64,000 nt of DNA from contig JARKND010000005.1 of assembly GCA_029309925.1 (NCBI GenBank), positions 1,302,001 through 1,366,000 on the forward strand. The letters are read 5' to 3'. The stretch is from Fulvivirgaceae bacterium JP3-4 (GTDB lineage Bacteria > Bacteroidota > Bacteroidia > Cytophagales > Cyclobacteriaceae). The notes under the pieces are model-generated. The model was not told the DNA's origin and made no database searches. It saw nothing but the letters and a program-made list of their open reading frames with translations. This document shows positions 1 to 64,000 of this stretch, piece after piece (within the stretch, counting starts at the first letter, position 1; each line of letters begins with the position of its first letter). A program made the translations under genes and the position numbers.

Positions 1-287
1 TGGACAAGAACCAGCAGCCAAAAACAGTATCAACGAAACGTTGTGCATTTACAGAAAACTGCAAGAAGTATCATCTTACGTCAAGAGAAGTTGAGATTAT
101 AAAGCTGCTTATTAAAGGCATTCCTTACAAAATAATTAGCGCTGAACTCGATATATCGGAGAAGACAGTGAGCAAACACGTTTCGAATATATTTTCAAAG
201 GTTGGCGTGAATAACAAGGTTGAACTTATAAACAAGCTCGATGCTCAGCAACACGTAAGTGCCTCAGAGACAGAAGGACAAATGTGA
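1..287 (+). CDS. LuxR-type HTH regulator, C-terminal part (5' truncated by window)
   Basis: This is an open frame entering from the left edge, with codons starting at base 3 and a TGA at 285-287. About 94 residues are visible. They contain a GerE/LuxR DNA-binding domain: LTSREVEIIKLLIKG, then ISEKTVSKHVSNIFSKVGV, with the usual recognition helix and dimerisation helix. The receiver or sensor part is outside the window. In this family the protein binds promoter DNA as a dimer, often as a NarL-type response regulator. Its position just before the first ICE genes, on the same strand, suggests it may regulate the element, but it could equally be a neighbouring gene. The target and the signal are unknown. 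Confidence 0.85.
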   Translation, partial: DKNQQPKTVSTKRCAFTENCKKYHLTSREVEIIKLLIKGIPYKIISAELDISEKTVSKHVSNIFSKVGVNNKVELINKLDAQQHVSASETEGQM

Positions 288-409
288 GTACGTCAAAAGG
301 CGTACGATAAAAACCCCAGGCCATTTACAGCAAAAAGAGTATTGCTTTACTGCCCATTTCAGTCAAACATTTGCTTCATAGCTAGTGAAGGAATGGAAAG
401 GAGGCAATT

Positions 410-1549
410 GTGGCGTATGAATTGGAAAATATTGAAGTCCAAATATCTAAGAATATCAGTGTAGCGGCTTCTGACAATATAGAGTTTGATGTGCCTATGT
501 TTCTCGAGGAGCTTGATTCCGAATGCTTCAAGGTGAAGCGGGCGTTCAGACATCAGGTTGTGTCTTTCGAGAACGAGCGACTTATCAAACGCTATTTTCA
601 TTTTCACCAGGAGTCACTGATCGCATTGATCAATACCCTTCATGCAGAGCAGCAATTAAACACAGCATTTCTTCATTCAATTCTTGAAAGGCTTGCCGGT
701 CTATTACAATATCTCGAAGAGCATTTTCCCGAGTATTTCAACCAGGATATGAAGATGCCAACCCTTCACCAATCAAAGGTAAAAACCGAACTAAATGGAT
801 TCTGTAAACTGATGTCAGCTAAGTTTAAGGCAACCAACATCGATCCTACGCTGGTAAACCTACTTATAGGGTGCGTCAATTCTCAGAGTGAAGGTGCTCA
901 TCTTACATTCAGACAATTCTACTATTTCAAGTTACTACGAATCAACATAGAGAGCATCGACTCTTCGGAACAGTCAGTGTTAGAGACTATCGATGTTATT
1001 AAGGTACTGCTTCATTGTAACTTCAACTCCGAACACTTTTACTCTTATCTGATTAAGTATATCAACTGCATTATTGCCAGGCAAACAACTCTACACGATC
1101 AAGTCGACCAACTCACCTATTTTTTGAAATTTTCCTATCAGGAATCATCTAATCAAGCTATAGCATTTCGGGCGGATTCAGCTCCAATCAACATGCAAAT
1201 TTCAGAATGGTTATCGCAGGAGTTGATGTACCTTAAAACCAAACAGCAATTGTTGCCGACAATCAGCGCGGAAGAAATCGTGCCAAGTGAGTTTAAACTC
1301 AATTTCGACATTTCGGTCTCTCATCTTGCTTTCCTATTCAGAGCGTTTATCGAGGCAGGTGTCATTCAGAATAAAAATACTTCCGAGCTTATCAGGTTTC
1401 TTAGTAAATACGTAAAGACAAAGAAACAGGAAAGTATTTCATTTGAGAGTTTTAGAATAAAATACTACAGCGTTGAAAGTGGTACGAAAGATGCGGTGAA
1501 GAAGACACTGCAGAGTGTTTTAAATTTTATTTCAAACTTTAACCATTGA
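410..1549 (+). CDS. RteC-like regulatory protein (divergent, 379 aa)
   Basis: The frame starts at a GTG preceded by an AGGAGG-like sequence at about 398-403; no in-frame ATG lies close by. The protein is helical and soluble, without a signal peptide. Its C-terminus (about residues 295-375) follows the same pattern as the C-terminus of the RteC protein at 7549-8367: a short helix ending in AGV, then a stretch of the type NKNTSELIRFLSKY, then a terminal helix. RteC proteins of Bacteroides conjugative transposons are DNA-binding activators of excision and transfer genes. The assignment rests on pattern resemblance and on location at the head of the element. The first 290 residues were not recognised. 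The next gene begins 3 bp after the stop, so the two are probably co-transcribed. Confidence 0.5.
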   Translation: MAYELENIEVQISKNISVAASDNIEFDVPMFLEELDSECFKVKRAFRHQVVSFENERLIKRYFHFHQESLIALINTLHAEQQLNTAFLHSILERLAGLLQYLEEHFPEYFNQDMKMPTLHQSKVKTELNGFCKLMSAKFKATNIDPTLVNLLIGCVNSQSEGAHLTFRQFYYFKLLRINIESIDSSEQSVLETIDVIKVLLHCNFNSEHFYSYLIKYINCIIARQTTLHDQVDQLTYFLKFSYQESSNQAIAFRADSAPINMQISEWLSQELMYLKTKQQLLPTISAEEIVPSEFKLNFDISVSHLAFLFRAFIEAGVIQNKNTSELIRFLSKYVKTKKQESISFESFRIKYYSVESGTKDAVKKTLQSVLNFISNFNH

Positions 1550-1552
1550 GAT

Positions 1553-1984
1553 ATGTGCAGACTGACAATTGGATTTTTTGGAATTATAGGCTGGGCTATC
1601 ATTTCATGCTCCCCAGCTGAAAGTAATACAAGCGATGGAGTAAGCGGTGTTTATGTGCGTGAATACTCGACAGAGGTTCTTCATCAAACGAGTGGTAATA
1701 AAGTTGGAATGACAACCTTCCGTGACACCATCAGGATAGCAAAAGCCGGGGAAGATTATCATATCGAAAATGTAAAGTGGAAAATGAATGATTACGACCA
1801 GGACGGATGGCAGGACATGAAGCACGGTGAGAATAGACCACTGCCTGAGTTTGATGCAGCATACGATGAAGCCTCGAAGTCATTGAATCCAAAATCGGCC
1901 GGAGTTGTACCGACACTATACATTAATCAGGGTCAGCTCTCAGTTGGAAAGAATTCAACCATTGCATATACAAAGATCAACTAA
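1553..1984 (+). CDS. ICE-associated lipoprotein, function unknown
   Basis: The 143-residue product has a lipoprotein signal: a hydrophobic run (residues 4-17) ending in ISC, with Cys19 as the predicted lipidation site. It is therefore probably membrane-anchored and faces the periplasm or the cell surface. The mature part contains GVYVREYSTEV, a DTIRI strand, and a segment rich in Asp, Trp and Pro (DYDQDGWQDMKH, then ENRPLPEF). This resembles small lipoproteins often carried next to Bacteroidetes transfer genes. No catalytic motif is visible. It begins 3 bp after the RteC-like gene and is probably in its operon. Confidence 0.75.
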   Translation: MCRLTIGFFGIIGWAIISCSPAESNTSDGVSGVYVREYSTEVLHQTSGNKVGMTTFRDTIRIAKAGEDYHIENVKWKMNDYDQDGWQDMKHGENRPLPEFDAAYDEASKSLNPKSAGVVPTLYINQGQLSVGKNSTIAYTKIN

Positions 1985-1996
1985 GCTGCTTTACCG

Positions 1997-2025
1997 AAAT
2001 ATTTCGCTCCAAGGTTGGTACCAAC
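1997..2025 (+). promoter_or_regulatory. Putative ICE operator copy 1 (GTTGGTACCAAC palindrome)
   Basis: A 29-bp stretch ending in the perfect 12-bp palindrome GTTGGTACCAAC (2014-2025) is repeated exactly at 9110-9138. Here the palindrome centre lies about 60 bp upstream of the primase ATG. A third, degenerate relative with GGTACTAGTACC precedes the mob operon at 3865-3876. The shared position relative to three operon starts is seen directly; an operator function is inferred. The LuxR-type or RteC-type regulators of the element are the obvious candidate binders. Confidence 0.5.
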
Positions 2026-2078
2026 TATGTAGTTTGAAATTTTCCGAGACGTGATTTTTGAGCCATAAATAAAACATT

Positions 2079-2969
2079 ATGGCTCTTAATTTTTCAGAAT
2101 CCAAACGAATTCCAATCACAGAGTATCTGGCGACACTGGGCTTCACGCCAGCTAAAGTTCGTGGCAATGATTATTGGTATCAATCTCCTTTCAGAGGGGA
2201 GAAAGATCCTTCCTTTAAGGTTAACACCAGACTCAATTTGTGGTATGATCATGGTTCCGGTGAGGGCGGCACAATTCTCGACCTTGGCGCAAGAATCAAT
2301 AATTGTTCAATTTCGGAGTTTGCCGAAAGGTTAAACACCCTAAACCTGTCGTCAACATCATTTTCCTTTCACCGTAAGCCGGAGAATGATGGAGATCCAA
2401 AATTGTTGATTAACAAACTCTATCACCTCACTGATCCAGCGCTTATCGACTATCTGAAAGCAAGAGGAATTTCAATTGAACTTGCCAGCAACCATTGTGT
2501 GGAAGCACAGTTTTCGATCGGGGAAAAAAGTTTCAAGGCAATCGGTTTCCAAAATCAGTCGGGTGGATTTGAGCTAAGGAATAGCTGGTTCAAGGGTTCC
2601 TCTTCTCCAAAAGACATTTCCTATTTCAACAGCGATCAAGGTCGCCTTTGCGTCCTTGAAGGCTTTATAGATTTTCTGTCGCTCAAGCAGCTGGGCAAAG
2701 ACGTATTTCCAACCGTTGAAAATTCCGACTTTCTTGTATTAAACTCATTGAGTCTTCTTTCAAAAAATCTCGAACCCTTGAAAGGGCACAGCGAGGTCCA
2801 TCTTTTCCTGGACAACGACCAGGCTGGTTTCAAGGCAAAGTCACAGCTTGAATCTGCCGGTATACGATTTAAAGATCAATCCAATTCGTATCAGAAGTTC
2901 AAGGACCTTAATGAGTTCCTGGTAGAATCGCGGCTGACCTCTGGCAGGCGACACGTGCTCAAGTTCTGA
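2079..2969 (+). CDS. CHC2/toprim DNA primase-like protein of the ICE
   Basis: This 296-residue protein has a DnaG-like layout. An N-terminal CHC2-type domain (about residues 10-85) contains DYWYQSPFRGEKDPSF and WYDHGSGEGGTILD. A toprim domain (about residues 185-285) has the acidic motif LCVLEGFIDFLS, with its catalytic Glu near residue 193, and HLFLDNDQAG with the metal-binding DND. The cysteines and histidine that bind zinc in DnaG CHC2 domains are absent, as is common for ICE-borne primases. The expected role is RNA priming of the single DNA strand after conjugative transfer. The helicase-binding domain of DnaG is missing. The gene stands alone, about 110 bp after the lipoprotein gene. Confidence 0.85.
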   Translation: MALNFSESKRIPITEYLATLGFTPAKVRGNDYWYQSPFRGEKDPSFKVNTRLNLWYDHGSGEGGTILDLGARINNCSISEFAERLNTLNLSSTSFSFHRKPENDGDPKLLINKLYHLTDPALIDYLKARGISIELASNHCVEAQFSIGEKSFKAIGFQNQSGGFELRNSWFKGSSSPKDISYFNSDQGRLCVLEGFIDFLSLKQLGKDVFPTVENSDFLVLNSLSLLSKNLEPLKGHSEVHLFLDNDQAGFKAKSQLESAGIRFKDQSNSYQKFKDLNEFLVESRLTSGRRHVLKF

Positions 2970-3039
2970 CCTTGGAACCACTTTCAAGCACCTTGGAAGC
3001 ACCTTACCATCAATTTCGATTCACCTTAACAATGATTTT

Positions 3040-3597
3040 ATGAACCAAATAGTAACATATCTCGAAAGCAAGAACGCCATCTTCCATGGCGCGCTTGTCC
3101 TTATGATCCTGTATGTGCCGCATGCCGGAGCCTTGTTCGTCCAGCTTGAGCACCTTGACATGTCCTTTTCCGGCCTGAATTTCCTTAACTGGTTTTATGG
3201 TATTGCTCTGGCGGCAATTATTGAGTTCCTGATTTTGCTTTTCCTTATCAACGGTTATCGAACAACCGGCAAGTTCTATGCAATTGTCAGCTTCTTTTTA
3301 AATGCTTTTTATTACGACTACTGGTTCATCAGTATCCAAGATCCCACAATCGGTAACGTAAAAACCACGATTGTGAGCTTGTTTATATGTCTAACACATT
3401 CACTTTCGGTCTGGCAATTGAGCGAATTATTTTACCGGAGATTGAAGGATGAAAGGGTTGAATTGTTTTGCTCCGAATGCAATGCCGGACCATTCTCAAA
3501 TAAAAAATCACTAGATGGACATTTCTCAAAGGCTCATAAAGGAAGAAAAAAAGAAGAAGTATTGCTTTCCAGTCAATCAAATGACGTTGCCGCCTAA
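3040..3597 (+). CDS. Four-TM membrane protein with C-terminal C2H2 zinc finger
   Basis: The 185-residue protein has four predicted membrane segments (about residues 14-35, 48-73, 79-99 and 107-126). A short cytoplasmic tail follows, with Cys144-X2-Cys147 and His161-X4-His166, the spacing of a classical C2H2 zinc finger, and a basic KGRKKEE end. A C2H2 finger joined to a membrane anchor is unusual in bacteria and suggests DNA or protein binding at the inner membrane. It lies between the primase and mob genes of the ICE and is followed by a strong terminator. A link to DNA processing at the membrane is plausible, but no function is established. Confidence 0.75.
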   Translation: MNQIVTYLESKNAIFHGALVLMILYVPHAGALFVQLEHLDMSFSGLNFLNWFYGIALAAIIEFLILLFLINGYRTTGKFYAIVSFFLNAFYYDYWFISIQDPTIGNVKTTIVSLFICLTHSLSVWQLSELFYRRLKDERVELFCSECNAGPFSNKKSLDGHFSKAHKGRKKEEVLLSSQSNDVAA

Positions 3598-3624
3598 AAT
3601 TTATTCTTCACAGAAATCTTAATC

Positions 3625-3650
3625 AAAGCTCGGAATCACCGGGCTTTTTC
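3625..3650 (+). terminator. Rho-independent terminator after the membrane zinc-finger gene
   Basis: AAAGCTCGG, a 5-nt AATCA loop, then CCGGGCTTT form a 9-bp stem with one G·U pair, running into a T-rich tail. It ends the 3040-3597 transcript and insulates the mob operon. Confidence 0.8.
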
Positions 3651-3864
3651 ATGTCCACAAATCGATGACCTTCAAATTTCCTCAAGCTTTCAGAGTCTGT
3701 AAATTAAATGGCTATGCTTGTTCCTCCAGCATAAGCAAGATGTACAAATGTCTGCCAAAAATGATTGCCTTCACTCGGAACTCGTTTCGGCCGCTTTCGC
3801 GAGTTGAACTCATTTCACACAAGACTGAAAAATCTTTTTTGCTGTAGGCCAATCATTTAGCGGG

Positions 3865-3876
3865 GGTACTAGTACC
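3865..3876 (+). promoter_or_regulatory. Putative ICE operator copy 3 (GGTACTAGTACC palindrome)
   Basis: A perfect 12-bp palindrome lies 59 bp before the mob operon ATG. The preceding AATCATTTAGC resembles the AATATTTCGC that precedes the palindromes at 2014 and 9127. Downstream, TTTTCCGAAAGAC (3887-3899) resembles TTTTCCGAGAC (2040-2050) after copy 1. The function is inferred from this shared layout. Confidence 0.4.
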
Positions 3877-3935
3877 GTTGTAACTGTTTTCCGAAAGACC
3901 AACCCATTTACTTCGCTGGCATAGATAAAGAAAAT

Positions 3936-4343
3936 ATGGGACGCAAACCAAAGGAAGATAGAACCACGCTTCTGACACACAGGCTAAGACTCCGCGTCAG
4001 CGAAGGTACTCTCAAGCGACTTGAGTCAATTGCAGGAAGCAGTAATTGCAAGTCAATTGCAGCAGTTGCTCGAAGGATTCTTTCAAGCCAGAAGATTTTG
4101 CTTTTTACGAAAGACGTCTCTTACGAAGAGCCGCTTCAGGAATTGATTGGCATCCGACAAGAACTTCGAGCCATCGGTGTGAATGTGAACCAGATCACAC
4201 ACTCCTTCCATACGTCAGAAAGCGTCAATCAAAAGATGTTCAACGCACTCAAGGTGGCGGAAGAATATGCTAAGGTCAATGACAAGGTGGAAGAGTTGGT
4301 AAGGTTGGTCGGGGAACTTGGTGACAAATGGTTGCAAAGGTGA
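3936..4343 (+). CDS. mobA: Relaxosome accessory protein (MobC/MobA-type)
   Basis: A basic 135-residue protein. An N-terminal ribbon-helix-helix-like part (HRLRLRVSEGTLKRLESIAG) is followed by the family motif LRAIGVNVNQITHSF near residues 78-93, characteristic of plasmid MobC-family relaxosome proteins. These bind oriT and help the relaxase nick it. The gene overlaps the relaxase gene by 16 bp, so the two are translationally coupled and belong to one mobilisation operon. In Bacteroides ICE nomenclature the equivalent is MobA; the Pfam family is called MobC. It is probably controlled from the promoter region at 3850-3935. Confidence 0.85.
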   Translation: MGRKPKEDRTTLLTHRLRLRVSEGTLKRLESIAGSSNCKSIAAVARRILSSQKILLFTKDVSYEEPLQELIGIRQELRAIGVNVNQITHSFHTSESVNQKMFNALKVAEEYAKVNDKVEELVRLVGELGDKWLQR

Positions 4344-5587
4344 TATCAGGAAAAACAATCCGGGGAGTTTTGAGTTACAATGAGGACAAAGTAACTGAAG
4401 GTTCTGCGATATGCCTGTCAGCAGTTGGCTTTCGACATGAGGCAAACAGATTAAGCTTTAATCAAAAACTTGAAACGATTGTCGGCTATCAGCAAAAGAA
4501 TGAGCGAACTCAAGTTAATGCCGTTCACATCTCCTTGAACTTCGATAAGTCCGACCGCCTGGATGCAAATAGGTTAAGTTCAATTGCCGAAACCTACATG
4601 AACAAAATAGGATTCGGCCTACAACCCTTTTTGGTGTATCAGCACTTTGATGCTGCGCATCCCCATATCCATATTGTTACGACAAATATCCAAAGAGATG
4701 GCACCCGCATTCCACTCCATAATATAGGACGTACTCATTCAGAAAAGGCCAGAAAGGAAATTGAATCTGAATTCAATTTAGTTAAAGCTCAGGGTAGAAA
4801 AATCGCAAATGAATTTCTCAAGCCGATAGACCTTGCGGCAGCTGATTACGGCAAGTCAGAAACTAAGCGAACAATTTCCAATATCGTTAATACAGTGATC
4901 CGTTCTTACAAGTTCACCTCCATTCATGAATTGAATGCAGTATTGAAGCAGTACAATGTGATCGCTGATCGCGGCAGCGAAGGTTCGATGGTTCGCAACA
5001 TGAACGGCTTACGATATAGTATTGTCGATACCAACAGTAACATGATCGGTATCCCTATTAAAGCAAGTTCGATCTACGGAAAGCCAACTCTCAATTTTCT
5101 AAATGAGAAATACACGGTAAATGAATTGCTTCGGTCTCCGCATAAAGAGCAATTGAAACGTCTGATTGATGACGAGCTGAAACGGAGTACAAGTTTCGAC
5201 AGTCTCGTACAAAGTCTTATCGGAAAGAATGTTTATCCGGTTCTTCGTAAGAATCAAGAAGGTAAAATATATGGAGTCACATTCATCGATAACAATACGA
5301 AGTGTGTTTTCAATGGAAGCGATATTGGAAAGCAGTACAGTGCAAAGGGTATTCTTGATCGATTTAGTGATCTCGCGAAAAACAGCAAAGTTCACATTCC
5401 GACAATAGGTACCAGAAACACGGATATCAAATATTCTGCGCCCGTCCATACCGGATCATCAGATTTACAAAGCCAAAACAATACCACCGGATTACTAACG
5501 ACCCTCACAGGTGCGCACCTCGATAAGTCCGATGTGGATTCTAATCTCAAAAAGAAACGCAGAAAGAAGAAAGGAAGATCATTATAA
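4328..5587 (+). CDS. mobB: Relaxase / mobilisation nuclease (MobB-type)
   Basis: The 419-residue protein has a MobP-like relaxase domain. The N-terminal GVLSYNEDKV carries a candidate catalytic tyrosine, and HFDAAHPHIHIVTTN (about residues 107-121) holds the three-histidine metal site and the following Asn. The reaction is strand-specific nicking at oriT with covalent attachment to the 5' end, after which the protein pilots the strand through the coupling protein. The C-terminal 150 residues end in a very basic KKKRRKKKGRS tail. It overlaps mobA by 16 bp, and the coupling-protein gene starts 10 bp after its stop. Confidence 0.92.
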   Translation: MVAKVISGKTIRGVLSYNEDKVTEGSAICLSAVGFRHEANRLSFNQKLETIVGYQQKNERTQVNAVHISLNFDKSDRLDANRLSSIAETYMNKIGFGLQPFLVYQHFDAAHPHIHIVTTNIQRDGTRIPLHNIGRTHSEKARKEIESEFNLVKAQGRKIANEFLKPIDLAAADYGKSETKRTISNIVNTVIRSYKFTSIHELNAVLKQYNVIADRGSEGSMVRNMNGLRYSIVDTNSNMIGIPIKASSIYGKPTLNFLNEKYTVNELLRSPHKEQLKRLIDDELKRSTSFDSLVQSLIGKNVYPVLRKNQEGKIYGVTFIDNNTKCVFNGSDIGKQYSAKGILDRFSDLAKNSKVHIPTIGTRNTDIKYSAPVHTGSSDLQSQNNTTGLLTTLTGAHLDKSDVDSNLKKKRRKKKGRSL

Positions 5588-5597
5588 AAGAATTTTT

Positions 5598-7538
5598 ATG
5601 GCAACGACTGGAGAAAATGAACAAGCACTAAGGAAAATAATAGACTTCACTCGAATGGCGAGTATCGTTATCCTCGTACTTCACTTTTATTACACATGCC
5701 ACTTTGCTTTTGAAGCGTGGGGATATACCTCCGTGATAATGGACAATATCTTGCTTCGACTTTCTAAGACGGGCCTGTTTCAAAATGCATATGTATCCAA
5801 ACTGTTTATTCTAGGACTGTTGGTCATTTCACTTTTTGGAGCGAAGGGAAAAAAACATGACGAAATGAGATTCGCGAATTGTATTGCAATAGTTATTATA
5901 GGTTCCACCCTTTTTATGTTTTCCCATTTTCTCTTCGGTCTTCCTTTTGAATTGGGAGCCATCGTGATCGCTTACGTGCTCACAGCAACAACAGGTTGGC
6001 TACTTGTATTAACCGGTGGTACCCGTATTTCCCGACTGTTACACATCAGGCTGACTGGAGATATTTTCAATTCCAAAAATGAGTCGTTTCCTCAAGAAGA
6101 AAGATTGCTGGAAAATGAATACAGCATAAACTTGCCATCACAGTATAGTTTGAAAGGCAAGATTCGAAGAAGCTGGATAAATTTTATTAATCCGTTTAGA
6201 TCATTGCTGGTAATTGGAACGCCAGGTGCCGGAAAATCCTATTTCGTAATTCGTCATATCATTACTCAGCATATCAAGAAAGGCTTTTCAATGTTCATCT
6301 ACGATTTCAAGTACGATGATCTCAGCCGGATTGCTTACAATACTCTACGTCAACATTACGATGCCTACCATGTTCGGCCAGCCTTTTATGTAATTAACTT
6401 CGATCAGATATATCATCGATGCAATCCCCTGGACCCAGCAACCATGGAAGATATTACCGATGCGACTGAAGCTTCAAGGACGATTATGTTGGGACTGAAT
6501 CGTGAGTGGATTAAAAAGCAAGGCGACTTCTTTGTTGAATCTCCAATCAATTTCCTGACAGCCATGATCTGGTTTCTTAAGAAATATGACGGTGGCATTT
6601 ACTGCACTTTGCCACATGTTATTGAGCTAATGCAACTGGACTATCCTACTCTATTTAAAGTATTAAAGACTGAGCCGGAGATCGAGGTTCTAATTAATCC
6701 TTTTGAGTCTGCTTATCGACATGAGGCAATGGAGCAGCTGGAGGGACAGATTGCGAGTGCTAAAATTGGAATGGCAAGACTATCATCTCCCCAATTGTAC
6801 TATGTCTTGTCTGGAAATGATTTTACACTCGACATCAATAATCCGGAGAAGCCAAAAATTGTCTGTATGGGAAACAATCCCCAAAAGCAACAGATCTATG
6901 GCGCTGTTCTCTCATTATATATCACTCGAGTAATCAAGCTTGTTAACAAAAAACGTCAACTGAAGAGTAGCTTGATCTTCGATGAGTTTCCGACAATCTA
7001 TTTTAACGGGATTGATAACCTGATGGCAACAGCGAGAGCAAACAAAGTTGCAACGACCCTTGCTGTCCAGGATTATAGTCAATTGAAAAAAGACTATGGA
7101 AAAGAACAGGCAGAAGTAATCATGAATATTGTCGGCAATGTAATAAGCGGGCAGGTTGTTGGTGAAACGGCCAAGGTGCTGTCAGATCGTTTTGGAAAAG
7201 TTGTGCAGGAAAGAGAAAGTATTTCAGTGAATGCCTCAGACACTTCACACAGCAGATCAACTCATCTTGATTCAGCAATTCCGCCATCGAAGATCGCCTC
7301 TCTTTCGTCTGGAGAGTTTGTTGGAATGGTTGCTGATGACCCTGACCAAAAGATTCAGTTAAAAATATTTCATAATGAAATCCTTAATGACCACGAGGCA
7401 ATACGAAGAGAAGAAGAAGATTATGAGCCAATTCCATTGGTGAGAGAGATAACGCAGCAGGAGATCCAGGATAACTACTTCCGGATAAAGGAGGACATCA
7501 AGTCCATTATTGAGCAGAAGATTTCAAAAGCAGCCTAA
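5598..7538 (+). CDS. mobC: Type IV coupling protein (VirD4/TraG family; MobC of Bacteroides ICEs)
   Basis: I place the start at the ATG at 5598, 10 bp after the relaxase stop, giving 646 residues; a longer frame would run into the relaxase gene. Membrane segments lie in the first 150 residues. Walker A, GTPGAGKS, is at residues 207-214. Walker B, LIFDEFPTIYF, is near residue 460, followed by LMATARANKVATTLAVQD, typical of the family. The protein is a hexameric inner-membrane ATPase that brings the relaxase-DNA complex to the type IV channel. The C-terminal 130 residues are acidic and probably bind substrate. It sits in the mob operon ahead of rteC. Confidence 0.93.
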   Translation: MATTGENEQALRKIIDFTRMASIVILVLHFYYTCHFAFEAWGYTSVIMDNILLRLSKTGLFQNAYVSKLFILGLLVISLFGAKGKKHDEMRFANCIAIVIIGSTLFMFSHFLFGLPFELGAIVIAYVLTATTGWLLVLTGGTRISRLLHIRLTGDIFNSKNESFPQEERLLENEYSINLPSQYSLKGKIRRSWINFINPFRSLLVIGTPGAGKSYFVIRHIITQHIKKGFSMFIYDFKYDDLSRIAYNTLRQHYDAYHVRPAFYVINFDQIYHRCNPLDPATMEDITDATEASRTIMLGLNREWIKKQGDFFVESPINFLTAMIWFLKKYDGGIYCTLPHVIELMQLDYPTLFKVLKTEPEIEVLINPFESAYRHEAMEQLEGQIASAKIGMARLSSPQLYYVLSGNDFTLDINNPEKPKIVCMGNNPQKQQIYGAVLSLYITRVIKLVNKKRQLKSSLIFDEFPTIYFNGIDNLMATARANKVATTLAVQDYSQLKKDYGKEQAEVIMNIVGNVISGQVVGETAKVLSDRFGKVVQERESISVNASDTSHSRSTHLDSAIPPSKIASLSSGEFVGMVADDPDQKIQLKIFHNEILNDHEAIRREEEDYEPIPLVREITQQEIQDNYFRIKEDIKSIIEQKISKAA

Positions 7539-7548
7539 TTTAGAATTT

Positions 7549-8367
7549 ATGAACATCACAGAATTTTCCGAAGGATTATACGACACAATGAGAGAAAAAC
7601 TGGTCGAAATAGAATTGTCGGCCAAAGACGAAATCTCAAAAGAAACGAGCATCATTGAAATAATAAAGTCCCACACTTATGGGCTAAAGAACTTTTTATA
7701 CCAATACCAATTTGAGAGTGAGGAAGAAGAAATTGATTTTTTCAAAAACATCAAACCCAAGTTTGTAAGCCTCCTGTTATTTCACAACGACTTTTTCGAG
7801 ATCGAGATTTCCAAGCCGCTAGATAAGGATGGTGTAATTAAGCACTACCAAAATTCACTTAACAAAGGCCAGGCGTTTATTAATGCAAATCTAGGACTCT
7901 ATAAATACTATCACTTTGGATACGAATATCTTGACTCCAAATACTTCCGTTCTGAAGTGAGCAAAGATGCTGACGGAATGCTTGACTCAAGATTTTGCAC
8001 GCCCTATGATCACAAATTCTGCATGATCAAAGCCTTCGAGCTCTTGAAGGAGCATGTCACACGCTGCATTGAGCAGGTTCAGAACGGTACGACCGGTGTA
8101 CCGACATTGCAGTGGACAGGGAATAAGTCATATTTGATAGAATTGATTTATGCGTTGCAGGTAGCTGGCGTTTTCAATAAATCAACGAGTGATGTTAGAG
8201 CCATCGCTGTCTATTTCCAGAAAGCGTTCAATGTTGATCTAGGGAATTATTACCGAACATTAAAGGACATTCAAATTCGAAAGGGCAGCAGCAAGACTCA
8301 TTTTCTAGATGAGTTAAAGTGCAAGCTCTCCGAAAAATTGGACGAAGAACTGGTTGCAGTTCGTTAA
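7549..8367 (+). CDS. rteC: RteC family tetracycline-regulation-type ICE activator
   Basis: The ATG at 7549, 10 bp after the coupling-protein stop, is preferred, giving 272 residues. The protein shows the RteC pattern: a helical N-terminus, EEEIDFFKNIKPKFVSLLLFHNDFFEIE near residues 58-85, then GLYKYYHFGYEYLDSKYF, and a C-terminal helical domain ending in SSKTHFLDELKCKLSEKLDEEL. In CTnDOT, RteC binds inverted repeats and activates the excision operon. Here the gene is the last of the mob operon and is followed by a strong terminator. The divergent RteC-like protein at 410-1549 appears to be a distant paralogue. Confidence 0.9.
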   Translation: MNITEFSEGLYDTMREKLVEIELSAKDEISKETSIIEIIKSHTYGLKNFLYQYQFESEEEEIDFFKNIKPKFVSLLLFHNDFFEIEISKPLDKDGVIKHYQNSLNKGQAFINANLGLYKYYHFGYEYLDSKYFRSEVSKDADGMLDSRFCTPYDHKFCMIKAFELLKEHVTRCIEQVQNGTTGVPTLQWTGNKSYLIELIYALQVAGVFNKSTSDVRAIAVYFQKAFNVDLGNYYRTLKDIQIRKGSSKTHFLDELKCKLSEKLDEELVAVR

Positions 8368-8372
8368 TGTGG

Positions 8373-8396
8373 AAAGCCCTGATTCAGGGCTTTTTT
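8373..8396 (+). terminator. Rho-independent terminator after rteC
   Basis: AAAGCCCTGA pairs with TCAGGGCTTT and leads directly into TTTTTT. It ends the mob-rteC operon. Confidence 0.9.
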
Positions 8397-8455
8397 CATT
8401 AAGTATTGATCCATACGCGTGGGATACCTAAATTATCTTGCTTAACGAAAGTCAT

Positions 8456-9082
8456 ATGGAGCCAACGCCTGAAATAGTTGCAAAGAATAAGACATACTAC
8501 GACCTGCCCAAAGAGACGATTTTTATTGGCCTTCAAGAATGCCGTAAAAATTCTGAAACGCTATACAAAAGCGCGGTCGTTGTTGCAGAAACGCAGCGGA
8601 ATTTCGGTGCGGCAAACTCCTTAATGATTTTGGCGGCTGAAGAATGTATTAAAGGTTTAGCCTTGCTCTCAATTTATTTAAGCGTTCAGGTACCGTTTCT
8701 GGTTCAGCCGCTATTCTATAGCCACAGCGCCAAGCACTTGCAAGGCAAAGAACTTACGAACTTTATTAGAGTGGTATATGGAGCGCTTACAGTTCCCCTA
8801 TTACTAAAAATGAAATTAAAGGACGCAATCCGGGAAGCATTCAACATGTTGGTTGATTCAGTATACACTGATTTTGAGGAATGGTGGGACTCAGCAAACA
8901 ATGAAAAGAATAACGGCTTTTATGTAAGACTTGATGGCAGCGACTTTATTAGTCCCCAATCCTTCACGGCAGATGATTTTCAAAAGTCGCGGGGAATAAT
9001 CAAAATGTTCATCGAATCATTTTCGAAAGTCAAAGGATTAAAAGTTTCGGACTATAAACTTTCGAAGTCTCCAATCACTTAA
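8456..9082 (+). CDS. abiV: AbiV-family abortive infection protein
   Basis: The ATG at 8456 is preferred over an in-frame TTG six codons upstream, giving 208 residues. The sequence follows the AbiV pattern: a helix with SLMILAAEECIKGLAL (residues 60-75), then a central HSAKH segment, then a late KNNGFYVRLDGSDFISPQSF motif matching the family's glycine-tyrosine-valine/SP signature. AbiV is a small HEPN-like helical protein that in Lactococcus aborts phage infection by stopping late gene expression. It is a single-gene cargo between the rteC terminator and the tra promoter. A few residues differ from the family consensus, so its activity is inferred. Confidence 0.8.
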   Translation: MEPTPEIVAKNKTYYDLPKETIFIGLQECRKNSETLYKSAVVVAETQRNFGAANSLMILAAEECIKGLALLSIYLSVQVPFLVQPLFYSHSAKHLQGKELTNFIRVVYGALTVPLLLKMKLKDAIREAFNMLVDSVYTDFEEWWDSANNEKNNGFYVRLDGSDFISPQSFTADDFQKSRGIIKMFIESFSKVKGLKVSDYKLSKSPIT

Positions 9083-9109
9083 ATCACCTGGTAATCTTTT
9101 ACTTTTTTA

Positions 9110-9151
9110 AAATATTTCGCTCCAAGGTTGGTACCAACCTTGGAGTTTTTT
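9110..9151 (+). promoter_or_regulatory. Operator copy 2 / terminator-like palindrome before the tra operon
   Basis: This copy shares 29 bp (9110-9138) with 1997-2025. Here the palindrome extends to 13-bp arms, CTCCAAGGTTGGT and its complement (9120-9145), followed by TTTTTT. It can act as the terminator of abiV, as an operator for the tra operon that starts at 9201, or as both. The centre is about 68 bp upstream of the first tra ATG. Confidence 0.6.
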
Positions 9152-9200
9152 GCTTTGACATGTCGCAGTTTTGCTTTCGTAACACAAACACGAAGGCAAT

Positions 9201-9761
9201 ATGTTCAAATCAATTACATGGCAAGAATTTATAGTAGCAATATCCGTAGTTGCTGCTTGCTATTATGCATTTATCGTTGCTGTCTTTTACCGTAAAGACA
9301 TTGGTGCCAAATTAAAAGGCCAGGGTTTCTCAACGGCTCCAGTCAAGACTCCAAATCAGCCTCATCCAAAAAATCTTATGGGCGCGATCGCTCCGAGCAC
9401 CCCCATAAGAAAAAAGCCCTTGGCGGAGTCCTCTGCAAATGCCGAGGAAGTTCAAGTGGCAGATTTGTCTATTGCACCAGAGATTGAACACCCTTCAACA
9501 CCAGCTGATGAATTAATTCAGGAATTACGCAATCTCTTCGAAATAATGAAGGAAGGTAAGCCATCCCAAGATGCGTATCTCAAAAATGTGAAAACACTAA
9601 TTTCTCAATATGCCCATCTCATTGGTCCGGAAGAGTTTACCAGGATCAGCCTCCTGATCATTAAAGAGCTTAAGGCTAAGCATGACATCTTCCTGACAAT
9701 AGATTTGATTGAAGAATTATGGCCAAAAGAAACAATTAAACATAGTAATAACTCTAAATAA
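9201..9761 (+). CDS. Membrane-anchored protein leading the tra operon, unknown
   Basis: The 186-residue protein has one N-terminal membrane segment (about residues 9-30, IVAISVVAACYYAFIVAVFY). A proline-rich linker follows, and then a helical cytoplasmic domain (about residues 105-175). It starts the conjugation operon, 6 bp before traE. Proteins of this size and layout occur at the same place in other Bacteroidetes ICEs. No motif gives a function; a role in assembling or regulating the secretion channel is inferred from position. Confidence 0.7.
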   Translation: MFKSITWQEFIVAISVVAACYYAFIVAVFYRKDIGAKLKGQGFSTAPVKTPNQPHPKNLMGAIAPSTPIRKKPLAESSANAEEVQVADLSIAPEIEHPSTPADELIQELRNLFEIMKEGKPSQDAYLKNVKTLISQYAHLIGPEEFTRISLLIIKELKAKHDIFLTIDLIEELWPKETIKHSNNSK

Positions 9762-9767
9762 ACAATT

Positions 9768-10094
9768 ATGAAAAGTAAAAATGGAAGGATTCGCAGAGGT
9801 AGAGCATTTGTACTTGCTTTATCAGTGTATTGTTTATCGTATGCCTTCGCTTATGCGCAGGATGGAAATGCAGGGATTAACGAAGCTGCAACTCAGGTGA
9901 AAGGGTACTTTGATACTGGAACTCAGCTTATGTATGCAATTGGCGCAGTGCTTGGACTCGTTGGTGCAGTTAAGGTTTACCAAAAGTGGAACAGTGGCGA
10001 TCCGGATACTTCTAAAGTTGCCGCAGCATGGTTCGGAAGCTGCGTATTCCTCGTGATCGTTGCCACGGTACTCGGTTCTTTCTTCGGAATCTAA
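9768..10094 (+). CDS. traE: Conjugal transfer protein TraE (DUF4134, pilin-like)
   Basis: This 108-residue protein has an N-terminal signal sequence ending near AYAQ (residue 30) and two further hydrophobic helices: AIGAVLGLVGAVKVYQKW, then CVFLVIVATVLGSFFGI. This is the DUF4134 pattern, with NEAATQVKGYFDTGTQLMYAIGA. The family occupies the position of VirB2 pilin in Bacteroidetes type IV systems and probably forms the pilus or channel subunit. It precedes the VirB3-like traF by 13 bp. Confidence 0.9.
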   Translation: MKSKNGRIRRGRAFVLALSVYCLSYAFAYAQDGNAGINEAATQVKGYFDTGTQLMYAIGAVLGLVGAVKVYQKWNSGDPDTSKVAAAWFGSCVFLVIVATVLGSFFGI

Positions 10095-10107
10095 TTTCCT
10101 TCACCAG

Positions 10108-10434
10108 ATGGCAACTAGTGTGTACAATATAAATAAGGGTATCAACAAGCCTATTGAGTTCAAAGGACTCAAGGCACAATACATTGGATACCTCGGAGCT
10201 GGTTTAGTGGCGTTGCTTGTGTTGTTCTCCATTCTGTACATCATAGGCGTGAACATGTTCGTATGCCTCGGCCTCATCCTTGTACTCGGCACCTTTCTGT
10301 TCGTGTATGTCTACAGCATCAGTAACAAATACGGGCAGTACGGTTTGATGAAAAAAGCAGCAAAACGAAGCATTCCAAATCATGTGCTTTGTGCTGGCAG
10401 AAGTCTATTCATTTCACTTAAAGAGGAAAACTAA
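10108..10434 (+). CDS. traF: Conjugal transfer protein TraF (DUF4133, VirB3-like)
   Basis: The ATG at 10108 is chosen because an earlier in-frame start would overlap traE. The product has 108 residues and begins with YNINKGINKPIEFKGLKAQYI, the DUF4133 signature. A long hydrophobic hairpin follows (about residues 27-75, YLGAGLVALLVLFSILYIIGV, then GLILVLGTFLFVYVYSIS). VirB3-like proteins sit in the inner membrane and work with the VirB4 ATPase, whose gene begins one base after this stop. Confidence 0.9.
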   Translation: MATSVYNINKGINKPIEFKGLKAQYIGYLGAGLVALLVLFSILYIIGVNMFVCLGLILVLGTFLFVYVYSISNKYGQYGLMKKAAKRSIPNHVLCAGRSLFISLKEEN

Positions 10435-10435
10435 C

Positions 10436-12916
10436 ATGGCATCAGCAACTCAACTGGAAAAAATCTTTCCGGTCTACAAAGTCGAGAACGATTGTATTCT
10501 ATCGAAAAGCGGTGACATAACGATTGCCTTTGAAGCAACTCTACCCGAAATCTTTTCACTTTCTGATCAGGAGTATGAAGCTTTTCACCACGCATTGATA
10601 AAAGCGATAAAGGTGTTACCCACCAATTCTGTTTTTCATAAACAGGATTGGTTTCTGAGACGAGAGTTTGATGGACTATTTGAAGACAAGGTGTTGTCCT
10701 TCCTTTCTCATTCGAGCGAGCGCTTTTTTAACGAAAGACCGTATATGGAACACACTTGTTATGTCATGATCACGCGAAAGCTTAATGATCGCAGGCAATC
10801 ATCATCGCTGTTCTCAACATTAACAAAAAGAAATATCGTCCCTGAGGAATCAGTAAATGATCAAAAGCTTCAGGAGTTTCTGGACGCGGCAAGTCAGTTT
10901 GAAAGAATACTTCAGGACAGTGGCTTTGTTCAACTTCGCAGGATTAAGAATTCGGAATTGACCGGCTCAAAGAATCAGGTTGGATTACTCGAGCAGTATT
11001 GTTTCCTACAGTCGAAAGGTGCCGTACCTGTTGTTAAGGATATCAATTTCAAGGATGGTATTACTATTGGAGATGATCACTGCAAAGTCTTCGCACTTTC
11101 CGATGTCGAGGACATGCCCTCCCTTTGCGGTTCGAGAATAAACTTTGACAAGTATTCCACTGATAAAACAAAGTTCAGTATTGGCTTCGCATCCCACTTA
11201 GGTCAATTGCTGCCTTGCAATCACATTTATAACCAATACATCTTTCTCGAGGACGTCCAGAAGACAATAAAGCAACTTGAAAGCAAGCGGTTGAGGCTTC
11301 AGTCACTTTCTGCTTATTCGAGAGAGAATTCAATCAGTCGCGATGCAACCAATGATTTCCTTAATGAAGCGATTGCAAATCAACGCCAGCCAGTAAAAGC
11401 ACATTTCAATGTAATCGTCTGGTCTGACGATAAGAAGGACATGAAGGAGATCAAAACGCTGGTCTCATCTGCACTTGCTCAAATGGACGCATCACCTAAA
11501 CAGGAAACGGACGGAGCCCCGCAGATCTTTTGGGCTGGCTTGCCAGGAAACGAGGCAGACTTTCCAATGAACGACACCTTCGACACGTTCGCTGAACAGG
11601 CGACTTGTTTTCTCAACCTGGAGACGAATTACCGATCGTCAATAAGTCCAGTGGGTCTCAGGTTGGGCGACAGGCTTACGGGTAAACCAGTTCATGTGGA
11701 TATCTCCGATGAGCCTATGAAGAAAGGTATCATCACAAATAGAAACAAGTTCATTCTTGGCCCTTCGGGAAGTGGCAAATCATTTTTCACAAACCATATG
11801 GTTCGTTCGTACTATGAACAAGGCACACACATAGTCCTGGTTGATGTAGGGCATTCTTACAAAGGATTGTGTGAGTTGGTGAACGGATATTATTTCACCT
11901 ATGACGAGGCCAATCCGATCAGATTCAATCCTTTTTTCATTGCGCAGGGTGACACCCTCGATACGGAGAAAAAGGAAAGTATTAAGACTCTGTTGCTTGC
12001 ACTTTGGAAAAAGGATGACGAAACCTTTAATCGTTCGGAATACGTAGCGTTATCCATTGCTCTTCAAACTTACTACAAGAATCTTGAAAAGGACAAGACA
12101 ATCTTCCCCTGCTTCGATACCTTCTATGAATTTTTACGAGATGAATTCGTGAAGATATTGCAAGATGACAAGGTAAAGGAAAAGGACTTTGACGTTGAAA
12201 ACTTCTTGTATGTGCTCAGGCCCTATTACAAAGGCGGAGAGTTCGACTACCTGCTAAATGCTCGTGAAAATCTTGAATTGTTAAAAGAGAGATTCATCGT
12301 CTTTGAATTGGACAACATCAAAGACCATCCAATTCTTTTTCCTGTGGTCACAATCATTATCATGGAAGTGTTTATTTCCAAGATGCGAAAGCTGAAGGGA
12401 GTGAGAAAGATGATTCTGATCGAAGAGGCGTGGAAGGCAATTGCCAAGGAAGGAATGGCAGAGTACATCAAGTACCTGTTCAAGACCGTAAGGAAATTTT
12501 TCGGAGAGGCGATTGTGGTGACACAAGAAGTTGAGGACATCATCAGTTCCCCTGTCGTGAAGCAGGCAATCATCAATAACTCAGACTGTAAGATCCTGCT
12601 TGACCAAAGCAAGTATCAAAACAAATTCGATCTCATCCAGCAATTGTTAGGCTTGACAGAGAAGGAAAAAGCACTTGTGCTATCTATTAACAAGAGTAAC
12701 GATCCGAAACGAAAGTACAAGGAAGTATTTATCAGTCTTGCCGGTGTTCAGTCCAAAGTATACGCAACCGAGGTGTCTCTTGAAGAATACCTCGCTTACA
12801 CAACTGAGGAGTCTGAAAAGATCAAGGTTCAGCAGTACGCTAAAAAATGGAATGGCGACATGAAGAAGGGCATCGCTGAACTGGCAAACGATTTAAGATT
12901 AGGTGAGGCAGCATAA
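10436..12916 (+). CDS. traG: Conjugative ATPase TraG (VirB4-like)
   Basis: The start is the ATG at 10436, one base after the traF stop, giving 826 residues. Walker A, GPSGSGKS, is at residues 442-449. Walker B, MILIEEAWKAI, is near residues 660-670, followed by KTVRKFFGEAIVVTQEVEDI as in VirB4/TrbE proteins. The N-terminal 400 residues are the usual VirB4 membrane-associated part. The protein powers pilus assembly and substrate transfer in the type IV secretion channel. This is the Bacteroides TraG, not the VirD4-like coupling protein at 5598-7538. Confidence 0.95.
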   Translation: MASATQLEKIFPVYKVENDCILSKSGDITIAFEATLPEIFSLSDQEYEAFHHALIKAIKVLPTNSVFHKQDWFLRREFDGLFEDKVLSFLSHSSERFFNERPYMEHTCYVMITRKLNDRRQSSSLFSTLTKRNIVPEESVNDQKLQEFLDAASQFERILQDSGFVQLRRIKNSELTGSKNQVGLLEQYCFLQSKGAVPVVKDINFKDGITIGDDHCKVFALSDVEDMPSLCGSRINFDKYSTDKTKFSIGFASHLGQLLPCNHIYNQYIFLEDVQKTIKQLESKRLRLQSLSAYSRENSISRDATNDFLNEAIANQRQPVKAHFNVIVWSDDKKDMKEIKTLVSSALAQMDASPKQETDGAPQIFWAGLPGNEADFPMNDTFDTFAEQATCFLNLETNYRSSISPVGLRLGDRLTGKPVHVDISDEPMKKGIITNRNKFILGPSGSGKSFFTNHMVRSYYEQGTHIVLVDVGHSYKGLCELVNGYYFTYDEANPIRFNPFFIAQGDTLDTEKKESIKTLLLALWKKDDETFNRSEYVALSIALQTYYKNLEKDKTIFPCFDTFYEFLRDEFVKILQDDKVKEKDFDVENFLYVLRPYYKGGEFDYLLNARENLELLKERFIVFELDNIKDHPILFPVVTIIIMEVFISKMRKLKGVRKMILIEEAWKAIAKEGMAEYIKYLFKTVRKFFGEAIVVTQEVEDIISSPVVKQAIINNSDCKILLDQSKYQNKFDLIQQLLGLTEKEKALVLSINKSNDPKRKYKEVFISLAGVQSKVYATEVSLEEYLAYTTEESEKIKVQQYAKKWNGDMKKGIAELANDLRLGEAA

Positions 12917-12926
12917 CTGAAAACCT

Positions 12927-13616
12927 ATGAGAAGAACTAAGGCATTTTTTGCATTGGTGTTGGCATGCATCCTAATAACACAGCCCTGTTCGAGGGTGGA
13001 TGCTGCCATCCCAATAGCCAAGATCATTCAGGAGGGTGTGAAAAAAGTCATCAAGGCTGTTGACCTGATGATTCAGCGATTGCAGAATAAAACAATATGG
13101 TTGCAAAATGCGCAGAAGGTACTAGAGAATAAACTGAACGAGCTCAAGCTTACCGAAATAGCAGAATGGACGGAGAAACACAGAAAGCTCTACCAGGACT
13201 ATTACGAAGAGCTTTGGAAAGTCAAGAATACAATCGCGATGTACCAACGCGTCAGACAGGTGATGGATAAACAGGTCCGCATCGTAGATGAATACAGACG
13301 ATCCTGGAACATTGTTCAGAACGATGACCATTTTACTAAATCAGAGCTTGAGTACATGTACAAAGTGTATTCAGGGATTATGGAGGAAAGTGCTAAAAAC
13401 CTTGATCAAATCCTGATTGTCATCAATTCATTCAAAACGCAAATGAGCGATGGTAAACGACTAGAGATTATTGAGGAAGCAGCTGAACAAATTGATCAGA
13501 ACTATTTTGATCTGAAGGATTTCAATACTGAGAACATGTTATTGAGCATTAGTCGTGCTAAAGACGCCAGTGAGATTGAGGTTGTTAAAAAACTTTATGA
13601 ATTGCCCAATGAATAA
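12927..13616 (+). CDS. traI: Conjugal transfer protein TraI (DUF4141, VirB5-like)
   Basis: The 229-residue protein has a cleavable signal peptide (residues 1-26, ending VDA). A long coiled-coil-like helical body follows: MIQRLQNKTIWLQNAQKVLENKL, then KHRKLYQDYYEELWKVKN. This is the Bacteroides TraI pattern. It probably acts in the periplasm as a pilus-tip or channel component like VirB5. Its C-terminal 50 residues (ISRAKDASEIEVVKKLYEL) recur almost unchanged in the product of 14253-14882 and weakly in that of 13609-14247, pointing to tandem duplication. Its stop overlaps the start of the next gene. Confidence 0.85.
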   Translation: MRRTKAFFALVLACILITQPCSRVDAAIPIAKIIQEGVKKVIKAVDLMIQRLQNKTIWLQNAQKVLENKLNELKLTEIAEWTEKHRKLYQDYYEELWKVKNTIAMYQRVRQVMDKQVRIVDEYRRSWNIVQNDDHFTKSELEYMYKVYSGIMEESAKNLDQILIVINSFKTQMSDGKRLEIIEEAAEQIDQNYFDLKDFNTENMLLSISRAKDASEIEVVKKLYELPNE

Positions 13617-14247
13617 AATAGTATTGACATTACTTGTGGCTATCTGCTTTCATACAGCGGATGGGCAGACATGGGATGAGTGGTTCAGGCAAAAGAAAAC
13701 TCAGAAGAAGTATCTCATCCAGCAAATCGCGGCCTTACAGATGTACCTGAAGTATCTCAAGGAGGGCTACGATATCGCCAAGAAAGGTCTGAATGTGATT
13801 GGCGACATCAAGCAAGGCAAATTTGATCTTGATAATGACTATCTGGAATCTTTGAGGACTGTCAATTCATCCATCAGCGGATCAGCGAAGGTCCCAAGTG
13901 TAATTGCCTATCATAAGTCGTTGCTTAGGCAGCTGGATAAGCTGAACGATGAGTCAAAAGGTTCTTCGCTACTCACACACGATGAACGAGCCTACATTTC
14001 TTCAGTGTATTCAAATATGGTTACAGAGTCGGAGAGAACTCTCGAAGGCCTTCAACGCATTCTGAGTGATCATGAGCTGGAGATGAAAGACGATGAAAGA
14101 ATAAAACAACTCGACAAGCTGTATCTGGATACAAAAGACATGTATACGTTCTCAAGATCCTTTTGCAATTCGACACGCATCCTGATTAGTCAGCGAGCTG
14201 TCGAAGCGAGCGAAATCCAAAATGAAGGTCAGCTTATTAAAAATTAG
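13609..14247 (+). CDS. Secreted TraI paralogue (TerB-like annotation in related ICEs)
   Basis: The ATG at 13609 gives 212 residues with a signal peptide (MNKIVLTLLVAICFHTADGQ); an in-frame ATG four codons upstream is also possible. The body is helical: MYLKYLKEGYDIAKKGLNVIGDIKQGKFDLD, then LTHDERAYISSVYSNM, then MKDDERIKQLDKLYLD. The KMSDDER-type motif and the closing RAVEASEIQ segment match the neighbours on both sides. In related elements such proteins are labelled TerB-family; a tellurite role is unlikely in this context. A periplasmic type IV channel component is inferred. It overlaps traI by 8 bp. Confidence 0.75.
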   Translation: MNKIVLTLLVAICFHTADGQTWDEWFRQKKTQKKYLIQQIAALQMYLKYLKEGYDIAKKGLNVIGDIKQGKFDLDNDYLESLRTVNSSISGSAKVPSVIAYHKSLLRQLDKLNDESKGSSLLTHDERAYISSVYSNMVTESERTLEGLQRILSDHELEMKDDERIKQLDKLYLDTKDMYTFSRSFCNSTRILISQRAVEASEIQNEGQLIKN

Positions 14248-14252
14248 ATACA

Positions 14253-14882
14253 ATGGCTACAAAAATGAAAATGATCCTTTGCCTTAGTTTTATAGTAAGC
14301 CAGACGGCAATGTGTCAGACACAGGAGGCGACTCAATTGATTCTAAACTATGAGAAGCTGAAACAACTTGAAGAGATTCTTGACAACATGTACAAGGGAT
14401 ACAAAATCCTAAGCCAGGGATACAATCGCATTAAGGACATTGCGGAAGGCAACTACAATATTCACCAGGTTTTTCTCGATGGACTTTTTGCGATAAATCC
14501 CTCGATTGCAAAGTATAAACGGATTCCTGATATCATTCGCTATCAACAGTTACTGATGAAAGAATACAGGCGGGCCTTCAACCGGTTTAGAAATGATTCA
14601 AATTTGACTCCGGACGAGATAATATACCTGGAAAAGGTGTACGACTATCTTATCAAGCAAAGCCTCAAAAATCTGGAGGAACTAGCGATGATCGTTACTG
14701 CCAACAAGCTTAGAATGAGTGACGATGAAAGAATCCAGAGTATTGACCGGATTTACTTCGATATCGAGAACAAGCTGGCTTTTCTGAGATACTTCAATAA
14801 CAGTACGCAAGTTCTTGTTTTACAACGAGCCAAAGAAGGAAGTGATGTTGAGGCTGCGAAGAAATTATATGAGCTAGACTAA
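14253..14882 (+). CDS. Secreted TraI paralogue, third copy
   Basis: The 209-residue protein has a signal peptide (residues 1-22, ending AMCQ). It resembles the preceding gene product in order and length: YKGYKILSQGYNRIKDIAEGNYNIH, LTPDEIIYLEKVYDYL, MSDDERIQSIDRIYFDIENKLAFL, then LQRAKEGSDVEAAKKLYELD. The last segment nearly repeats the TraI C-terminus. The gene begins 5 bp after the preceding stop. The role is probably periplasmic in the conjugation channel. The three consecutive related genes are discussed as a finding. Confidence 0.75.
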   Translation: MATKMKMILCLSFIVSQTAMCQTQEATQLILNYEKLKQLEEILDNMYKGYKILSQGYNRIKDIAEGNYNIHQVFLDGLFAINPSIAKYKRIPDIIRYQQLLMKEYRRAFNRFRNDSNLTPDEIIYLEKVYDYLIKQSLKNLEELAMIVTANKLRMSDDERIQSIDRIYFDIENKLAFLRYFNNSTQVLVLQRAKEGSDVEAAKKLYELD

Positions 14883-14894
14883 AACCAAAACTTT

Positions 14895-16067
14895 ATGAAA
14901 GCATTTCGAAAAACCACTTTGATAGTGGGTGCAGGAATACTATTGCCCAATCTCTTGCAGGCGCAGGGAGCGGCCGGTGAAATAGAAAGCTTCAGGACTG
15001 TTCTCGATGGATTGTATGATGAGATGATTCCACTCAGCTCTCAACTTATCGATGTAGGACGTGGCTTGGCAGGTTTTGCTGCAATGTGGTATATCGCTTC
15101 ACGTGTATGGAGGCACATCGCCAATGCAGAAGCTATCGACTTCTATCCGTTGCTCAGACCGTTTGCTCTTGGCCTCGCTGTTCTTATGTTCCCGACAGTT
15201 TTGACAATCATCAACTCTGTGCTGAAGCCAACCGTTACTGGTACCGCAGCGATGGTCGATGGCTCTAACAACTCAATTGCCTTCCTGTTGAAGAAGAAAG
15301 AAGAAGCAATACAGAAAAGTCCACTATGGCAAATGTATGTAGGATTCAATGGCGAGGGAGACAAAGCAAAATGGTACCGCTATACGCACCCGGAGGGAGA
15401 CTCTGAAGGGTTGCTCGATGGAATTGGAAATGATATTCGTTTCGCAATGGCCAAGGCAGCTTACAACTTCCGCAATTCAATCAAACAATGGATGTCTGAA
15501 ATACTGCATGTGCTTTATCAGGCTGCAGCATTATGTATCAACACAATCAGGACATTCTATCTCGTGATCCTGGCTATCCTTGGACCGCTGATCTTCGGTA
15601 TCTCGGTCTTTGACGGCCTGCAACACACATTGACAGTGTGGCTTGCGAGGTACATTAACGTCTTTCTCTGGTTGCCAGTTGCCAACATCTTTGGAAGCAT
15701 GATTGGCAAAATCCAGGAGAACATGCTAAAGATGGATATCAACCAGGTTAATCAGTACGGAGACACATTCTTTAGTTCAACCGATTCAGCTTACCTCATC
15801 TTTATGGTGATCGGCATAATCGGATACTTCACAGTCCCAAGCATAGCAAATTACATTGTCCATGCAGGAGGTTACAATGCTCTGTTGTTTAAGGCTACCA
15901 GTGTCTTTGGAAAAGGTGCAAGCTCTGGAGTGACCAATGTAGTAAGCGGAGCTCAATCGATGGCCTCATCCGCACAAGGTGCATTCGCAAGCAAACAAAG
16001 TGCAAATGGTTTTTCGCACAATGGCAACGGTAGCAACTACATGGCGGATAAAATCTCAGGTAAATAA
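14895..16067 (+). CDS. traJ: Conjugative transposon protein TraJ (VirB6-like)
   Basis: This 390-residue polytopic membrane protein starts with a hydrophobic signal-like segment. Membrane helices follow at about residues 50-75, 88-110, 205-235, 240-270 and 295-320. IDFYPLLRPFALGLAVLMFPT and YLVILAILGPLIFGISVFDGLQ are typical of Bacteroides TraJ, the VirB6/TrbL-like core of the inner-membrane channel. The C-terminal 60 residues are Ser/Ala/Gly-rich and low in complexity. It lies between the TraI group and traK, as in other elements. Confidence 0.92.
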   Translation: MKAFRKTTLIVGAGILLPNLLQAQGAAGEIESFRTVLDGLYDEMIPLSSQLIDVGRGLAGFAAMWYIASRVWRHIANAEAIDFYPLLRPFALGLAVLMFPTVLTIINSVLKPTVTGTAAMVDGSNNSIAFLLKKKEEAIQKSPLWQMYVGFNGEGDKAKWYRYTHPEGDSEGLLDGIGNDIRFAMAKAAYNFRNSIKQWMSEILHVLYQAAALCINTIRTFYLVILAILGPLIFGISVFDGLQHTLTVWLARYINVFLWLPVANIFGSMIGKIQENMLKMDINQVNQYGDTFFSSTDSAYLIFMVIGIIGYFTVPSIANYIVHAGGYNALLFKATSVFGKGASSGVTNVVSGAQSMASSAQGAFASKQSANGFSHNGNGSNYMADKISGK

Positions 16068-16084
16068 TCTAATCCAGAAAATAT

Positions 16085-16702
16085 ATGTTTCAGCAACTAA
16101 AAAATATTGACACCGCATTCAAGCATGTGCGCCTATTCTCCATACTCATGATCTTCGGTTGTATTGCCTTATGCGGGTTTACAATCTATAAGAGCTATAA
16201 AATAGTCCAGGAGACACAAGCAAGAATATACATTCTTGCTAACGGTAAAGCCATTGAGGCATTTTCCTCCGAACGAAAAGATAATGTCCCGGTTGAGGCG
16301 AGAGATCACGTCAGGATGTTTCACTACTACTTTTTCACGCTGCACCCGGATGACAAGGTTATCCAGTCGAATATAAAACGTGCCCTTTATCTGGCAGACG
16401 AGACCGCCCAAACGCAGTATGATAATTTAAGAGAGAACAGTTACTACGCGAACATCATATCAGGCAACGTAAGTCAGGAAATTCAGATCGACAGTATCAA
16501 GGTTGATATTGACCAGTATCCTATCTACTTCAGATGTGTTGCCAAGCAGAAAATAATACGTGCTACATCAATCGTTACCCGTAGCCTAGTGACAGAAGGG
16601 TTTTTAAGAAACGTGCTTCGGTCAGATAATAATCCTCATGGATTCCTGATTGAACGTTGGTCCACGCTCGAGAACAAGGATATAAAAAGCGAGAACAGAT
16701 AA
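16085..16702 (+). CDS. traK: Conjugative transposon protein TraK (VirB8-like)
   Basis: The 205-residue protein starts MFQQLKNIDTAFKHVR. It has one membrane helix (about residues 18-38, LFSILMIFGCIALCGFTIY) and a periplasmic domain containing EARDHVRMFHYYFFTLHPDD, the conserved core of Bacteroides TraK. It corresponds to the VirB8 scaffold that links inner-membrane channel parts. It is co-transcribed with traJ (17-bp gap) and the next gene (12-bp gap). Confidence 0.92.
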   Translation: MFQQLKNIDTAFKHVRLFSILMIFGCIALCGFTIYKSYKIVQETQARIYILANGKAIEAFSSERKDNVPVEARDHVRMFHYYFFTLHPDDKVIQSNIKRALYLADETAQTQYDNLRENSYYANIISGNVSQEIQIDSIKVDIDQYPIYFRCVAKQKIIRATSIVTRSLVTEGFLRNVLRSDNNPHGFLIERWSTLENKDIKSENR

Positions 16703-16714
16703 AATTGACACAGT

Positions 16715-17200
16715 ATGATTTGGAGCATGATAAGAAAGTGCAGGGTTGTCTTGGACAAGCGGGTGACCCTTGCAAACAATGAGTTCAACAGCCTTTCAAC
16801 AAGAAAGAAAAAGCGAATTGTGCTGGTGTTTGGTGTTGTCGTTTCAGGGATCAGCGTTTTGTTGATCAATCAAGCCCTGCATCCGCAGGAGAACGAAGGT
16901 GCATTAAAAGCAGATAGAATATCTATGCCTCATGACATTTTTATGAAAGATGAGATTAACGTATCAGAGGATCAATTGATCCCGGTTGGTAAGATGAAGG
17001 GTGAGATCGATGGAGAGTTTGAATCGTTCTATGTCGCTGTTGATGGTAAAGGATCAATTTTCATAAACCGAGACATTGAGTACTCAGAAAAGGCTTATGA
17101 AAAATCTGAGAGCTGGAAGCAGATAAGCAAGGAGAAGCTGGATGAATATGAAAAGGATCTTCATTTCATTCCCGCGAGGTCGAAAGGAATTAGAAGGTAA
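16715..17200 (+). CDS. Small membrane protein at the TraL position
   Basis: The 161-residue protein has one membrane helix (about residues 34-53, IVLVFGVVVSGISVLLINQAL) and a hydrophilic C-terminal domain. It lies exactly where TraL sits in other Bacteroides-type tra operons, between traK and traM. The sequence was not recognised as TraL beyond size, topology and position, so no symbol is given. It probably supports the VirB8/VirB10-like complex. Confidence 0.7.
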   Translation: MIWSMIRKCRVVLDKRVTLANNEFNSLSTRKKKRIVLVFGVVVSGISVLLINQALHPQENEGALKADRISMPHDIFMKDEINVSEDQLIPVGKMKGEIDGEFESFYVAVDGKGSIFINRDIEYSEKAYEKSESWKQISKEKLDEYEKDLHFIPARSKGIRR

Positions 17201-17212
17201 AATGTAACGAGT

Positions 17213-18478
17213 ATGAAACCGCATTCACAAAAATTTATTCAAAAACGAAAGTTCTATGTCATCCTACCCGTGTTGGTAGTACCATTTCTCACGATGTTCT
17301 TTTGGGCTTTAGGTGGCGGCAAAGGAATCGCCAGTGCAAAAGACACTAATATGATTGGATTGAATCTCAATCTTCCAGATGCGAGGTTCACTAACGAAAC
17401 AAATGCCTGGGACAAATTGAGCTTGTACCAAAAAGCCAGGCGAGACAGCTTGAAAGCAAGTCGGGCAAAGAAAAATGATCCCTACTTCAGATTGTCAACC
17501 TTAAAAGTGACAGCCGATACCACAAGAAGGGATTCATTGAAGCGCAAAGGCTTCGTCAACACATCGCTTGGGGAACGCAAGGAACCTATCGACGAGACAG
17601 AAGCAAAAGTTTACAAAAAGCTTGAGGAACTGCAAAAACAGATTGACAAGCCAGCTCACTCAAGCAGTGCTAAAACGTCCGCAAAGAAAAGTGCGCAGAA
17701 AACAAATACGCATTCTGCATTTGAATCTGATGTTGACCGACTGGAGAGCATGATGCTCATGATGCAAGATGGCCAGCAAGAAGATCAGGAAATGCAGGAA
17801 ATCAATACCGTACTGAACCAGATCCTCGATATCCAACATCCCGAAAGAGTAAAAATGCGGATGCAGCAGGTGGAGAAAGAAAAGCCTAGTCTTTACGCGG
17901 ATGGTAAGGTTTCCCAGAATGCAGTCACATTAATGGGCAGTCAATCGGACAGTAAATCAAATGGGTTCTATGGTCTGGAAGACATGGCCATACCTGTGAT
18001 GGAGCACAATGCAATTAAAGCCGAAGTATATGGAAATCAGACATTGGTAAACGGAGCGGTTATAAAGTTGGTGCTTCTCCAGGACATAAGCTTGACGGGC
18101 GTAAGCATACCAAGAGGCACCTTCGTATTTGGTGAATGTTCTTTAACTGGAGAAAGGCTGGAAGTCGATATCAACTCCATTCAGTACAACAATTCTATTT
18201 ATCCGGTTGGTTTATCACTCTATGACATTGATGGACTCGAAGGCATCTATGTCCCAGGAGCGATTGCACGAGATGCAGCGAAAAAGTCAACAAATCAGAC
18301 ATTGCAAGATGTACAGTTAAACTCCCTTGATCCATCACTCGAAGTTCAGGCCGCATCCGCAGGAATTGAAGCCGCAAAGGGAATGCTCTCTAAAAAGACC
18401 AGGCTGATACAAGTCACTGCAAAGGCAGGCTATAAAGTCTTGCTTCTAAATAAGAACAACAAATCTTCAAATCATTAA
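17213..18478 (+). CDS. traM: Conjugative transposon protein TraM (VirB10-like)
   Basis: The 421-residue protein has an N-terminal membrane helix (about residues 14-36, FYVILPVLVVPFLTMFFWALGG). A charged Lys/Ser-rich linker follows, and then a periplasmic beta domain from about residue 255. That domain contains LVNGAVIKLVLLQDISLTGVSIPRG and LYDIDGLEGIYVPGAIARD, which are TraM signatures. It corresponds to VirB10, which spans the envelope and responds to ATPase activity. It precedes traN by 2 bp. Confidence 0.93.
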   Translation: MKPHSQKFIQKRKFYVILPVLVVPFLTMFFWALGGGKGIASAKDTNMIGLNLNLPDARFTNETNAWDKLSLYQKARRDSLKASRAKKNDPYFRLSTLKVTADTTRRDSLKRKGFVNTSLGERKEPIDETEAKVYKKLEELQKQIDKPAHSSSAKTSAKKSAQKTNTHSAFESDVDRLESMMLMMQDGQQEDQEMQEINTVLNQILDIQHPERVKMRMQQVEKEKPSLYADGKVSQNAVTLMGSQSDSKSNGFYGLEDMAIPVMEHNAIKAEVYGNQTLVNGAVIKLVLLQDISLTGVSIPRGTFVFGECSLTGERLEVDINSIQYNNSIYPVGLSLYDIDGLEGIYVPGAIARDAAKKSTNQTLQDVQLNSLDPSLEVQAASAGIEAAKGMLSKKTRLIQVTAKAGYKVLLLNKNNKSSNH

Positions 18479-18480
18479 TT

Positions 18481-19329
18481 ATGAACAAGGCAATATTATC
18501 ATGGCTGACCATATCCGTTTTGGCCATCACTCAAACAGTCGCACAGGGTACAATTGACCATCGCGTTGAAATTTCCTTTAATAAGACGACAAGTATTGTT
18601 TTTCCATTTGGAATAACCTCAGTCGACCGTGGCAGCAGAGACATTCTGGCTCAAAAAGTAACTGGTGTCGAGAATGTCCTTCAGCTGAAAGCTGGTCAAA
18701 GAGATTTCAAAGAAACGAATCTCACTGTAATAACGGCCGATGGAAAACTTCATCATTTCACTGTTAACTACGCAGAGGAAACTGTTAAGCAGACTATCAC
18801 AATTGCTGATGGCGGGGCTGAAGACAAAAATCAACTAATCCTGGCGAACGATGCAGTTAATGCGCGGGACATTAGGGCACTGTCGGACAAAGTCCTTGCA
18901 GAACCAAATTTCAAAGTAGAGTCAGAAAAGAAAAATGGTATAGCAATGGCCCTCCAATCAATACACGTAGCTGATGATATAATTTTCTACAAGCTTCAAA
19001 TCAGAAATAAAAGTGCTATTAACTATGATATCAAATCACTGAAATTCTATATCCGTGATAAGAAGAAGGTCAAGCGCACTTCCAGCCAGGAAATAGAAGC
19101 TGTTCCAGTGTACGTCATGAATCAAAAACAAAAAGTAAATGGCTATGCCAGCGTGCAAATGGTATTCGCTCTAAGAAAGTTCACGATACCTGATGGGAAG
19201 TCATTGCACATTGACTTATTCGAGCAAAACGGGGGCAGAAATCTGAAGCTGAAACTTTCAAACTCAGACATTCTGAAAGCGAGACCGGTAACGGTCGAAC
19301 CAGCACATCTTTTAACAATCAATAAATAA
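18481..19329 (+). CDS. traN: Conjugative transposon protein TraN (VirB9-like)
   Basis: The 282-residue protein has a signal peptide (residues 1-22, ending AQG). The conserved TraN core follows: FNKTTSIVFPFGITSVDRGSR, then VENVLQLKAG, then ETNLTVITADGKLHHF. This corresponds to VirB9, the outer-membrane-side partner of VirB10. The start ATG is 2 bp after the traM stop. It is the last recognisable channel gene; no TraO or TraP follows. Confidence 0.92.
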   Translation: MNKAILSWLTISVLAITQTVAQGTIDHRVEISFNKTTSIVFPFGITSVDRGSRDILAQKVTGVENVLQLKAGQRDFKETNLTVITADGKLHHFTVNYAEETVKQTITIADGGAEDKNQLILANDAVNARDIRALSDKVLAEPNFKVESEKKNGIAMALQSIHVADDIIFYKLQIRNKSAINYDIKSLKFYIRDKKKVKRTSSQEIEAVPVYVMNQKQKVNGYASVQMVFALRKFTIPDGKSLHIDLFEQNGGRNLKLKLSNSDILKARPVTVEPAHLLTINK

Positions 19330-19335
19330 AAAATT

Positions 19336-20136
19336 ATGAACGCGAAGAATCTTGAGTTTTTGAAAGAAGGTATCAAGTACCTGGGATTTGGTGAAGGTTT
19401 GAATAACAAACTCACGGAAGAATTGAAATCTCAAAAGAATGAATTTCAATTGCGCACAGAAAATCAATACGGTAAAGACAAAGTGTCCTACTCATTGGAT
19501 TTCCGGAAGTCTGATCAAAGCGATATGTATTTTCTGAACAAGTATACCGCGACAATGCATGGACATGAGAGCGGTCAGGACAAGTCGCAGACTTTTTACA
19601 TCAAGAAGAACAGCGGAGTTACGGCAAAGGAAGCGTACAACTTACTGAACGGTCGCGCAGTGAATAAGGACCTTACAAGCAAGGAAGGCGAAAAGTACAA
19701 CGCATGGCTTCAAATTGACTGGAACCAGAAGGATAATAACGGCAATCACAAATTCAAGATGATCCATGAAGCATATGGATTCAAGCTTGATGAAGTACTT
19801 GCCAAACATCCGATAAAGGAACTGGGCGAGCCGGTAACCAAAGACCGACTAATGCAATCGCTTGAGCGCGGAAACCTTCATCAAGTTACATTTCAGAAAG
19901 GTGACAAGGAAGAGAAAATGTTCATCGAGGCCAATCCGCAATACAAGTCTTTAAATGTTTTTGACGGGAATCTGAAGAAAGTTTTCCAGGAAAACGAAAA
20001 GAAGGACGTGAAGGCTGATTATGGAAAGACCGTTTCTGCACCGAAGGAAAATCAGAAAGAAAACACAACAGCTGAAGAGCCTGATGCCGCATTAACAGCT
20101 CCGAAGAGGCAACCCAAGAGAAGGCAGAAGGTCTGA
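19336..20136 (+). CDS. ICE-associated DUF3945/DUF4099-like protein
   Basis: The 266-residue soluble protein ends the tra operon. The middle part (SQTFYIKKNSGVTAKEAYNLLNGRAVNKDL) and the stretch around YGFKLDEVLAKHPIKELGEP, RLMQSLERGNLHQVTF resemble the DUF3945/DUF4099 proteins found in Bacteroidetes elements. The tail (residues 225-266) is Lys/Pro-rich and probably disordered. There is no catalytic motif. A role in handling transferred DNA is possible. It starts 6 bp after traN and is followed by a terminator. Confidence 0.65.
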   Translation: MNAKNLEFLKEGIKYLGFGEGLNNKLTEELKSQKNEFQLRTENQYGKDKVSYSLDFRKSDQSDMYFLNKYTATMHGHESGQDKSQTFYIKKNSGVTAKEAYNLLNGRAVNKDLTSKEGEKYNAWLQIDWNQKDNNGNHKFKMIHEAYGFKLDEVLAKHPIKELGEPVTKDRLMQSLERGNLHQVTFQKGDKEEKMFIEANPQYKSLNVFDGNLKKVFQENEKKDVKADYGKTVSAPKENQKENTTAEEPDAALTAPKRQPKRRQKV

Positions 20137-20227
20137 TCTTCTAAGGTGTGGTAAACCATCATTAAAATCGTTACAATTGTAGAACCAGATCGAAGTTTTT
20201 CAGAGAGGGTCTTTCTTTGGTCTGTGT

Positions 20228-20253
20228 AAACCCTGGATAATGTCCAGGGTTTT
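20228..20253 (+). terminator. Rho-independent terminator of the tra operon
   Basis: AAACCCTGGA, a TAATG loop, then TCCAGGGTTTT form a 10-bp perfect stem followed by T residues, 92 bp after the last tra gene. It marks the end of the 9201-20136 operon. Confidence 0.85.
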
Positions 20254-20293
20254 AACGCTTTAAAGGAAATGCTCTGGCCCTAACAATACGTCT

Positions 20294-20758
20294 ATGCAAG
20301 ACGAACAAAAACAATTAATTCTTAATAAGAATGGCCCTGTCATCATTATTGAAGATGATCCGGACGACCAGAGTTTCCTGACGGAAATTTTTACGAAGCT
20401 TAATTATCAGAATAAGATCATTTTCTTCTCAGACGGGCAAGAAGCGCTCGACTATATCAATACGTCCAAGGATTTGCCTTTTCTGATTCTCTCTGATATT
20501 AATATGCCAAAGCTTGATGGTTTTGCGCTGAGGGAGAAATTAAAAATGGATCAAAAACTGAGTAACAAGTGTATCCCGTACTTGTTTTTTACAACGGCAT
20601 CAAGTCAAAAAGCCGTCATCGATGCTTATAGTCAATCTGTCCAAGGTTTTTTCGTGAAGCAAACATCTATGATCGAGTTGGAGAAAACCATTAGCGCTAT
20701 CATGGAATACTGGCGGAGGTGTGCAGCGCCAAATGATTTTTCCCGGGGCTTGCATTAA
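20294..20758 (+). CDS. Single-domain CheY-like response regulator
   Basis: The 154-residue protein is a receiver domain with a 15-residue N-terminal extension. It shows the acidic pocket IIEDDPDD, the phospho-acceptor in LSDINMPKLDG, the FTTAS switch residue and the conserved lysine in GFFVKQTS. It has no output domain, so it probably passes phosphate or binds a partner protein. The layout matches the Rcp1-type regulators common in Cytophagales. It is the first gene after the tra terminator, and its operon partners are unclear. Confidence 0.88.
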   Translation: MQDEQKQLILNKNGPVIIIEDDPDDQSFLTEIFTKLNYQNKIIFFSDGQEALDYINTSKDLPFLILSDINMPKLDGFALREKLKMDQKLSNKCIPYLFFTTASSQKAVIDAYSQSVQGFFVKQTSMIELEKTISAIMEYWRRCAAPNDFSRGLH

Positions 20759-20992
20759 TTAATCCTTTAATGATTGCGTTGCGGGGTTGCCGCACAAACG
20801 CATTATCGCCATTTGCAGACAGCCATGCAATTCGCAATTCGTAGAGAGTTTTGGAATTTTTCGTACCTTTACATGCCTCAACGAATATTGTTTTACCTAG
20901 TGGTAGCAGTCTCTCATCTTGAGCTACCAATTCGTCCTATGACGTTCCATTTTGGCCAATGGCTTTAGATCAAGCCGCCAAAGATTTTATTT

Positions 20993-21421
20993 ATGGTTAA
21001 AATTCTATTTCTAATTGATGACGACCAGGATGATCGTGAAATATTCCGTGAGGCGGTTGCCGTATGCGACAAAAGAATTGAAATAGTTTTTGCTGAAGAC
21101 GGGATTCAAGCACTTGAGATATTGAGATCTGGATCAACACATCCTGATGTCATCTTCCTGGACTACAACATGCCTCGAATGAATGGGCTCGAATGTTTGA
21201 AGGAGCTTAAGGCAGACGAGAAGACGAAGGATATCCCGACCATCATGTATACAACTTCGGGTGATCGTGAGCAAGAAAGGGTGATTTTATTGTTAGGTGC
21301 AGACTTTTATATGCAAAAAACGGTCAGCTTTCACGGCCTTTGTGAAGAACTTAAGCGCCTGATCGATTTGATTGATAACAAGGTTGATCTCAAGACTTTG
21401 CCACGAAACACCCACAAATAG
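20993..21421 (+). CDS. Single-domain CheY-like response regulator
   Basis: The 142-residue receiver has LIDDDQDDREIF for the acidic pocket, phospho-acceptor Asp in FLDYNMPRMNGLECL, YTTSGD for the switch Thr, and Lys in FYMQKTVS. The C-terminal tail (about 20 residues) carries no domain. It stands alone, with over 90 bp free on either side. It is one of five stand-alone receivers within 9 kb, which may work with the kinase at 24718-28833. Confidence 0.88.
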   Translation: MVKILFLIDDDQDDREIFREAVAVCDKRIEIVFAEDGIQALEILRSGSTHPDVIFLDYNMPRMNGLECLKELKADEKTKDIPTIMYTTSGDREQERVILLLGADFYMQKTVSFHGLCEELKRLIDLIDNKVDLKTLPRNTHK

Positions 21422-21514
21422 AGAAATAAGTTTCCTTAAGCTCTGGGTTAGTTGGCTCCCTCATAATCTCTAATCCATTGACTACGGCGGGAATAACTTC
21501 TCCGAAACGGTGAT

Positions 21515-21928
21515 CTAGTTTGCAATCAGTCTTCTTATGTTTCGGTCCTTGGGGTAAATAATCTCTTCAATAATTTTTTTGTAGTCAGACAATTTACCCG
21601 GTTTTTGGAACACCACGTCCGCGCCAGCCTCCTTCAATGCCTCCCGGACAACCGCAGGAACTTTAGCTGCATACATAGCCACCTTGATGTCGTTATACGT
21701 CTGAATTTTACGGATTTCATAAAGGCACTCAATACCTTCCTTTCGAGGCAGGTTGAAATCAATAAAAATACATAACGGCAATTCTGAAAAGGTTGAAAGT
21801 ACTTTCAACGCATCATCGGGATATACAAAACTTATACAATTAAACCTCGAATCGACCTGCTTCACAGCGAGCTTTAACAGATCCAAATGGTCTTGATCGT
21901 CATCAATAAGCAAGATAATCTTTGACAT
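21515..21928 (-). CDS. Single-domain CheY-like response regulator (switch Thr replaced)
   Basis: The 137-residue receiver is on the minus strand, opposite to its neighbours. The acidic pocket LLIDDDQDHLDLL, acceptor Asp in FIDFNLPRKEG and Lys in VVFQKPGKL are intact. The position that is normally Thr or Ser after beta-4 reads MYAAK, so the switch residue appears to be Ala. That could weaken phosphorylation-driven signalling. It is transcribed toward the end of the 20993-21421 gene. Confidence 0.85.
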   Translation of the reverse strand: MSKIILLIDDDQDHLDLLKLAVKQVDSRFNCISFVYPDDALKVLSTFSELPLCIFIDFNLPRKEGIECLYEIRKIQTYNDIKVAMYAAKVPAVVREALKEAGADVVFQKPGKLSDYKKIIEEIIYPKDRNIRRLIAN

Positions 21929-22094
21929 AGCTGTGAATTGCTGGATGGCGAATGTACTCGTTTAGTTCTATGGTGGCAAGTTAAGCTTCCCAGATTTGAT
22001 GCTAAAAGAACTAATACAATTTAAAGGTCTCCTGCTGTCCTACCTCAGCCGTTGTCTCAGCCGCTTAGGAAGGAGACGATAAGGATTTTTTGCT

Positions 22095-22535
22095 ATGGCA
22101 CGAAATTTTAGTTTCCTTAAAATTCTTTTCTTCGCGTTGATGACGTCACTCATTCACGATTGCAGGACAAAGCTGTTTGCAGCGCACCAAAACGGCCAAG
22201 CAATTTCACTCAAGTTGTCTGGGAAAGATAAAACCATGGTCGTTGCAATAAAGTACTTTGTTGGCGACACTTCAATAGTCCTTGAGCCGTTGAGTCTTTA
22301 TGGCGAAAAAGTAGATGAACCAAATATCAAGCTCTCTCAAATAGAGCGATTTGTTGTTTTTGATATACTGTATAATGAGCATCCATACCCTTATTTGCGT
22401 GAAATTAAGAATAACGTAAAGGCGATTAGAGAGCATGTATCATTAGTAAGGGCAAAACATAATGTACGTGTACATGATGGCCATTCCTTATATCCTGCAA
22501 CCGAAGGGGATTCAATAAGGGAGTCGATGGGTTAA
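22095..22535 (+). CDS. Hypothetical protein between receiver genes
   Basis: The 146-residue product has a hydrophobic N-terminus (residues 6-20, FLKILFFALMTSLI) that may be a signal or membrane anchor. A mixed beta region follows (KTMVVAIKYFVGDTSIVLEPLSLYG), and then a basic helix. No known family was recognised. It ends 36 bp before the receiver gene at 22572 and may be co-transcribed with it. Confidence 0.5.
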   Translation: MARNFSFLKILFFALMTSLIHDCRTKLFAAHQNGQAISLKLSGKDKTMVVAIKYFVGDTSIVLEPLSLYGEKVDEPNIKLSQIERFVVFDILYNEHPYPYLREIKNNVKAIREHVSLVRAKHNVRVHDGHSLYPATEGDSIRESMG

Positions 22536-22571
22536 AGTTTTTAGCATGTTCTCTTAATAAAGCCCGAAAAA

Positions 22572-22961
22572 ATGAAAGTCCTGTTTGTCGATGATGATCC
22601 TGATGATTCAGAAATCTTTAGCGAAATTCTCAAAGACATAGATGCGACTATTCAAACGTTCACTTGTAGCAAGCAAAGTCAACTGACTGAGTTCTTAACT
22701 GATTTTTGCCCAGATTATATTTTTATCGATTATCGAATGCCTATTGTCGATGGAAAAGAAACGCTTACACGTCTTCGTGAACACCCTTGCTTTGCTGCCA
22801 TGAAAATTGTGATGTATTCTACGTCAATGAGCGACTGGGACCAGCAGGCATGTAAGCGACTGGGCGCATATCACTGTGTTCAGAAAGTGGGTGACCTTAG
22901 CGTAATGCGTGAGCAGCTTTCCAGTATAGTCAAGGGGGAAACCCATTATCAGCGTTCGTAA
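22572..22961 (+). CDS. Single-domain CheY-like response regulator
   Basis: The 129-residue receiver begins MKVLFVDDDPDDSEIF, with acceptor Asp in FIDYRMPIVDGKE, the switch Ser/Thr in MYSTSMS, and Lys in CVQKVGDL. It is a minimal receiver with no output domain. It resembles the 28837-29220 protein, which shares the YSTS.S switch region and the QK element, so the two may be duplicates. It lies 36 bp after the hypothetical gene upstream. Confidence 0.88.
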   Translation: MKVLFVDDDPDDSEIFSEILKDIDATIQTFTCSKQSQLTEFLTDFCPDYIFIDYRMPIVDGKETLTRLREHPCFAAMKIVMYSTSMSDWDQQACKRLGAYHCVQKVGDLSVMREQLSSIVKGETHYQRS

Positions 22962-23203
22962 AGAACTTTAAAATCTCAATTGCTTTTATCCGACCAAAGT
23001 TCGGTCTTCTTTGCCGGACTTGATGCCAAAAGACTACCGCATTTGAACGGCTTCCTCCCTTTCATTCCTGTTGTCATTCCAGGTGCCCTCCATTAAAATT
23101 CAGTTTCCTTTTGGCGCAAGCATGTGTCAGCTGAGTTGTTATTTTTTTTCCGGCAAAAGCCCGGAGAAATGGCCATCTAAAATCAAAGTTTCACTTAAAC
23201 AAG

Positions 23204-24082
23204 ATGGTTATGAAAACGACATCAGAGAAGAAGGACATGTATTCTATCATCAACAACATGATCATGGAAAAACTAAAGAATGGTAAAGCACCCTGGAGGC
23301 AGACGTGGAATGATTTCGGTCCTGCCAGAAATTATGTGAACAAGAAACCATACCGAGGAATTAACGCACTCCTTCTCAATAATATGGATTTTGAATATCC
23401 TTTATTTATGACTTTTCTTCAAGCTAAAGAGCTTGGAGGACACATTAAAAAAGGCTCAAAGAGCATTGAGGTGATTTACTGGAAGACACTGGAATTTGAG
23501 AATGACGATAAGGTCAAGAAGATACCATTCCTTCGGTACTACAACGTCTTCAACATTGAATGCGTGGAAGGTATCAAACTTAAGCTGCCTGCAAAGTACG
23601 TGAACGATCCAATCGAACAAGCTGAGACGATCATTAACGACATGCCTTCAAAGCCGATCATTGAACATGGCGGAGACGCACCGTATTACAACTGGAGAGA
23701 AGACAGAGTCAAAGTTCCTCATCGCGATAACTTCATTCTTTCAGATGAATACTAAGCAACACTCTTCCATGAGCTTGCTCATAGCACAGGCCATGAGTCG
23801 AGACTCAATCGTGAGACTTGCATGAACCCCGCTGTCTATGGATCTCGTGACTACTGCAAAGAAGAATTGGTTGCTGAGATTGCAACATGCTTTCTATGTG
23901 GCGAAGCAGGGATTGCTAACTCCATCATAGACAATAGTGCAGCTTACATCCAGTTTTGGGTTGAAAGGCTTACTCACATTCTTCGAGAAGATAACAAAGC
24001 GTTTGTAAGGGCATCAGCACTTGCTCAAAAGGCCTGCGATTTTATTCGATCCAGAGTAGATGAACTAGTCGCTCAGGACTAA
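23204..24082 (+). pseudogene. ardC: ArdC-like antirestriction/metalloprotease gene with an in-frame stop
   Basis: The first 183 codons (23204-23755) encode the ArdC N-terminal ssDNA-binding domain (DUF1738): APWRQTWNDFGPARNYVNKKPYRGINALLL, then FLQAKELGGHIKKGSKSIEVIYWK. A TAA at 23753-23755 interrupts the frame. The same frame then continues without a gap with ATLFHELAHSTGHESRLNR, the zinc-protease motif, to a stop at 24082. A single base change from TAC or TAT would restore a full-length ArdC of about 292 residues. ArdC proteins protect incoming plasmid DNA from host restriction. As written, the protein lacks its HELAH domain and is probably broken. Confidence 0.85.
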
Positions 24083-24090
24083 CGTTAGTT

Positions 24091-24124
24091 AAAGGTTAAG
24101 GCTGAGAAGCGCTTTAACCTTTTT
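24091..24124 (+). terminator. Rho-independent terminator after the ardC remnant
   Basis: AAAGGTTAAGGC pairs with GCTTTAACCTTT (one G·U) and is followed by further T residues, 9 bp after the ardC stop. Confidence 0.8.
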
Positions 24125-24266
24125 ACTTCCTTTCCATTCGTCTGCGGCATGTTAAGGCCAAGAAAATACATCGGGCAGAATTCCTTTTTCTAGGAAATGA
24201 TCGGCCTCATTTCCATTTGCTTCTTGAACGCACTGTATTTTCATCAATAAAAAAGCTAATTTTCGG

Positions 24267-24527
24267 GTGAATTCAACGCCTATGCTCTTGGAAGAAATTG
24301 CAATCAAATGTATGGTAGACTCGAGGCTGGCAAGGTCGGAGGCGGAGGCGTTGACGCTTCTCAAAGCGGAGTTTTCAAAGAGCTATCCGGCTCTATCTTA
24401 CGAAAGATGGAATAAGGACATACCTGCCTCAATGGCTAATAACATCATTACAAATGTCGGCAAGAATGGTTCGATGTCGATTCGCTTTCTGATAAAAGAC
24501 CTTGAAACGATTGCTAAGCTTCTATAG
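24267..24527 (+). CDS. Small hypothetical protein
   Basis: The frame begins GTG at 24267, or ATG at 24282 (MLLEEIAIKCMVDS), and codes for about 81-86 residues that look like a folded helical protein (ARSEAEALTLLKAEFSK, then YERWNKDIPASMANNIITNVGKNG). No family was recognised. It lies between the ardC terminator and the hybrid kinase. A competing minus-strand frame covers its first third, so confidence is moderate. Confidence 0.4.
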   Translation: MNSTPMLLEEIAIKCMVDSRLARSEAEALTLLKAEFSKSYPALSYERWNKDIPASMANNIITNVGKNGSMSIRFLIKDLETIAKLL

Positions 24528-24717
24528 CTTAAGTAAACACTGCTGAATATATCCAGAACGTATTAAGCGTAAAGATTACGCTTGGCACGAGAATTTACAG
24601 TCCGGCCTATTTTATATTTTAAGGCCCTTAAACTAACGCATTTTTGGCCGACACTTGGATTCTGTAAAGTAACTGAATACTAAGGCTTTGCGTTGATTTG
24701 TAATTTGCGATAACAGT

Positions 24718-27700
24718 ATGCAAAGCTCCCAATTCTCTAAGAGTTCTGATTTTTTAAATCAGCAAGGACCAACCCTTGAACTCATTCGTTCGATCAATTG
24801 GGCTAAAACTTCTATTGGCTCACAAGAAGCTTGGCCACAGAGTTTACGCTCAGCACTAAGTATCTGTATCAACTCAAACTTTCCTATAGCAATCTACTGG
24901 GGACCTGACTTGGTCTTAATGTATAACGAGGCGTGGAGTCCGATACCCGGTAGCAAGCATCCTTGGGCATTTGGTAAAACTGCAATCGAGGTATGGCCCG
25001 AAATCTGGTCGGATATAGAGCCTCAATTTCAAAAGGCATTTTCCGGTGTTCCAGGTGGCTCCAAAGACGCATTACTACCAATGCAAAGGCACGGTTATAC
25101 CGAAGAATGTTATTTCGACTTCACCTTCACGCCCATCTATGGGGAATCCGGAAAGGTTGAAGGCATCTTTAATGCAGTGATTGAAACGACTTATCGTGTA
25201 ATTAATGAAAGGCGTGCTAATGTCCTCCAAAAACTAGTTGAGCGTATTGGCGGAGTTCCTACCTCTATTGAAGTCTTTGAAAAAACTGCAGAAGTTTTAG
25301 GTGAAGCAAAGGCTGACGTCCCGTTCTTTTTTATATATGAATTATTGCCGCAGGGGCCTTCAATTGTCTCCCATCCTCCTTCTGTGCAGATACCATTTGA
25401 GTATTGGGGGGTTGAAGAAGTTGCATCACAAGGTTCAGTTAAATTGATAGAAGATGTCGGAAAGTATTTTCGCTCCGTGCCGGACGGAATTTGGCCTGAA
25501 CCCCCAACTGAAGCTATTGCATTTCCGGTCAAAGGCAATGACGGACATGTTAGCGCGGTAATAGTAGCAGGTGCGAGTGCAAGACGAAAAATTGATAAGG
25601 ACTATCGCAGTTTCTATGAGTCGCTTTCAAACGTCATATCGGCAGAAATCATTACTCTGCAATCCTTGGCTGAGGAACGTGAGCGCGCGGAATCGCTTGC
25701 GCAGATTGACAAGGCTAAGACCGCCTTCTTTAGTAATATCTCCCATGAATTTCGGACACCACTCACTTTGATGCTCAGTCCTTTGGAGGAGCTGTTAAGT
25801 GATGGACAAAATTTGTCCGTAGCTCAAAAGGAAAATTTGCAAACCTCTCTGAGAAATACACTTCGCCTCCAAAAGCTTGTGAACATGTTGCTTGATTTCT
25901 CACGGATTGAAGCAGGAAAAATGGATGCAAACTTTCAGAGTGTGGATATCGCAAAGATGACTCAAGACCTTGCAAGCTCTTTTCGGTCAGCGATTGAGTC
26001 AGCCGGAATTGAATACAACGTGTCGATCAAATCAGTCAACAGGGAAATATCCATCGATGTTGATATGTGGGAAAAAATTGTTTTAAACCTCATATCTAAT
26101 GCATTTAAATACACCGAAAAAGGACGCATACAGGTTGAACTTGCCACACAAGGCGAAAACATACTCTTCAAAGTCTCGGATACAGGTATAGGGATCAGCG
26201 AGGAAAATCAGTCCAAAATTTTTGAACGCTTTTATAGAGTCAATAATGGTGGAGGCAGAAGCCAGGAAGGAACGGGCATTGGACTGTCATTGGTCAAAGA
26301 ATTAGTTTTACTTCACCAAGGGAACATTACGATCACAAGTGAGCTTGGAAAAGGTTCAACTTTCACTGTTGCTATTCCCTTAAAGAAAAAGGATGTAATT
26401 GACTTGCCGCGTGCGTCAAATGGAAATTTAATGTCCGCAAAACACAATGCGTTTGTCGATGAAGCAAAGAAATGGAAAATCCAGCCCGGCAAGATAGCTG
26501 CGCAGTCGGCTTCGAAAAATCGTCCATCAATTGTTGTTGCTGATGACAACAGCGACATGCGGGAGTACATTGTTCGAATTCTTGGTCATGACTATCACAT
26601 CCACGAAGCAAGCAATGGAGAGGACGCTTATGCAATAGCCCAACAGACCCATCCTGACCTCATCATTTCCGACATTATGATGCCTAAGTTGGATGGATTT
26701 GGATTGTTAAAAAAGCTGAGATCCAATTTTCAAACGAAGACAATTCCTTTAATTTTTCTTTCAGCACGAGCAGGGGATGAAGCAAAAGTGGAAGGAATCC
26801 AGGCAGGGGCGGATGACTATCTTGTGAAGCCTTTTTCGTCAAAGGAATTATTAGCCCGTGTCACAAATCTCATCGCAACAAACAGTGCAAGACGAAGAAC
26901 GGAAAAGGAATTCTTCAACCTTTTCGTACAATCACCTGCCCACATCCACGTGTTCAAAGGTCTCGATCATGTCGTTGAATTTTTCCATCCGTTAGGTGTA
27001 AAAGCAATTGGTCGCGATATAACAGGTCAGAAAGTACGAGAGGCTTTACCCGAACTTGCTGGTCAAGGATATTTTGAATTATTGGATGATGTTTATCACA
27101 CCGGCAAGATCGTATCTATTCCTCAAAGTAAAGCTGTACTGCCAGGAGCCGATGGAAAGCCGCAAGAGTATTATTTTCATATCACATATTTGCCATGGCG
27201 TGATTTGGATGGACAAATACAAGGCGTGCTTCAATTTACCTTTGATGAAACGGAGCAAGCGCTCTCAAGCATTCGAATCAAAGATAGCGAGGAGCGTTTT
27301 AGAGTGTTGTCAAATAGCATCCCACAATTCGTGTGGATTGCGGATGCAACGGGAAACGTGGAGTTCATGTCAGACCAGTGGGAGCAGTATTCGGGCACTA
27401 GTATCGAGCATGGAAAAAAAGCGTTTGCTAGTATGATTCATCCCGAAGATATTGGAGAAGTGCGGCAACGTTGGACCAGATCAATGGAGACTAGGCAACC
27501 TTGGACGTGTGAATTCAGACTCCATAATGCAAAGACTGGAGAATATCGATGGTTCTATGGTCATACTGTTCCATTATTTGATCAAAATCAAAATCTCACA
27601 AAATGGATCGGCTCATCTTCTGATATCCACGCTCAAAAGTCACACAGCTTCGAGCTAGAGGCAATTGTCGCTGACCGCACATCGGAACTTGTCACGCTTA

Positions 27701-28833
27701 ACAATTTGCTAAGAGCAAAAAATGAAGAATTATCCCGCGCACAAAACTTTTTGCAAACGGTGCTGGATTCCTCGGTTGAACTGGTAACTGCGTTTGACAC
27801 TAACCTGAACTTTACATTCGTAAACAAGCGACTTACGGAATTATCGACACAAACTCCCGAGCAGCTTATAGGAAAAAACCTATTAGTGGTCAATCCGAAT
27901 CTTCAGAAGACGGAAGGGTATCAACAGCTGATGAAAGCATTAGGTGGGGAAACAATTCATATTGAAGCGCGAAGACCACGCTTCGATGAATCGCTTATTT
28001 TCGAGACATTCATGATACCGCTTAAGGAAAATGGTCAAGTTACCGGTGTTGTTACGATGCAACGTGACATTACTGCACTCATGAATCTCACAGAAAAATT
28101 GAAGGAGTCCAACGAGTTACTTAAGCGGTCAAATGACGATTTACAACAATTTGCACATGTCACTAGCCATGATCTAAAGGAACCGGTAAGAAAGATTAAG
28201 ATGTATGGTAATATTCTAAACAATGAGTTTGCTACATACTTGCCAGATAAGGGTAAAGACTATCTGATTCGAATTGACAAAGCCGCAAACAGGATATCGT
28301 CTATGATAGACGGAGTTCTGCAGTATTCGATCATTGATACTACCGATCAATTCGTGCAGGACATAGATCTGAATACCGTAATTCAGAACATTGTTGAAGA
28401 CTTGGAGATTCCAATTAAAGAAAATCGCGCTTCCGTGTCATACATCAACCTTCCTGTAATAAGCGGTTATCCAACCCTCGTTAACCAATTGTTTTACAAT
28501 CTCATTAATAACTCACTTAAGTTCCGTAAAAAAGACGTTGAACCTCAAATCAACTTGGTATTTTATGACAGTTCATTGGATAAACCAGAGGACTACTTCG
28601 CAATCGAATTGAAGGATAACGGTGTAGGGTTTGAAAATACTTACTCAGAAAAGATTTTTGATTCGTTCACGCGGTTGAATCCTAAGGATAAGTACGAAGG
28701 AACTGGATTGGGCTTGGCTTTATGCAGAAAAATTGTTGTTAGACATAAGGGTTTTATTACAGCTGAGGGTGAACTAAACAAAGGCGCAACGTTCCGTGTT
28801 AACTTACCGAAAGCTATCCTTGTAAAAAAGTAA
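24718..28833 (+). CDS. Hybrid sensor histidine kinase with two kinase modules and a receiver
   Basis: The 1371-residue, apparently soluble protein has this domain order. An N-terminal PAS-like sensor (about 1-165) is followed by a GAF-like region (about 170-320). The first HisKA (SNISHEFRTPL, His343) and HATPase (NLISNAFKYT, DTGIGISEEN, GTGIGLSL) follow. Then come a receiver (ADDNSDMREYI, acceptor Asp652 in ISDIMMPKLDG), PAS domains (about 750-1110), and a second HisKA (VTSHDLKEPVRKI, His1151) with its HATPase (NLINNSLKF, DNGVGFENTYSEKIFDSF). It probably senses a cytoplasmic signal and passes phosphate to its own receiver and to the stand-alone receivers nearby. The receiver gene at 28837 follows 3 bp later. 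Confidence 0.92.
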   Translation: MQSSQFSKSSDFLNQQGPTLELIRSINWAKTSIGSQEAWPQSLRSALSICINSNFPIAIYWGPDLVLMYNEAWSPIPGSKHPWAFGKTAIEVWPEIWSDIEPQFQKAFSGVPGGSKDALLPMQRHGYTEECYFDFTFTPIYGESGKVEGIFNAVIETTYRVINERRANVLQKLVERIGGVPTSIEVFEKTAEVLGEAKADVPFFFIYELLPQGPSIVSHPPSVQIPFEYWGVEEVASQGSVKLIEDVGKYFRSVPDGIWPEPPTEAIAFPVKGNDGHVSAVIVAGASARRKIDKDYRSFYESLSNVISAEIITLQSLAEERERAESLAQIDKAKTAFFSNISHEFRTPLTLMLSPLEELLSDGQNLSVAQKENLQTSLRNTLRLQKLVNMLLDFSRIEAGKMDANFQSVDIAKMTQDLASSFRSAIESAGIEYNVSIKSVNREISIDVDMWEKIVLNLISNAFKYTEKGRIQVELATQGENILFKVSDTGIGISEENQSKIFERFYRVNNGGGRSQEGTGIGLSLVKELVLLHQGNITITSELGKGSTFTVAIPLKKKDVIDLPRASNGNLMSAKHNAFVDEAKKWKIQPGKIAAQSASKNRPSIVVADDNSDMREYIVRILGHDYHIHEASNGEDAYAIAQQTHPDLIISDIMMPKLDGFGLLKKLRSNFQTKTIPLIFLSARAGDEAKVEGIQAGADDYLVKPFSSKELLARVTNLIATNSARRRTEKEFFNLFVQSPAHIHVFKGLDHVVEFFHPLGVKAIGRDITGQKVREALPELAGQGYFELLDDVYHTGKIVSIPQSKAVLPGADGKPQEYYFHITYLPWRDLDGQIQGVLQFTFDETEQALSSIRIKDSEERFRVLSNSIPQFVWIADATGNVEFMSDQWEQYSGTSIEHGKKAFASMIHPEDIGEVRQRWTRSMETRQPWTCEFRLHNAKTGEYRWFYGHTVPLFDQNQNLTKWIGSSSDIHAQKSHSFELEAIVADRTSELVTLNNLLRAKNEELSRAQNFLQTVLDSSVELVTAFDTNLNFTFVNKRLTELSTQTPEQLIGKNLLVVNPNLQKTEGYQQLMKALGGETIHIEARRPRFDESLIFETFMIPLKENGQVTGVVTMQRDITALMNLTEKLKESNELLKRSNDDLQQFAHVTSHDLKEPVRKIKMYGNILNNEFATYLPDKGKDYLIRIDKAANRISSMIDGVLQYSIIDTTDQFVQDIDLNTVIQNIVEDLEIPIKENRASVSYINLPVISGYPTLVNQLFYNLINNSLKFRKKDVEPQINLVFYDSSLDKPEDYFAIELKDNGVGFENTYSEKIFDSFTRLNPKDKYEGTGLGLALCRKIVVRHKGFITAEGELNKGATFRVNLPKAILVKK

Positions 28834-28836
28834 TCC

Positions 28837-29220
28837 ATGAAAGTGTACCTTGTAGATGATGATTCAGAAGAAGCAGACTTGTTTGCTGACGCGGCTTCTA
28901 AGGTCAATCAAACTGTCGAGATAGTCTGGTATGCTGACGTAATGGAGGCATTGGAGAATTTGCTTAAGGAAGATGTAGAGGCACCAGTTCTCCTTTTTCT
29001 TGATCTTAATATTCCAAAGGTCTCAGGAAAAGATCTGCTGCGATTGTTAAGACAAAATAAAGCCACCTCTCAAATACCAGTTGTCATTTACAGCACATCA
29101 ATTTCAAAGAAGGACATTGAAGATACCGCTCCGTACAATGTGACGTCTTACCTTCAAAAGCCAGAAGATTTTACAACCCTGTGTAACAAGTTGGCAGCGC
29201 TGCTGACTCCATTCGCGTAG
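28837..29220 (+). CDS. Single-domain response regulator paired with the hybrid kinase
   Basis: The 127-residue receiver begins MKVYLVDDDSEEADLF, with acceptor Asp in FLDLNIPKVSGKDLL, switch residues YSTSIS, and Lys in YLQKPEDF. It starts 3 bp after the hybrid kinase stop, so the two are surely co-transcribed, and it is the most likely phosphate acceptor for the second kinase module. It has no output domain. Confidence 0.9.
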   Translation: MKVYLVDDDSEEADLFADAASKVNQTVEIVWYADVMEALENLLKEDVEAPVLLFLDLNIPKVSGKDLLRLLRQNKATSQIPVVIYSTSISKKDIEDTAPYNVTSYLQKPEDFTTLCNKLAALLTPFA

Positions 29221-29256
29221 TTTGACGTGACAAGTCATTACCGAATCTACTCCAAT

Positions 29257-29295
29257 AAAAAAAGCGGATTTCCTTCCGTCCGAAGTAGTCTCCGC
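29257..29295 (-). terminator. Weak possible terminator for the minus-strand pair
   Basis: Read on the minus strand, GCGGA and TCCGC pair around a 22-nt loop and are followed by a run of T. The stem is only 5 bp, so this is tentative. Confidence 0.3.
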
Positions 29296-29379
29296 AATTG
29301 ATTCCTTATTTCCACCGATCCTGTGTTATAGAAACACGGATGGGCTAATAAGAGATTACTAAGATACAAAATTAAGCAC

Positions 29380-29658
29380 TTATCTGAAGCGTCTTCGCGT
29401 CCGTCCTTTTCCTGGCGGTTTATTCCATTCCCTTCTCCACGCTTCCGTATCTGATTTTGCCAACGGTTTACAAAGTTCAATGTATTGATTGTAGTCGGCC
29501 GCTTTTTCACAACACTCCCAGATGTGCTGTTCTGTTATGTGCATGTCTTCCTTTAGCACTGTTCTTGTATGGTATGAAACGGTAAAATCATCGCCATAAT
29601 GATAAGGCACCTTGCCAAAGTGTTTTACAATATAATCCGCCAAATCCTTAATCGTCAT
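29380..29658 (-). CDS. Small hypothetical protein
   Basis: The 92-residue protein begins MTIKDLADYIVKHFGKVPYHYGDDFTVSYHTRTVLKE and ends in a basic GKGRTRRRFR tail. No known family was recognised. It starts 3 bp after the stop of the 29662-30030 gene on the same strand, so the two form a small operon transcribed divergently from the DNA ligase gene. Confidence 0.6.
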   Translation of the reverse strand: MTIKDLADYIVKHFGKVPYHYGDDFTVSYHTRTVLKEDMHITEQHIWECCEKAADYNQYIELCKPLAKSDTEAWRREWNKPPGKGRTRRRFR

Positions 29659-29661
29659 GCA

Positions 29662-30030
29662 TCACCTCACTAGTTTTAGCTGCGTGGGATTCAAAACAGA
29701 ATCGAGAAGCAGGTCGATTTCCTTGAAGAAGTCTTGCGAAGGAACACGATAGTTGCTGTTTTTCTCAATCTCGTGCACTATGTCCAGGTACTTATCCAAA
29801 TTCACTTTTAAGTTGGAAAGCTCCATCAACTTGTCGCGCAAAAGCTCTTGCTTCTCTTTGTCAACCTTCGTATAAAACTTAAATTGTAGGTAAGTTGGCA
29901 GATCTGTGAGGATGCCGGTGATCAACATCGCCCGGTGCTCAGACAAGATTTCCTGAATCCTGTAAAGAGTGACGCGCTCATCGCCCTCTTCAATATGCTT
30001 TACGGTGCTTGCTATTCTGACTGACTTCAT
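29662..30030 (-). CDS. Small helical protein, unknown, divergent to DNA ligase gene
   Basis: I choose the ATG at 30030 (122 residues, MKSVRIASTVKHIEEGDERV) over one at 30039, because the earlier start would sit inside the inverted repeat 30033-30045. The product is almost wholly helical (LQFKFYTKVDKEKQELLRDKLMELSNLKVNLDKYLDIVHEIEKN), suggesting a coiled-coil or four-helix fold. No family was recognised. An autoregulatory DNA-binding role is possible given the paired operator-like repeats just upstream, but nothing in the protein proves it. Confidence 0.65.
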   Translation of the reverse strand: MKSVRIASTVKHIEEGDERVTLYRIQEILSEHRAMLITGILTDLPTYLQFKFYTKVDKEKQELLRDKLMELSNLKVNLDKYLDIVHEIEKNSNYRVPSQDFFKEIDLLLDSVLNPTQLKLVR

Positions 30031-30032
30031 AA

Positions 30033-30079
30033 CTAACATTATTAGATTATTGTCAAAGATATTAAACTAATATTATTAG
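30033..30079. promoter_or_regulatory. Paired inverted repeats in a divergent promoter region
   Basis: CTAACATTATTAG (30033-30045) and CTAATATTATTAG (30067-30079) are near-identical imperfect palindromes whose centres are 34 bp apart, about three helical turns. The second sits inside a longer AAACTAAT-ATT-ATTAGTTT repeat. They lie between the divergent genes at 29662-30030 and 30128-31051. Operator function is inferred. Confidence 0.5.
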
Positions 30080-30127
30080 TTTTTAATGAACTGACATTTT
30101 TATCTAAAACGCTGTTTTTCAACAAGA

Positions 30128-31051
30128 ATGAAATATGTAAAGATTGAAGGTGGGGTCAAGCTGTCGGAGTTCATTTCTCCTATGAGCGCTACATTAAGTG
30201 ACGAACCGGCATTCGATGATCCAAAATGGCTTTTTGAAATCAAGTGGGATGGATACCGGGCGGTAGCAGAATTAAAGGGAAAGGACACCAGACTTTACTC
30301 CAGGAACGGACTATCGTATAACAAGGCGTATCCAAAAATTTACAACGAGCTGGTCAAGCTAAAAATCAATGCAGTGATTGATGGAGAGGTTGTTGTCTTT
30401 AGAGACGGACTTCCGTCATTCCAGGCAATTCAGAATTACAAAAGCACCCAAAATCTGCCAATCCAGTTTATCGTCTTCGACTGTCTGCAGCATGAGGGAA
30501 AGGATCTTACTAAGCTAAAGCTGATTGACCGCAAAGAGATATTGCAGAGTATCCTGCCTAACAGCGATGTCATCAAGTACTGTGATCATGTAGTAGAAGA
30601 TGGCATCGCATTATTTGAGCAAGCCACCAAAATGAATCTCGAAGGAATTATCGCAAAACGCATGGATAGCAAGTACTATCCGGACAAGCGATCTAAGGAA
30701 TGGCTGAAAATCAAAAATGTTAATGTTGATGACTTCAAGATTGTGGGATGGACTGATCCAAAAGCAAGTCGTCAGTACTTCGGTGCGTTGTTGCTCGCAA
30801 GAGAAATTGATGGAGAACTTGTTTATTCAGGTGAGGTAGGAACGGGATTCACAAATGAGTTATTGAAGAGTTTGTTCTCTAAGATTCAACCGCTTGAGGT
30901 TGATGAATGTCCTTGTGATGTTCCAGTGAAAAAGGAAAAGGGATTTCATTGGGCTAAGCCGAAGTATTCATGCCAGGTGCAGTACGTTGAGATTACGGAT
31001 GATGGACATGTGCGGCATCCTTCGTTTTTGGGATTGAGGAAGGACAAGTAA
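30128..31051 (+). CDS. Stand-alone ATP-dependent DNA ligase (LigD ligase-domain type)
   Basis: The 307-residue protein has the nucleotidyltransferase motifs in order: motif I EIKWDGYRA with the catalytic Lys39, then LYSRNG, DGEVVVF (motif III), a FIVFDCLQ strand, EGIIAKR (motif IV) and EWLKIKN (motif V). An OB-fold domain follows (about residues 200-300). It resembles the ligase domain of LigD, without the polymerase and nuclease domains. It seals nicks using ATP. Cargo ligases of this type may help close or repair transferred DNA. No Ku gene is present in the window. Confidence 0.9.
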   Translation: MKYVKIEGGVKLSEFISPMSATLSDEPAFDDPKWLFEIKWDGYRAVAELKGKDTRLYSRNGLSYNKAYPKIYNELVKLKINAVIDGEVVVFRDGLPSFQAIQNYKSTQNLPIQFIVFDCLQHEGKDLTKLKLIDRKEILQSILPNSDVIKYCDHVVEDGIALFEQATKMNLEGIIAKRMDSKYYPDKRSKEWLKIKNVNVDDFKIVGWTDPKASRQYFGALLLAREIDGELVYSGEVGTGFTNELLKSLFSKIQPLEVDECPCDVPVKKEKGFHWAKPKYSCQVQYVEITDDGHVRHPSFLGLRKDK

Positions 31052-31066
31052 TGCAATGTAAAAGTG

Positions 31067-31987
31067 ATGGCAAACGCTATTATAAAACTTGGACACATGG
31101 AAAAAAAGTCATCGACTTTCAAATTTCCCTGGTCAAGAGCCAGAGTTCACCTCGAACCAAATTTTATTCCTAAGGACAAGCAAATTGCCGAGATGATGCT
31201 AAGTATGTATTTCTGCCAGATACATATGGTGCGTCTGGACAGGAAAGTAAGCGGAATTAGGCTGAATGAAAATGATTCAAATAAAAGCGCGGATGTTATC
31301 ATCACGGCTGATGGAAAGGATATTTCTGTTCAAATTACTCGCTTAACCTTCACAAACTTTGAAACGCGAAAGGCAATAGCTAAACGAAAAAGTCTTGAGT
31401 TTGCAAAAGCAATATCGGAACGAGTCAATTTATCCAACGAGGTTGTGATAACGATTTTCCCTAAACAAAAACACAAAATCCCACTTAAGAATCTAGGGTC
31501 TCGCGGTAAAACTCTTGAGAAGAAACTTCTCGACTTCATTGTGTTCTCGATAAATACGAACAAAGAAAAATTAGTCCCTGACTCAGGCAATATAGATGCC
31601 GTAATTAAGGACGGTGAACTAAGGGAACACTTTTATTCTGTGGATATCTGTCCAGTGCCAAAGGGCATGTTTGCAAACGTCTATGGCCATAACAATGTCT
31701 TCATTAACTATAACTTTTACGGCTCTACTTATGATGATAGCGACGCAGACCAAGCAATAGACGAGCTATTTAAACGGAAAGACCAAGGTGTTGCCGACCT
31801 CTTGTTGATTTGGGCGAATTCATTCGAATTGCATGGATTAGAGAAAATTGTGCAAAAGCTAAGAGATCGATTCCAGGATTCGTCTTTTGAAAATGTTCAG
31901 TTCATGACATTCCATGATAACGTTGTTCTGTTTCGAGAAACCCTTCAGCTGTGGGGTATTAAACCTATCACGCAAGTAGTTAAATAG
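31067..31987 (+). CDS. Hypothetical protein with restriction-nuclease-like central motif
   Basis: The start is the ATG at 31067; a later ATG at 31097 is also possible. The product has about 306 residues. Residues 60-95 (SADVIITADGKDISVQITRL) resemble the D-(X)n-(E/Q)-X-T core seen in some restriction-endonuclease-like folds, but the usual E-X-K is not present, so the assignment is weak. The C-terminal half has LFKRKDQGVADLLLIWANSF. It is separated by 3 bp from the HEPN-like gene that follows, suggesting a two-gene unit in the defence-rich region. Confidence 0.55.
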   Translation: MANAIIKLGHMEKKSSTFKFPWSRARVHLEPNFIPKDKQIAEMMLSMYFCQIHMVRLDRKVSGIRLNENDSNKSADVIITADGKDISVQITRLTFTNFETRKAIAKRKSLEFAKAISERVNLSNEVVITIFPKQKHKIPLKNLGSRGKTLEKKLLDFIVFSINTNKEKLVPDSGNIDAVIKDGELREHFYSVDICPVPKGMFANVYGHNNVFINYNFYGSTYDDSDADQAIDELFKRKDQGVADLLLIWANSFELHGLEKIVQKLRDRFQDSSFENVQFMTFHDNVVLFRETLQLWGIKPITQVVK

Positions 31988-31990
31988 CTT

Positions 31991-32776
31991 ATGATGCGAC
32001 AGTGTGAGTCTGATAATATTGAAAGACTAGAGGTGGTCAGTAAATGGCTTTTACTAAAATTAGCTGCAAAGGCGAATGGTGTACGGGACATCTATTTAAG
32101 GAACGCATTAGCTAAAAATATTGCCCTATTACGTTCAATCGAAAGCCTATTTAATCAACAACAATACAACCAAGGCTATATTCTGTTTCGCTCGCTGCTA
32201 GACAGATTTGTTTACCTCTGCTATTTACACGACAACAATTTGTTCAAGGAATTTGAAGAATGGACTTTCATTAAAGTATATGAACATCGCAATAACGCTA
32301 AGGCAGATGAGAGATTTAGGCGGTTAATTAATGATCCTTTATTCAAAAGTGACCCATCCGAATCACGCAGATACACCGAACTCAAGAAAAAGAATATAGA
32401 ATGGCACAAGCCAGATCCAAAGAATGTCCTTAGTGGACGCGGCTTAGATTTTCTTTATAAGTTTGGATATGACTATGCCTCAATGCACACACATCCAATG
32501 GGAAGCGATGGAGACTTTGAGTTCCATCAATTAACGGGACTTGAACCTAATCCGCATAAGGATTTTAGCTATTCAGAATTGTCGGTGAATTCGATACTCA
32601 TTGCCACGCTCGGCATGCGTGAAAGTATGAACGCCATGAGTTTTAAATTTAGAGGAATTTGCTACTCGTTTCTCGATGAGATCTGTAAAGAGATTAACAA
32701 TGAAGAGAACGACTGCAAAAACACCTTTTACAAAATTGTGATGCTCATTTCCAACCAAGACCATCTTTTTACATGA
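31991..32776 (+). CDS. DUF5677-like (HEPN-type) helical protein
   Basis: The 261-residue helical protein shows a DUF5677-like pattern: QGYILFRSLLDRFVYLCYLHDN near residues 57-78, matching the family's R-X-L-X-E/D-helix, then a central charged section and YDYASMHTHPM near residues 157-167. DUF5677 proteins are members of or relatives of the HEPN superfamily and occur in defence regions. It starts 3 bp after the preceding gene, so the two are probably one operon. Its function is not known. Confidence 0.6.
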   Translation: MMRQCESDNIERLEVVSKWLLLKLAAKANGVRDIYLRNALAKNIALLRSIESLFNQQQYNQGYILFRSLLDRFVYLCYLHDNNLFKEFEEWTFIKVYEHRNNAKADERFRRLINDPLFKSDPSESRRYTELKKKNIEWHKPDPKNVLSGRGLDFLYKFGYDYASMHTHPMGSDGDFEFHQLTGLEPNPHKDFSYSELSVNSILIATLGMRESMNAMSFKFRGICYSFLDEICKEINNEENDCKNTFYKIVMLISNQDHLFT

Positions 32777-32847
32777 CCTCTCAAGTTGCGAACTTTCTTT
32801 CCGTTGCTTTCCAAATCAGATGTAAATTCTGGCGCTAACCTACTTTC

Positions 32848-32951
32848 GGGTGGCAACAGCCGAGGCTTGTCAAGAGAAATCCGGCATAAACGGCTCCTGC
32901 CTACGGCCTGCCTTCCAATTATTCCGTTTTCATCTTGACAATCCGCCACCC
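32848..32951. repeat. Long interrupted inverted repeat upstream of the radC-like gene
   Basis: GGGTGGC (32848-32854) and TTGTCAAGA (32867-32875) find complements in TCTTGACAA (32933-32941) and GCCACCC (32945-32951). Transcribed, this would form a long two-part stem around a 57-nt loop. A GGGTGGCAAGAGCCGAGG near-copy of the left arm occurs at 47649-47666 without its partner. The function is unknown. Confidence 0.5.
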
Positions 32952-32982
32952 TCCATTTGCGGCGCACCATAATTTAAATCTT

Positions 32983-33456
32983 ATGATTATGGAAAGCACA
33001 AATGAAAAAACATTGTTCGAAGTTGCAGAGATTCAGCTAACCTACAAGTCAAAAGTAAAAGCTTCTCTACGTCCAAAGATCACTTCATCAAGAGACGCTT
33101 ACGAAGTCCTGAATAAATATTGGGATGAAGGTAAAATGGACTTTGTTGAACAATTCAAAGTTCTCCTTCTAAACAGAGCAAACAAAGTTATTGGAATTTA
33201 TGAAGTGTCATCCGGCACAACAGTTAACACTGTAGCTGATCCTAAATCCGTTTTTGTCGCAGCATTGAAGGCCAACGCAGTCGGAGTTATCATCAGTCAT
33301 AATCACCCATCAGGTAACCTTACACCCAGCGAGGCTGATAGAAAACTAACAAGGGATTTGAAAGATGCTGGCAAGTTCCTTCATATACCAGTCCTTGATC
33401 ACATCATTATGACCAGCGAATCATATTATTCATTCGCTGATGAAGGGCTCTTGTAG
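32983..33456 (+). CDS. RadC/JAB-domain protein (DUF2466)
   Basis: The start is the ATG at 32983, giving 157 residues. The JAMM metal motif is intact: HNHPSGNLTPSEAD with His106, preceded by GVIIS and followed by HIIMTSESYYSFADEG, the typical end of the family. The N-terminal helix-hairpin-helix of chromosomal RadC is missing, which is the usual form in Bacteroidetes mobile elements. Despite the name, a DNA-repair role is not established; a protease-like or nuclease-like function is debated. It is followed by a terminator that includes its stop codon. Confidence 0.88.
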   Translation: MIMESTNEKTLFEVAEIQLTYKSKVKASLRPKITSSRDAYEVLNKYWDEGKMDFVEQFKVLLLNRANKVIGIYEVSSGTTVNTVADPKSVFVAALKANAVGVIISHNHPSGNLTPSEADRKLTRDLKDAGKFLHIPVLDHIIMTSESYYSFADEGLL

Positions 33457-33466
33457 CCCTTTTATT
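33443..33466 (+). terminator. Rho-independent terminator overlapping the radC-like stop codon
   Basis: AAGGGCT, a short CTTGT loop, then AGCCCTT form a 7-bp stem running into TTATT. The TAG stop lies in the loop and right arm. Confidence 0.75.
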
Positions 33467-33541
33467 ATCTTGACTTGCTCATGGTCTGTATCCGTGACAA
33501 CGAATGTCACGACCGCTTTGTAGTTTTAACAACGTCAATTC

Positions 33542-34213
33542 ATGGAAAAGAAGTATTTGGATGAAACAAAGGTGTATGTAAACCGGGAAAAACGACTTGA
33601 TATAGTACTTGAGTTATTGCACTACGTGTATTTTATATACGACAGGGTTTATGTATTCAAGAATTTTGACGCATACGCTGAAAGTTTTCGCCTTGAAGGT
33701 AAATCTGATGTCTATTGGAACGGATTGCATCATGAAAAGATGATCGATCAAATTCGAATCTGTACCGCATTTGAAAACTATAATAAGGCGGTACTGTTGT
33801 CAAAAGATATTTTAGTCCACACAGTACATCCGAATTCCAACAGGGCGTTTTTTAAACAGCAAAAAGCTGGGCTACCAATTCTGCTTGACGAGTTTCTAAA
33901 GACAAATACCTTCGTTCAAGATGCCGCAAATAAAGAATGGTATTTATCTGGTTTGACACCAAATTTTAATACAATCACATTTTCGCAAACTCTTAAACCT
34001 GGATATCAGGAAGTGATCGGCCTCGACACAAGATTCTTAGGATATCTGATGAACATCAATGTCAAACGAAATAGACTGCATTTCTATAAAAATTACGCGG
34101 GCGCGTTTGAAGTGAACCGGCATCTTGATTCAATCCTTTTTGCAAAAACCTATGGGTTGGAAATGATTAGAAACCAAATCGAGACCTTCCGCAAAATTAC
34201 GTCTACCGCCTAG
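33542..34213 (+). CDS. Hypothetical protein, unknown
   Basis: The 223-residue soluble protein has aromatic-rich helices (LDIVLELLHYVYFIYDRVYVFKNFDAY) and a mixed C-terminal part (GLDTRFLGYLMNINVKRNRLHFYKNY). No family was recognised. Its end overlaps by 11 bp the end of the convergent CoiA-like gene on the other strand. It may be cargo of the ICE. Nothing in the sequence gives a function. Confidence 0.55.
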   Translation: MEKKYLDETKVYVNREKRLDIVLELLHYVYFIYDRVYVFKNFDAYAESFRLEGKSDVYWNGLHHEKMIDQIRICTAFENYNKAVLLSKDILVHTVHPNSNRAFFKQQKAGLPILLDEFLKTNTFVQDAANKEWYLSGLTPNFNTITFSQTLKPGYQEVIGLDTRFLGYLMNINVKRNRLHFYKNYAGAFEVNRHLDSILFAKTYGLEMIRNQIETFRKITSTA

Positions 34214-35690
34214 ATTTATTGGAGGCTCCATAGGTGTTCATGAAGTCCTCAATGCTAATCTTAATGACAAGATTGTCGCTTACTTTTTTAAAAAGATAAG
34301 ATTCACCAATGTCAAAGTAGATTGGTTCATTGGCTACCTGCCATGTTCGCCTTTCATGCTTCCATTGAAAATAATATCTGCCTTTCATTTCTCTCATAAA
34401 AGAGAACTTTCTGTCTCTTATATCTTGAACGACTTCACTCCGCGCGGTAGGAACTTCGTTAGCCCTCCTCATTTCCAATATTCCCTTCTTAATTCGCAGA
34501 TCACCTTGCTCAGCAAGTAACCCATTCCATTTTTCATCATCGGTCAAAATGTCCTTTTCAATATGCGAAATTATGCTCTGAAGATTCGCTGTTAAAAGTG
34601 CTTGCACATTCATGCGAATGGAAGGAACGTAGTCTTCCAATTCCTTCAGTCTAACTTTTAAAGCATCAATTGATTCCTCAATTGCGCTAATATTTGTGGA
34701 CAAGTTGAGCGCAAACAAGTATTGATCATGTGTGTATTGTAGTCTATTGAAGTCTAACTCGGTTGTGATTGGCTTAACCGCGAGAAATAGCGTGTTGAAA
34801 CTTTCCTTTGTTATGAGTTTTACTTGTCTAAAGTTGTTAGCCGTAACGTACTGAAAAGGGACAATCTTTAGGAGCTTGCCATCAATCTCTTTATCTGGTA
34901 GACTTCTCAGAATACACAAGTTGTTTTGTTGGGTCCGTAACTTTTCCTGAAGTTCCCTCCATGCCGGTTTTAGGTTTTTCAACGTGTTGCCATAGGTAGC
35001 CTTTAAATTGCCGATGATTGGATTTAGGTCGTACTCTATATATGAATCGTTAATCAATGATTTTATCATCTGATCCGAAAATGTAGGTACGTCTGCCAGA
35101 ATAGTATTGAAGCGTTCCAATTTTTCTCGATTGGCTTTAATTTGCTCAAACAGCGGTTTGATATGGTCATCTTTCTCTTTAATGACTTTGGTCAATTCGT
35201 CGATTTTTTCGTTGTATTCTTCCTCCAATGGAACAAAGGGATCTTTTTCTTCAGCTTCAAATTCTCGGACTTTCCTCTTCACAACACTACCGAGCTTGAA
35301 ATTATCTCTGAATGACTCAGCATTTATGACCCAGATCATGTTGCCATAAAACCCCTCTCTGACCTTGATAGTGGATGTTGAAATAGAAGAGTTTTGGAAT
35401 TCGATCACTAAACCAGAATCCGTCTTTACATCCGCAGCATGTCGCTCACCGTATTCGTCACACATTGGGACCTCCTGCCACTCAATAGGGAACCTATTTT
35501 TCCACTTCCGGTGCCATTCGGTTTCGTGTTCTTTCCAAGGATCACAATCCCTGTCTATTTTGTGTGCCCAGTGCCAAGTATAAATCTCTCCGCATTTCGC
35601 GATAAGGCGTTCAGCGCAAATTTGGCAAATGGCTGTTGCTCCAGGGCTTGGAGGTATTCTTTTCCTATCATCGTTAATACCAATGGTCAT
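34203..35690 (-). CDS. CoiA-like competence/nuclease protein with long coiled-coil C-terminus
   Basis: The ATG at 35690 gives 495 residues; an in-frame ATG at 35759 would add 23. The N-terminus has a zinc-ribbon-like CQICAERLIAKCG then WHWAHK, and the CoiA nuclease core ERHAADVKTDSGLVIEFQNSSIS. That core holds the D-(X)n-E-X-Q residues of this PD-(D/E)XK branch, and GFYGNMIWVINAE follows. The remaining 330 residues are largely helical and charged. CoiA-type proteins act in competence; stand-alone versions occur in defence islands. It is divergent from the Argonaute operon and could share its promoter region. Confidence 0.75.
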   Translation of the reverse strand: MTIGINDDRKRIPPSPGATAICQICAERLIAKCGEIYTWHWAHKIDRDCDPWKEHETEWHRKWKNRFPIEWQEVPMCDEYGERHAADVKTDSGLVIEFQNSSISTSTIKVREGFYGNMIWVINAESFRDNFKLGSVVKRKVREFEAEEKDPFVPLEEEYNEKIDELTKVIKEKDDHIKPLFEQIKANREKLERFNTILADVPTFSDQMIKSLINDSYIEYDLNPIIGNLKATYGNTLKNLKPAWRELQEKLRTQQNNLCILRSLPDKEIDGKLLKIVPFQYVTANNFRQVKLITKESFNTLFLAVKPITTELDFNRLQYTHDQYLFALNLSTNISAIEESIDALKVRLKELEDYVPSIRMNVQALLTANLQSIISHIEKDILTDDEKWNGLLAEQGDLRIKKGILEMRRANEVPTARSEVVQDIRDRKFSFMREMKGRYYFQWKHERRTWQVANEPIYFDIGESYLFKKVSDNLVIKISIEDFMNTYGASNKSRR

Positions 35691-35887
35691 ATTAGGCAAC
35701 CAATAAAGTTTGTGGAACTGGCCGAGAAAGTCAAATTTATGGTAAGCACAGTGACACACATTGTCACAACTTCTATCAACGTTTTTAAGTGTGCGCTAGA
35801 ATGTTTAGATTAGAAATCTGATTCCTTGACCCACCCGATCCACCGATCTCAGCCCACTAGGAATCAAGCCTTTTAACTTTTCACACC

Positions 35888-35906
35888 CGAAGAAGTGGTT
35901 TCTTCG
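35888..35906 (+). promoter_or_regulatory. Hairpin just upstream of the Argonaute start codon
   Basis: CGAAGAA (35888-35894), a GTGGT loop and TTCTTCG (35900-35906) form a perfect 7-bp hairpin ending 14 bp before the ATG at 35921. It could be an operator or a leader structure. TGATTCCT and AGGAATCA (35819-35826, 35859-35866) form a wider inverted repeat further upstream. Confidence 0.4.
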
Positions 35907-35920
35907 AAATAAGCTATTGT

Positions 35921-38221
35921 ATGAAGTTAAACTTTTTTCCCATCAATATTGATTTTGATGAGTACACGTTAAATCGTGAGCCCTTTACATTAGAAAGGCT
36001 GGCGGAGTTGAGACGATTACACAATCACACTCATTCCTTCTTCAGGAACGGCGATGATATTTATATCTCAAACAAGGATGGCGATGAGCAAGGTATAGGA
36101 ACTCCAGCTTCCGTTAAGACTTTTTTGCAACCTGAAATAACATCCTCGCTAATCAAGCATATTTTCTTTAGAACATTTAAAGATAGATTTCCTACGAAGA
36201 TTCCTGTGGACTTTTACCCCTTCACATTTTTTTCAGAGCAGGTCAAGGACGATATCATTTACCAATTTCTTCCACAGTCCCTTCAGAATATTCTTGGCTA
36301 TAAGAAAGTGATTGAGCTTCAGTTGCGACTTATTGATGCTAAAAAACCAATCTTCGGATTTGTAATCAACGTGAGACGAAATTGGGTCTTTTTAAAAACT
36401 TGCGAACAACTCGTATCAGAAGGGTTTCAGTTAAAGAATTTAGATGTTGTCCATTCTGAAGTTCTGCCCGGACTAAAAAATGTCCTTGCGCCAAACGAGG
36501 AATTTGTAGGAGTGGTACAAGAAGTTCTTGGGGATAAGGCGAAGATAGAGACAAATAACGGCGTTGTTGAATATCCCCTGTCCGAATTGTTTCTAAGAAA
36601 AACGCGCTTCAATATTGCCACGTATCTGTCTTATGCGACAAGTACAACAAAGAGCGAAGAGATTCTTCGTGTAGTCGATTCGAAAAAGACGGAATTGCTT
36701 AATCCGAAAAAGTTGCATAGTGAAATTTTAAAAATATCAGAAAGTTTGTTCGCGGCGAAAGATGAGCATGGTGTAAGAACGCCCATTCTCTTCGAGAACA
36801 AAGATGGATTTTCTTATACCGTTGATTATTTACCTGTTGATGTATTCAATTCCATTGAACTCAAAACTCCAACTTTCATCTTTGATCCGGCTGCTGTAAA
36901 AACAGAAAGTTCAAATCCAGATAAAGGATTGTCCAATTTTGGTCCATATGATAGCATCAACTTCGATACTAAGTCACCGCATTTCCTTTGTATATGTCAT
37001 AAAGATAATCGTGGTGCATTTGCAACATTTTTGGCAGAATTAAAAGATGGGATTCCGACTTCAAAGTATTTTAAGAAAGGCTTACAAAAAAAGTATGACC
37101 TCAAGAGTATTAGCTACACAATAGTTGAATTGTCGGTCTATGACTTCGGTGAATACATCAAAGCGATAAGGGACTATAGTGGCAATAAACCAGATGGAGC
37201 GATTATTGAAATTCCTGGTGAATGGAAAGAAATTAGAGGAGAAGGAAATCCCTACTATAGAATTAAGGCAAAATTACTTTCGTTAGAAATACCAGTTCAA
37301 TATATAACATACGATAAAGTTCGAGGAAGCAATGAGTACATATTGAATTCGGTCGCGCTTCAAATTTACGCTAAGCTTGGAGGAACCCCCTGGGTCTTGC
37401 CATCAAGTCGGTCAGTGGACCGAGAGATCATCATTGGAGTTGGACATAGTTGGTTACGCCAAAACCAATTCAGTGGGTCGGCGAATACTCGCGTAGTAGG
37501 AATTACAACATTTTTGTCTAGCGACGGGCAATACTTGTTATCGGACAAGGCTAGAGATGTGCTTTACGAAGAATACTTTGATGAGTTGCTTCGAAGCTTA
37601 AAGAACTCAATCCAAAAGTTAGAGAAAGAGCAGGGTTGGAATAACGGGGACACCATACGTTTGATTTTTCACATCTTTAAACCAATCAAAAATGTAGAGT
37701 TCGAAGTTATCTCAAGACTTGTCACGGAGATAAAACACTACAAAATTCAGTTCGCGTTTGTAACGATTAGTAAATCTCACCCTTACATCCTCTTCGACAC
37801 GCAGCAGCCTGGCTTGCCAAAGTATGGTGGAAACGGGATGAAAGGAGAGTATATACCTAATAGGGGTTCCAATGTGTTTCTTGATTCCAACACTTGTATA
37901 GTGCAAATGTTTGGTGCAAGAGAATTAAAAACCGATTTACATGGAATGAGTAATCCAATACAAATCCGTGTAAGAGTTCCTCAAGGGTCATTCGACAGTG
38001 GTTCAATTGACCACCTTTTATTTAGCGACTTGACTTATATCGTGCAGCAAATTTATTCATTCACATATCTTTCGTGGCGAAGCTTCTTGCCAGCAGAACA
38101 ACCCGCAACGATGTTGTATTCTACCCTTATGTCAAAACTTCTTAGCAGATTAAGAAAAGTGGATGGATGGGATCCTGATAGCTTGAACTATAAGTTAAAA
38201 CGAAAAAAATGGTTTCTCTAG
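35921..38221 (+). CDS. Long prokaryotic Argonaute, predicted catalytically inactive
   Basis: The 766-residue protein has N, L1 and reduced-PAZ-like regions (about 1-330; beta segment FVGVVQEVLGDKAKIET followed by YPLSELFLRKTRFNI). The MID domain (about 330-495) has the 5'-end pocket pattern Tyr445/446...Lys449...Gln460. The PIWI domain (about 500-766) ends FTYLSWRSFLPAEQPATMLYS...WFL. The first catalytic Asp of the DEDX tetrad should be at GVG (Gly508), and the RDG-like site reads HIFKP (Lys587); both acids are missing. The protein is thus probably a guide-directed sensor, as in long-B or short Argonautes, not a slicer. Its end overlaps the next gene by 13 bp. Confidence 0.88.
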   Translation: MKLNFFPINIDFDEYTLNREPFTLERLAELRRLHNHTHSFFRNGDDIYISNKDGDEQGIGTPASVKTFLQPEITSSLIKHIFFRTFKDRFPTKIPVDFYPFTFFSEQVKDDIIYQFLPQSLQNILGYKKVIELQLRLIDAKKPIFGFVINVRRNWVFLKTCEQLVSEGFQLKNLDVVHSEVLPGLKNVLAPNEEFVGVVQEVLGDKAKIETNNGVVEYPLSELFLRKTRFNIATYLSYATSTTKSEEILRVVDSKKTELLNPKKLHSEILKISESLFAAKDEHGVRTPILFENKDGFSYTVDYLPVDVFNSIELKTPTFIFDPAAVKTESSNPDKGLSNFGPYDSINFDTKSPHFLCICHKDNRGAFATFLAELKDGIPTSKYFKKGLQKKYDLKSISYTIVELSVYDFGEYIKAIRDYSGNKPDGAIIEIPGEWKEIRGEGNPYYRIKAKLLSLEIPVQYITYDKVRGSNEYILNSVALQIYAKLGGTPWVLPSSRSVDREIIIGVGHSWLRQNQFSGSANTRVVGITTFLSSDGQYLLSDKARDVLYEEYFDELLRSLKNSIQKLEKEQGWNNGDTIRLIFHIFKPIKNVEFEVISRLVTEIKHYKIQFAFVTISKSHPYILFDTQQPGLPKYGGNGMKGEYIPNRGSNVFLDSNTCIVQMFGARELKTDLHGMSNPIQIRVRVPQGSFDSGSIDHLLFSDLTYIVQQIYSFTYLSWRSFLPAEQPATMLYSTLMSKLLSRLRKVDGWDPDSLNYKLKRKKWFL

Positions 38222-39087
38222 AAGAAAAGATCTCCTACTTATCGCAGGTGAAAGCCAATCCAAAACTGCAGAGTTTTTACAATCTACTATATAGAAAAGC
38301 AATAGCCCCACCGCCACCAAGCACCACCATTGAGATTGATGAAATATATTACGGTATTGTAGCTGCTATTGCGCACCAAAAGAAAAATGACTTTCACAAT
38401 TTCTATGCTCGGATTTCGAAGAGGATAGTTGACAAAGACTCACCCTCACCTTTTATTTACGATGACGGACTAATATTCTCAACTATTGTAGGCGTCAAAC
38501 TGTTTGATTCCGACAAAACTTGGATTCGTAACGTCATTTCTATTCGTTCAAGCTCACAAGTAACGACAACATTTAGCCATCTCTTGGAAGACGACTTCTT
38601 AAGCAAGTCAAATTTGCCGGAAATAGTGATACCATTCTTAGAGCTTACCGAACAGCTATCAGGTCACGAGCCAATTCTTGACAAAGCTTATGGCAAGATT
38701 GCGTCCGACATTGACCTTTATTCAAATAGCAACGACTTTGTGATAATCATGACTTTAAGGTCCTTTGATGTTATCGTACAATCGAAATCATCTCATGCGG
38801 GTGATTTTGAAAGACTGAGAGCATTTGAAGGAAAGTTCGTGACCCGTGTTGGGTATTTATCCGTTGCACTCTATAACATCCTGCTGTTTGCCTTCATCTA
38901 TGGTTGTATTAAGGGGCTGGCGCTAGTTCCAGCATTTAAAGATAGACTTAATGATTTTGCACTATTGATCAGTGTCATTGGCACTAGTTTCAGCAATTTA
39001 TTTTCATTTTTTAAGAATAAGATGAAATTATTGATTTACAATTTATTGGGGTATGCAAAGCATTTAGAAAAGAAACGTCTGTCATGA
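38209..39087 (+). CDS. Two-TM membrane protein coupled to the Argonaute gene, putative effector
   Basis: The 292-residue protein has a soluble N-terminal part of about 215 residues (IDEIYYGIVAAIAHQKKNDFHNFYARISKR). Two membrane helices follow near residues 220-245 (YLSVALYNILLFAFIYGCIKGLALV) and 252-272 (FALLISVIGTSFSNLFSFF), then a short basic tail. It overlaps the Argonaute stop by 13 bp and ends 1 bp before the ATPase gene. Some inactive long Argonautes are known to pair with membrane effectors that damage the cell envelope on target detection; such a role is inferred here. No family was recognised. Confidence 0.75.
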   Translation: MVSLEEKISYLSQVKANPKLQSFYNLLYRKAIAPPPPSTTIEIDEIYYGIVAAIAHQKKNDFHNFYARISKRIVDKDSPSPFIYDDGLIFSTIVGVKLFDSDKTWIRNVISIRSSSQVTTTFSHLLEDDFLSKSNLPEIVIPFLELTEQLSGHEPILDKAYGKIASDIDLYSNSNDFVIIMTLRSFDVIVQSKSSHAGDFERLRAFEGKFVTRVGYLSVALYNILLFAFIYGCIKGLALVPAFKDRLNDFALLISVIGTSFSNLFSFFKNKMKLLIYNLLGYAKHLEKKRLS

Positions 39088-39088
39088 T

Positions 39089-41008
39089 ATGAAGGTATCA
39101 AAGTCAAACCGCAGAGTCTTAATAGATAACATTCTCAAGCTCCCAAATGTTTTCGGCCGTTACTCCGAATATGAGGGGTTGCTAACTTTTCTTGAAAAAA
39201 TATGGGATTTAAGAGCGATGCCATCAACAGACCCGAGGTACAAGACTGCGTTGGAAGACATTCGTCAGCACATGGTGAATAACAATGATTGGTCCATTGG
39301 CGAATTGTTTTATGATCGTCTAAAGGTTTTAGAATCAACAGATAAAATATTTATTAAGTTGATTGACACGTGGATTAGCCCGGAGGTCCGATATGATAAA
39401 GAAGAGATTGTTCGCTTTGTGGCAATTATCAATAGCGCCCTTGCCGACACTCCGGTTAAGCTCGTGCTGTCTGACTATTTTGAAGGGTTACCTGTCTATC
39501 GGTTAAAGGACGCTGACAAGTATAATGACCTTCCGCTAGATATAGTGGAGAACACAATTCCTTTTTATAAGGAGGTTTCAAAAATTAAAATGTATCCCTG
39601 CTTTGTATTGAGGTATGACAAATGGGATGACTATCATTACAAAACAACTTTCCATCTTTACTACTATGGAAAAGATCGTGAACAAAGCGCCATCGGTACA
39701 GTCAAAATCCTTCACAATACAGAGAAAGAGACTTGGGATGTGCTAAAGGACGAATTCTATTCTCTTGATGGGGAGTATTGTTCTCTGGGACAGGTAGACA
39801 CTTATTATCTAAAATTAAAGACATTACTAGGTCTGAATTTTCAGAGCGTTGCTTTAGCACTTAGAGACTGCGCATTGTTTCCAAAAATACAAGACAAGTT
39901 TGAAAACCACGAGGGATTCAAAAGTTCTCTATTGAGAAATGATGACGCGGATAAGGTGCTCCGAACAATTAGATATATTCTAAACGGATTAAACTTAAAG
40001 GATTGTTTTAAGTTTAGTTTCACGTTCAAACCACAGTACGCTGATAGTAACATTAATTTAAATTTCGATTTCGATTACACTTCTGAATTCCCAAACAGAG
40101 TCTACGCGCTAATCGGTAAAAATGGAACAGGCAAGACTTCCTTACTAGCGGCGCTCGCAAGTGAGTTAAGAAAGAACGACACTCCAATTATTCTTCCAAG
40201 AAATCCCTTGCATGCCAAGGTGTTCACTGTTTCCTACAGTTTCTTTGATAGATTTGACATTCCGGATAGCGATGTCGCATTTAACTATGTCTATTGTGGA
40301 CTGAGAAGGCGCGAAGGAGGTTTCTTAAGTCAGGAAGATTTGCTTACTCGACTTTACGCGGCTGCCAACAAGATTAGGGACAGAAAGTTTGTAAAAGAAT
40401 GGTATCTCACCTTGCATGATTTTGTTTCCGAAGACTTGCTAGAAATCGCTTTCAATATTACGTACTATCGCGGAAAGGTCGGAAGTGTAGAATTAAAAGA
40501 GGATGGTTTACCTAGCTTTTTCAATAAATTGAGTTCAGGTCAAAATATTCTTGTATTTGTGATCAGTGAAATTCTTTCATTGATTCGACCCTATTCTTTA
40601 ATACTCTACGATGAACCTGAGACGCACCTTCATCCGAACGCAATTAGCAGCCTAATGGCAACTATTTTTAATCTCGTTAGGCGGTTCGAGTCGTTTTGCA
40701 TTATAGCGACACATTCACCGATCATTGTTCAAGAACTTCCCTCAAGATGTATCTATGTATTAGATAGAGAAAATGAAAACATTACATTAAGAACCTTGGA
40801 ACGCGAGTCCTTCGGCGAAAACTTAACCATCATAACGGAGGAGATTTTTGGAAATATCGAGGTGCCAAAACATTATCAAACTCTGTTGGAGGAACTTGTT
40901 AACAGCGGTAAAAAGTACAGTGAAATCATGTCGCTTTTAGCGAATGAAAATCTCCCGATTACGCTCAATACAAGACTTTATGTTAAGGCTCTACTAAAAC
41001 AACAATGA
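39089..41008 (+). CDS. ABC-type ATPase with AbiJ-like N-terminal domain (Septu PtuA-like)
   Basis: The 639-residue protein has an N-terminal domain (about residues 1-165) with LLTFLEKIWDLRAMPSTDPRYKTALEDI, QHMVNNNDW and ISPEVRYDKEEI, the pattern of AbiJ N-terminal domains seen in abortive-infection proteins. The C-terminal half is an SMC/ABC-like ATPase: Walker A GKNGTGKTS (343-351), signature LSSGQN, Walker B LILYDEPETHLHP with Asp508/Glu509, and a switch IIATHSP. Together with the HNH gene that overlaps it by 4 bp, it resembles PtuA of Septu systems. It is the third gene of the Argonaute operon, 1 bp after the membrane protein. Confidence 0.82.
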   Translation: MKVSKSNRRVLIDNILKLPNVFGRYSEYEGLLTFLEKIWDLRAMPSTDPRYKTALEDIRQHMVNNNDWSIGELFYDRLKVLESTDKIFIKLIDTWISPEVRYDKEEIVRFVAIINSALADTPVKLVLSDYFEGLPVYRLKDADKYNDLPLDIVENTIPFYKEVSKIKMYPCFVLRYDKWDDYHYKTTFHLYYYGKDREQSAIGTVKILHNTEKETWDVLKDEFYSLDGEYCSLGQVDTYYLKLKTLLGLNFQSVALALRDCALFPKIQDKFENHEGFKSSLLRNDDADKVLRTIRYILNGLNLKDCFKFSFTFKPQYADSNINLNFDFDYTSEFPNRVYALIGKNGTGKTSLLAALASELRKNDTPIILPRNPLHAKVFTVSYSFFDRFDIPDSDVAFNYVYCGLRRREGGFLSQEDLLTRLYAAANKIRDRKFVKEWYLTLHDFVSEDLLEIAFNITYYRGKVGSVELKEDGLPSFFNKLSSGQNILVFVISEILSLIRPYSLILYDEPETHLHPNAISSLMATIFNLVRRFESFCIIATHSPIIVQELPSRCIYVLDRENENITLRTLERESFGENLTIITEEIFGNIEVPKHYQTLLEELVNSGKKYSEIMSLLANENLPITLNTRLYVKALLKQQ

Positions 41009-41838
41009 AGAAATTGGTTCACTTTCCAGATAATTGTATGGATTTCTTTCGGGATGCAGTCGAACGAAAACAGGATGGTCCGTTAAAGAGCCGGTTGAAA
41101 TCGCTTGAGGCCTCCATTAATTTGGAGTACGATAATTATGAGGCAGAATTCAGAACCAAAACGATCGAAAAGCTTAAACCCAATGCCTTTTTTGATTTAT
41201 ACAAGGACGATTTACTATCTCTTTATAGCTATCAAAGCTACATCATTCGGCAGCTTCGCACACGGTTATCAGGACTTCAAGCCGCAACAATTAGAAATAC
41301 GTGTCAAAATTGCACACTTATTCCCATTCAATCGATGGATCACATTCTACCAAAAGAATTGTATCCCGAATTTTGCATTAATCCGTTGAATTTATTTCCG
41401 TCATGTCAGACTTGTAACGCCCATAAATCAAAGTCATTGACAAAAGGGGGAAAGCGGTTATTCCTGAATCTATTTCTCGATGAACTGCCCGAAGAACAAT
41501 ATCTTTTCGCTGATGTTAGGCACGGAAAAGATGGAATCGATTTCAAGTTCCATCTTAAATTCTCAAAGAATATTGACAAAAGCCTGGCGACCTTAATTGC
41601 TAGCCATTATGCTTTGCTCCATTTGCCTGAAAGGATGCGACTCTCTTCTGGGTCCTACTTTGCCGAGTTTAGAAATACACTGGCGGCTGCACGGAAGAGA
41701 CTCACTAATAGGGAAGTTGTTCAAATGGTGGTCGAAAAAACGGCCGATGATAAGTTTTGTTATGGAACAAATTACTGGAAAAGTGTCCTGGAGGAAGCTC
41801 TTGTTAATGATGCCATCTTTCTTTCTCAACTGAAATAA
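41005..41838 (+). CDS. HNH endonuclease (Septu PtuB-like)
   Basis: The 277-residue protein has an HNH fold with zinc cysteines: Cys100-X2-Cys103 (TCQNC), then MDHILPKELYPE with Asp112-His113, and SCQTCNAHKSK with Cys134-X2-Cys137 and Asn138. The helical flanks have no named domain. It overlaps the ATPase stop by 4 bp. In Septu, PtuB is the nuclease that works with the PtuA ATPase. It is the last gene of the four-gene operon; the next gene is convergent. Confidence 0.87.
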   Translation: MKKLVHFPDNCMDFFRDAVERKQDGPLKSRLKSLEASINLEYDNYEAEFRTKTIEKLKPNAFFDLYKDDLLSLYSYQSYIIRQLRTRLSGLQAATIRNTCQNCTLIPIQSMDHILPKELYPEFCINPLNLFPSCQTCNAHKSKSLTKGGKRLFLNLFLDELPEEQYLFADVRHGKDGIDFKFHLKFSKNIDKSLATLIASHYALLHLPERMRLSSGSYFAEFRNTLAAARKRLTNREVVQMVVEKTADDKFCYGTNYWKSVLEEALVNDAIFLSQLK

Positions 41839-41969
41839 GATCTTCACTATTTCCTGAACAAACCATTAGAAGATCGAAGTACCGCAAATGTGTTGTAATT
41901 AGCCTATTGTTTTCTTGCTTTAAGTGAAACAACAAAGTGAGCAGACTATACAAGACTGTATTTGAACGA

Positions 41970-44189
41970 CTAGCGCTCTTCCTTTGGCAGCAGGTCCCTT
42001 AGCTTTACCGCGAAGGCTTTGCCATCTGCAATCTGTCTTTTTACATATTCGAAGGTCAACTCACTGACTAGAGCTGTGTCTTCAATACTTTGAAGGTCAA
42101 AAACAAAGTATTGGTCATAAAGAGGAGAGTAATTGACATTCTCCAAATCACTCTTTGAAGAAACCTTGATTTCATCGTTGACTATGAGGTAAAACCCTAA
42201 AGCATTTACGTCTTGCTTTGAATACAACAACAGCATCCTCGACGTGAAAATTTCTTGACGAAGGGAAAAATCAAGTTTAACCGCAAGGTTAAACTTCTTA
42301 GCCACATTAATCCATTGCAAATGTTCCGTGGATTCAACAGGTGCCATTAGAACACCGATGTCGTCAGGATGAAAACTTCTGTCTCCTTCAATTTCTCTCG
42401 GCAGAGAAAGGGTTGTTGTTGAGGGTTTGTTCTTAAAAATGGTATAAATATGATAGGACAATTTTTCCCTTTGAGAAATCTTGCTTTGAAGATGCTCTAC
42501 GACCCTTTTAAGAAACTCTTTTAGTTCATTTAAACCAGAATCACGCTTGCCAGGACGAATTGGAAATGCGCCTAAACCAGGAAGAATTTCGTGGAAACCG
42601 CGTAACGCAATTGAATTGCTTCCTGGATACAAAACATACGATCCTCCAGTTCTTCTAATGGCATCCCGATAGGCATGCATCTTTAATATGTCAGCGTTTT
42701 TATATATGCCCTGTTTATTTTCCTCTTTTTGTAAATCGAGCTCATCTCGATCGAGCTGTCCTATCAAGTCGTTTAAGTTTGCAACCTTATATTTCGCATC
42801 GAAATGAATATGTACAATTAGTTCTTCCGTTTCTGCCACCTCTTCACTTAGTCCAAATGGCCAAATTGACAATGTATAATCCGGCCTCATTTTTAGAGAC
42901 CAACTTCCAGCCTCGGGATAGGATGCATTGGAAAAGGCACGATTATAATTGAATTTAATGTTCAGTTTCCGTTTACTTGACTCATAGGTTCCTCGCAGGG
43001 CGGTGTGGCTCCCTTGCTTAAGGCTAAGTCCTAAATTTTTTTCTGTTTGATTTAAGAGTTGATTTATTTCTGCTTTAGGGATGTTGAAAAACGTTTCAAT
43101 TAATTCAAGGAGCTTAAAAAATATCCAATACTCATAGAGCGTAGCGATATCCTTTTTACCTCCCTGATAAACGTCATTGCCACCCTCCCAAATCAATTTG
43201 GCCGCAAGGTCAAACATCAACCAAACCCGCAGCACTTCACGATAGCCCTCCTTTCTTTGCAATACCGGGCTGTTTAGTCGCAATGTTTCCGGTTCTCTTA
43301 TTTCTTTGAAAATGCTATGACTTAGAAATTGACTTAAGTGTTCGTTCAAATATGAGGCCTCGCTAAATAGTCTCGAGCCCTTCTCGGATACTGCAGCGAT
43401 ATCCGAACAAAAGTTGGAAAGAGTTGTCAATGCGTGTTTGACAAAACGATTTTCTGGAGTATCGACAGAATCAGTTTTTCGGAGAACTGAAATTCGCGCA
43501 GGCACCGAAGGCAAGCCTAGCAAGTTTTGTGAGCTGACTTCAGCCCGCATGTTGGATTTTGCGACTTCTTTAATATTTCTTGAAGTCCATCTTTTGCCAC
43601 GTCTAGCATCGATCTCATCCTCATCTGCCTCCCACTTAGTGGCAGGACGGGAAATAATTCGATGTAATGAATCATCAAATTCTTCTGTATGGACTATTGA
43701 TTTAACGAAGGCGAATCTTTGGTAGAGGGTTTGGCTATCCTTCGTGAAATCGATCTGGAGGTTCTGGCTGACTGGAGATTCTGCCTGGAGCAACAGTTCG
43801 GTACATTTTTCAGTTATGTCGCCTAGCATGTCTCTGTAATCATTTCGATACTCCGCTTTTAAAGAGCGAACCTCTAACTCAACAAAACCGATTTCCTTAT
43901 CTTTAAGACCGATATACAAACGTAGTGTCCCAACGAAAATGTTTGGCGCGATTGTGCCGAGATGACTGTAACGAGCGTGTGGCTGTACTATTTGACTAGA
44001 ATCATCAAGGAGACGTACTTCTGCGTTATTAAAGGAATAGTCATACGTTTGGCCTTCTACGATCTGATACCTCGCTTCTAGGTGCGCTTGCGAATCCGCA
44101 ACATCGAATAGAGTATTTTCCCTTCTGGCATCAATGAAGAGTAATAATTCTTCCTTAATATGGCCAAGATCGATTTGCATTCTAGTCAA
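41970..44189 (-). CDS. DUF2357/McrC-like PD-(D/E)XK nuclease subunit
   Basis: The 739-residue protein has a DUF2357-type N-terminal part (RSLKAEYRNDYRDMLGDITEKC, near residue 110, is typical). A nuclease core near residues 432-465 (MRPDYTLSIWP then HIHFDAKYKV) supplies the D and D-X-K residues, followed by MHAYRDAIRRTGGSYVLYPG. The last 140 residues are an extra domain I do not recognise. In LlaJI-like and McrBC systems this subunit cuts DNA when driven by the McrB-like motor. Its start overlaps the McrB-like gene by 4 bp. Confidence 0.82.
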   Translation of the reverse strand: MTRMQIDLGHIKEELLLFIDARRENTLFDVADSQAHLEARYQIVEGQTYDYSFNNAEVRLLDDSSQIVQPHARYSHLGTIAPNIFVGTLRLYIGLKDKEIGFVELEVRSLKAEYRNDYRDMLGDITEKCTELLLQAESPVSQNLQIDFTKDSQTLYQRFAFVKSIVHTEEFDDSLHRIISRPATKWEADEDEIDARRGKRWTSRNIKEVAKSNMRAEVSSQNLLGLPSVPARISVLRKTDSVDTPENRFVKHALTTLSNFCSDIAAVSEKGSRLFSEASYLNEHLSQFLSHSIFKEIREPETLRLNSPVLQRKEGYREVLRVWLMFDLAAKLIWEGGNDVYQGGKKDIATLYEYWIFFKLLELIETFFNIPKAEINQLLNQTEKNLGLSLKQGSHTALRGTYESSKRKLNIKFNYNRAFSNASYPEAGSWSLKMRPDYTLSIWPFGLSEEVAETEELIVHIHFDAKYKVANLNDLIGQLDRDELDLQKEENKQGIYKNADILKMHAYRDAIRRTGGSYVLYPGSNSIALRGFHEILPGLGAFPIRPGKRDSGLNELKEFLKRVVEHLQSKISQREKLSYHIYTIFKNKPSTTTLSLPREIEGDRSFHPDDIGVLMAPVESTEHLQWINVAKKFNLAVKLDFSLRQEIFTSRMLLLYSKQDVNALGFYLIVNDEIKVSSKSDLENVNYSPLYDQYFVFDLQSIEDTALVSELTFEYVKRQIADGKAFAVKLRDLLPKEER

Positions 44190-45958
44190 GCTTCAGCAAA
44201 ACTTGCAAATCCGTTATGAATCAAACTCCTGTACATACGTCCAATTTTTTCAAGGCTTAAAGGGTATTTTACCACTCGAGGGTCGCTGAAATCGAATTGA
44301 TGGTTAGAGAAAATTTCTTTTTCAATATCCGAGACTGTTTCTGCGATACAGAATCGTCCAAGAGTCAACAAAATATCAGTCAGTTTTCTTCTAGATCCAT
44401 GAACCTTAGGCAATAATTTTTGTAATAATGCGGCATCGATTTTCTCAGCTTCATTCAAGTTCGGACTTAAGAGTGAAAGAAAATATATCAGTCGATGAAT
44501 TTCATAAGCAGTTCTATAACCAAATTCTGCTCCACATGCCTTTAACGGCTCGAAAAAATTTAGCAGTGTTTCGTTGAGTTCAGAAGAACTTTCTATTTCG
44601 CTTTTTGCTGCAGCAAGTTCAAGGAATACTGTCGAAAGATTAGTGCCGCGCCCGTCAATTTCAGTAAGATTTACTTTTGCTGGTTTAGAAAGGAAACTTT
44701 GCATTTCAACCTCGCTGAGACGAAATTCAATCGTGTTTGCTCTATCAAGTACCTTTGGGCTAAACATATTTGTCGTCTCATCTATATTCACTGTACCAAT
44801 CACAAATACGTTTTTGGGAAGAATTATATTGGCAGGAACTTCGCCCCGCGACCCCCCGGAATAGAGGGGTATTGGCTCGTTAGACTCCATGGAACTTAGG
44901 AAATCTGCGAAGTATCGCTCAACGTGACTTAAATTCATCTCATCTAGAATTATAAAATGAGGGGTCATCGGATGATCAATTGCATGCAGTATTATATCTA
45001 ACACCCCGGAATCTGGTTTTACGTATTCCTCCTTATTTAGAGCATTAGGATAACCTAAGAGCGGTTCCCTATTCGTCCAATCGGATCCGACCGGGACTAT
45101 CGTGAATTGATTCCGCTCTTTACAAATCCATCTTGCGAAAGCTTGCGCCAACTTAGTTTTACCAGAACCGGACAAACCACACAAAATTACAAATGGCTTT
45201 GTTAGGAGCGAGGCAACAAAGCGGTTGATTAGGCTTTTTGAGTAGGTCAATCCAGCGGACTCAACGGCGGTAAGAAATGCTGTCGAAATATCTGTTGATC
45301 CTCCCTCTCCCGGAATGGCCTTTTGCTTTGCAACATTTTTTCCCTCTAACCATTTTTCAAACTGTTCCGACGTAACGCCAAACACTTCATGAAATCCATA
45401 GGCCCTAATTTGTTCTTCAAACCCTCTCTCAAAAGGATCACTTTGAGAAGTTCCTTTCCAACCCATATTTCGGAGATGTGATTCCAAAATCTTTTTCGCT
45501 AAGGGGCCAATTTCGTTACGCGTAAAAATTGGGCTTAAGTCGTATTTGGTTTCGCTTGCTCCTTCACTAAAACCTACAGCCAGGCCAGCTTTGTTCAATG
45601 CATATGCAAGATTTGTATAAACCTTGTCGTCCATATCTGCTCTTCGTAGCGTGCCCACCATTTCGCCTTTTCGAGCCTTTTTAAATTGTGTTATGAGTTC
45701 TACATGACTAAATATTATTGAGAAAAGGAGTAACGCCTCTTGCGACGAGTGGTCAAATGATTTGACTTGATCCCATACTTGCGGTATGACTTCGTTAATG
45801 TCACCAGCGAGCATTTTTCGACCTTGAGTTCGATCAAGCTTTATTTCTTGTATGTTGTCTAGGATTTGGTTCGCAGGATATTTGCGAATTAGCTCGATTA
45901 ATTTGAAATAACCGTTCTTTGTCAATGAGACGGTGTGGGATTCTAAACCGATTGGCAT
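44186..45958 (-). CDS. McrB-like AAA+ motor of a restriction system
   Basis: The 590-residue protein has a C-terminal AAA+ core: Walker A GLSGSGKTK near residues 257-265, Walker B FIILDEMNLSHVERYFADFL, and the McrB consensus GTVNIDETTNMFSPKVLDRA, whose N-X-X-D element is the McrB GTP-binding signature. The N-terminal 230 residues are helical and probably recognise DNA. It lies between the methyltransferase and nuclease genes, with 1-4 bp spacing. It is a hexameric translocase that activates the DUF2357 nuclease. Confidence 0.87.
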   Translation of the reverse strand: MPIGLESHTVSLTKNGYFKLIELIRKYPANQILDNIQEIKLDRTQGRKMLAGDINEVIPQVWDQVKSFDHSSQEALLLFSIIFSHVELITQFKKARKGEMVGTLRRADMDDKVYTNLAYALNKAGLAVGFSEGASETKYDLSPIFTRNEIGPLAKKILESHLRNMGWKGTSQSDPFERGFEEQIRAYGFHEVFGVTSEQFEKWLEGKNVAKQKAIPGEGGSTDISTAFLTAVESAGLTYSKSLINRFVASLLTKPFVILCGLSGSGKTKLAQAFARWICKERNQFTIVPVGSDWTNREPLLGYPNALNKEEYVKPDSGVLDIILHAIDHPMTPHFIILDEMNLSHVERYFADFLSSMESNEPIPLYSGGSRGEVPANIILPKNVFVIGTVNIDETTNMFSPKVLDRANTIEFRLSEVEMQSFLSKPAKVNLTEIDGRGTNLSTVFLELAAAKSEIESSSELNETLLNFFEPLKACGAEFGYRTAYEIHRLIYFLSLLSPNLNEAEKIDAALLQKLLPKVHGSRRKLTDILLTLGRFCIAETVSDIEKEIFSNHQFDFSDPRVVKYPLSLEKIGRMYRSLIHNGFASFAEA

Positions 45959-45959
45959 A

Positions 45960-47171
45960 TTATTTAGGCTTTACTAAAATCAATAGTTCCTTCACATCTC
46001 GGTTCCTATCCTGTTGCCGTCCCATTGTCATGTGAAGATGATTTAACGTTCGAATTGTCACCTCATGATTTCTAAACATCTCCCTCGCGCATTCCAAAAG
46101 TTCCTCCATAGATATCATACCTGTGTCGCTATAACTCAAAACAAGTGAGCAGTTGTTTGCGGCGATCAATTCAAACATTGCAATAAAGGCTTTTTTCACC
46201 TGTGTGCGAATACTAAAGGGCGATTGATGCCTTTCCTCTCGATAGCGCCCCTTTACAAACTTTCCATTCTTAGTTTGAATGGAAGGATAGTCGTAAAGCA
46301 CAATTGTTTCTAATGCGTGATAAAACCTGCTGTAGTGAACAAAGCAATAAGGAGGATCCGCGTAGACTGTTGCATCTTTCAAATCTTTCAGACACTCCAG
46401 ATAGTCAAGGGATACAACTTTATGCGGCAAAAATGTCGGGATTTTTGGAAGATCGGATAGCGCGGTTCGTACCTTTCTTTCAAAATATTCCGTAATCGAT
46501 TTTCTTCGATAAATCAAAATGTCGTTCATCGAAGAGTTAGTTTTTGCGTCACGGTACTGTGCATAATGTCCTGTGCCCTGGCTGTTATAAGCCATTGCAT
46601 ACATGAGTGAACAGAGCAATGTATTATACGATGCAGACGTTCGAAAATCTTCTATTGCTTTTCTTATCGAATCGATCCAAGCGCACTGTTCAGCGCTCCA
46701 CCAAGTGCCTGAGTAATACTTGGTGAACAGATGCCATTTGTTCGAAAAACCGTGAGATACTAATTGTCTGTTGTGCTTTTCTATCTTATTGAAAGCCGAA
46801 AGCGTAAGCTTTTCAGGATATTTGTAATCCTCGATAAGGAGAGCATAATGCTTTTTGAAATACTTGTTAGCACGATCTAAAATAATTTCCGCGCTAACAG
46901 TGCCATCATCGTAGTCTGTTAAATACGCTTTCCCAAGGGTTGCGGAATAAAACTGAATATCATTTGAGATCATTGGAACTTGCCTGCCGAGCGCGCCGGC
47001 TAACGTTCCCGACCCGGCAAACAAATCACACAAGATTCCACCATTGTAAACCTCTTCAATCCCCTTAATAACAAACGGAAGGATTTTAGTCTTCGATCCC
47101 ATGTATTTAACAAACTGAATTGAGCTTCTTGGCATCAATTCATTAGATGTCATCACCATTTGCGTCTTCAA
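45960..47171 (-). CDS. D12-class N6-adenine DNA methyltransferase (Dam-like)
   Basis: The 403-residue protein has KYMGSKTKILPFV at the N-terminus (SAM-binding motif X region). CDLFAGSGTLAGAL (motif I, near residue 52) follows, then ADPPYCFVHYSRFY (motif IV, near residues 270-283) and a late LVLSYSDTG (motif VI). It methylates adenine and so most likely protects host sites from the linked McrBC-like nuclease. The recognition sequence is unknown. It overlaps the XRE gene upstream by 29 bp and precedes the McrB-like gene by 1 bp. Confidence 0.9.
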   Translation of the reverse strand: MKTQMVMTSNELMPRSSIQFVKYMGSKTKILPFVIKGIEEVYNGGILCDLFAGSGTLAGALGRQVPMISNDIQFYSATLGKAYLTDYDDGTVSAEIILDRANKYFKKHYALLIEDYKYPEKLTLSAFNKIEKHNRQLVSHGFSNKWHLFTKYYSGTWWSAEQCAWIDSIRKAIEDFRTSASYNTLLCSLMYAMAYNSQGTGHYAQYRDAKTNSSMNDILIYRRKSITEYFERKVRTALSDLPKIPTFLPHKVVSLDYLECLKDLKDATVYADPPYCFVHYSRFYHALETIVLYDYPSIQTKNGKFVKGRYREERHQSPFSIRTQVKKAFIAMFELIAANNCSLVLSYSDTGMISMEELLECAREMFRNHEVTIRTLNHLHMTMGRQQDRNRDVKELLILVKPK

Positions 47172-47346
47172 TTAAGTCCTTAGGTTTAACTTGTAATATT
47201 TTTGCAATCTCAAAAAGCACTTCTAGCCTCGGTTGATACCGATTCTGAACGTAAGCGTTTACAATGTTGTAGCTTTTCCCTAGTTGCTCAGCCAACCATG
47301 TCTGTTTAATCCCCTTTTCACAAAGGACTTCCTTTATGCGGTTCAT
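47143..47346 (-). CDS. XRE-family HTH controller protein
   Basis: The ATG at 47346 gives 67 residues (MNRIKEVLCEKGIKQTWLAEQLGKSY, then NRYQPRLEVLFEIAKILQVKPKDLI), a minimal Cro/CI-type HTH. An ATG at 47382 would add 12 residues but leave almost no leader. It leads the minus-strand restriction-modification operon and overlaps the methyltransferase by 29 bp. Small HTH proteins in this position (C proteins) time expression of methyltransferase and nuclease. The perfect inverted repeat at 47385-47413 is its likely binding site. Confidence 0.85.
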   Translation of the reverse strand: MNRIKEVLCEKGIKQTWLAEQLGKSYNIVNAYVQNRYQPRLEVLFEIAKILQVKPKDLIEDANGDDI

Positions 47347-47384
47347 TGGAGTAACGGCTTTATGAATACGTTCAGCTCTCACGA

Positions 47385-47413
47385 ATTTTTATCTCAAAAA
47401 TTGAGATAAAAAT
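47385..47413 (-). promoter_or_regulatory. Perfect inverted repeat, likely XRE operator
   Basis: ATTTTTATCTCAA (47385-47397) and TTGAGATAAAAAT (47401-47413) are perfect 13-bp arms around AAA. On the minus strand the repeat overlaps a possible Bacteroidetes promoter, with TTTG upstream and AATTTTTG as a poor -7 box. This fits autorepression or activation by the XRE protein just downstream. Confidence 0.7.
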
Positions 47414-47812
47414 ATCAAAAAATATGATCTAATGTGCAATTCCAGGTAAATTAACGGCATGTAATCGCCAACTACTGTCAGCTAATATTATCACCGTCTC
47501 TTTATGAAGAACTGACCTTTAAGGTAAAGTTCATCAGCCAATCTAATACAGTTGCATTCACTATAGCTAAGGCCTTGTAGAAGAGCTTGAAAGCCTTTTG
47601 GTATTATATGATCAAATGTTGACTTAGGCATTTAGAAAACTTAGTTCCGGGTGGCAAGAGCCGAGGGTGACTTTTGAAGAATATTACTCATTTGCAGAAG
47701 AGGGTCTTTATAGACCTGTTTTTATAAGCAGTTTCCAGACCGGACAATTGGAGGCCAAAATTATGGAAATAGCCTCTTTTTTTGTAAAATTCCACTAATT
47801 GACCCCCAACTA
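47414..47812. other. Intergenic region with two terminator-like hairpins
   Basis: No convincing gene is present. On the plus strand AGGGTCT/AGACCT followed by GTTTTT (47701-47722), and GAGGC/GCCTC followed by seven T (47751-47783), look like terminators, though no plus-strand gene lies upstream. A 42-codon minus-strand frame (47503-47631, MPKSTFDHIIPKGFQ) is too short to call. A partial copy of the left arm of the 32848 inverted repeat lies at 47649-47666. The region may be debris from module exchange. Confidence 0.4.
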
Positions 47813-48565
47813 GTGAACGTTATTCGTTTTGACATTGAAGTTAAAAAACAGGTCTTTAGCCGCCGTAAATACTCCGCTAAAGAATTTCTAAAGAGGCGGC
47901 TTACTGAACGTACGTCGTTCGGTAGCTATGAGGCCTTTCTTGCTGATTCGCAATCAACAATGTCTCAATTGCCAGAGCGAATAGGAGCTATCTATAAAAA
48001 GGAAACATTATTTGGATATAGCTTCATACGTGGCATTCGATATTACCTTTTTATCGGTGATAATCAGATCAACGATGATAGCTTAACTGTTGAAATTCTT
48101 GTGCTGTCAAATAATGAACAGGTAACGTATTCAGTAAACAAGGTTATTAGTGATATTCAAAATATTTATCAATGGTACGATTGGGATATAGCGATTACCC
48201 CAGTGCTCGAAAATTTTGTTTACGTGTACCCGTTTGGAGATACTGATATTTATTCGCCCTCGCTCAAACTCAAAGGCAATTTTAAGAGACGAACGGTGAC
48301 GCGCCCAGCAATGGTCCGGAATATTGTAGTTGCCATTGCATTTGTTTGCTCTGCAGTAATTATGAACTTTGTTTCGAAACAGTATGCAGAAATTTTCAAA
48401 GAGATCGTAATAGGCTGTATCCTGTTTTTAGTAACAGAAGGCATAATCTACCTTTTCGAAAGCAGTTATAAGATCGCTATAGATGACCTAAATACCCCGT
48501 TGGCCGGTCCACTTGAACCATTTGCTGGTGTAAATCCCGAAACCTTACAAACCCCCAACGTCTAG
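47813..48565 (+). CDS. Two-TM protein leading a DGQHR operon
   Basis: The frame starts at GTG 47813 and encodes 250 residues. A soluble N-terminal part (about 1-160; YQWYDWDIAITPVLENFVYVYPFG) is followed by two membrane helices, near residues 165-183 (MVRNIVVAIAFVCSAVIMNF) and 193-213 (EIVIGCILFLVTEGIIYLFE), and a short cytoplasmic tail. No family was recognised. The DGQHR gene starts 2 bp after its stop, so the two are coupled. A membrane-damaging effector role is one possibility. Confidence 0.7.
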   Translation: MNVIRFDIEVKKQVFSRRKYSAKEFLKRRLTERTSFGSYEAFLADSQSTMSQLPERIGAIYKKETLFGYSFIRGIRYYLFIGDNQINDDSLTVEILVLSNNEQVTYSVNKVISDIQNIYQWYDWDIAITPVLENFVYVYPFGDTDIYSPSLKLKGNFKRRTVTRPAMVRNIVVAIAFVCSAVIMNFVSKQYAEIFKEIVIGCILFLVTEGIIYLFESSYKIAIDDLNTPLAGPLEPFAGVNPETLQTPNV

Positions 48566-48567
48566 CC

Positions 48568-49707
48568 ATGATCCGATTTCCATACATTCGCATAAGACAA
48601 CGAGGAGAAACGTTTTTTCTGACCAAGTTTTCTGTTAGTTACCTATTCGATAAAGTTGACCTTCATTTTCGCGACCCTTATATCCATCTTCAAGATGAAC
48701 GTTATCAGGTCAAAAACAATATCTATTTAGATTCGATTCGCAAAAAAGGATTGGATCTAGAAACTGATAATGAAGAAGGTGTACAGAGACGTCTGCAATT
48801 GAATCGCATCCTGGATATTAAGAAATACATCGACGAGGACGTTTCAAATTACTTTCCTAATTCCGTTCTTATATCAGCCGATACTTCAATGATTGACGAT
48901 TTTGATCAAGAGCAATATCTCAATCTCGAGCAAAATGAAATCGGTTATTTCGAGTTTCCGGACGAAGCTAGGTTCTCTGTAATCGACGGACAACATCGCT
49001 TGGCGGGACTTTTTCAGGCGTCAAAAATTGATAAGGATAATTTTGAGGTTCCAGTCGTTCTCCTACTAGATGCAGGCTTGGCAGTTGCTGCTAAGTTATT
49101 TAGTGATATTAATGGGAAGCAAAAGGCAGTTAGCAAATCGTTGATATATGATCTTCTTGAACATGTGGATAAAAAAGAAGTTGGCGGAATCAAAAAATAT
49201 CATTTGATCTGTCAAAAATTCTATACTGACCAAAAGTCTCCATTGTATCGGCAGATAAAGATGTTAGGAATAGGAAGCGGATCAATTTCTCAAAGCTTCT
49301 TTATAGACTTATCGCTCAAGCATGTCGAACCAACACTTAGCAGCGTATCCACGCAAGAATTATATAACCAATTATTCTACTACTTCAGAAGCTATCAAAA
49401 GACCTTCCCGACTGATTGGCCGGTTCCTCTTCAGGAAATGCCCGAATCGGAACGCGATCAATACTCCGACGAAATTCTCAAAGTCGAAAGAAGTCAGCTA
49501 TTGAAAACCAATGGTTTTGGGGCAATCATGCGGGCCTTCCCGGACATTTATAAAATGTCTGGGCAGACCTTTGATGGATACATGCATGTCATTTCAAAAT
49601 TGCAAGGGAAGGTATTTTGGAAAAGGCGCGAATTGCAACAGGCTGGCGGTGGCGCTGAGCTTCAGAAGTTCTTATACAATCAAATAGTTACTGCATTAAA
49701 GCAATAG
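48568..49707 (+). CDS. DGQHR-domain protein (DndB-like)
   Basis: The 379-residue protein carries the signature DGQHRLAGL (residues 140-148), preceded by an acidic strand and followed by FEVPVVLLLDAGLAVAAKLFSDINGKQKAVSKSLIYDL, the standard DGQHR family layout. DndB, which controls DNA phosphorothioation, and DpdB of the 7-deazaguanine system belong to this family. No dndA/C/D/E or dpd genes are nearby, so the protein probably belongs to another system. It is followed 2 bp later by a HARE-type winged helix gene. Confidence 0.87.
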   Translation: MIRFPYIRIRQRGETFFLTKFSVSYLFDKVDLHFRDPYIHLQDERYQVKNNIYLDSIRKKGLDLETDNEEGVQRRLQLNRILDIKKYIDEDVSNYFPNSVLISADTSMIDDFDQEQYLNLEQNEIGYFEFPDEARFSVIDGQHRLAGLFQASKIDKDNFEVPVVLLLDAGLAVAAKLFSDINGKQKAVSKSLIYDLLEHVDKKEVGGIKKYHLICQKFYTDQKSPLYRQIKMLGIGSGSISQSFFIDLSLKHVEPTLSSVSTQELYNQLFYYFRSYQKTFPTDWPVPLQEMPESERDQYSDEILKVERSQLLKTNGFGAIMRAFPDIYKMSGQTFDGYMHVISKLQGKVFWKRRELQQAGGGAELQKFLYNQIVTALKQ

Positions 49708-49709
49708 AC

Positions 49710-49940
49710 ATGCGAAATCAATTTATTCTTGCCGCAATAAAGGTACTGGAAAAGAATCAGCCTCGGAAGAGCATGACCTCAATGGAAATCACACGAACAG
49801 CCTTAGAACTCGGCTTGTTGAAATCAGCAGGCAAGACTCCGGAAAGAACAATGAACGCTCAGCTTAACCAGGATATTAAACGGAATGGAGATAAATCAGC
49901 CTTCGAAAAAGTTGGCAGATCAACATTCAAATTTCGATAA
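49710..49940 (+). CDS. HARE-type winged-helix (HB1/ASXL/restriction-endonuclease HTH) protein
   Basis: The 76-residue protein is almost entirely one HARE-HTH domain: FILAAIKVLEKNQPRKSMTSMEITRTALELGLLKSAGKTPERTM ending SAFEKVGRSTFKFR. The domain is known from restriction endonucleases and eukaryotic chromatin proteins and is predicted to read modified or specific DNA. Here it is a free-standing small protein coupled to the DGQHR gene (2-bp gap). It could act as a DNA-reading adaptor or as a regulator of the operon. Confidence 0.82.
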   Translation: MRNQFILAAIKVLEKNQPRKSMTSMEITRTALELGLLKSAGKTPERTMNAQLNQDIKRNGDKSAFEKVGRSTFKFR

Positions 49941-49992
49941 TTGAGTGCTGCCAGGTCTCTGCCACCAGCTGTATTTGACGCAATAGATTTTT

Positions 49993-50892
49993 ATGAGTCT
50001 CACCACAATCTTAAGCTATGGTGAAAAGGACTACAAGGCGTTTCGTACGTTTTTGAGTGACAACTTTCCTAAGCCCCGTGTTACGTTCACGGAACCATTG
50101 CTCTGTCCAAATGTGAGTACACGCCCCGCATTAATTGGTACTGCGTTTGATTACTTACTGCGATTTCATCTGCAAAAGCTTTACAAACCAAAAGTCCGAT
50201 CTACACCATGGGTGGCTGATCACGCCATCAACGGATACTTCAGCTCCCCTGGAATACAGTTTCAGTCATACGGATACGGAGACGACTTGACGAAAAAAGA
50301 TATATCCATCCTACACTCCATTAAGAAAAAGGCAAAGACAAAGTACGCATGGTGCAAAGACGTTTATTCATATTTTTTAATTAATGATCGTGTCGGCAAG
50401 ATATTCGAGGTATGCTTGTTCCTTGCGCGGTTGGACAATATTTACAGGCATGGAATTCCAACCCTTGACGAATTGCGAACATTATTTGAAGTCAAAACGG
50501 AAGATATTATCGAATTACAGTCTTTAATCGAGTCGTGCAGCCTTAGCCGCTTTGAACCCAAGTCACATATTGTATTGAATCCTCGGTTTGCAACCAATAT
50601 TCTAAAGGCTGATGCAGATCTTGTAGTTGATGACATGTTGATTGAAGTGAAAGTAACGAAGCATCTTAATGTTTCCAGAGAGCATTTCAATCAAATCATC
50701 GGCTATTACATTTTATACCTTATAGGTGGACTTCAGTTACGAAAGAAAGTGAAAATTACTAAGGTTGCAATCTACTTTGCGCGACACGATGTCTTATGGT
50801 CAATGAAAGTGGACGACATTGGAAGTGCAACTATGTTTAAAACAGGTACTAAATTCCTGAAGCGAACCTTAAGAGAATTCCCACTTAGATGA
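49993..50892 (+). CDS. PD-(D/E)XK nuclease-like protein
   Basis: The 299-residue protein has the nuclease core near residues 205-245: KADADLVVDDMLIEVKVTKHLNVSREHFNQIIGYYIL. This gives Asp209, then Glu218-Val-Lys220, and a downstream Gln, the order of the PD-(D/E)XK fold. The N-terminal half (about 1-200) is helical and unassigned. The gap from the HARE gene is 52 bp. As the last gene of the operon it is the likely DNA-cutting part. No match to a named family could be made by eye. Confidence 0.75.
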   Translation: MSLTTILSYGEKDYKAFRTFLSDNFPKPRVTFTEPLLCPNVSTRPALIGTAFDYLLRFHLQKLYKPKVRSTPWVADHAINGYFSSPGIQFQSYGYGDDLTKKDISILHSIKKKAKTKYAWCKDVYSYFLINDRVGKIFEVCLFLARLDNIYRHGIPTLDELRTLFEVKTEDIIELQSLIESCSLSRFEPKSHIVLNPRFATNILKADADLVVDDMLIEVKVTKHLNVSREHFNQIIGYYILYLIGGLQLRKKVKITKVAIYFARHDVLWSMKVDDIGSATMFKTGTKFLKRTLREFPLR

Positions 50893-51244
50893 TATAGCCG
50901 ATTCCATTATTTTAGCTTGACTTTCATTCTATTTGGAACGTGGCAATTCCTATCTTTGTTCAAATAAGAAGTTCTTATAAAGATTGCAAATTGTATCAGT
51001 TCGGGTTACTACCAATTCGGTTACCAGCGAATTTTGGTTGTTAGAGTACTCTGATTTTGAATGACTTACAATAAAGGTTCCGTTCCCAGCGGGATCACAT
51101 CGGAAAGCTTAGTAGAAAACTGCTAAGCTTTTTTTCTTTTTACAAGAACACTGTGAAACGTGCAGATCCTCCGTTTGAACAGCGCTCACTTTTCAGCACG
51201 AACGTGCCTGGTTGCAGCAAGTCAGACCTACGTCTGGTTAACTT
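50893..51244. other. Intergenic region, candidate small RNA and possible ICE right end
   Basis: This 352-bp gap has a Bacteroidetes-type -7 box TATCTTTG at 50951-50958, with TTTG at 50932-50935 (spacing shorter than normal). A strong terminator follows at 51104-51137. The transcript between would be about 150-180 nt and contains a 21-codon frame from 51061. No tRNA could be folded by eye. Genes to the left look like mobile cargo and genes to the right look chromosomal, so an attachment site could lie here. Confidence 0.4.
51104..51137 (+). terminator. Rho-independent terminator
   Basis: AAAGCTTAGTAG, an AAAA loop and CTGCTAAGCTTT form a 12-bp stem with one G·U pair, followed by a long T run. 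It lies 212 bp after the last gene of the DGQHR operon and may end either that operon or a small RNA. Confidence 0.85.
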
Positions 51245-52264
51245 TTATAACTTCTTGAACACAATCTGATCGTCCTTTTCCCACACTGCCAGCACGGACT
51301 TGTCTTTCAACTCTGCGAGTTCGAGTGCGGTGCCTTCACCAATTTTTTGCGAGTCGTTATCAATCCGCTTCATGATCAACTCGGATCCATTTTCCCAGGA
51401 GATCAGATTACCATGCAATGCAACATGTCTTCCATCGCCAACTTTTTCTTCCTGGTGTCCAGGCTTTGCGTAGTACACGACTCCATCACGCTGCCATGCG
51501 GTGTGTGTTTGACTTTTTGAATCGATACTGATCCCGCCACCGTCCATCGGACAGCCTTTTAGAGGCCACGTGCCGTTACCAAGCTTTTTAGCTTCTGAAA
51601 ATGTTTTTCCTCCGTCCGCAGACGTTGTGACATAAAGATCTCTGGATCCTTTCAGCCAATTTCTAAACATGATCGAAACCGTTTTGCCTTTTGTTGTGAT
51701 CGATGGCTTGCAACATTCGCAGACATGATCTTCCTCGGAGACGTATGCAAATTTATTTGGCGACCATTTTTTGTTTTCGAAAGACGCAACGCAGATGTTG
51801 TTTTTCCGATCGTTTCGAAGATCGAGCCACACTGCAAAAAATTTATTATTCTCATCCGCAGTGATACTCATCAAACCTTCCGGAGCAGAGCCGTTCTTAT
51901 CATTAACTCTCCCGGCCTCAGCCCATATGCTCGTTTTATGATCCATTATAAATGAGTAGATATTGCCTTCCGTGTCCATTGCAGTAACGAGCGTGAAATC
52001 CTTTGACGATGCGATCTGTGGACCGCGTGTCATTCCGAGATGCATTCCTTTGAGTTCGGCAATAATCGCGGGTTTACTAAAAGTCGATCCGTTATTCTTC
52101 GAGTGAACGTAAAAAATTTTATCACCTTGTCCATACACAACCCGAATAATGCCTTCTGAGTCGATTGACATCTGTGGTTGTTCGCCCGGAGCAAGAATTG
52201 TTTGTGAAAATAGTAATGTTTGAAATGAAACTGTCAGGACCAACGTTAGCGCTACCGCTCTCAT
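51245..52264 (-). CDS. Secreted BNR/sialidase-like beta-propeller protein
   Basis: The 339-residue protein has a signal peptide (residues 1-20, ending FSQ). The body has several blade-like repeats with Asp-box traces: NNGSTFSKP, ADGGKTFSEA. A CECCKPS cysteine cluster sits near residue 190. The family is the sialidase/BNR superfamily; without the full Arg triad visible, sialidase activity is not claimed. It is divergent from the iron operon. The cysteine cluster is unusual and might bind a metal. Confidence 0.75.
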   Translation of the reverse strand: MRAVALTLVLTVSFQTLLFSQTILAPGEQPQMSIDSEGIIRVVYGQGDKIFYVHSKNNGSTFSKPAIIAELKGMHLGMTRGPQIASSKDFTLVTAMDTEGNIYSFIMDHKTSIWAEAGRVNDKNGSAPEGLMSITADENNKFFAVWLDLRNDRKNNICVASFENKKWSPNKFAYVSEEDHVCECCKPSITTKGKTVSIMFRNWLKGSRDLYVTTSADGGKTFSEAKKLGNGTWPLKGCPMDGGGISIDSKSQTHTAWQRDGVVYYAKPGHQEEKVGDGRHVALHGNLISWENGSELIMKRIDNDSQKIGEGTALELAELKDKSVLAVWEKDDQIVFKKL

Positions 52265-52673
52265 AAAATTTCACCTGGTTTAAAAAGTGATTAAAAGTAC
52301 GAAATAATGATTCTGCAATTGCAGTGTTGTGCTGTTCCTCTGTATCTGTACTTTTTTTGTCTTTATCAGCTTTTTGATCATCTATGAAATCACTCATCCA
52401 AAATTATTTATAAGCAGAGCGGTCAGCTTTTTAGCAGAGTCTTTTGTCGACTCTATATACATATAAGGCAACCTTTCTTGCTTCGGCTTGGAAGACTATG
52501 AAGCTTCACTGTAAACCGATTTGATGGACAATCATCGGTTTCAGAACATCTGGCCGATGATCAAACCTGTGGGCCTGGACCCCTCAAGGTCTTCTTTAGA
52601 AAAATTCTAAATAGTTTGTTTAGAATTGATCTAAATAAATATATTTGCCTCACCAAACTTCAAAACTTAGTTC
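52265..52673. other. Divergent intergenic region with palindromes and hairpins
   Basis: The region contains CTGCAATTGCAG (52313-52324), about 50 bp upstream of the minus-strand BNR gene. It also contains an AAACCGAT/ATCGGTTT hairpin (52513-52541) with an inner TGAT/ATCA stem, and the iron-operon promoter listed separately. A minus-strand frame crossing 52265-52397 largely overlaps the BNR gene and is not called. Confidence 0.5.
52605..52647 (+). promoter_or_regulatory. Promoter with embedded inverted-repeat operator, iron operon
   Basis: TTTG (52615-52618) and TATATTTG (52640-52647), separated by 21 bp, match the Bacteroidetes -33/-7 promoter. Between them lies TTTAGA-ATTGA-TCTAAA (52619-52635), and TTCTAAA (52605-52611) also pairs with TTTAGAA (52619-52625). 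A repressor bound here would block the polymerase. The iron-uptake content of the operon suggests a Fur- or DtxR-type metalloregulator. The regulator itself is not in the window. Confidence 0.65.
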
Positions 52674-53858
52674 ATGAAAAACCTGTATAATTCCAAAATG
52701 TTCGTTTTTGGCCTTGCTTTGGCCCTTTTCGCCTGCGATGATGAAGAATCGCCAAAATTGAGGACAGGGCTTGACTACAACTCCCTGACAGCTGAAACTC
52801 CCTATTCTCAGCCTTTTGTCGATGCAAATGGCATTACAACAGTTGACCTAACAGAGGGCCATCAGCGGTTCAAGATGTTCCAGGCATTAAACTACCAGAT
52901 GACTTCGGCAATCTCATCAAACACCCAGATTGACGCCACGAAGCTGAAAAACATGTTTTCAAAAACGGGTAGCCCGTTCGTTGATATTTCAACATCAACC
53001 ATTACTGTTTCAGGAGCGGAGCTCAACGGTTCGGCTGTTCAGCTTCGGAATGTGGTTGCTTCCTCGCGCCCGGCAGATGAAGCAGAGGTGGTCCGCGCCA
53101 GAATCGAAACACTATTTAATGAGGTGGCGGCTGCCAGCGCTTCGGTGTCCACTCCTGCATCACAGGGTGTAGCAGGGAAGTTGGGTGCTTATCTGGTCGA
53201 TGCAAGAGGTATTGAGATCAGCCAGGTAGTCCAGAAGTCTCTTATTGGAGCACTTCAGCTTGACTACATCGGAAATGTATTGCTTGATGAAGGATTGACT
53301 GCAGATAATACAAAAACCGTTGGTGACAGAAATTACTCAGAGCTCGAACATAATTGGGATATTGCGTACGGTATGCTGACTTTAAATCCAATCTATTTGC
53401 AGGGAGCAACGAATGACAGCAGAAACACAGTCGAGTTCGCATTGGGATCATATCTCTGGGAATATAACAAGGCAAGCTTTGCAAAGTTTCATCCTGCGTT
53501 CTTGAAGGCTCGTGCTGCCGTTGTGAATCATGACAGAGCGGAGATGCAGGCTCAGGCAACGTTCATTCGTACCGAAATGGAAAAAGCAATTGCGAACGCG
53601 GCAGTTGGATATCTTGAAAAATGGAAAACTGCTGTAGCTAGTGGCAGCAATTCCGCAGATGCAGTGCGCGCTCACGCTATTGCCGAAGGACTTGGTTTTA
53701 TCTACTCTCTTCGCTTCGCCACAATTCACAAGGCAGACGCAGCTTTCTCTGATCAGATACTTAATAATTTAATAGGATCTGCAAACGGATTTTGGGATTT
53801 GGATGTAACAAAGATTAACGCTGCATCGCAGGCGATTAAAACAAAATTCGGCATCTGA
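52674..53858 (+). CDS. DUF4856 lipoprotein of an iron-uptake locus
   Basis: The 394-residue protein has a lipoprotein signal with Cys21 (ALALFACDDE). The mature chain is helical and alanine-rich, with the DUF4856 pattern (TPYSQPFVDANG near residue 42, LEHNWDIAYG near residue 224, FALGSYLWEYNKASF near residue 255). DUF4856 proteins regularly accompany imelysin and TonB-receptor genes in Bacteroidetes. The protein probably sits on the outer membrane or in the periplasm and binds iron or a partner. It is the first gene of the operon, directly after the metal-type promoter. Confidence 0.85.
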   Translation: MKNLYNSKMFVFGLALALFACDDEESPKLRTGLDYNSLTAETPYSQPFVDANGITTVDLTEGHQRFKMFQALNYQMTSAISSNTQIDATKLKNMFSKTGSPFVDISTSTITVSGAELNGSAVQLRNVVASSRPADEAEVVRARIETLFNEVAAASASVSTPASQGVAGKLGAYLVDARGIEISQVVQKSLIGALQLDYIGNVLLDEGLTADNTKTVGDRNYSELEHNWDIAYGMLTLNPIYLQGATNDSRNTVEFALGSYLWEYNKASFAKFHPAFLKARAAVVNHDRAEMQAQATFIRTEMEKAIANAAVGYLEKWKTAVASGSNSADAVRAHAIAEGLGFIYSLRFATIHKADAAFSDQILNNLIGSANGFWDLDVTKINAASQAIKTKFGI

Positions 53859-53922
53859 AAAAAAACATTTTAAGGCAGGATGGATTGGTGGCTCGCTATC
53901 AGTCCATTCATCATTATAGGGT

Positions 53923-55065
53923 ATGACGCTTAGTAAAGAATACAGACTTAGATTTTTAGTTGTTTTTGCAACGATCGTAATGATGTCGTGCGGAGGAGGC
54001 AACAGTGAACCCTCGCCTGCGGATAATGGCAAAGATCGTCAGGTGATTCTGGCGCATTGGGTGGATAATATTGTGCTGCCATCCTACGATAACTTCAAGG
54101 TTAAGTTTGATGTCATGAAAACGAAGGCTGACGTTTTCAAACAAACACCGGGCGTACCTGCGCTTGTGGAATTTCGCACAGCCTGGGTCGAAGCGTACCT
54201 TGAATGGCAGAAGGTTGAGTTGTTCGAGTTTGGTCCTGCAGATCAGACAACGCTCCGGAATTTTTTTAACATCTATCCAACCGATGTCGCTGGAATTGGC
54301 TCCAATATTAATGATCCAACTGTGAACCTCAATCTTCCTGCTTCGTACGCAAGGCAAGGTTTTCCCGCGCTCGACTATCTGATCAATGGTGTAGCTTCTA
54401 CCGATGATCAGATCGTAATGTTCTACACCAATGCAACGGAAGGTGCGAAACGAATCGCATACCTCTCACGCATTGTTGATCGGATGAATACGCTGATCAC
54501 GAATGTAATTTCCGGATGGCCATCGTATCGCGAGGCGTTCATCACGAAGACGGGGTTGGATATTGGTTCATCTTTCGGATTGGTGACGAATGCATATGTG
54601 CTTTATTACGAGCGGTACATTCGCTCCGGGAAAATCGGAATTCCTTCAGGTGCTACCATTGCAACAGGCGGAAGCGTAAACCCGGATAAGGTTGAAGCTT
54701 ATTATAAAAAAGACATATCGCTCAGCCTGGCACAAGCGGCACACACTGCAGCCCGGGATTTCTTTAATGGTAAGGATGTAATCACGGGTGTTGAAGGACC
54801 TTCTTTTAAATCCTACCTGGATGCGCTTGGATCGAAGGACGCGACTTCTGGCACCGCGCTATCAGTCATTATTAATCAGCAGTTTACAAAGATCAGTGAC
54901 AAGCTGAACGGATTGGGAAATAACTTTTCGCAGCAGGTGCAAAACGAAAACCAGCCGATGCTTGACACTTATGCTGAGATGCAGAAACTAGTTCGACTGC
55001 TGAAAGTTGACATGACCTCTGCTATGAGCATAACGATCACCTATACTGATAATGATGGCGACTAA
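53923..55065 (+). CDS. Imelysin-family (peptidase M75-like) lipoprotein
   Basis: The 380-residue protein has a lipoprotein signal ending at Cys23 (MMSCGGG). The helical imelysin fold is suggested by FRTAWVEAYLEWQKVELFEFGPAD near residue 82, RQGFPALDYLING near residue 145, and FGLVTNAYVLYYERYIRSGKIGIPSG near residue 220. The GxHxxE iron-site motif of EfeO/IrpA-type imelysins is not obvious, and at its usual place the sequence reads GFPALDYL. It is probably an iron-binding surface or periplasmic protein. The gap to the DUF4856 gene is 64 bp and to the HTTM gene 13 bp. Confidence 0.85.
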   Translation: MTLSKEYRLRFLVVFATIVMMSCGGGNSEPSPADNGKDRQVILAHWVDNIVLPSYDNFKVKFDVMKTKADVFKQTPGVPALVEFRTAWVEAYLEWQKVELFEFGPADQTTLRNFFNIYPTDVAGIGSNINDPTVNLNLPASYARQGFPALDYLINGVASTDDQIVMFYTNATEGAKRIAYLSRIVDRMNTLITNVISGWPSYREAFITKTGLDIGSSFGLVTNAYVLYYERYIRSGKIGIPSGATIATGGSVNPDKVEAYYKKDISLSLAQAAHTAARDFFNGKDVITGVEGPSFKSYLDALGSKDATSGTALSVIINQQFTKISDKLNGLGNNFSQQVQNENQPMLDTYAEMQKLVRLLKVDMTSAMSITITYTDNDGD

Positions 55066-55078
55066 CTGAATCCGTCAG

Positions 55079-56431
55079 ATGAACAGCTACTTTCAAAAAA
55101 CAACGCATGCCGCACCACTCGCAGTCTTTCGCATTGCGCTGGGGCTGCTGCTTTTTGGAAGTATAGTCAGGTTTTGGAGCAAGGGATGGATAGATCAATT
55201 ATATATTCAGCCGAAGTATTTTTTCTCATACTATGGTTTTGAATTCGTCAAACCGCTGGGTGAGTTTACTTATGTGATTTTTGCGATCTGCGCCATTAGC
55301 GCCCTGCTTGTGGCGATAGGGTTGTATTATCGCGCAGCAAGTGTGTTGTTATTCTTGAGCTTCACTTACATTGAGCTCATTGACAAAAGCACATACCTCA
55401 ACCACTATTACTTCATTAGCATGATCTGCCTGATGATGATCTTTTTGCCTGCACATGCATACTTTTCATTTGACGCTGTGCGGAACAAGAAAGTGAGCGC
55501 AGACTATATTCCAAAATGGTGCATTGATTCGATCAAGGTTTTTGTCTGCATCGTGTATGTCTTTGCAGGCCTTGCAAAAGTTAATAGTGACTGGTTGCTG
55601 GAAGCCCAGCCTTTGCGCATATGGCTGCCAGCCAAAAATGATCTTCCTCTTGTCGGATGGATCTTCAACTACACATGGGTTGCCTACGTGTTCAGCTGGG
55701 CCGGTTGTCTTTATGATCTCAGCATCCCGTTTTTACTATCGAATAAAAAGACAAGACTCTTCGCCTATATAGCAGTGTTGATATTCCACGTGCTCACCGC
55801 TATCCTTTTTCCTATCGGAATGTTTCCATATATCATGATCGCCACCGCATTAATTTTCTTTTCCGCGGAGTTTCATAAAAAAATCATCGAGCGTCTCGCC
55901 CGACTAATCCGAATTCCTAAAAATGTTCTTGCGTTAAACAAAGCGTATGCTTTTAATTCTGCGACCACATCAAAAGTGCTGATCATTGCCTTTGTTCTGT
56001 TCCTGTGCGTGCAGGTTGTTTTGCCGATGCGCCACCTGATTTATCCGGGAGAATTGTTCTGGACTGAACAAGGCTATCGCTTTTCGTGGCGTGTCATGCT
56101 GATGGAAAAGGCTGGCAGCGCCCAATTTATCGTGAAAGACTCCGAAGGGAAGGCAGTGGCTGTCGACAATACAAAATTTTTAACAGCGCTGCAGGAGAAA
56201 ATGATGTCAACCCAACCGGACATGATACTGCAGTATGCGCACATGCTTCGGGATTACTACGCTGGTCTGGGCTTTAAGTCACCACAAGTTTATGTTGATT
56301 CATACGTAACGCTAAATGGTCGTCTCGGCAAGCCGCTGATAGATTCCAAGATTGACCTGGCCAAGGAAACAGATACGTTTTCTCACAAGCCGTGGATATT
56401 ATCATTTAATAATGAGATCGCTGGTTTTTAA
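55079..56431 (+). CDS. HTTM-domain (vitamin-K-dependent gamma-carboxylase-like) membrane protein
   Basis: The 450-residue protein has many membrane helices. The HTTM features are PLAVFRIALGLLLFGSIVRF at the N-terminus, DKSTYLNHYYFISMI near residue 100, and a GLAKVNSDWLLEAQPLRIWL segment near residue 165. The periplasmic C-terminal part has YPGELFWTEQGYRFSWRVMLMEKAG. The family includes gamma-glutamyl carboxylase homologues. In this operon type a role in modifying or handling an iron-binding partner is suspected but unproven. The TonB-receptor gene overlaps its end by 20 bp. Confidence 0.88.
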   Translation: MNSYFQKTTHAAPLAVFRIALGLLLFGSIVRFWSKGWIDQLYIQPKYFFSYYGFEFVKPLGEFTYVIFAICAISALLVAIGLYYRAASVLLFLSFTYIELIDKSTYLNHYYFISMICLMMIFLPAHAYFSFDAVRNKKVSADYIPKWCIDSIKVFVCIVYVFAGLAKVNSDWLLEAQPLRIWLPAKNDLPLVGWIFNYTWVAYVFSWAGCLYDLSIPFLLSNKKTRLFAYIAVLIFHVLTAILFPIGMFPYIMIATALIFFSAEFHKKIIERLARLIRIPKNVLALNKAYAFNSATTSKVLIIAFVLFLCVQVVLPMRHLIYPGELFWTEQGYRFSWRVMLMEKAGSAQFIVKDSEGKAVAVDNTKFLTALQEKMMSTQPDMILQYAHMLRDYYAGLGFKSPQVYVDSYVTLNGRLGKPLIDSKIDLAKETDTFSHKPWILSFNNEIAGF

Positions 56432-58832
56432 AATATTAACGCTCTTTTTTTTGTCAACCAGTGCGTTGGCGCAGTACCGGGTTACGGGTATTGTTGCTTC
56501 GGGGAAGGATAGCACCGCTGTAAGGGATTGTATTGTATACCTGAACGATGAAAAAAAGTCGATAACCACCGATAACAACGGCAGATTTTTATTCGAGGAC
56601 GTTCCAAATGGCAAACACGTTCTGCATTTTACGTCTCTTGATTTCAATTATAGTAAAATAGAAATCACAGTCTCGAATAACAACCAGCACGTGCGCGCTG
56701 TGCTGCAGCCGAGAGAGGAGACTTTGCAGGAAGTCGTTATATCTGATGTACAATCGGCTTTCGGGTTTACACGCATGCGGTCAGTTGAGAACGTTGGTAT
56801 TTATGAAGGAAAGAAATCCGAGGTGATCATCCCGGAGCAATTGACAGCCAATCTTGCAACCAACAATGCGCGGCAGATTTACTCGCGTGTGGCAGGACTG
56901 AACATCTGGGAAAATGACGGAGCAGGACTACAGCTAAGCATCGGAGGTCGGGGACTTGACCCGAACCGGACATCCAACTTCAATGTTCGACAAAACGGAT
57001 ACGATATCAGCGCAGATGCACTCGGGTATCCTGAAAGTTACTACACGCCACCGGTTGAAGGGCTTGCTAAAATCCAAATCGTGAGGGGCGCAGCTTCGTT
57101 ACAATACGGAACGCAATTCGGTGGCCTTATCAACTTCGTAATGAAGAAACCCGTTGCCGATAAAAAGTTCGAGCTGACGGCAAGGCAATCAATCGGCTCC
57201 TATGGCTTTTACAATGCATTCACAAGCGCCAGCGGAACAGCAAAAAAAATCAGCTACTATACTTTCTTCCAATATAAACGCGGAGATGGCTGGAGAGCGA
57301 ATTCAACTTTTAATAATCATACATTTTACTCAAACGTCAACTACGAGATCAGCAGCAGAAGTAGAGTAGGAGTCGATTTCACACAGATGGGATACCTCGC
57401 GCAACAACCGGGTGGCCTCACCGATGATATGTTCAGGCAGGATCCCCGGCAGACAAATCGCGAGCGAAACTGGTTCAAAGTGAACTGGAATCTTTATGCC
57501 GTTCACTTCGACCATAAATTCAGCAAGTCAACAGAGTTCAATATACGAGCGTTCGGACTTTCAGCATACAGGTATTCAATCGGCTTTCGCCCGAACCGCG
57601 TATCGACAATTGATGACAACAGCGAGCGCGACCTGATCAAAGGCACGTTTAACAACCTGGGTGCAGAAGCGAGATTGCTTCACCGGTATTCAATTGGAAA
57701 AATTCCTTCGGTGGTCTTGGTCGGTGCCCGTTACTATGATGGTTTCAATCACAGCACCCAGGGCTTCGGAAGTACAGGGAAGGGACCCGATTTCAATTTT
57801 GGAAATCCGGACGAAGACATCACATATGACTACCGTTTTCCAAACAAGAACGCAGCTGGTTTCATCGAGCACATCTTTTACGTGCATGATAAACTTTCAC
57901 TTACTCCCGGATTGCGTTACGAATACATCAATACAACAGCAAAAGGTTATTACGGTACTGTTTACAAAGATCTTGCGGGCAATGTTATCGAACGGACCAG
58001 AGACGATGAGAATCGGAATAGTCCGAGACATTTTTTACTGGCAGGGTTGGGGTTGAGCTACAAGGCTGTCGTAAGAACGGAGCTCTATTCAAACATTTCA
58101 CAAAACTATCGTTCGATCACTTTCAACGACATGCGAATTTCAAACCCTTCGTCTGTAATTGATCAGGATCTGGAAGATGAGAAAGGATATTCGTTTGATG
58201 TTGGATTAAGGAGTGATCAGACCACCGTGTTCAATTACGATGTCAGTTACTTCTTCCTGAACTATGATAATCGCATTGGCGAAGTCCAGTTTTATGATGA
58301 GAACAACAGGATACTGCGCAGGCGCGGCAACATCGGCAGAGCGGTAATCCAGGGACTGGAAGCATATGGTGAAGTGGATCTCATCGGATTTTATTATCCC
58401 GATCAGGCTGACTGGAGCACCGTAATATTCAGCAACATTGCATTGATAAAATCTCAATACAAACGAAGTGAAGAGCCTGGTGTTATCGGCAAGCAGGTTG
58501 AGTTTGTTCCTGCTGTGAATTTGAAAACGGGTATCAGAGCAGGTTACCGCGACTTGAAGTTGTCGTTCCAACTGACATACCTTTCTGATCAGTACACGGA
58601 TGCTACCAACGCGGTTGACGGAGGCGTGTCTGCCGTTATCGGACAAATTCCAGCTTACAACATTATGGATGTCAGCGCGTCTTACCAGTTCAAAAAATTC
58701 AGGCTTGAGGCGAACGTGAATAACCTCACGAACAACATGTACTACACGCGCAGGGCTACCGGATATCCTGGTCCCGGAATTTTACCCTCTGACGGACGAA
58801 GTTTGTTCCTCACCTTACAGGTAAAAATTTAA
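56412..58832 (+). CDS. TonB-dependent outer-membrane receptor (FecA-like)
   Basis: The start at ATG 56412 gives 806 residues. A signal peptide (ending ALAQ, residue 21) is followed by a carboxypeptidase-like beta-sandwich (about 22-100), a plug (about 110-235; SRVAGLNIWENDGAGLQLSIGGRGLDPNRTSNFNVRQNGYDI, then EGLAKIQIVRGAASLQYG), and a long beta-barrel ending in LTLQVKI. Its layout and operon partners indicate iron-complex uptake driven by TonB. The gene overlaps the HTTM gene by 20 bp and is the last gene of the operon. Confidence 0.92.
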   Translation: MRSLVFKILTLFFLSTSALAQYRVTGIVASGKDSTAVRDCIVYLNDEKKSITTDNNGRFLFEDVPNGKHVLHFTSLDFNYSKIEITVSNNNQHVRAVLQPREETLQEVVISDVQSAFGFTRMRSVENVGIYEGKKSEVIIPEQLTANLATNNARQIYSRVAGLNIWENDGAGLQLSIGGRGLDPNRTSNFNVRQNGYDISADALGYPESYYTPPVEGLAKIQIVRGAASLQYGTQFGGLINFVMKKPVADKKFELTARQSIGSYGFYNAFTSASGTAKKISYYTFFQYKRGDGWRANSTFNNHTFYSNVNYEISSRSRVGVDFTQMGYLAQQPGGLTDDMFRQDPRQTNRERNWFKVNWNLYAVHFDHKFSKSTEFNIRAFGLSAYRYSIGFRPNRVSTIDDNSERDLIKGTFNNLGAEARLLHRYSIGKIPSVVLVGARYYDGFNHSTQGFGSTGKGPDFNFGNPDEDITYDYRFPNKNAAGFIEHIFYVHDKLSLTPGLRYEYINTTAKGYYGTVYKDLAGNVIERTRDDENRNSPRHFLLAGLGLSYKAVVRTELYSNISQNYRSITFNDMRISNPSSVIDQDLEDEKGYSFDVGLRSDQTTVFNYDVSYFFLNYDNRIGEVQFYDENNRILRRRGNIGRAVIQGLEAYGEVDLIGFYYPDQADWSTVIFSNIALIKSQYKRSEEPGVIGKQVEFVPAVNLKTGIRAGYRDLKLSFQLTYLSDQYTDATNAVDGGVSAVIGQIPAYNIMDVSASYQFKKFRLEANVNNLTNNMYYTRRATGYPGPGILPSDGRSLFLTLQVKI

Positions 58833-58908
58833 AATCTTCTTCGGCTTCACATTTGATTTTTGCCGGCTTGATTTCTTTTTCGACTTTGCGGCCTGCAGCT
58901 GGCGCTGA

Positions 58909-58930
58909 ATTATTATTATGATAATCGTTA
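58909..58930 (+). promoter_or_regulatory. Possible Fur-like box before the AraC gene
   Basis: ATTATTATGATAAT followed by CGTTA resembles a Fur-type NAT-triplet repeat, with ATTAT and ATAAT in inverted order. It lies about 20-40 bp before the AraC-family ATG at 58952. A low-information AT-rich match of this kind can occur by chance. Confidence 0.3.
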
Positions 58931-58951
58931 CCTTGCATAAATTTCCAGTTT

Positions 58952-59773
58952 ATGAGACAACTAAAGGCTGGACAAACCCTTTGGAGCAAGTTTGATACCC
59001 TCAGACTTGACGGCACAATTCTCACCCAGGTTGAATGTACGTCAAACATCAAGCAACTGCCCTGGCACTACCATGAGAATTTTCTTTTCTACTATCACCT
59101 GAGCGGAACGTTGAATGAAGTGAGCAGGAAAAAAACAATTACCTGTTCCGCAGGTACGTTGTTGCTGCACCATTGGCAGGATCCGCACTATGACGAAAAA
59201 TTTTCTAAAGATGCAAGGTTCTTTCATTTAGAAATAGAAAATGAATGGTTTTCAAAGCACAATATCCGGCCGGATATTCTTGAAGGTAGCTTTGAGTTGC
59301 AGAGTCCAATTCTAAAAACACTTTTCAGAAAGATCCATCGGGAAATAAATCTCAATGACACGACAAGCCAGATCTCTGTAGACGGTTTATTATTGCAGTC
59401 CATCGCTGAGATAAGTCGCGCTGCGGAAAGCAGGAAATCAGGGGTTCCCTCGTGGGTAGCCAAAGTGAGAGAGATCTTAAATGACACGTGTGGTGAGCGA
59501 ATCACGTTGGATGCTCTTTCTCTTGAGACCGGAATCCATCCTGTTCATCTCTCCAGGCAATTCCCTAAATATTTCAATGCGGGTTTCGGAGACTACATTC
59601 GAGCCCTTCGCGTTGAAAGAGCTGCGAAATTACTGGCGGCCAATCATTCCATGACACTGGCTCAGATTGGTTTTGAATGCGGCTTTGCCGATCAGAGTCA
59701 TTTTATCAGGTGTTTCAAGGAAAAGTTTGGAATCACACCTCTTCAATATCAAAAAAATATCAGCAAGCGCTAA
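58952..59773 (+). CDS. AraC-family transcriptional regulator with cupin N-terminus
   Basis: The 273-residue protein has a cupin-like sensor (about 1-155; LPWHYHENFLFYYHLSG, then TCSAGTLLLHHWQDPH) and two C-terminal HTH motifs (about 175-270; ITLDALSLETGIHPVHLSRQF and MTLAQIGFECGFADQSHFIRCFKEKFGITPLQYQ). It probably responds to a small ligand, perhaps connected with the iron-receptor operon next to it. Its own gene follows a possible Fur-like box. Confidence 0.92.
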   Translation: MRQLKAGQTLWSKFDTLRLDGTILTQVECTSNIKQLPWHYHENFLFYYHLSGTLNEVSRKKTITCSAGTLLLHHWQDPHYDEKFSKDARFFHLEIENEWFSKHNIRPDILEGSFELQSPILKTLFRKIHREINLNDTTSQISVDGLLLQSIAEISRAAESRKSGVPSWVAKVREILNDTCGERITLDALSLETGIHPVHLSRQFPKYFNAGFGDYIRALRVERAAKLLAANHSMTLAQIGFECGFADQSHFIRCFKEKFGITPLQYQKNISKR

Positions 59774-59851
59774 GCAGATTCAATTTTGAAATTCTGTTCT
59801 ATTTTCAGTTTTCCGGCTGCGATACATTAGCATTAAAACTAGTTAACAGCA

Positions 59852-60223
59852 ATGGAAAATCAATTTAGCTACGTGACGAAACTGAATATCATGTTTAGTC
59901 ATCTCGAGCGGATGGACATCAATCAAATGGTCAGGGAATGCAAAGACAAGTGGTTTAATCAGACGCTCACGAAAGTTAATGAAAGCGTTGTGCGTATCGG
60001 TATTGTAGACGGGGAGTATCACTGGCACAAGCACGACAATGATGATGAATTTTTTTTTGTGCTCGAAGGGCAACTTCTGATTGACCTGGCTGATCAAACG
60101 ATCGAACTGAATCCGAATCAGGGTGTCACTATCAGTAAAGGTATTTTGCATCGACCACGAGCTCCAAGGAAAACGGTGATGCTCATGGTGGAAACCAGCA
60201 ACATCATTCCAACAGGTGATTAA
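59852..60223 (+). CDS. Small cupin-domain protein
   Basis: The 123-residue single cupin has motif 1 EYHWHKHDNDDEFFFVLEG (His-X3-His-like ligands and Glu) and motif 2 NPNQGVTISKGILHRPRA with the last His. It has the size and motifs of small metal-binding cupins; the substrate is unknown. It is followed 11 bp later by an alpha/beta-hydrolase gene and is probably in its operon. Confidence 0.87.
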   Translation: MENQFSYVTKLNIMFSHLERMDINQMVRECKDKWFNQTLTKVNESVVRIGIVDGEYHWHKHDNDDEFFFVLEGQLLIDLADQTIELNPNQGVTISKGILHRPRAPRKTVMLMVETSNIIPTGD

Positions 60224-60234
60224 ATCCGGCATCG

Positions 60235-61050
60235 ATGAAAAAACAAACACCACAAATAAGAGTTGCCCGGATTCTATACAAGGAAAGGCACTTCGATATC
60301 GAATATTTTTATCGTCCGGGACAAAAGCAAACCCTTATCATGCTCCATGGACTTGGTGGCGCCAAGGAGAATTATTATGAAGCCTGTAAATCAGATGTCC
60401 TGGCAGAACATACACTGATCTTTTTTGATAACCCCGGCACAGGTAACTCAACGTACTATGATGACTTTCCACTTAACATCGATGACCTGACATCGCTCAG
60501 CGCATTATTCATTAAACAGTTAAATATTCCCAGGTTCATTCTCTGTGGTACCAGCATGGGCGGCCTGACAACGTTGCTCTATTTAAAGAACCACAATCAA
60601 AACTTCGTAAAAGCTTATATCAATATCGAAGGCAATCTGCTTCCTGAAGACTGCATGTTTTCCAGCAAGGTTGTTACTTACGATTGGAAAACCTTTCGCG
60701 ATGAAGTTTTTCCGAAGACGATAATTGATATGAAGTCTTTTGGAAATGCCGGTTATCATATCATTGCGAATAATCTGCAACTCAACACCAACGTAAAGTC
60801 ATATTACCATTACAGCTTTCAAACTGTGGCATATTCGTCAACGGGTGAGTTGCTTCAGCAATTTATAGCATTAGATCTGCCTAAGGTCTTTATTTACGGT
60901 GAAGAGAACCGCAATTTGTCCTACATTCCACAGCTCTTGAAAAGTAACGTACAGGTCAAAGAGATTTCAGGGAGTAACCATTTTGTCTTTTACGACAACC
61001 CTAAGGAGCTTTACGATGTAATTGGTGAATTTGTGAGGAAGCTCGATTGA
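60235..61050 (+). CDS. Alpha/beta-fold hydrolase
   Basis: The 271-residue protein has an oxyanion-hole motif MLHGLGGAKENYYE, a PGTGNS turn, and the nucleophile elbow CGTSMGGLTT (Ser near residue 109). The late DLPKVFIYGEENR and SGSNHFVFYD place the acid and catalytic His (His near residue 250). It is a cytoplasmic hydrolase of unknown substrate. The gap to the cupin gene is 11 bp. A repeat-containing region follows. Confidence 0.88.
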   Translation: MKKQTPQIRVARILYKERHFDIEYFYRPGQKQTLIMLHGLGGAKENYYEACKSDVLAEHTLIFFDNPGTGNSTYYDDFPLNIDDLTSLSALFIKQLNIPRFILCGTSMGGLTTLLYLKNHNQNFVKAYINIEGNLLPEDCMFSSKVVTYDWKTFRDEVFPKTIIDMKSFGNAGYHIIANNLQLNTNVKSYYHYSFQTVAYSSTGELLQQFIALDLPKVFIYGEENRNLSYIPQLLKSNVQVKEISGSNHFVFYDNPKELYDVIGEFVRKLD

Positions 61051-61058
61051 ATTCACCG

Positions 61059-61276
61059 TTCACTAATCCCTGTTCCTTGTTCGATAGTCAATTTCGCCAC
61101 TTCGACATTCGCCATTGGATGTTGAGTGTTCGACATACTTCCCAGCGTCTGATAACGAAGTTTTTTAGCTTGTCATATTTGCGCGAGACAAGCCATTTCC
61201 TTCTGCATTCACTATTCCCTGTTCCCTGTTCGATATTCAATTTCCCCCACTTCGACATTCGATGTTGAATGATGAG
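61059..61276 (+). repeat. Two imperfect ~70-bp direct repeats in a gene-free stretch
   Basis: Copy 1 (about 61059-61128) and copy 2 (about 61208-61276) share TTCACTA-TCCCTGTTCC, GTTCGATA-TCAATTTC and CCACTTCGACATTCG with a few substitutions; about 80 bp separate them. The 364-bp gap 61051-61414 otherwise holds only the minus-strand terminator at its right side. They look like a dispersed intergenic repeat of the genome. Confidence 0.75.
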
Positions 61277-61322
61277 TATTCTTCCACAGCATTCTACGGA
61301 TGCTTTTGGATCAGGCAGATCT

Positions 61323-61356
61323 AAAAAAAAAAGACCACCAGCCATCAGCCGGTGAT
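61323..61356 (-). terminator. Rho-independent terminator of the minus-strand signalling operon
   Basis: Read on the minus strand, ATCACCGGC and GCTGGTGGT pair (two G·U) around a short loop and are followed by a run of ten T. It lies about 60 bp after the 61415-61798 stop. Confidence 0.75.
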
Positions 61357-61414
61357 CTGCGGGACTGCTATGGAAGCAATCCCTATCCACCCCCATGGAA
61401 ATTTTATTCGTAAC

Positions 61415-61798
61415 TTAGTTCATCGCGCGCTGTATCTGCTCAAAGAAGTTTTCAGCGCGATAAGGTTTCTTCACCCATGCTGAAAGTCCGGCATCTTTTG
61501 CCAGTTTCATTTTCTCAGGACTTGATTCTGTTGTGAGAAAGATCACCGGGATCTTTGCAGTATTCGCGTTGCTCTTGATGTTCTTTAATAACTCGTAGCC
61601 CGTGCCATCCGGCATGTTGTAATCGGTGAGGACAAGATTGATCTCCTCGCTTTTTTCATTTAATATGGTCAGGGCTTCTTTGCTGTTGGACGCACCAACA
61701 GTCTCATAGCCCTTCCGGTTGAGCGTTTCACAAACGAATGTTCTGATACTGGCGAAGTCTTCGACAACAAGGATTCTTTTTTTCATATTTGGTTTCAT
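61415..61798 (-). CDS. CheY-like response regulator
   Basis: The 127-residue receiver begins MKPNMKKRILVVEDFASIRTFV. The acceptor Asp is in LVLTDYNMPDGTGYELL, with the switch Thr in FLTTES and Lys in AWVKKPYRAENFF, so all key residues are present. Its start overlaps the preceding barrel gene by 4 bp, making it the last gene of the cheB-kinase-barrel-cheY operon. It probably signals to a motility or surface-behaviour output. Confidence 0.9.
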   Translation of the reverse strand: MKPNMKKRILVVEDFASIRTFVCETLNRKGYETVGASNSKEALTILNEKSEEINLVLTDYNMPDGTGYELLKNIKSNANTAKIPVIFLTTESSPEKMKLAKDAGLSAWVKKPYRAENFFEQIQRAMN

Positions 61799-62562
61799 TT
61801 AAACAAGCGTGCTGATACACCTGTGCTGATAAATATTGTGGTGGAGTTTTTAATCCCGATACCTCCGGAGGCATCGAATTGTATTCGTGGTGTTACTTTA
61901 AAGGTGATGCCGGCATCGATGAGATGGCTTGCGCGATGGGCTTCCGGCAAAAAGCCGTATGCTTCAAGGAATAATGCGAATTGAGATGTTACATCAAGTG
62001 CTGCCGACAAAGAGTATAATGATATGGCTTCTGCGGATTGTTCATTCAGCTTGATGCCACCATTAAAGGTCAATGAGAAGTTCGATCCAAAAGATCGCGC
62101 AACGGCTAGCGTAACATCGGTGCTTGTATATGCCGGGCGGAATTCCGCTGCACCGGTTTTCAACGTTACATGTGTGATCAACGCAGCCTCAGGCCATTGA
62201 CCTCTTTCTTCTGCGAGTTGTATTTTCGCGCCAACAGAAATCGGACCGAAACCGTTCTGCACAATAAACTGATCAGGGATTGTTTTTACTGCAAGATATC
62301 CTGTTGCAAATCTGGCTTCGAAATTTTCATTTACGCCAAACCTCAACAGCGTGTTGTTGTAGCTGTAGTTAATATAGTCCTGGCCACCGGCTTCATTTTT
62401 CTCCGCGATAAAACCGGTCTCTATCTGCAACGAACCTTTCGGAAGCAATTCTGGTGCATTAGCCTGGTCGGGTCGGTCTGTCGAGATGGTCTGTGCTTTT
62501 GCCAGCACAGGAACCAGTAGGAAACTGAGCGTGATGCCGATTAAAAGCCAGTCTATTTTCAT
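61795..62562 (-). CDS. Outer-membrane beta-barrel protein (transporter-like)
   Basis: The start at ATG 62562 gives 255 residues; an ATG at 62583 adds seven. A signal peptide ends near KAQ. The body has alternating strands beginning TDRPDQANAPELLPKGSLQIETG, the pattern of the phenol-degradation MetA-like/transporter barrel family often labelled simply transporter. It has no clear substrate. It sits between a sensor-kinase-like gene and a cheY-like gene, an unusual neighbour for a barrel. Confidence 0.75.
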   Translation of the reverse strand: MKIDWLLIGITLSFLLVPVLAKAQTISTDRPDQANAPELLPKGSLQIETGFIAEKNEAGGQDYINYSYNNTLLRFGVNENFEARFATGYLAVKTIPDQFIVQNGFGPISVGAKIQLAEERGQWPEAALITHVTLKTGAAEFRPAYTSTDVTLAVARSFGSNFSLTFNGGIKLNEQSAEAISLYSLSAALDVTSQFALFLEAYGFLPEAHRASHLIDAGITFKVTPRIQFDASGGIGIKNSTTIFISTGVSARLFK

Positions 62563-62621
62563 TTCGTGTTGAATTGTTTTCAAATGTGCACGTGTTTTCG
62601 TTGTAAAACTTCCGCTAATGA

Positions 62622-63757
62622 TTAGCTGAGAGATTTATTGATTAACCCGGTGGTTTCCTGAGTTTGAAGAACATTGCGATCTCTGGGAATCAAAATTGAA
62701 AGTTGTTGCGCATCATCGGATATCGGATCCACGGTGATTAACGCCTTCATCTGAACGGCTACTTTCTGCGCAGCAAACAAATAAGTAAACCTTGACGATC
62801 TTAAAAGGTCGATGTAACGGGCCGTGTGAATTTCCGTCAGCTTCCTTTCGAGGGTTGAATCAAATTCGAATCCCTCAAAACTGATTGTAATCACCAGCAT
62901 GCGTAAGTTGTCGGTCACATCAATTTTAATAAGATTGCTTGCCTTGGTTCGCGAGAGTGATAGTATGTATAGAACCAGATTCGTCAAGGCTGACTTCACC
63001 TGTAGCTCGTTATATCCGACAATGGAACTGTTTTCGCTGACAATAATAAAATCCAGGAAATCGATCAAGGCATGGCGTTCAATCACCCTCCGTATCGCAG
63101 TTTCCAAAGCATCAATCCGCAATACGAACGTTGGGTCATCGATTGATTCTTCTGCGGTAGCAACATAAACGAGCTGATTCAGCCGCTCTGCCAGCAGTGT
63201 AGCATGCGAGTCGATCATGTGGATAAAGTTGTCGACTTCGCTATTGTCTTTGCGGATTTTCAACAAATTCACTAGCCCTTGCATCGTGGCCAGGGGTCCG
63301 CGCAAGTCGTGAGCGGTGCGGTAGATGAAATCATCGATGAGCTGTTTCGTCTGCTTTAATTTTGCTTCCACACTATCGAGTTGCTCACGGTTAACAAGCC
63401 GTAACACGATTCCGTCATTTGAGTCGGTGAGAATCCCCAGGTAAAATCCCGAGACGGAGTACCTGATGCTACCACCGGATTTTTTTCGGATCGAAACAAG
63501 TTCATCATTAAACACCCCGTGGCGAAGGCCTTTTGCAAGGATCGCAGCGAAGTCATCACTTGCTCCAAGGAACGCGACTGGCCTTCCTTTCAACTCATCG
63601 GCTGTGAAGCCGAGTTCGTGGCTGATGGTCAGACTTAAACCAAGTATCCTCAGGTCGCTGGCGAGAAATATTGACTCAGGAAAAAGTGAATTTATATTAT
63701 CGAGAATATAGTCCGATGAGATCAGCTGGCCGGTGATGTCGGTATTGTTGGGTTTCA

Positions 63758-63758
<1 letters not shown>
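62622..63758 (-). CDS. PAS-HisKA sensor protein with degenerate kinase ATPase domain
   Basis: The 378-residue protein has an N-terminal PAS domain (about 15-120), then HisKA with YRTAHDLRGPLATMQGLVNLL (His near residue 150). The C-terminal domain should hold the N, G1 and G2 boxes but reads VKSALTNLVLYILSLS and ITISFEGFEFD, without a D-X-G-X-G. ATP binding may be lost, so it could be a phosphotransfer or scaffold protein. Its ATG overlaps the cheB stop by one base. Confidence 0.8.

Positions 63759-64000
<242 letters not shown>

Follow-up and report, generated by a model that had tools for sequence, protein, structure and literature searches.

Septu and the retrons Ec78 and Ec83 encode a pair of proteins, the ABC ATPase PtuA and the HNH protein PtuB. 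Retron-Eco7 PtuAB arrests growth, and tRNA-Tyr is lost (PMC11555353), and Septu EcB88 defends through tRNA-Tyr cleavage (PMC13096335). The targets reported for PtuA systems differ and include nicked DNA and tRNA-Tyr; for Eco4, the target is likely not tRNA (PMC11555353). Fusion of another domain, AbiJ-NTD3, to an ABC ATPase was catalogued in 2013, and such domains were proposed to contact viral components (PMC3710099). Among the titles and abstract starts of open-licence papers that were listed, we found no test of this contact for AbiJ_NTD3.

The pair discussed here lies in a stretch of 64,000 nucleotides from Fulvivirgaceae bacterium JP3-4 (contig JARKND010000005.1, positions 1,302,001 to 1,366,000), which was analyzed as a whole and is referred to as the window. 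Open reading frames, Pfam, PADLOC, and motifs give the order expected of Septu, with the ABC ATPase gene followed by the HNH gene (Table 1). The two genes overlap by 4 bp, as the earlier note on this DNA had read from the sequence; the shared letters are ATGA at 41005-41008. On the left, colinearity with one of two same-genus genomes extends to window position 33463, and the right flank has no match in either of the two. Other defense-like genes that Pfam and PADLOC matches identify in the window are pAgo, DUF2357/PDDEXK_7, and DndB-type genes, and ARAGORN found no tRNA genes in it.

Table 1. Positions in the window of the two genes, their domains, and the upstream Argonaute genes
Feature	Position	Strand	Evidence
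ATPase gene, PDC-M01A-type with AbiJ_NTD3, 639 aa	39089..41008	+	PADLOC PDLC04240, E 1.1e-141, residues 11-634
HNH partner gene, PDC-M01B type (Ea31-like), 277 aa	41005..41838	+	PADLOC PDLC04266, E 5.8e-55, residues 1-275
AbiJ_NTD3 domain of ATPase (residues 1-150)	39089..39538	+	PF18860, model, tblastn
Middle domain common to Ea59-type ATPases (~161-305)	39569..40003	+	Invariant residues, lambda Ea59 alignment
PtuA-like ABC ATPase core (~306-639) plus stop codon	40004..41008	+	Motifs, VIA
HNH/Cys4 motif of partner (C100 to K141)	41302..41427	+	Motif and alignment
Long pAgo gene and associated protein Aga, upstream	35921..39087	+	PADLOC pAgo_II PDLC02379, 2e-251; Aga_Unknown PDLC02409, 2.4e-83

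The earlier note had also recognized a PtuA-like ABC ATPase, and this holds. Walker A (GKNGTGKT, residues 343-350), the signature (LSSGQ, 481-485), DEPE (508-511), and THS (541-543) are intact, and PtuA is the nearest solved fold to the last ~335 residues. By title, Septu or retron PtuA entries fill the top 15 VIA rows, with Z 15.1-16.3; the best of them aligns 276 residues with Z 16.3 and rmsd 5.2. The first other protein follows at 13.8. The VIA run bears on residues 301-639 and barely tests the parts outside, and in most rows the structural PtuA alignment begins at residues 301-307. Among the first 41 Foldseek rows, the TM-scores to PtuA by query length are 0.17-0.31 (rmsd 8.7-16.9), which is low because the C-terminal half alone matches. 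The middle domain, which lies before residue ~306 and is common to the window ATPase and lambda Ea59, has W179, D181, G203, S232, Y240, and other residues invariant in a 10-sequence alignment; its WDD motif is missing in one of the related loci (L053).

The HNH partner carries the motifs CQNC (100-103), DHILP (112-116), and NLFPSCQTC (129-137). An 11-sequence alignment that includes the window protein shows no variation at C100, C103, H113, N129, C134, or C137, and the H113-N129 spacing of 16 is the same as that of H75-N91 in Septu EcB88 PtuB (PMC13096335). The Pfam match (E 0.051) falls below the cut-off. Among the PADLOC models, those for PtuB match 35 residues (110-144; 1.2e-8), and that for PDC-M01B matches nearly the whole protein (Table 1). 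Searched against the PDB as a single sequence, the partner gave unrelated matches only, and as a profile it found PtuB with E 0.008-0.14 and other HNH proteins with better values, to 2e-5. Its apparent kinship to PtuB comes mainly from the motif and the PADLOC models.

In front of the middle domain, the ATPase carries an AbiJ_NTD3 domain, in agreement with the AbiJ-type N-terminal pattern proposed from the letters alone. Both strings quoted for that pattern occur in the protein: residues 40-54 read DLRAMPSTDPRYKTA, and residues 63-68 read VNNNDW. Pfam matches PF18860 to residues 3-142 with E 1.3e-33 and 116.2 bits vs a cut-off of 32.5, well beyond what chance would give. The match covers positions 2-138 of the 167 in the profile, so that the last ~29 positions are unmatched. 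In all six intact fused copies scanned (window, L009, L010, L018, L019, and L062), the match ends at profile position 137-143, whereas in the nine other NTD3 proteins it reaches 159-167; the match is thus ~25 positions shorter in the fused copies. The domain is therefore shortened or changed at its end in the fused form, which may work differently. In the alignment, N64, N65, W68, and N115 are retained in 7/7 fused and 9/9 other copies, and S46, D48, R50, Q60, H61, and D67 in 7/7 fused and 8/9 others (the outlier is L031); six of the other copies, L012-L017, are close kin of one another. The site shared by fused and other copies is QHxxNNxDW.

The model of residues 1-165 (mean pLDDT 86.0) has six helices and a beta hairpin. 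Alone, it gave no Foldseek match at E <= 0.001 in PDB or BFVD. The VIA rows, of which the best has Z 4.5 over 40 residues, followed by Cas13a rows at 4.0 and bromodomain rows below 4, are probably chance matches, and the AbiJ_NTD3 profile found nothing at E 1 among PDB sequences; these blanks prove neither a new fold nor a binding partner of the front domain. The domain also occurs on other effector types, that is, with an Abi_C domain over the cut-off in L012-L017 (6/6) and, in L011 and L051, together with a DUF559 match that is weak and below the cut-off; these two are proteins of the same kind and 56% identical. The presence of one front domain on different C-terminal partners speaks more for a common input than for a common substrate, as was already argued in PMC3710099.

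AbiJ_NTD3 was found in six of 28 related loci and gave no tblastn match in the remaining 22, and the two-gene coupling recurs, with an HNH homologue detected by tblastn in 26 of the 28. This set includes a Proteus locus with a broken ATPase frame (L020) and two near-identical loci that are both counted (L045 and L046). Left out of it are L054-L060, which have the ATPase part only; L051, whose NTD3 protein is of another kind; L024, where the ATPase match is weak; and L022/L023, which occupy the same places as L039/L040. In a tree of 25 cores, which includes the window and excludes L020, L046, L048, and L066, the six AbiJ_NTD3 carriers form one side of one branch (100/99). Hence, a single acquisition of the domain is the simplest account. 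The tree has long end branches for L053, L047, and L039, and L069, L065, L018, L044, and L052 are flagged for odd composition. Matches lie on 107 plasmid records; a scan of viral contigs with a single protein as the query gave nothing, and with alignment A1 it gave 16 loci, several of them partial.

Our preferred reading, to which we assign an even chance, is that the two genes form an abortive-infection module of the PDC-M01 family, in which the ATPase gained AbiJ_NTD3 in front and this domain sets the release of the HNH protein. In such a module, the ATPase subunits would assemble in the manner of PtuA and keep the HNH protein inactive. A phage-made or infection-made cue would be met by AbiJ_NTD3 via its conserved QHxxNNxDW site, and the state of the ATPase would change. 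The HNH nuclease would then cut a vital nucleic acid, and the infected cell would stop growing. Whether tRNA or DNA is cut is not predictable from the sequence, and since PtuA systems differ in reported target, the output of the window pair is a guess. Moreover, with AbiJ_NTD3 in such a minority of the loci, the core evidently persists without the domain, which may only tune or localize it.

The last point bears on another possible, though not probable, role for AbiJ_NTD3, that of an assembly, localization, or substrate-recruiting domain, with phage sensing left to the middle domain or to the ATPase, as in relatives without AbiJ_NTD3. All 22 related loci without the domain still retain the ATPase, and the middle domain has conserved columns of its own, L053 being the exception for WDD. 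However, a polar, near-invariant motif that is kept across several kinds of C-terminal partner is more than a passive spacer needs. In an unlikely alternative to defense, the two genes are carried by phages or plasmids to process nucleic acids, in recombination, segregation, or superinfection control, as lambda may keep in Ea59/Ea31. The existence of these lambda homologues and the plasmid and viral-contig matches are consistent with such a function. On the other hand, defense-like genes adjoin three NTD3-bearing loci (AbiTii by L010, type I restriction S and YhcG by L018, and a weak HEPN by L009), and AbiJ-type front domains otherwise occur on abortive-infection type proteins (PMC3710099; Abi_C in L012-L017). 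Lambda keeps the NTD-less pair, which may there serve the biology of the phage and not defense.

The earlier note had taken the pair for a Septu variant. The core fold, nearest to PtuA, agrees with this, but both proteins fit PDC-M01A/B best and not Septu proper, and it appears very improbable that they are an ordinary PtuA/PtuB with an unremarkable N-terminal extension. The PADLOC PtuA model PDLC00282 does match residues 172-619 (2e-78), although it also matches lambda Ea59 at full length and the border between PtuA and PDC-M01A in PADLOC is therefore not sharp, and retron PtuA chains have ~40-60 residues ahead of the aligned part. Nevertheless, the PDC-M01A/B models clearly outscore those for PtuA/PtuB, nearly end to end, and the partner is best matched by a model other than PtuB. 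In the two E. coli Septu PtuA entries among the top 15 VIA rows, chain residue 1-2 aligns at model residue 306-307, and the middle domain also precedes that point; the first 165 residues, which were checked for being an ordinary PtuA extension, do not look like one. Furthermore, the ATPase departs from the PtuA layout, in which the ATPase domain starts at the N-terminus and the distance from Walker A to Walker B is long: K349 and D508 are 159 residues apart vs 273 for the mutated residues K43 and D316 of Septu EcB88 PtuA (PMC13096335). Most improbable, in our view, is a four-gene system of pAgo, membrane-type Aga, ATPase, and HNH protein in which the Argonaute triggers a Septu-like pair. It was considered for the 1-bp gap between Aga and the ATPase gene; by ORF coordinates, the overlap between pAgo and Aga is 13 bp and that between ATPase and HNH gene 4 bp, and the pAgo-Aga and ATPase genes are probably co-transcribed. 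This arrangement does not recur. None of the 28 other PDC-M01 loci has a pAgo/Aga match (0/28, with flanks mostly of 1-8 kb and less at contig ends), and the pair is missing at 4/4 other pAgo-Aga loci (L036, L037, L038, and L041, of which L036 ends 482 bp past Aga), which leaves the four-gene system unsupported. In addition, Long-B pAgo with a membrane protein has been studied as a stand-alone system (PMC10620215).

The reading as a two-gene abortive-infection module can be extended. ATPase-HNH cores occur with and without AbiJ_NTD3, and the tree needs one trait change only. We raise, tentatively and with clearly less confidence, the idea that AbiJ_NTD3 is a portable infection trigger, added once to an Ea59/Ea31-type ATPase-nuclease effector, which thereby acquired its own phage cue; lambda Ea59/Ea31 would then be a trigger-less Septu-like suicide effector on a prophage. 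Cores with and without the domain, on such a tree, offer a clean comparison for the 2013 proposal, in which front domains of this type make contact with components of the virus and thereby free the effector (PMC3710099).

Judged by its profile matches, the window pair is a member of PDC-M01, a group that also includes lambda Ea59/Ea31, and not Septu proper. PDC-M01 is a PADLOC phage-defense candidate and the best family for both proteins, nearly end to end. Its PDC-M01A model (PDLC04240 of PADLOC-DB 2023, 639 aa) spans the AbiJ_NTD3 part too, and a Tenacibaculum plasmid homologue, which scores 1339 bits against this model, has AbiJ_NTD3 itself. The window ATPase is 38-39% identical to that homologue and differs in lying 1 bp behind a pAgo-Aga pair. 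The AbiJ_NTD3-ATPase fusion is thus not new, being present in the 2013 listing (PMC3710099) and inside the PADLOC model. AbiJ-NTD3 proteins with Abi_C, a DUF559-like part, or an ABC ATPase share this N-terminal domain and its QHxxNNxDW site; in the window, its partners are an Ea59-type ATPase and an HNH gene, a pairing that the available part of the 2013 account does not name. The whole combination has been catalogued before but is apparently still uncharacterized. Among the listed titles and abstract starts of the open-licence literature, we found no experiment on the window pair, no data on protection by a PDC-M01 pair or on its toxicity, and no paper tying Ea59 to Septu. Lambda has the two equivalent genes in this order as well, likewise overlapping by 4 bp, and both products match PDC-M01 models. 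Ea59 is 28.7% identical to window residues 174-636 (7e-44) and Ea31 is 25% identical over residues 109-273 (1e-9); Ea59 is without AbiJ_NTD3 and has 525 aa vs the 639 aa of the window ATPase. These homologues link the window pair to a very well-studied laboratory system and suggest a testable role for two lambda genes.

The ATPase (639 aa) and its HNH partner (277 aa) are encoded by the last two of four consecutive genes that begin with an Argonaute (pAgo) gene and its associated gene, Aga. One base pair separates the stop of the Aga gene from the ATPase start, and the ATPase and HNH genes share the four bases ATGA, the 4 bp overlap described in an earlier note based on the sequence alone. The motifs quoted in that note are present in the ATPase, and its "AbiJ N-terminal pattern" corresponds to Pfam AbiJ_NTD3 at residues 3-142 (1.3e-33; 116.2 bits against a cut-off of 32.5), covering profile positions 2-138 of 167. 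This front domain (residues 1-150) is followed by a middle domain (~161-305) and a PtuA-like core (~306-639); the C-terminal half matches the ABC ATPase families AAA_15 and AAA_21.

Features of the window, with the lambda locus used for comparison
Feature	Coordinates	Strand	Remarks
518-aa protein	34203-35759	-	short CoiA N-terminal domain match, 9.5e-7; beside pAgo genes
Long pAgo gene	35921-38221	+	first of the four genes
Aga gene	38209-39087	+	second
ATPase gene	39089-41008	+	third
HNH gene	41005-41838	+	last
Three adjacent genes: DUF2357/PDDEXK_7 protein, AAA ATPase (PADLOC PDC-M26A), D12 adenine methyltransferase	41970-47171	-	Pfam, PADLOC
DndB-family gene	48568-49707		PF14072, 1.4e-18
lambda ea59-ea31	L061 2935-5399		strong match to PDC-M01 and a PtuA defence model

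In PADLOC, PDLC04240 matches ATPase residues 11-634 (1.1e-141) and PDLC04266 matches residues 1-275 of the HNH protein (5.8e-55); on this placement, both are members of the candidate system PDC-M01. The earlier reading of the pair as a Septu variant holds for the core, whose fold is nearest to PtuA entries, but not for the best families, which are PDC-M01A and PDC-M01B. The PtuA model (2e-78, residues 172-619) and the PtuB model (1.2e-8, residues 110-144) score clearly below them. The border between PtuA and PDC-M01A is not sharp, since the PtuA model concerned, PDLC00282, also fits lambda Ea59 at full length. The fused layout was already in the 2023 library: PDLC04240 has a length of 639 aa, and one of its matches, at 1339 bits, is a Tenacibaculum plasmid protein with an AbiJ_NTD3 domain of its own. 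AbiJ-NTD3 on an ABC ATPase also appears in the list of Anantharaman et al. 2013 (PMC3710099). Hence the fused pair is another case of an already catalogued, uncharacterised kind.

Most Walker A residues, the signature SSG, DEPE and THS are invariant in 10 aligned ATPases including that of the window, as are W179, D181, G203, S232 and Y240 of the middle domain; the WDD motif is missing in locus L053. The middle domain (window 39569-40003) has conserved WDDYG and SLGQ...YY stretches in most Ea59-type ATPases seen. In the HNH partner, C100, C103, H113, N129, C134 and C137 are invariant (11 aligned), and the H113-N129 spacing of 16 equals that of H75 and N91 in Septu EcB88 PtuB, where, according to PMC13096335, changing these residues abolished defence. 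Front-domain residues N64, N65, W68 and N115 occur in all seven fused and all nine other copies, while S46, D48, R50, Q60, H61 and D67 occur in 7/7 and 8/9 (outlier L031), six of the nine (L012-L017) being close kin. The Pfam match ends at profile position 137-143 of 167 in the six intact fused copies scanned, versus 159-167 in the nine others. The end of the domain is missing or changed in the fused form.

The front domain has a restricted distribution. Outside this genome it was matched in six of 28 loci with the ATPase core (L009, L010, L018, L019, L020 and L062) and had no match in the other 22, while tblastn found an HNH homologue in 26 of the 28; of the two remaining, L048 stops at the ATPase gene end and L050 has a 298-aa ORF at the HNH position. 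Among 395 genomes of the phylum, four have an ATPase match, and the front domain is covered only by the window's own. Of 107 plasmid records with a match, four have a single place spanning 80% or more of the ATPase; among the best 40 of the 107, the match begins at residue 1-32 in these four and no earlier than residue 152 in the remaining 36. In a tree of 25 ATPase cores with the front domain removed, the six carriers (outside this genome, L009, L010, L018 and L019 from Bacteroidota records and L062 from a gut phage) lie on one side of a single branch (support 100/99), and the trait changes once in 100% of 200 bootstrap trees. On this unrooted tree, in which some rows have long branches, gain would be the simpler though unproven reading. 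The carrier left out of the tree is L020 (Proteus mirabilis, 5908-7880), where the NTD3-bearing ATPase is split into two open pieces and the HNH gene is open.

The region around the four genes looks like a defence island. Colinearity of the left flank with a same-genus genome (L075) ends at window 33463, which is the probable left border. The cluster downstream of the HNH gene is, from its domain matches, of McrBC-like or restriction-modification type, and a 250-aa protein ahead of the DndB-family gene has, by eye, a membrane segment. Among NTD3-bearing relatives, chosen neighbours of L009, L010 and L018 were scanned; all three have defence-like genes nearby, namely AbiTii at L010, genes for type I restriction S and YhcG at L018, and a weak HEPN match at L009.

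PADLOC calls the two genes upstream of the pair pAgo_II and Aga_Unknown. The most hydrophobic stretches of Aga, near residues 214-243 and 250-268, fit a long-B pAgo with a membrane protein (BPAM), a pair treated as a system by itself in PMC10620215. All four genes are probably co-transcribed in the window. pAgo or Aga had no match in any of the 28 other ATPase-core loci (most with flanks of 1-8 kb, shorter where a contig stops), and the ATPase/HNH pair had none in the four other pAgo-Aga loci seen (L036, L037, L038 and L041), L036 stopping 482 bp past Aga. pAgo-Aga and ATPase-HNH behave as two modules. Along its length, the window pAgo shares 62.5% identity with that of another genome (G021, locus L036), also followed by an Aga, and a Kiwa KwaB-like gene (L036 1975-2934; PF16162, 3.2e-39) lies directly ahead of that pair.

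By analogy with PtuAB systems, the ATPase assembly would restrain the HNH nuclease until infection, and AbiJ_NTD3 might act as an added input to it; taken as a whole, the proposal is evenly balanced between holding and failing. A role of the front domain in input rather than substrate binding is suggested because AbiJ_NTD3 precedes an Abi_C domain (L012-L017, 6/6), a segment that weakly matches DUF559 (L011 and L051) and this ATPase alike. Persistence of the core without the front domain in 22 of 28 loci argues against the input role. L011 (8001-9074) and L051 (5342-6808), 56% identical, have a nuclease-like C-terminal part after AbiJ_NTD3, with DUF559 below cut-off; L031 (1180-2574) has AbiJ_NTD3 with a similar end and no second Pfam match. 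As for targets, PMC11555353 mentions a reported action on nicked DNA for Septu of E. coli ATCC25922 and takes tRNA to be an unlikely target of Eco4. The natural comparison with and without the front domain, together with the tie to lambda Ea59/Ea31, makes the AbiJ-domain sensor idea testable.

A full-length ATPase model (17-row alignment, mean pLDDT 83.0, pTM 0.65) was compared with the PDB. By title, the best 41 Foldseek rows are retrons Ec78/Eco7, Ec83, retron I-A or E. coli PtuA/Septu; TM-scores to PtuA-type entries are low because only part of the model matches. The top 17 VIA rows are PtuA/retron-type (Z 14.2-16.3), with other ABC ATPases from 13.8 downward; rows within 1 Z count as tied, so rows 16 and 17 cannot be separated from those that follow. 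Most PtuA-type matches cover residues 301-639 (a few begin at 289 or 293), and retron PtuA chains have about 40-60 residues ahead of the aligned part. Residue 1-2 of E. coli Septu PtuA aligns with model residue 306-307, and therefore residues 1-150 and ~165-305 have no counterpart ahead of Septu PtuA. The outcome that the earlier note named as refuting its reading, with the first 165 residues falling in an ordinary PtuA extension, was sought in this comparison and not seen; such an extension is rejected on the E. coli Septu PtuA alignments, which start at model residue 306-307.

The ATPase matches 25 records of the phage collection, one with at least 80% of it covered. Lambda Ea59 and lambdoid copies align from residue 174 onward (28.7% identity, 7e-44, for Ea59 of NC_001416), and Ea31 matches the HNH protein (25%, 1e-9), with the same gene order and 4-bp overlap. 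Their annotations in lambda read AAA family ATPase and HNH endonuclease. Against PADLOC models, Ea59 reaches 667 bits for PDC-M01A and 611 bits for a PtuA model, and Ea31 reaches 375 bits for PDC-M01B, making Ea59/Ea31 a possible prophage-borne Septu-like module. Among the papers listed, those naming Ea59 do not connect it with Septu in their titles or opening abstract lines, and none of those listed for defence terms contains the name. Homology, order, overlap and PDC-M01 matches thus make the window pair one of Ea59/Ea31 type with an added front domain, which the lambda pair lacks; Septu PtuA differs from the window ATPase in having neither the front-domain nor the middle-domain stretch ahead of the core.
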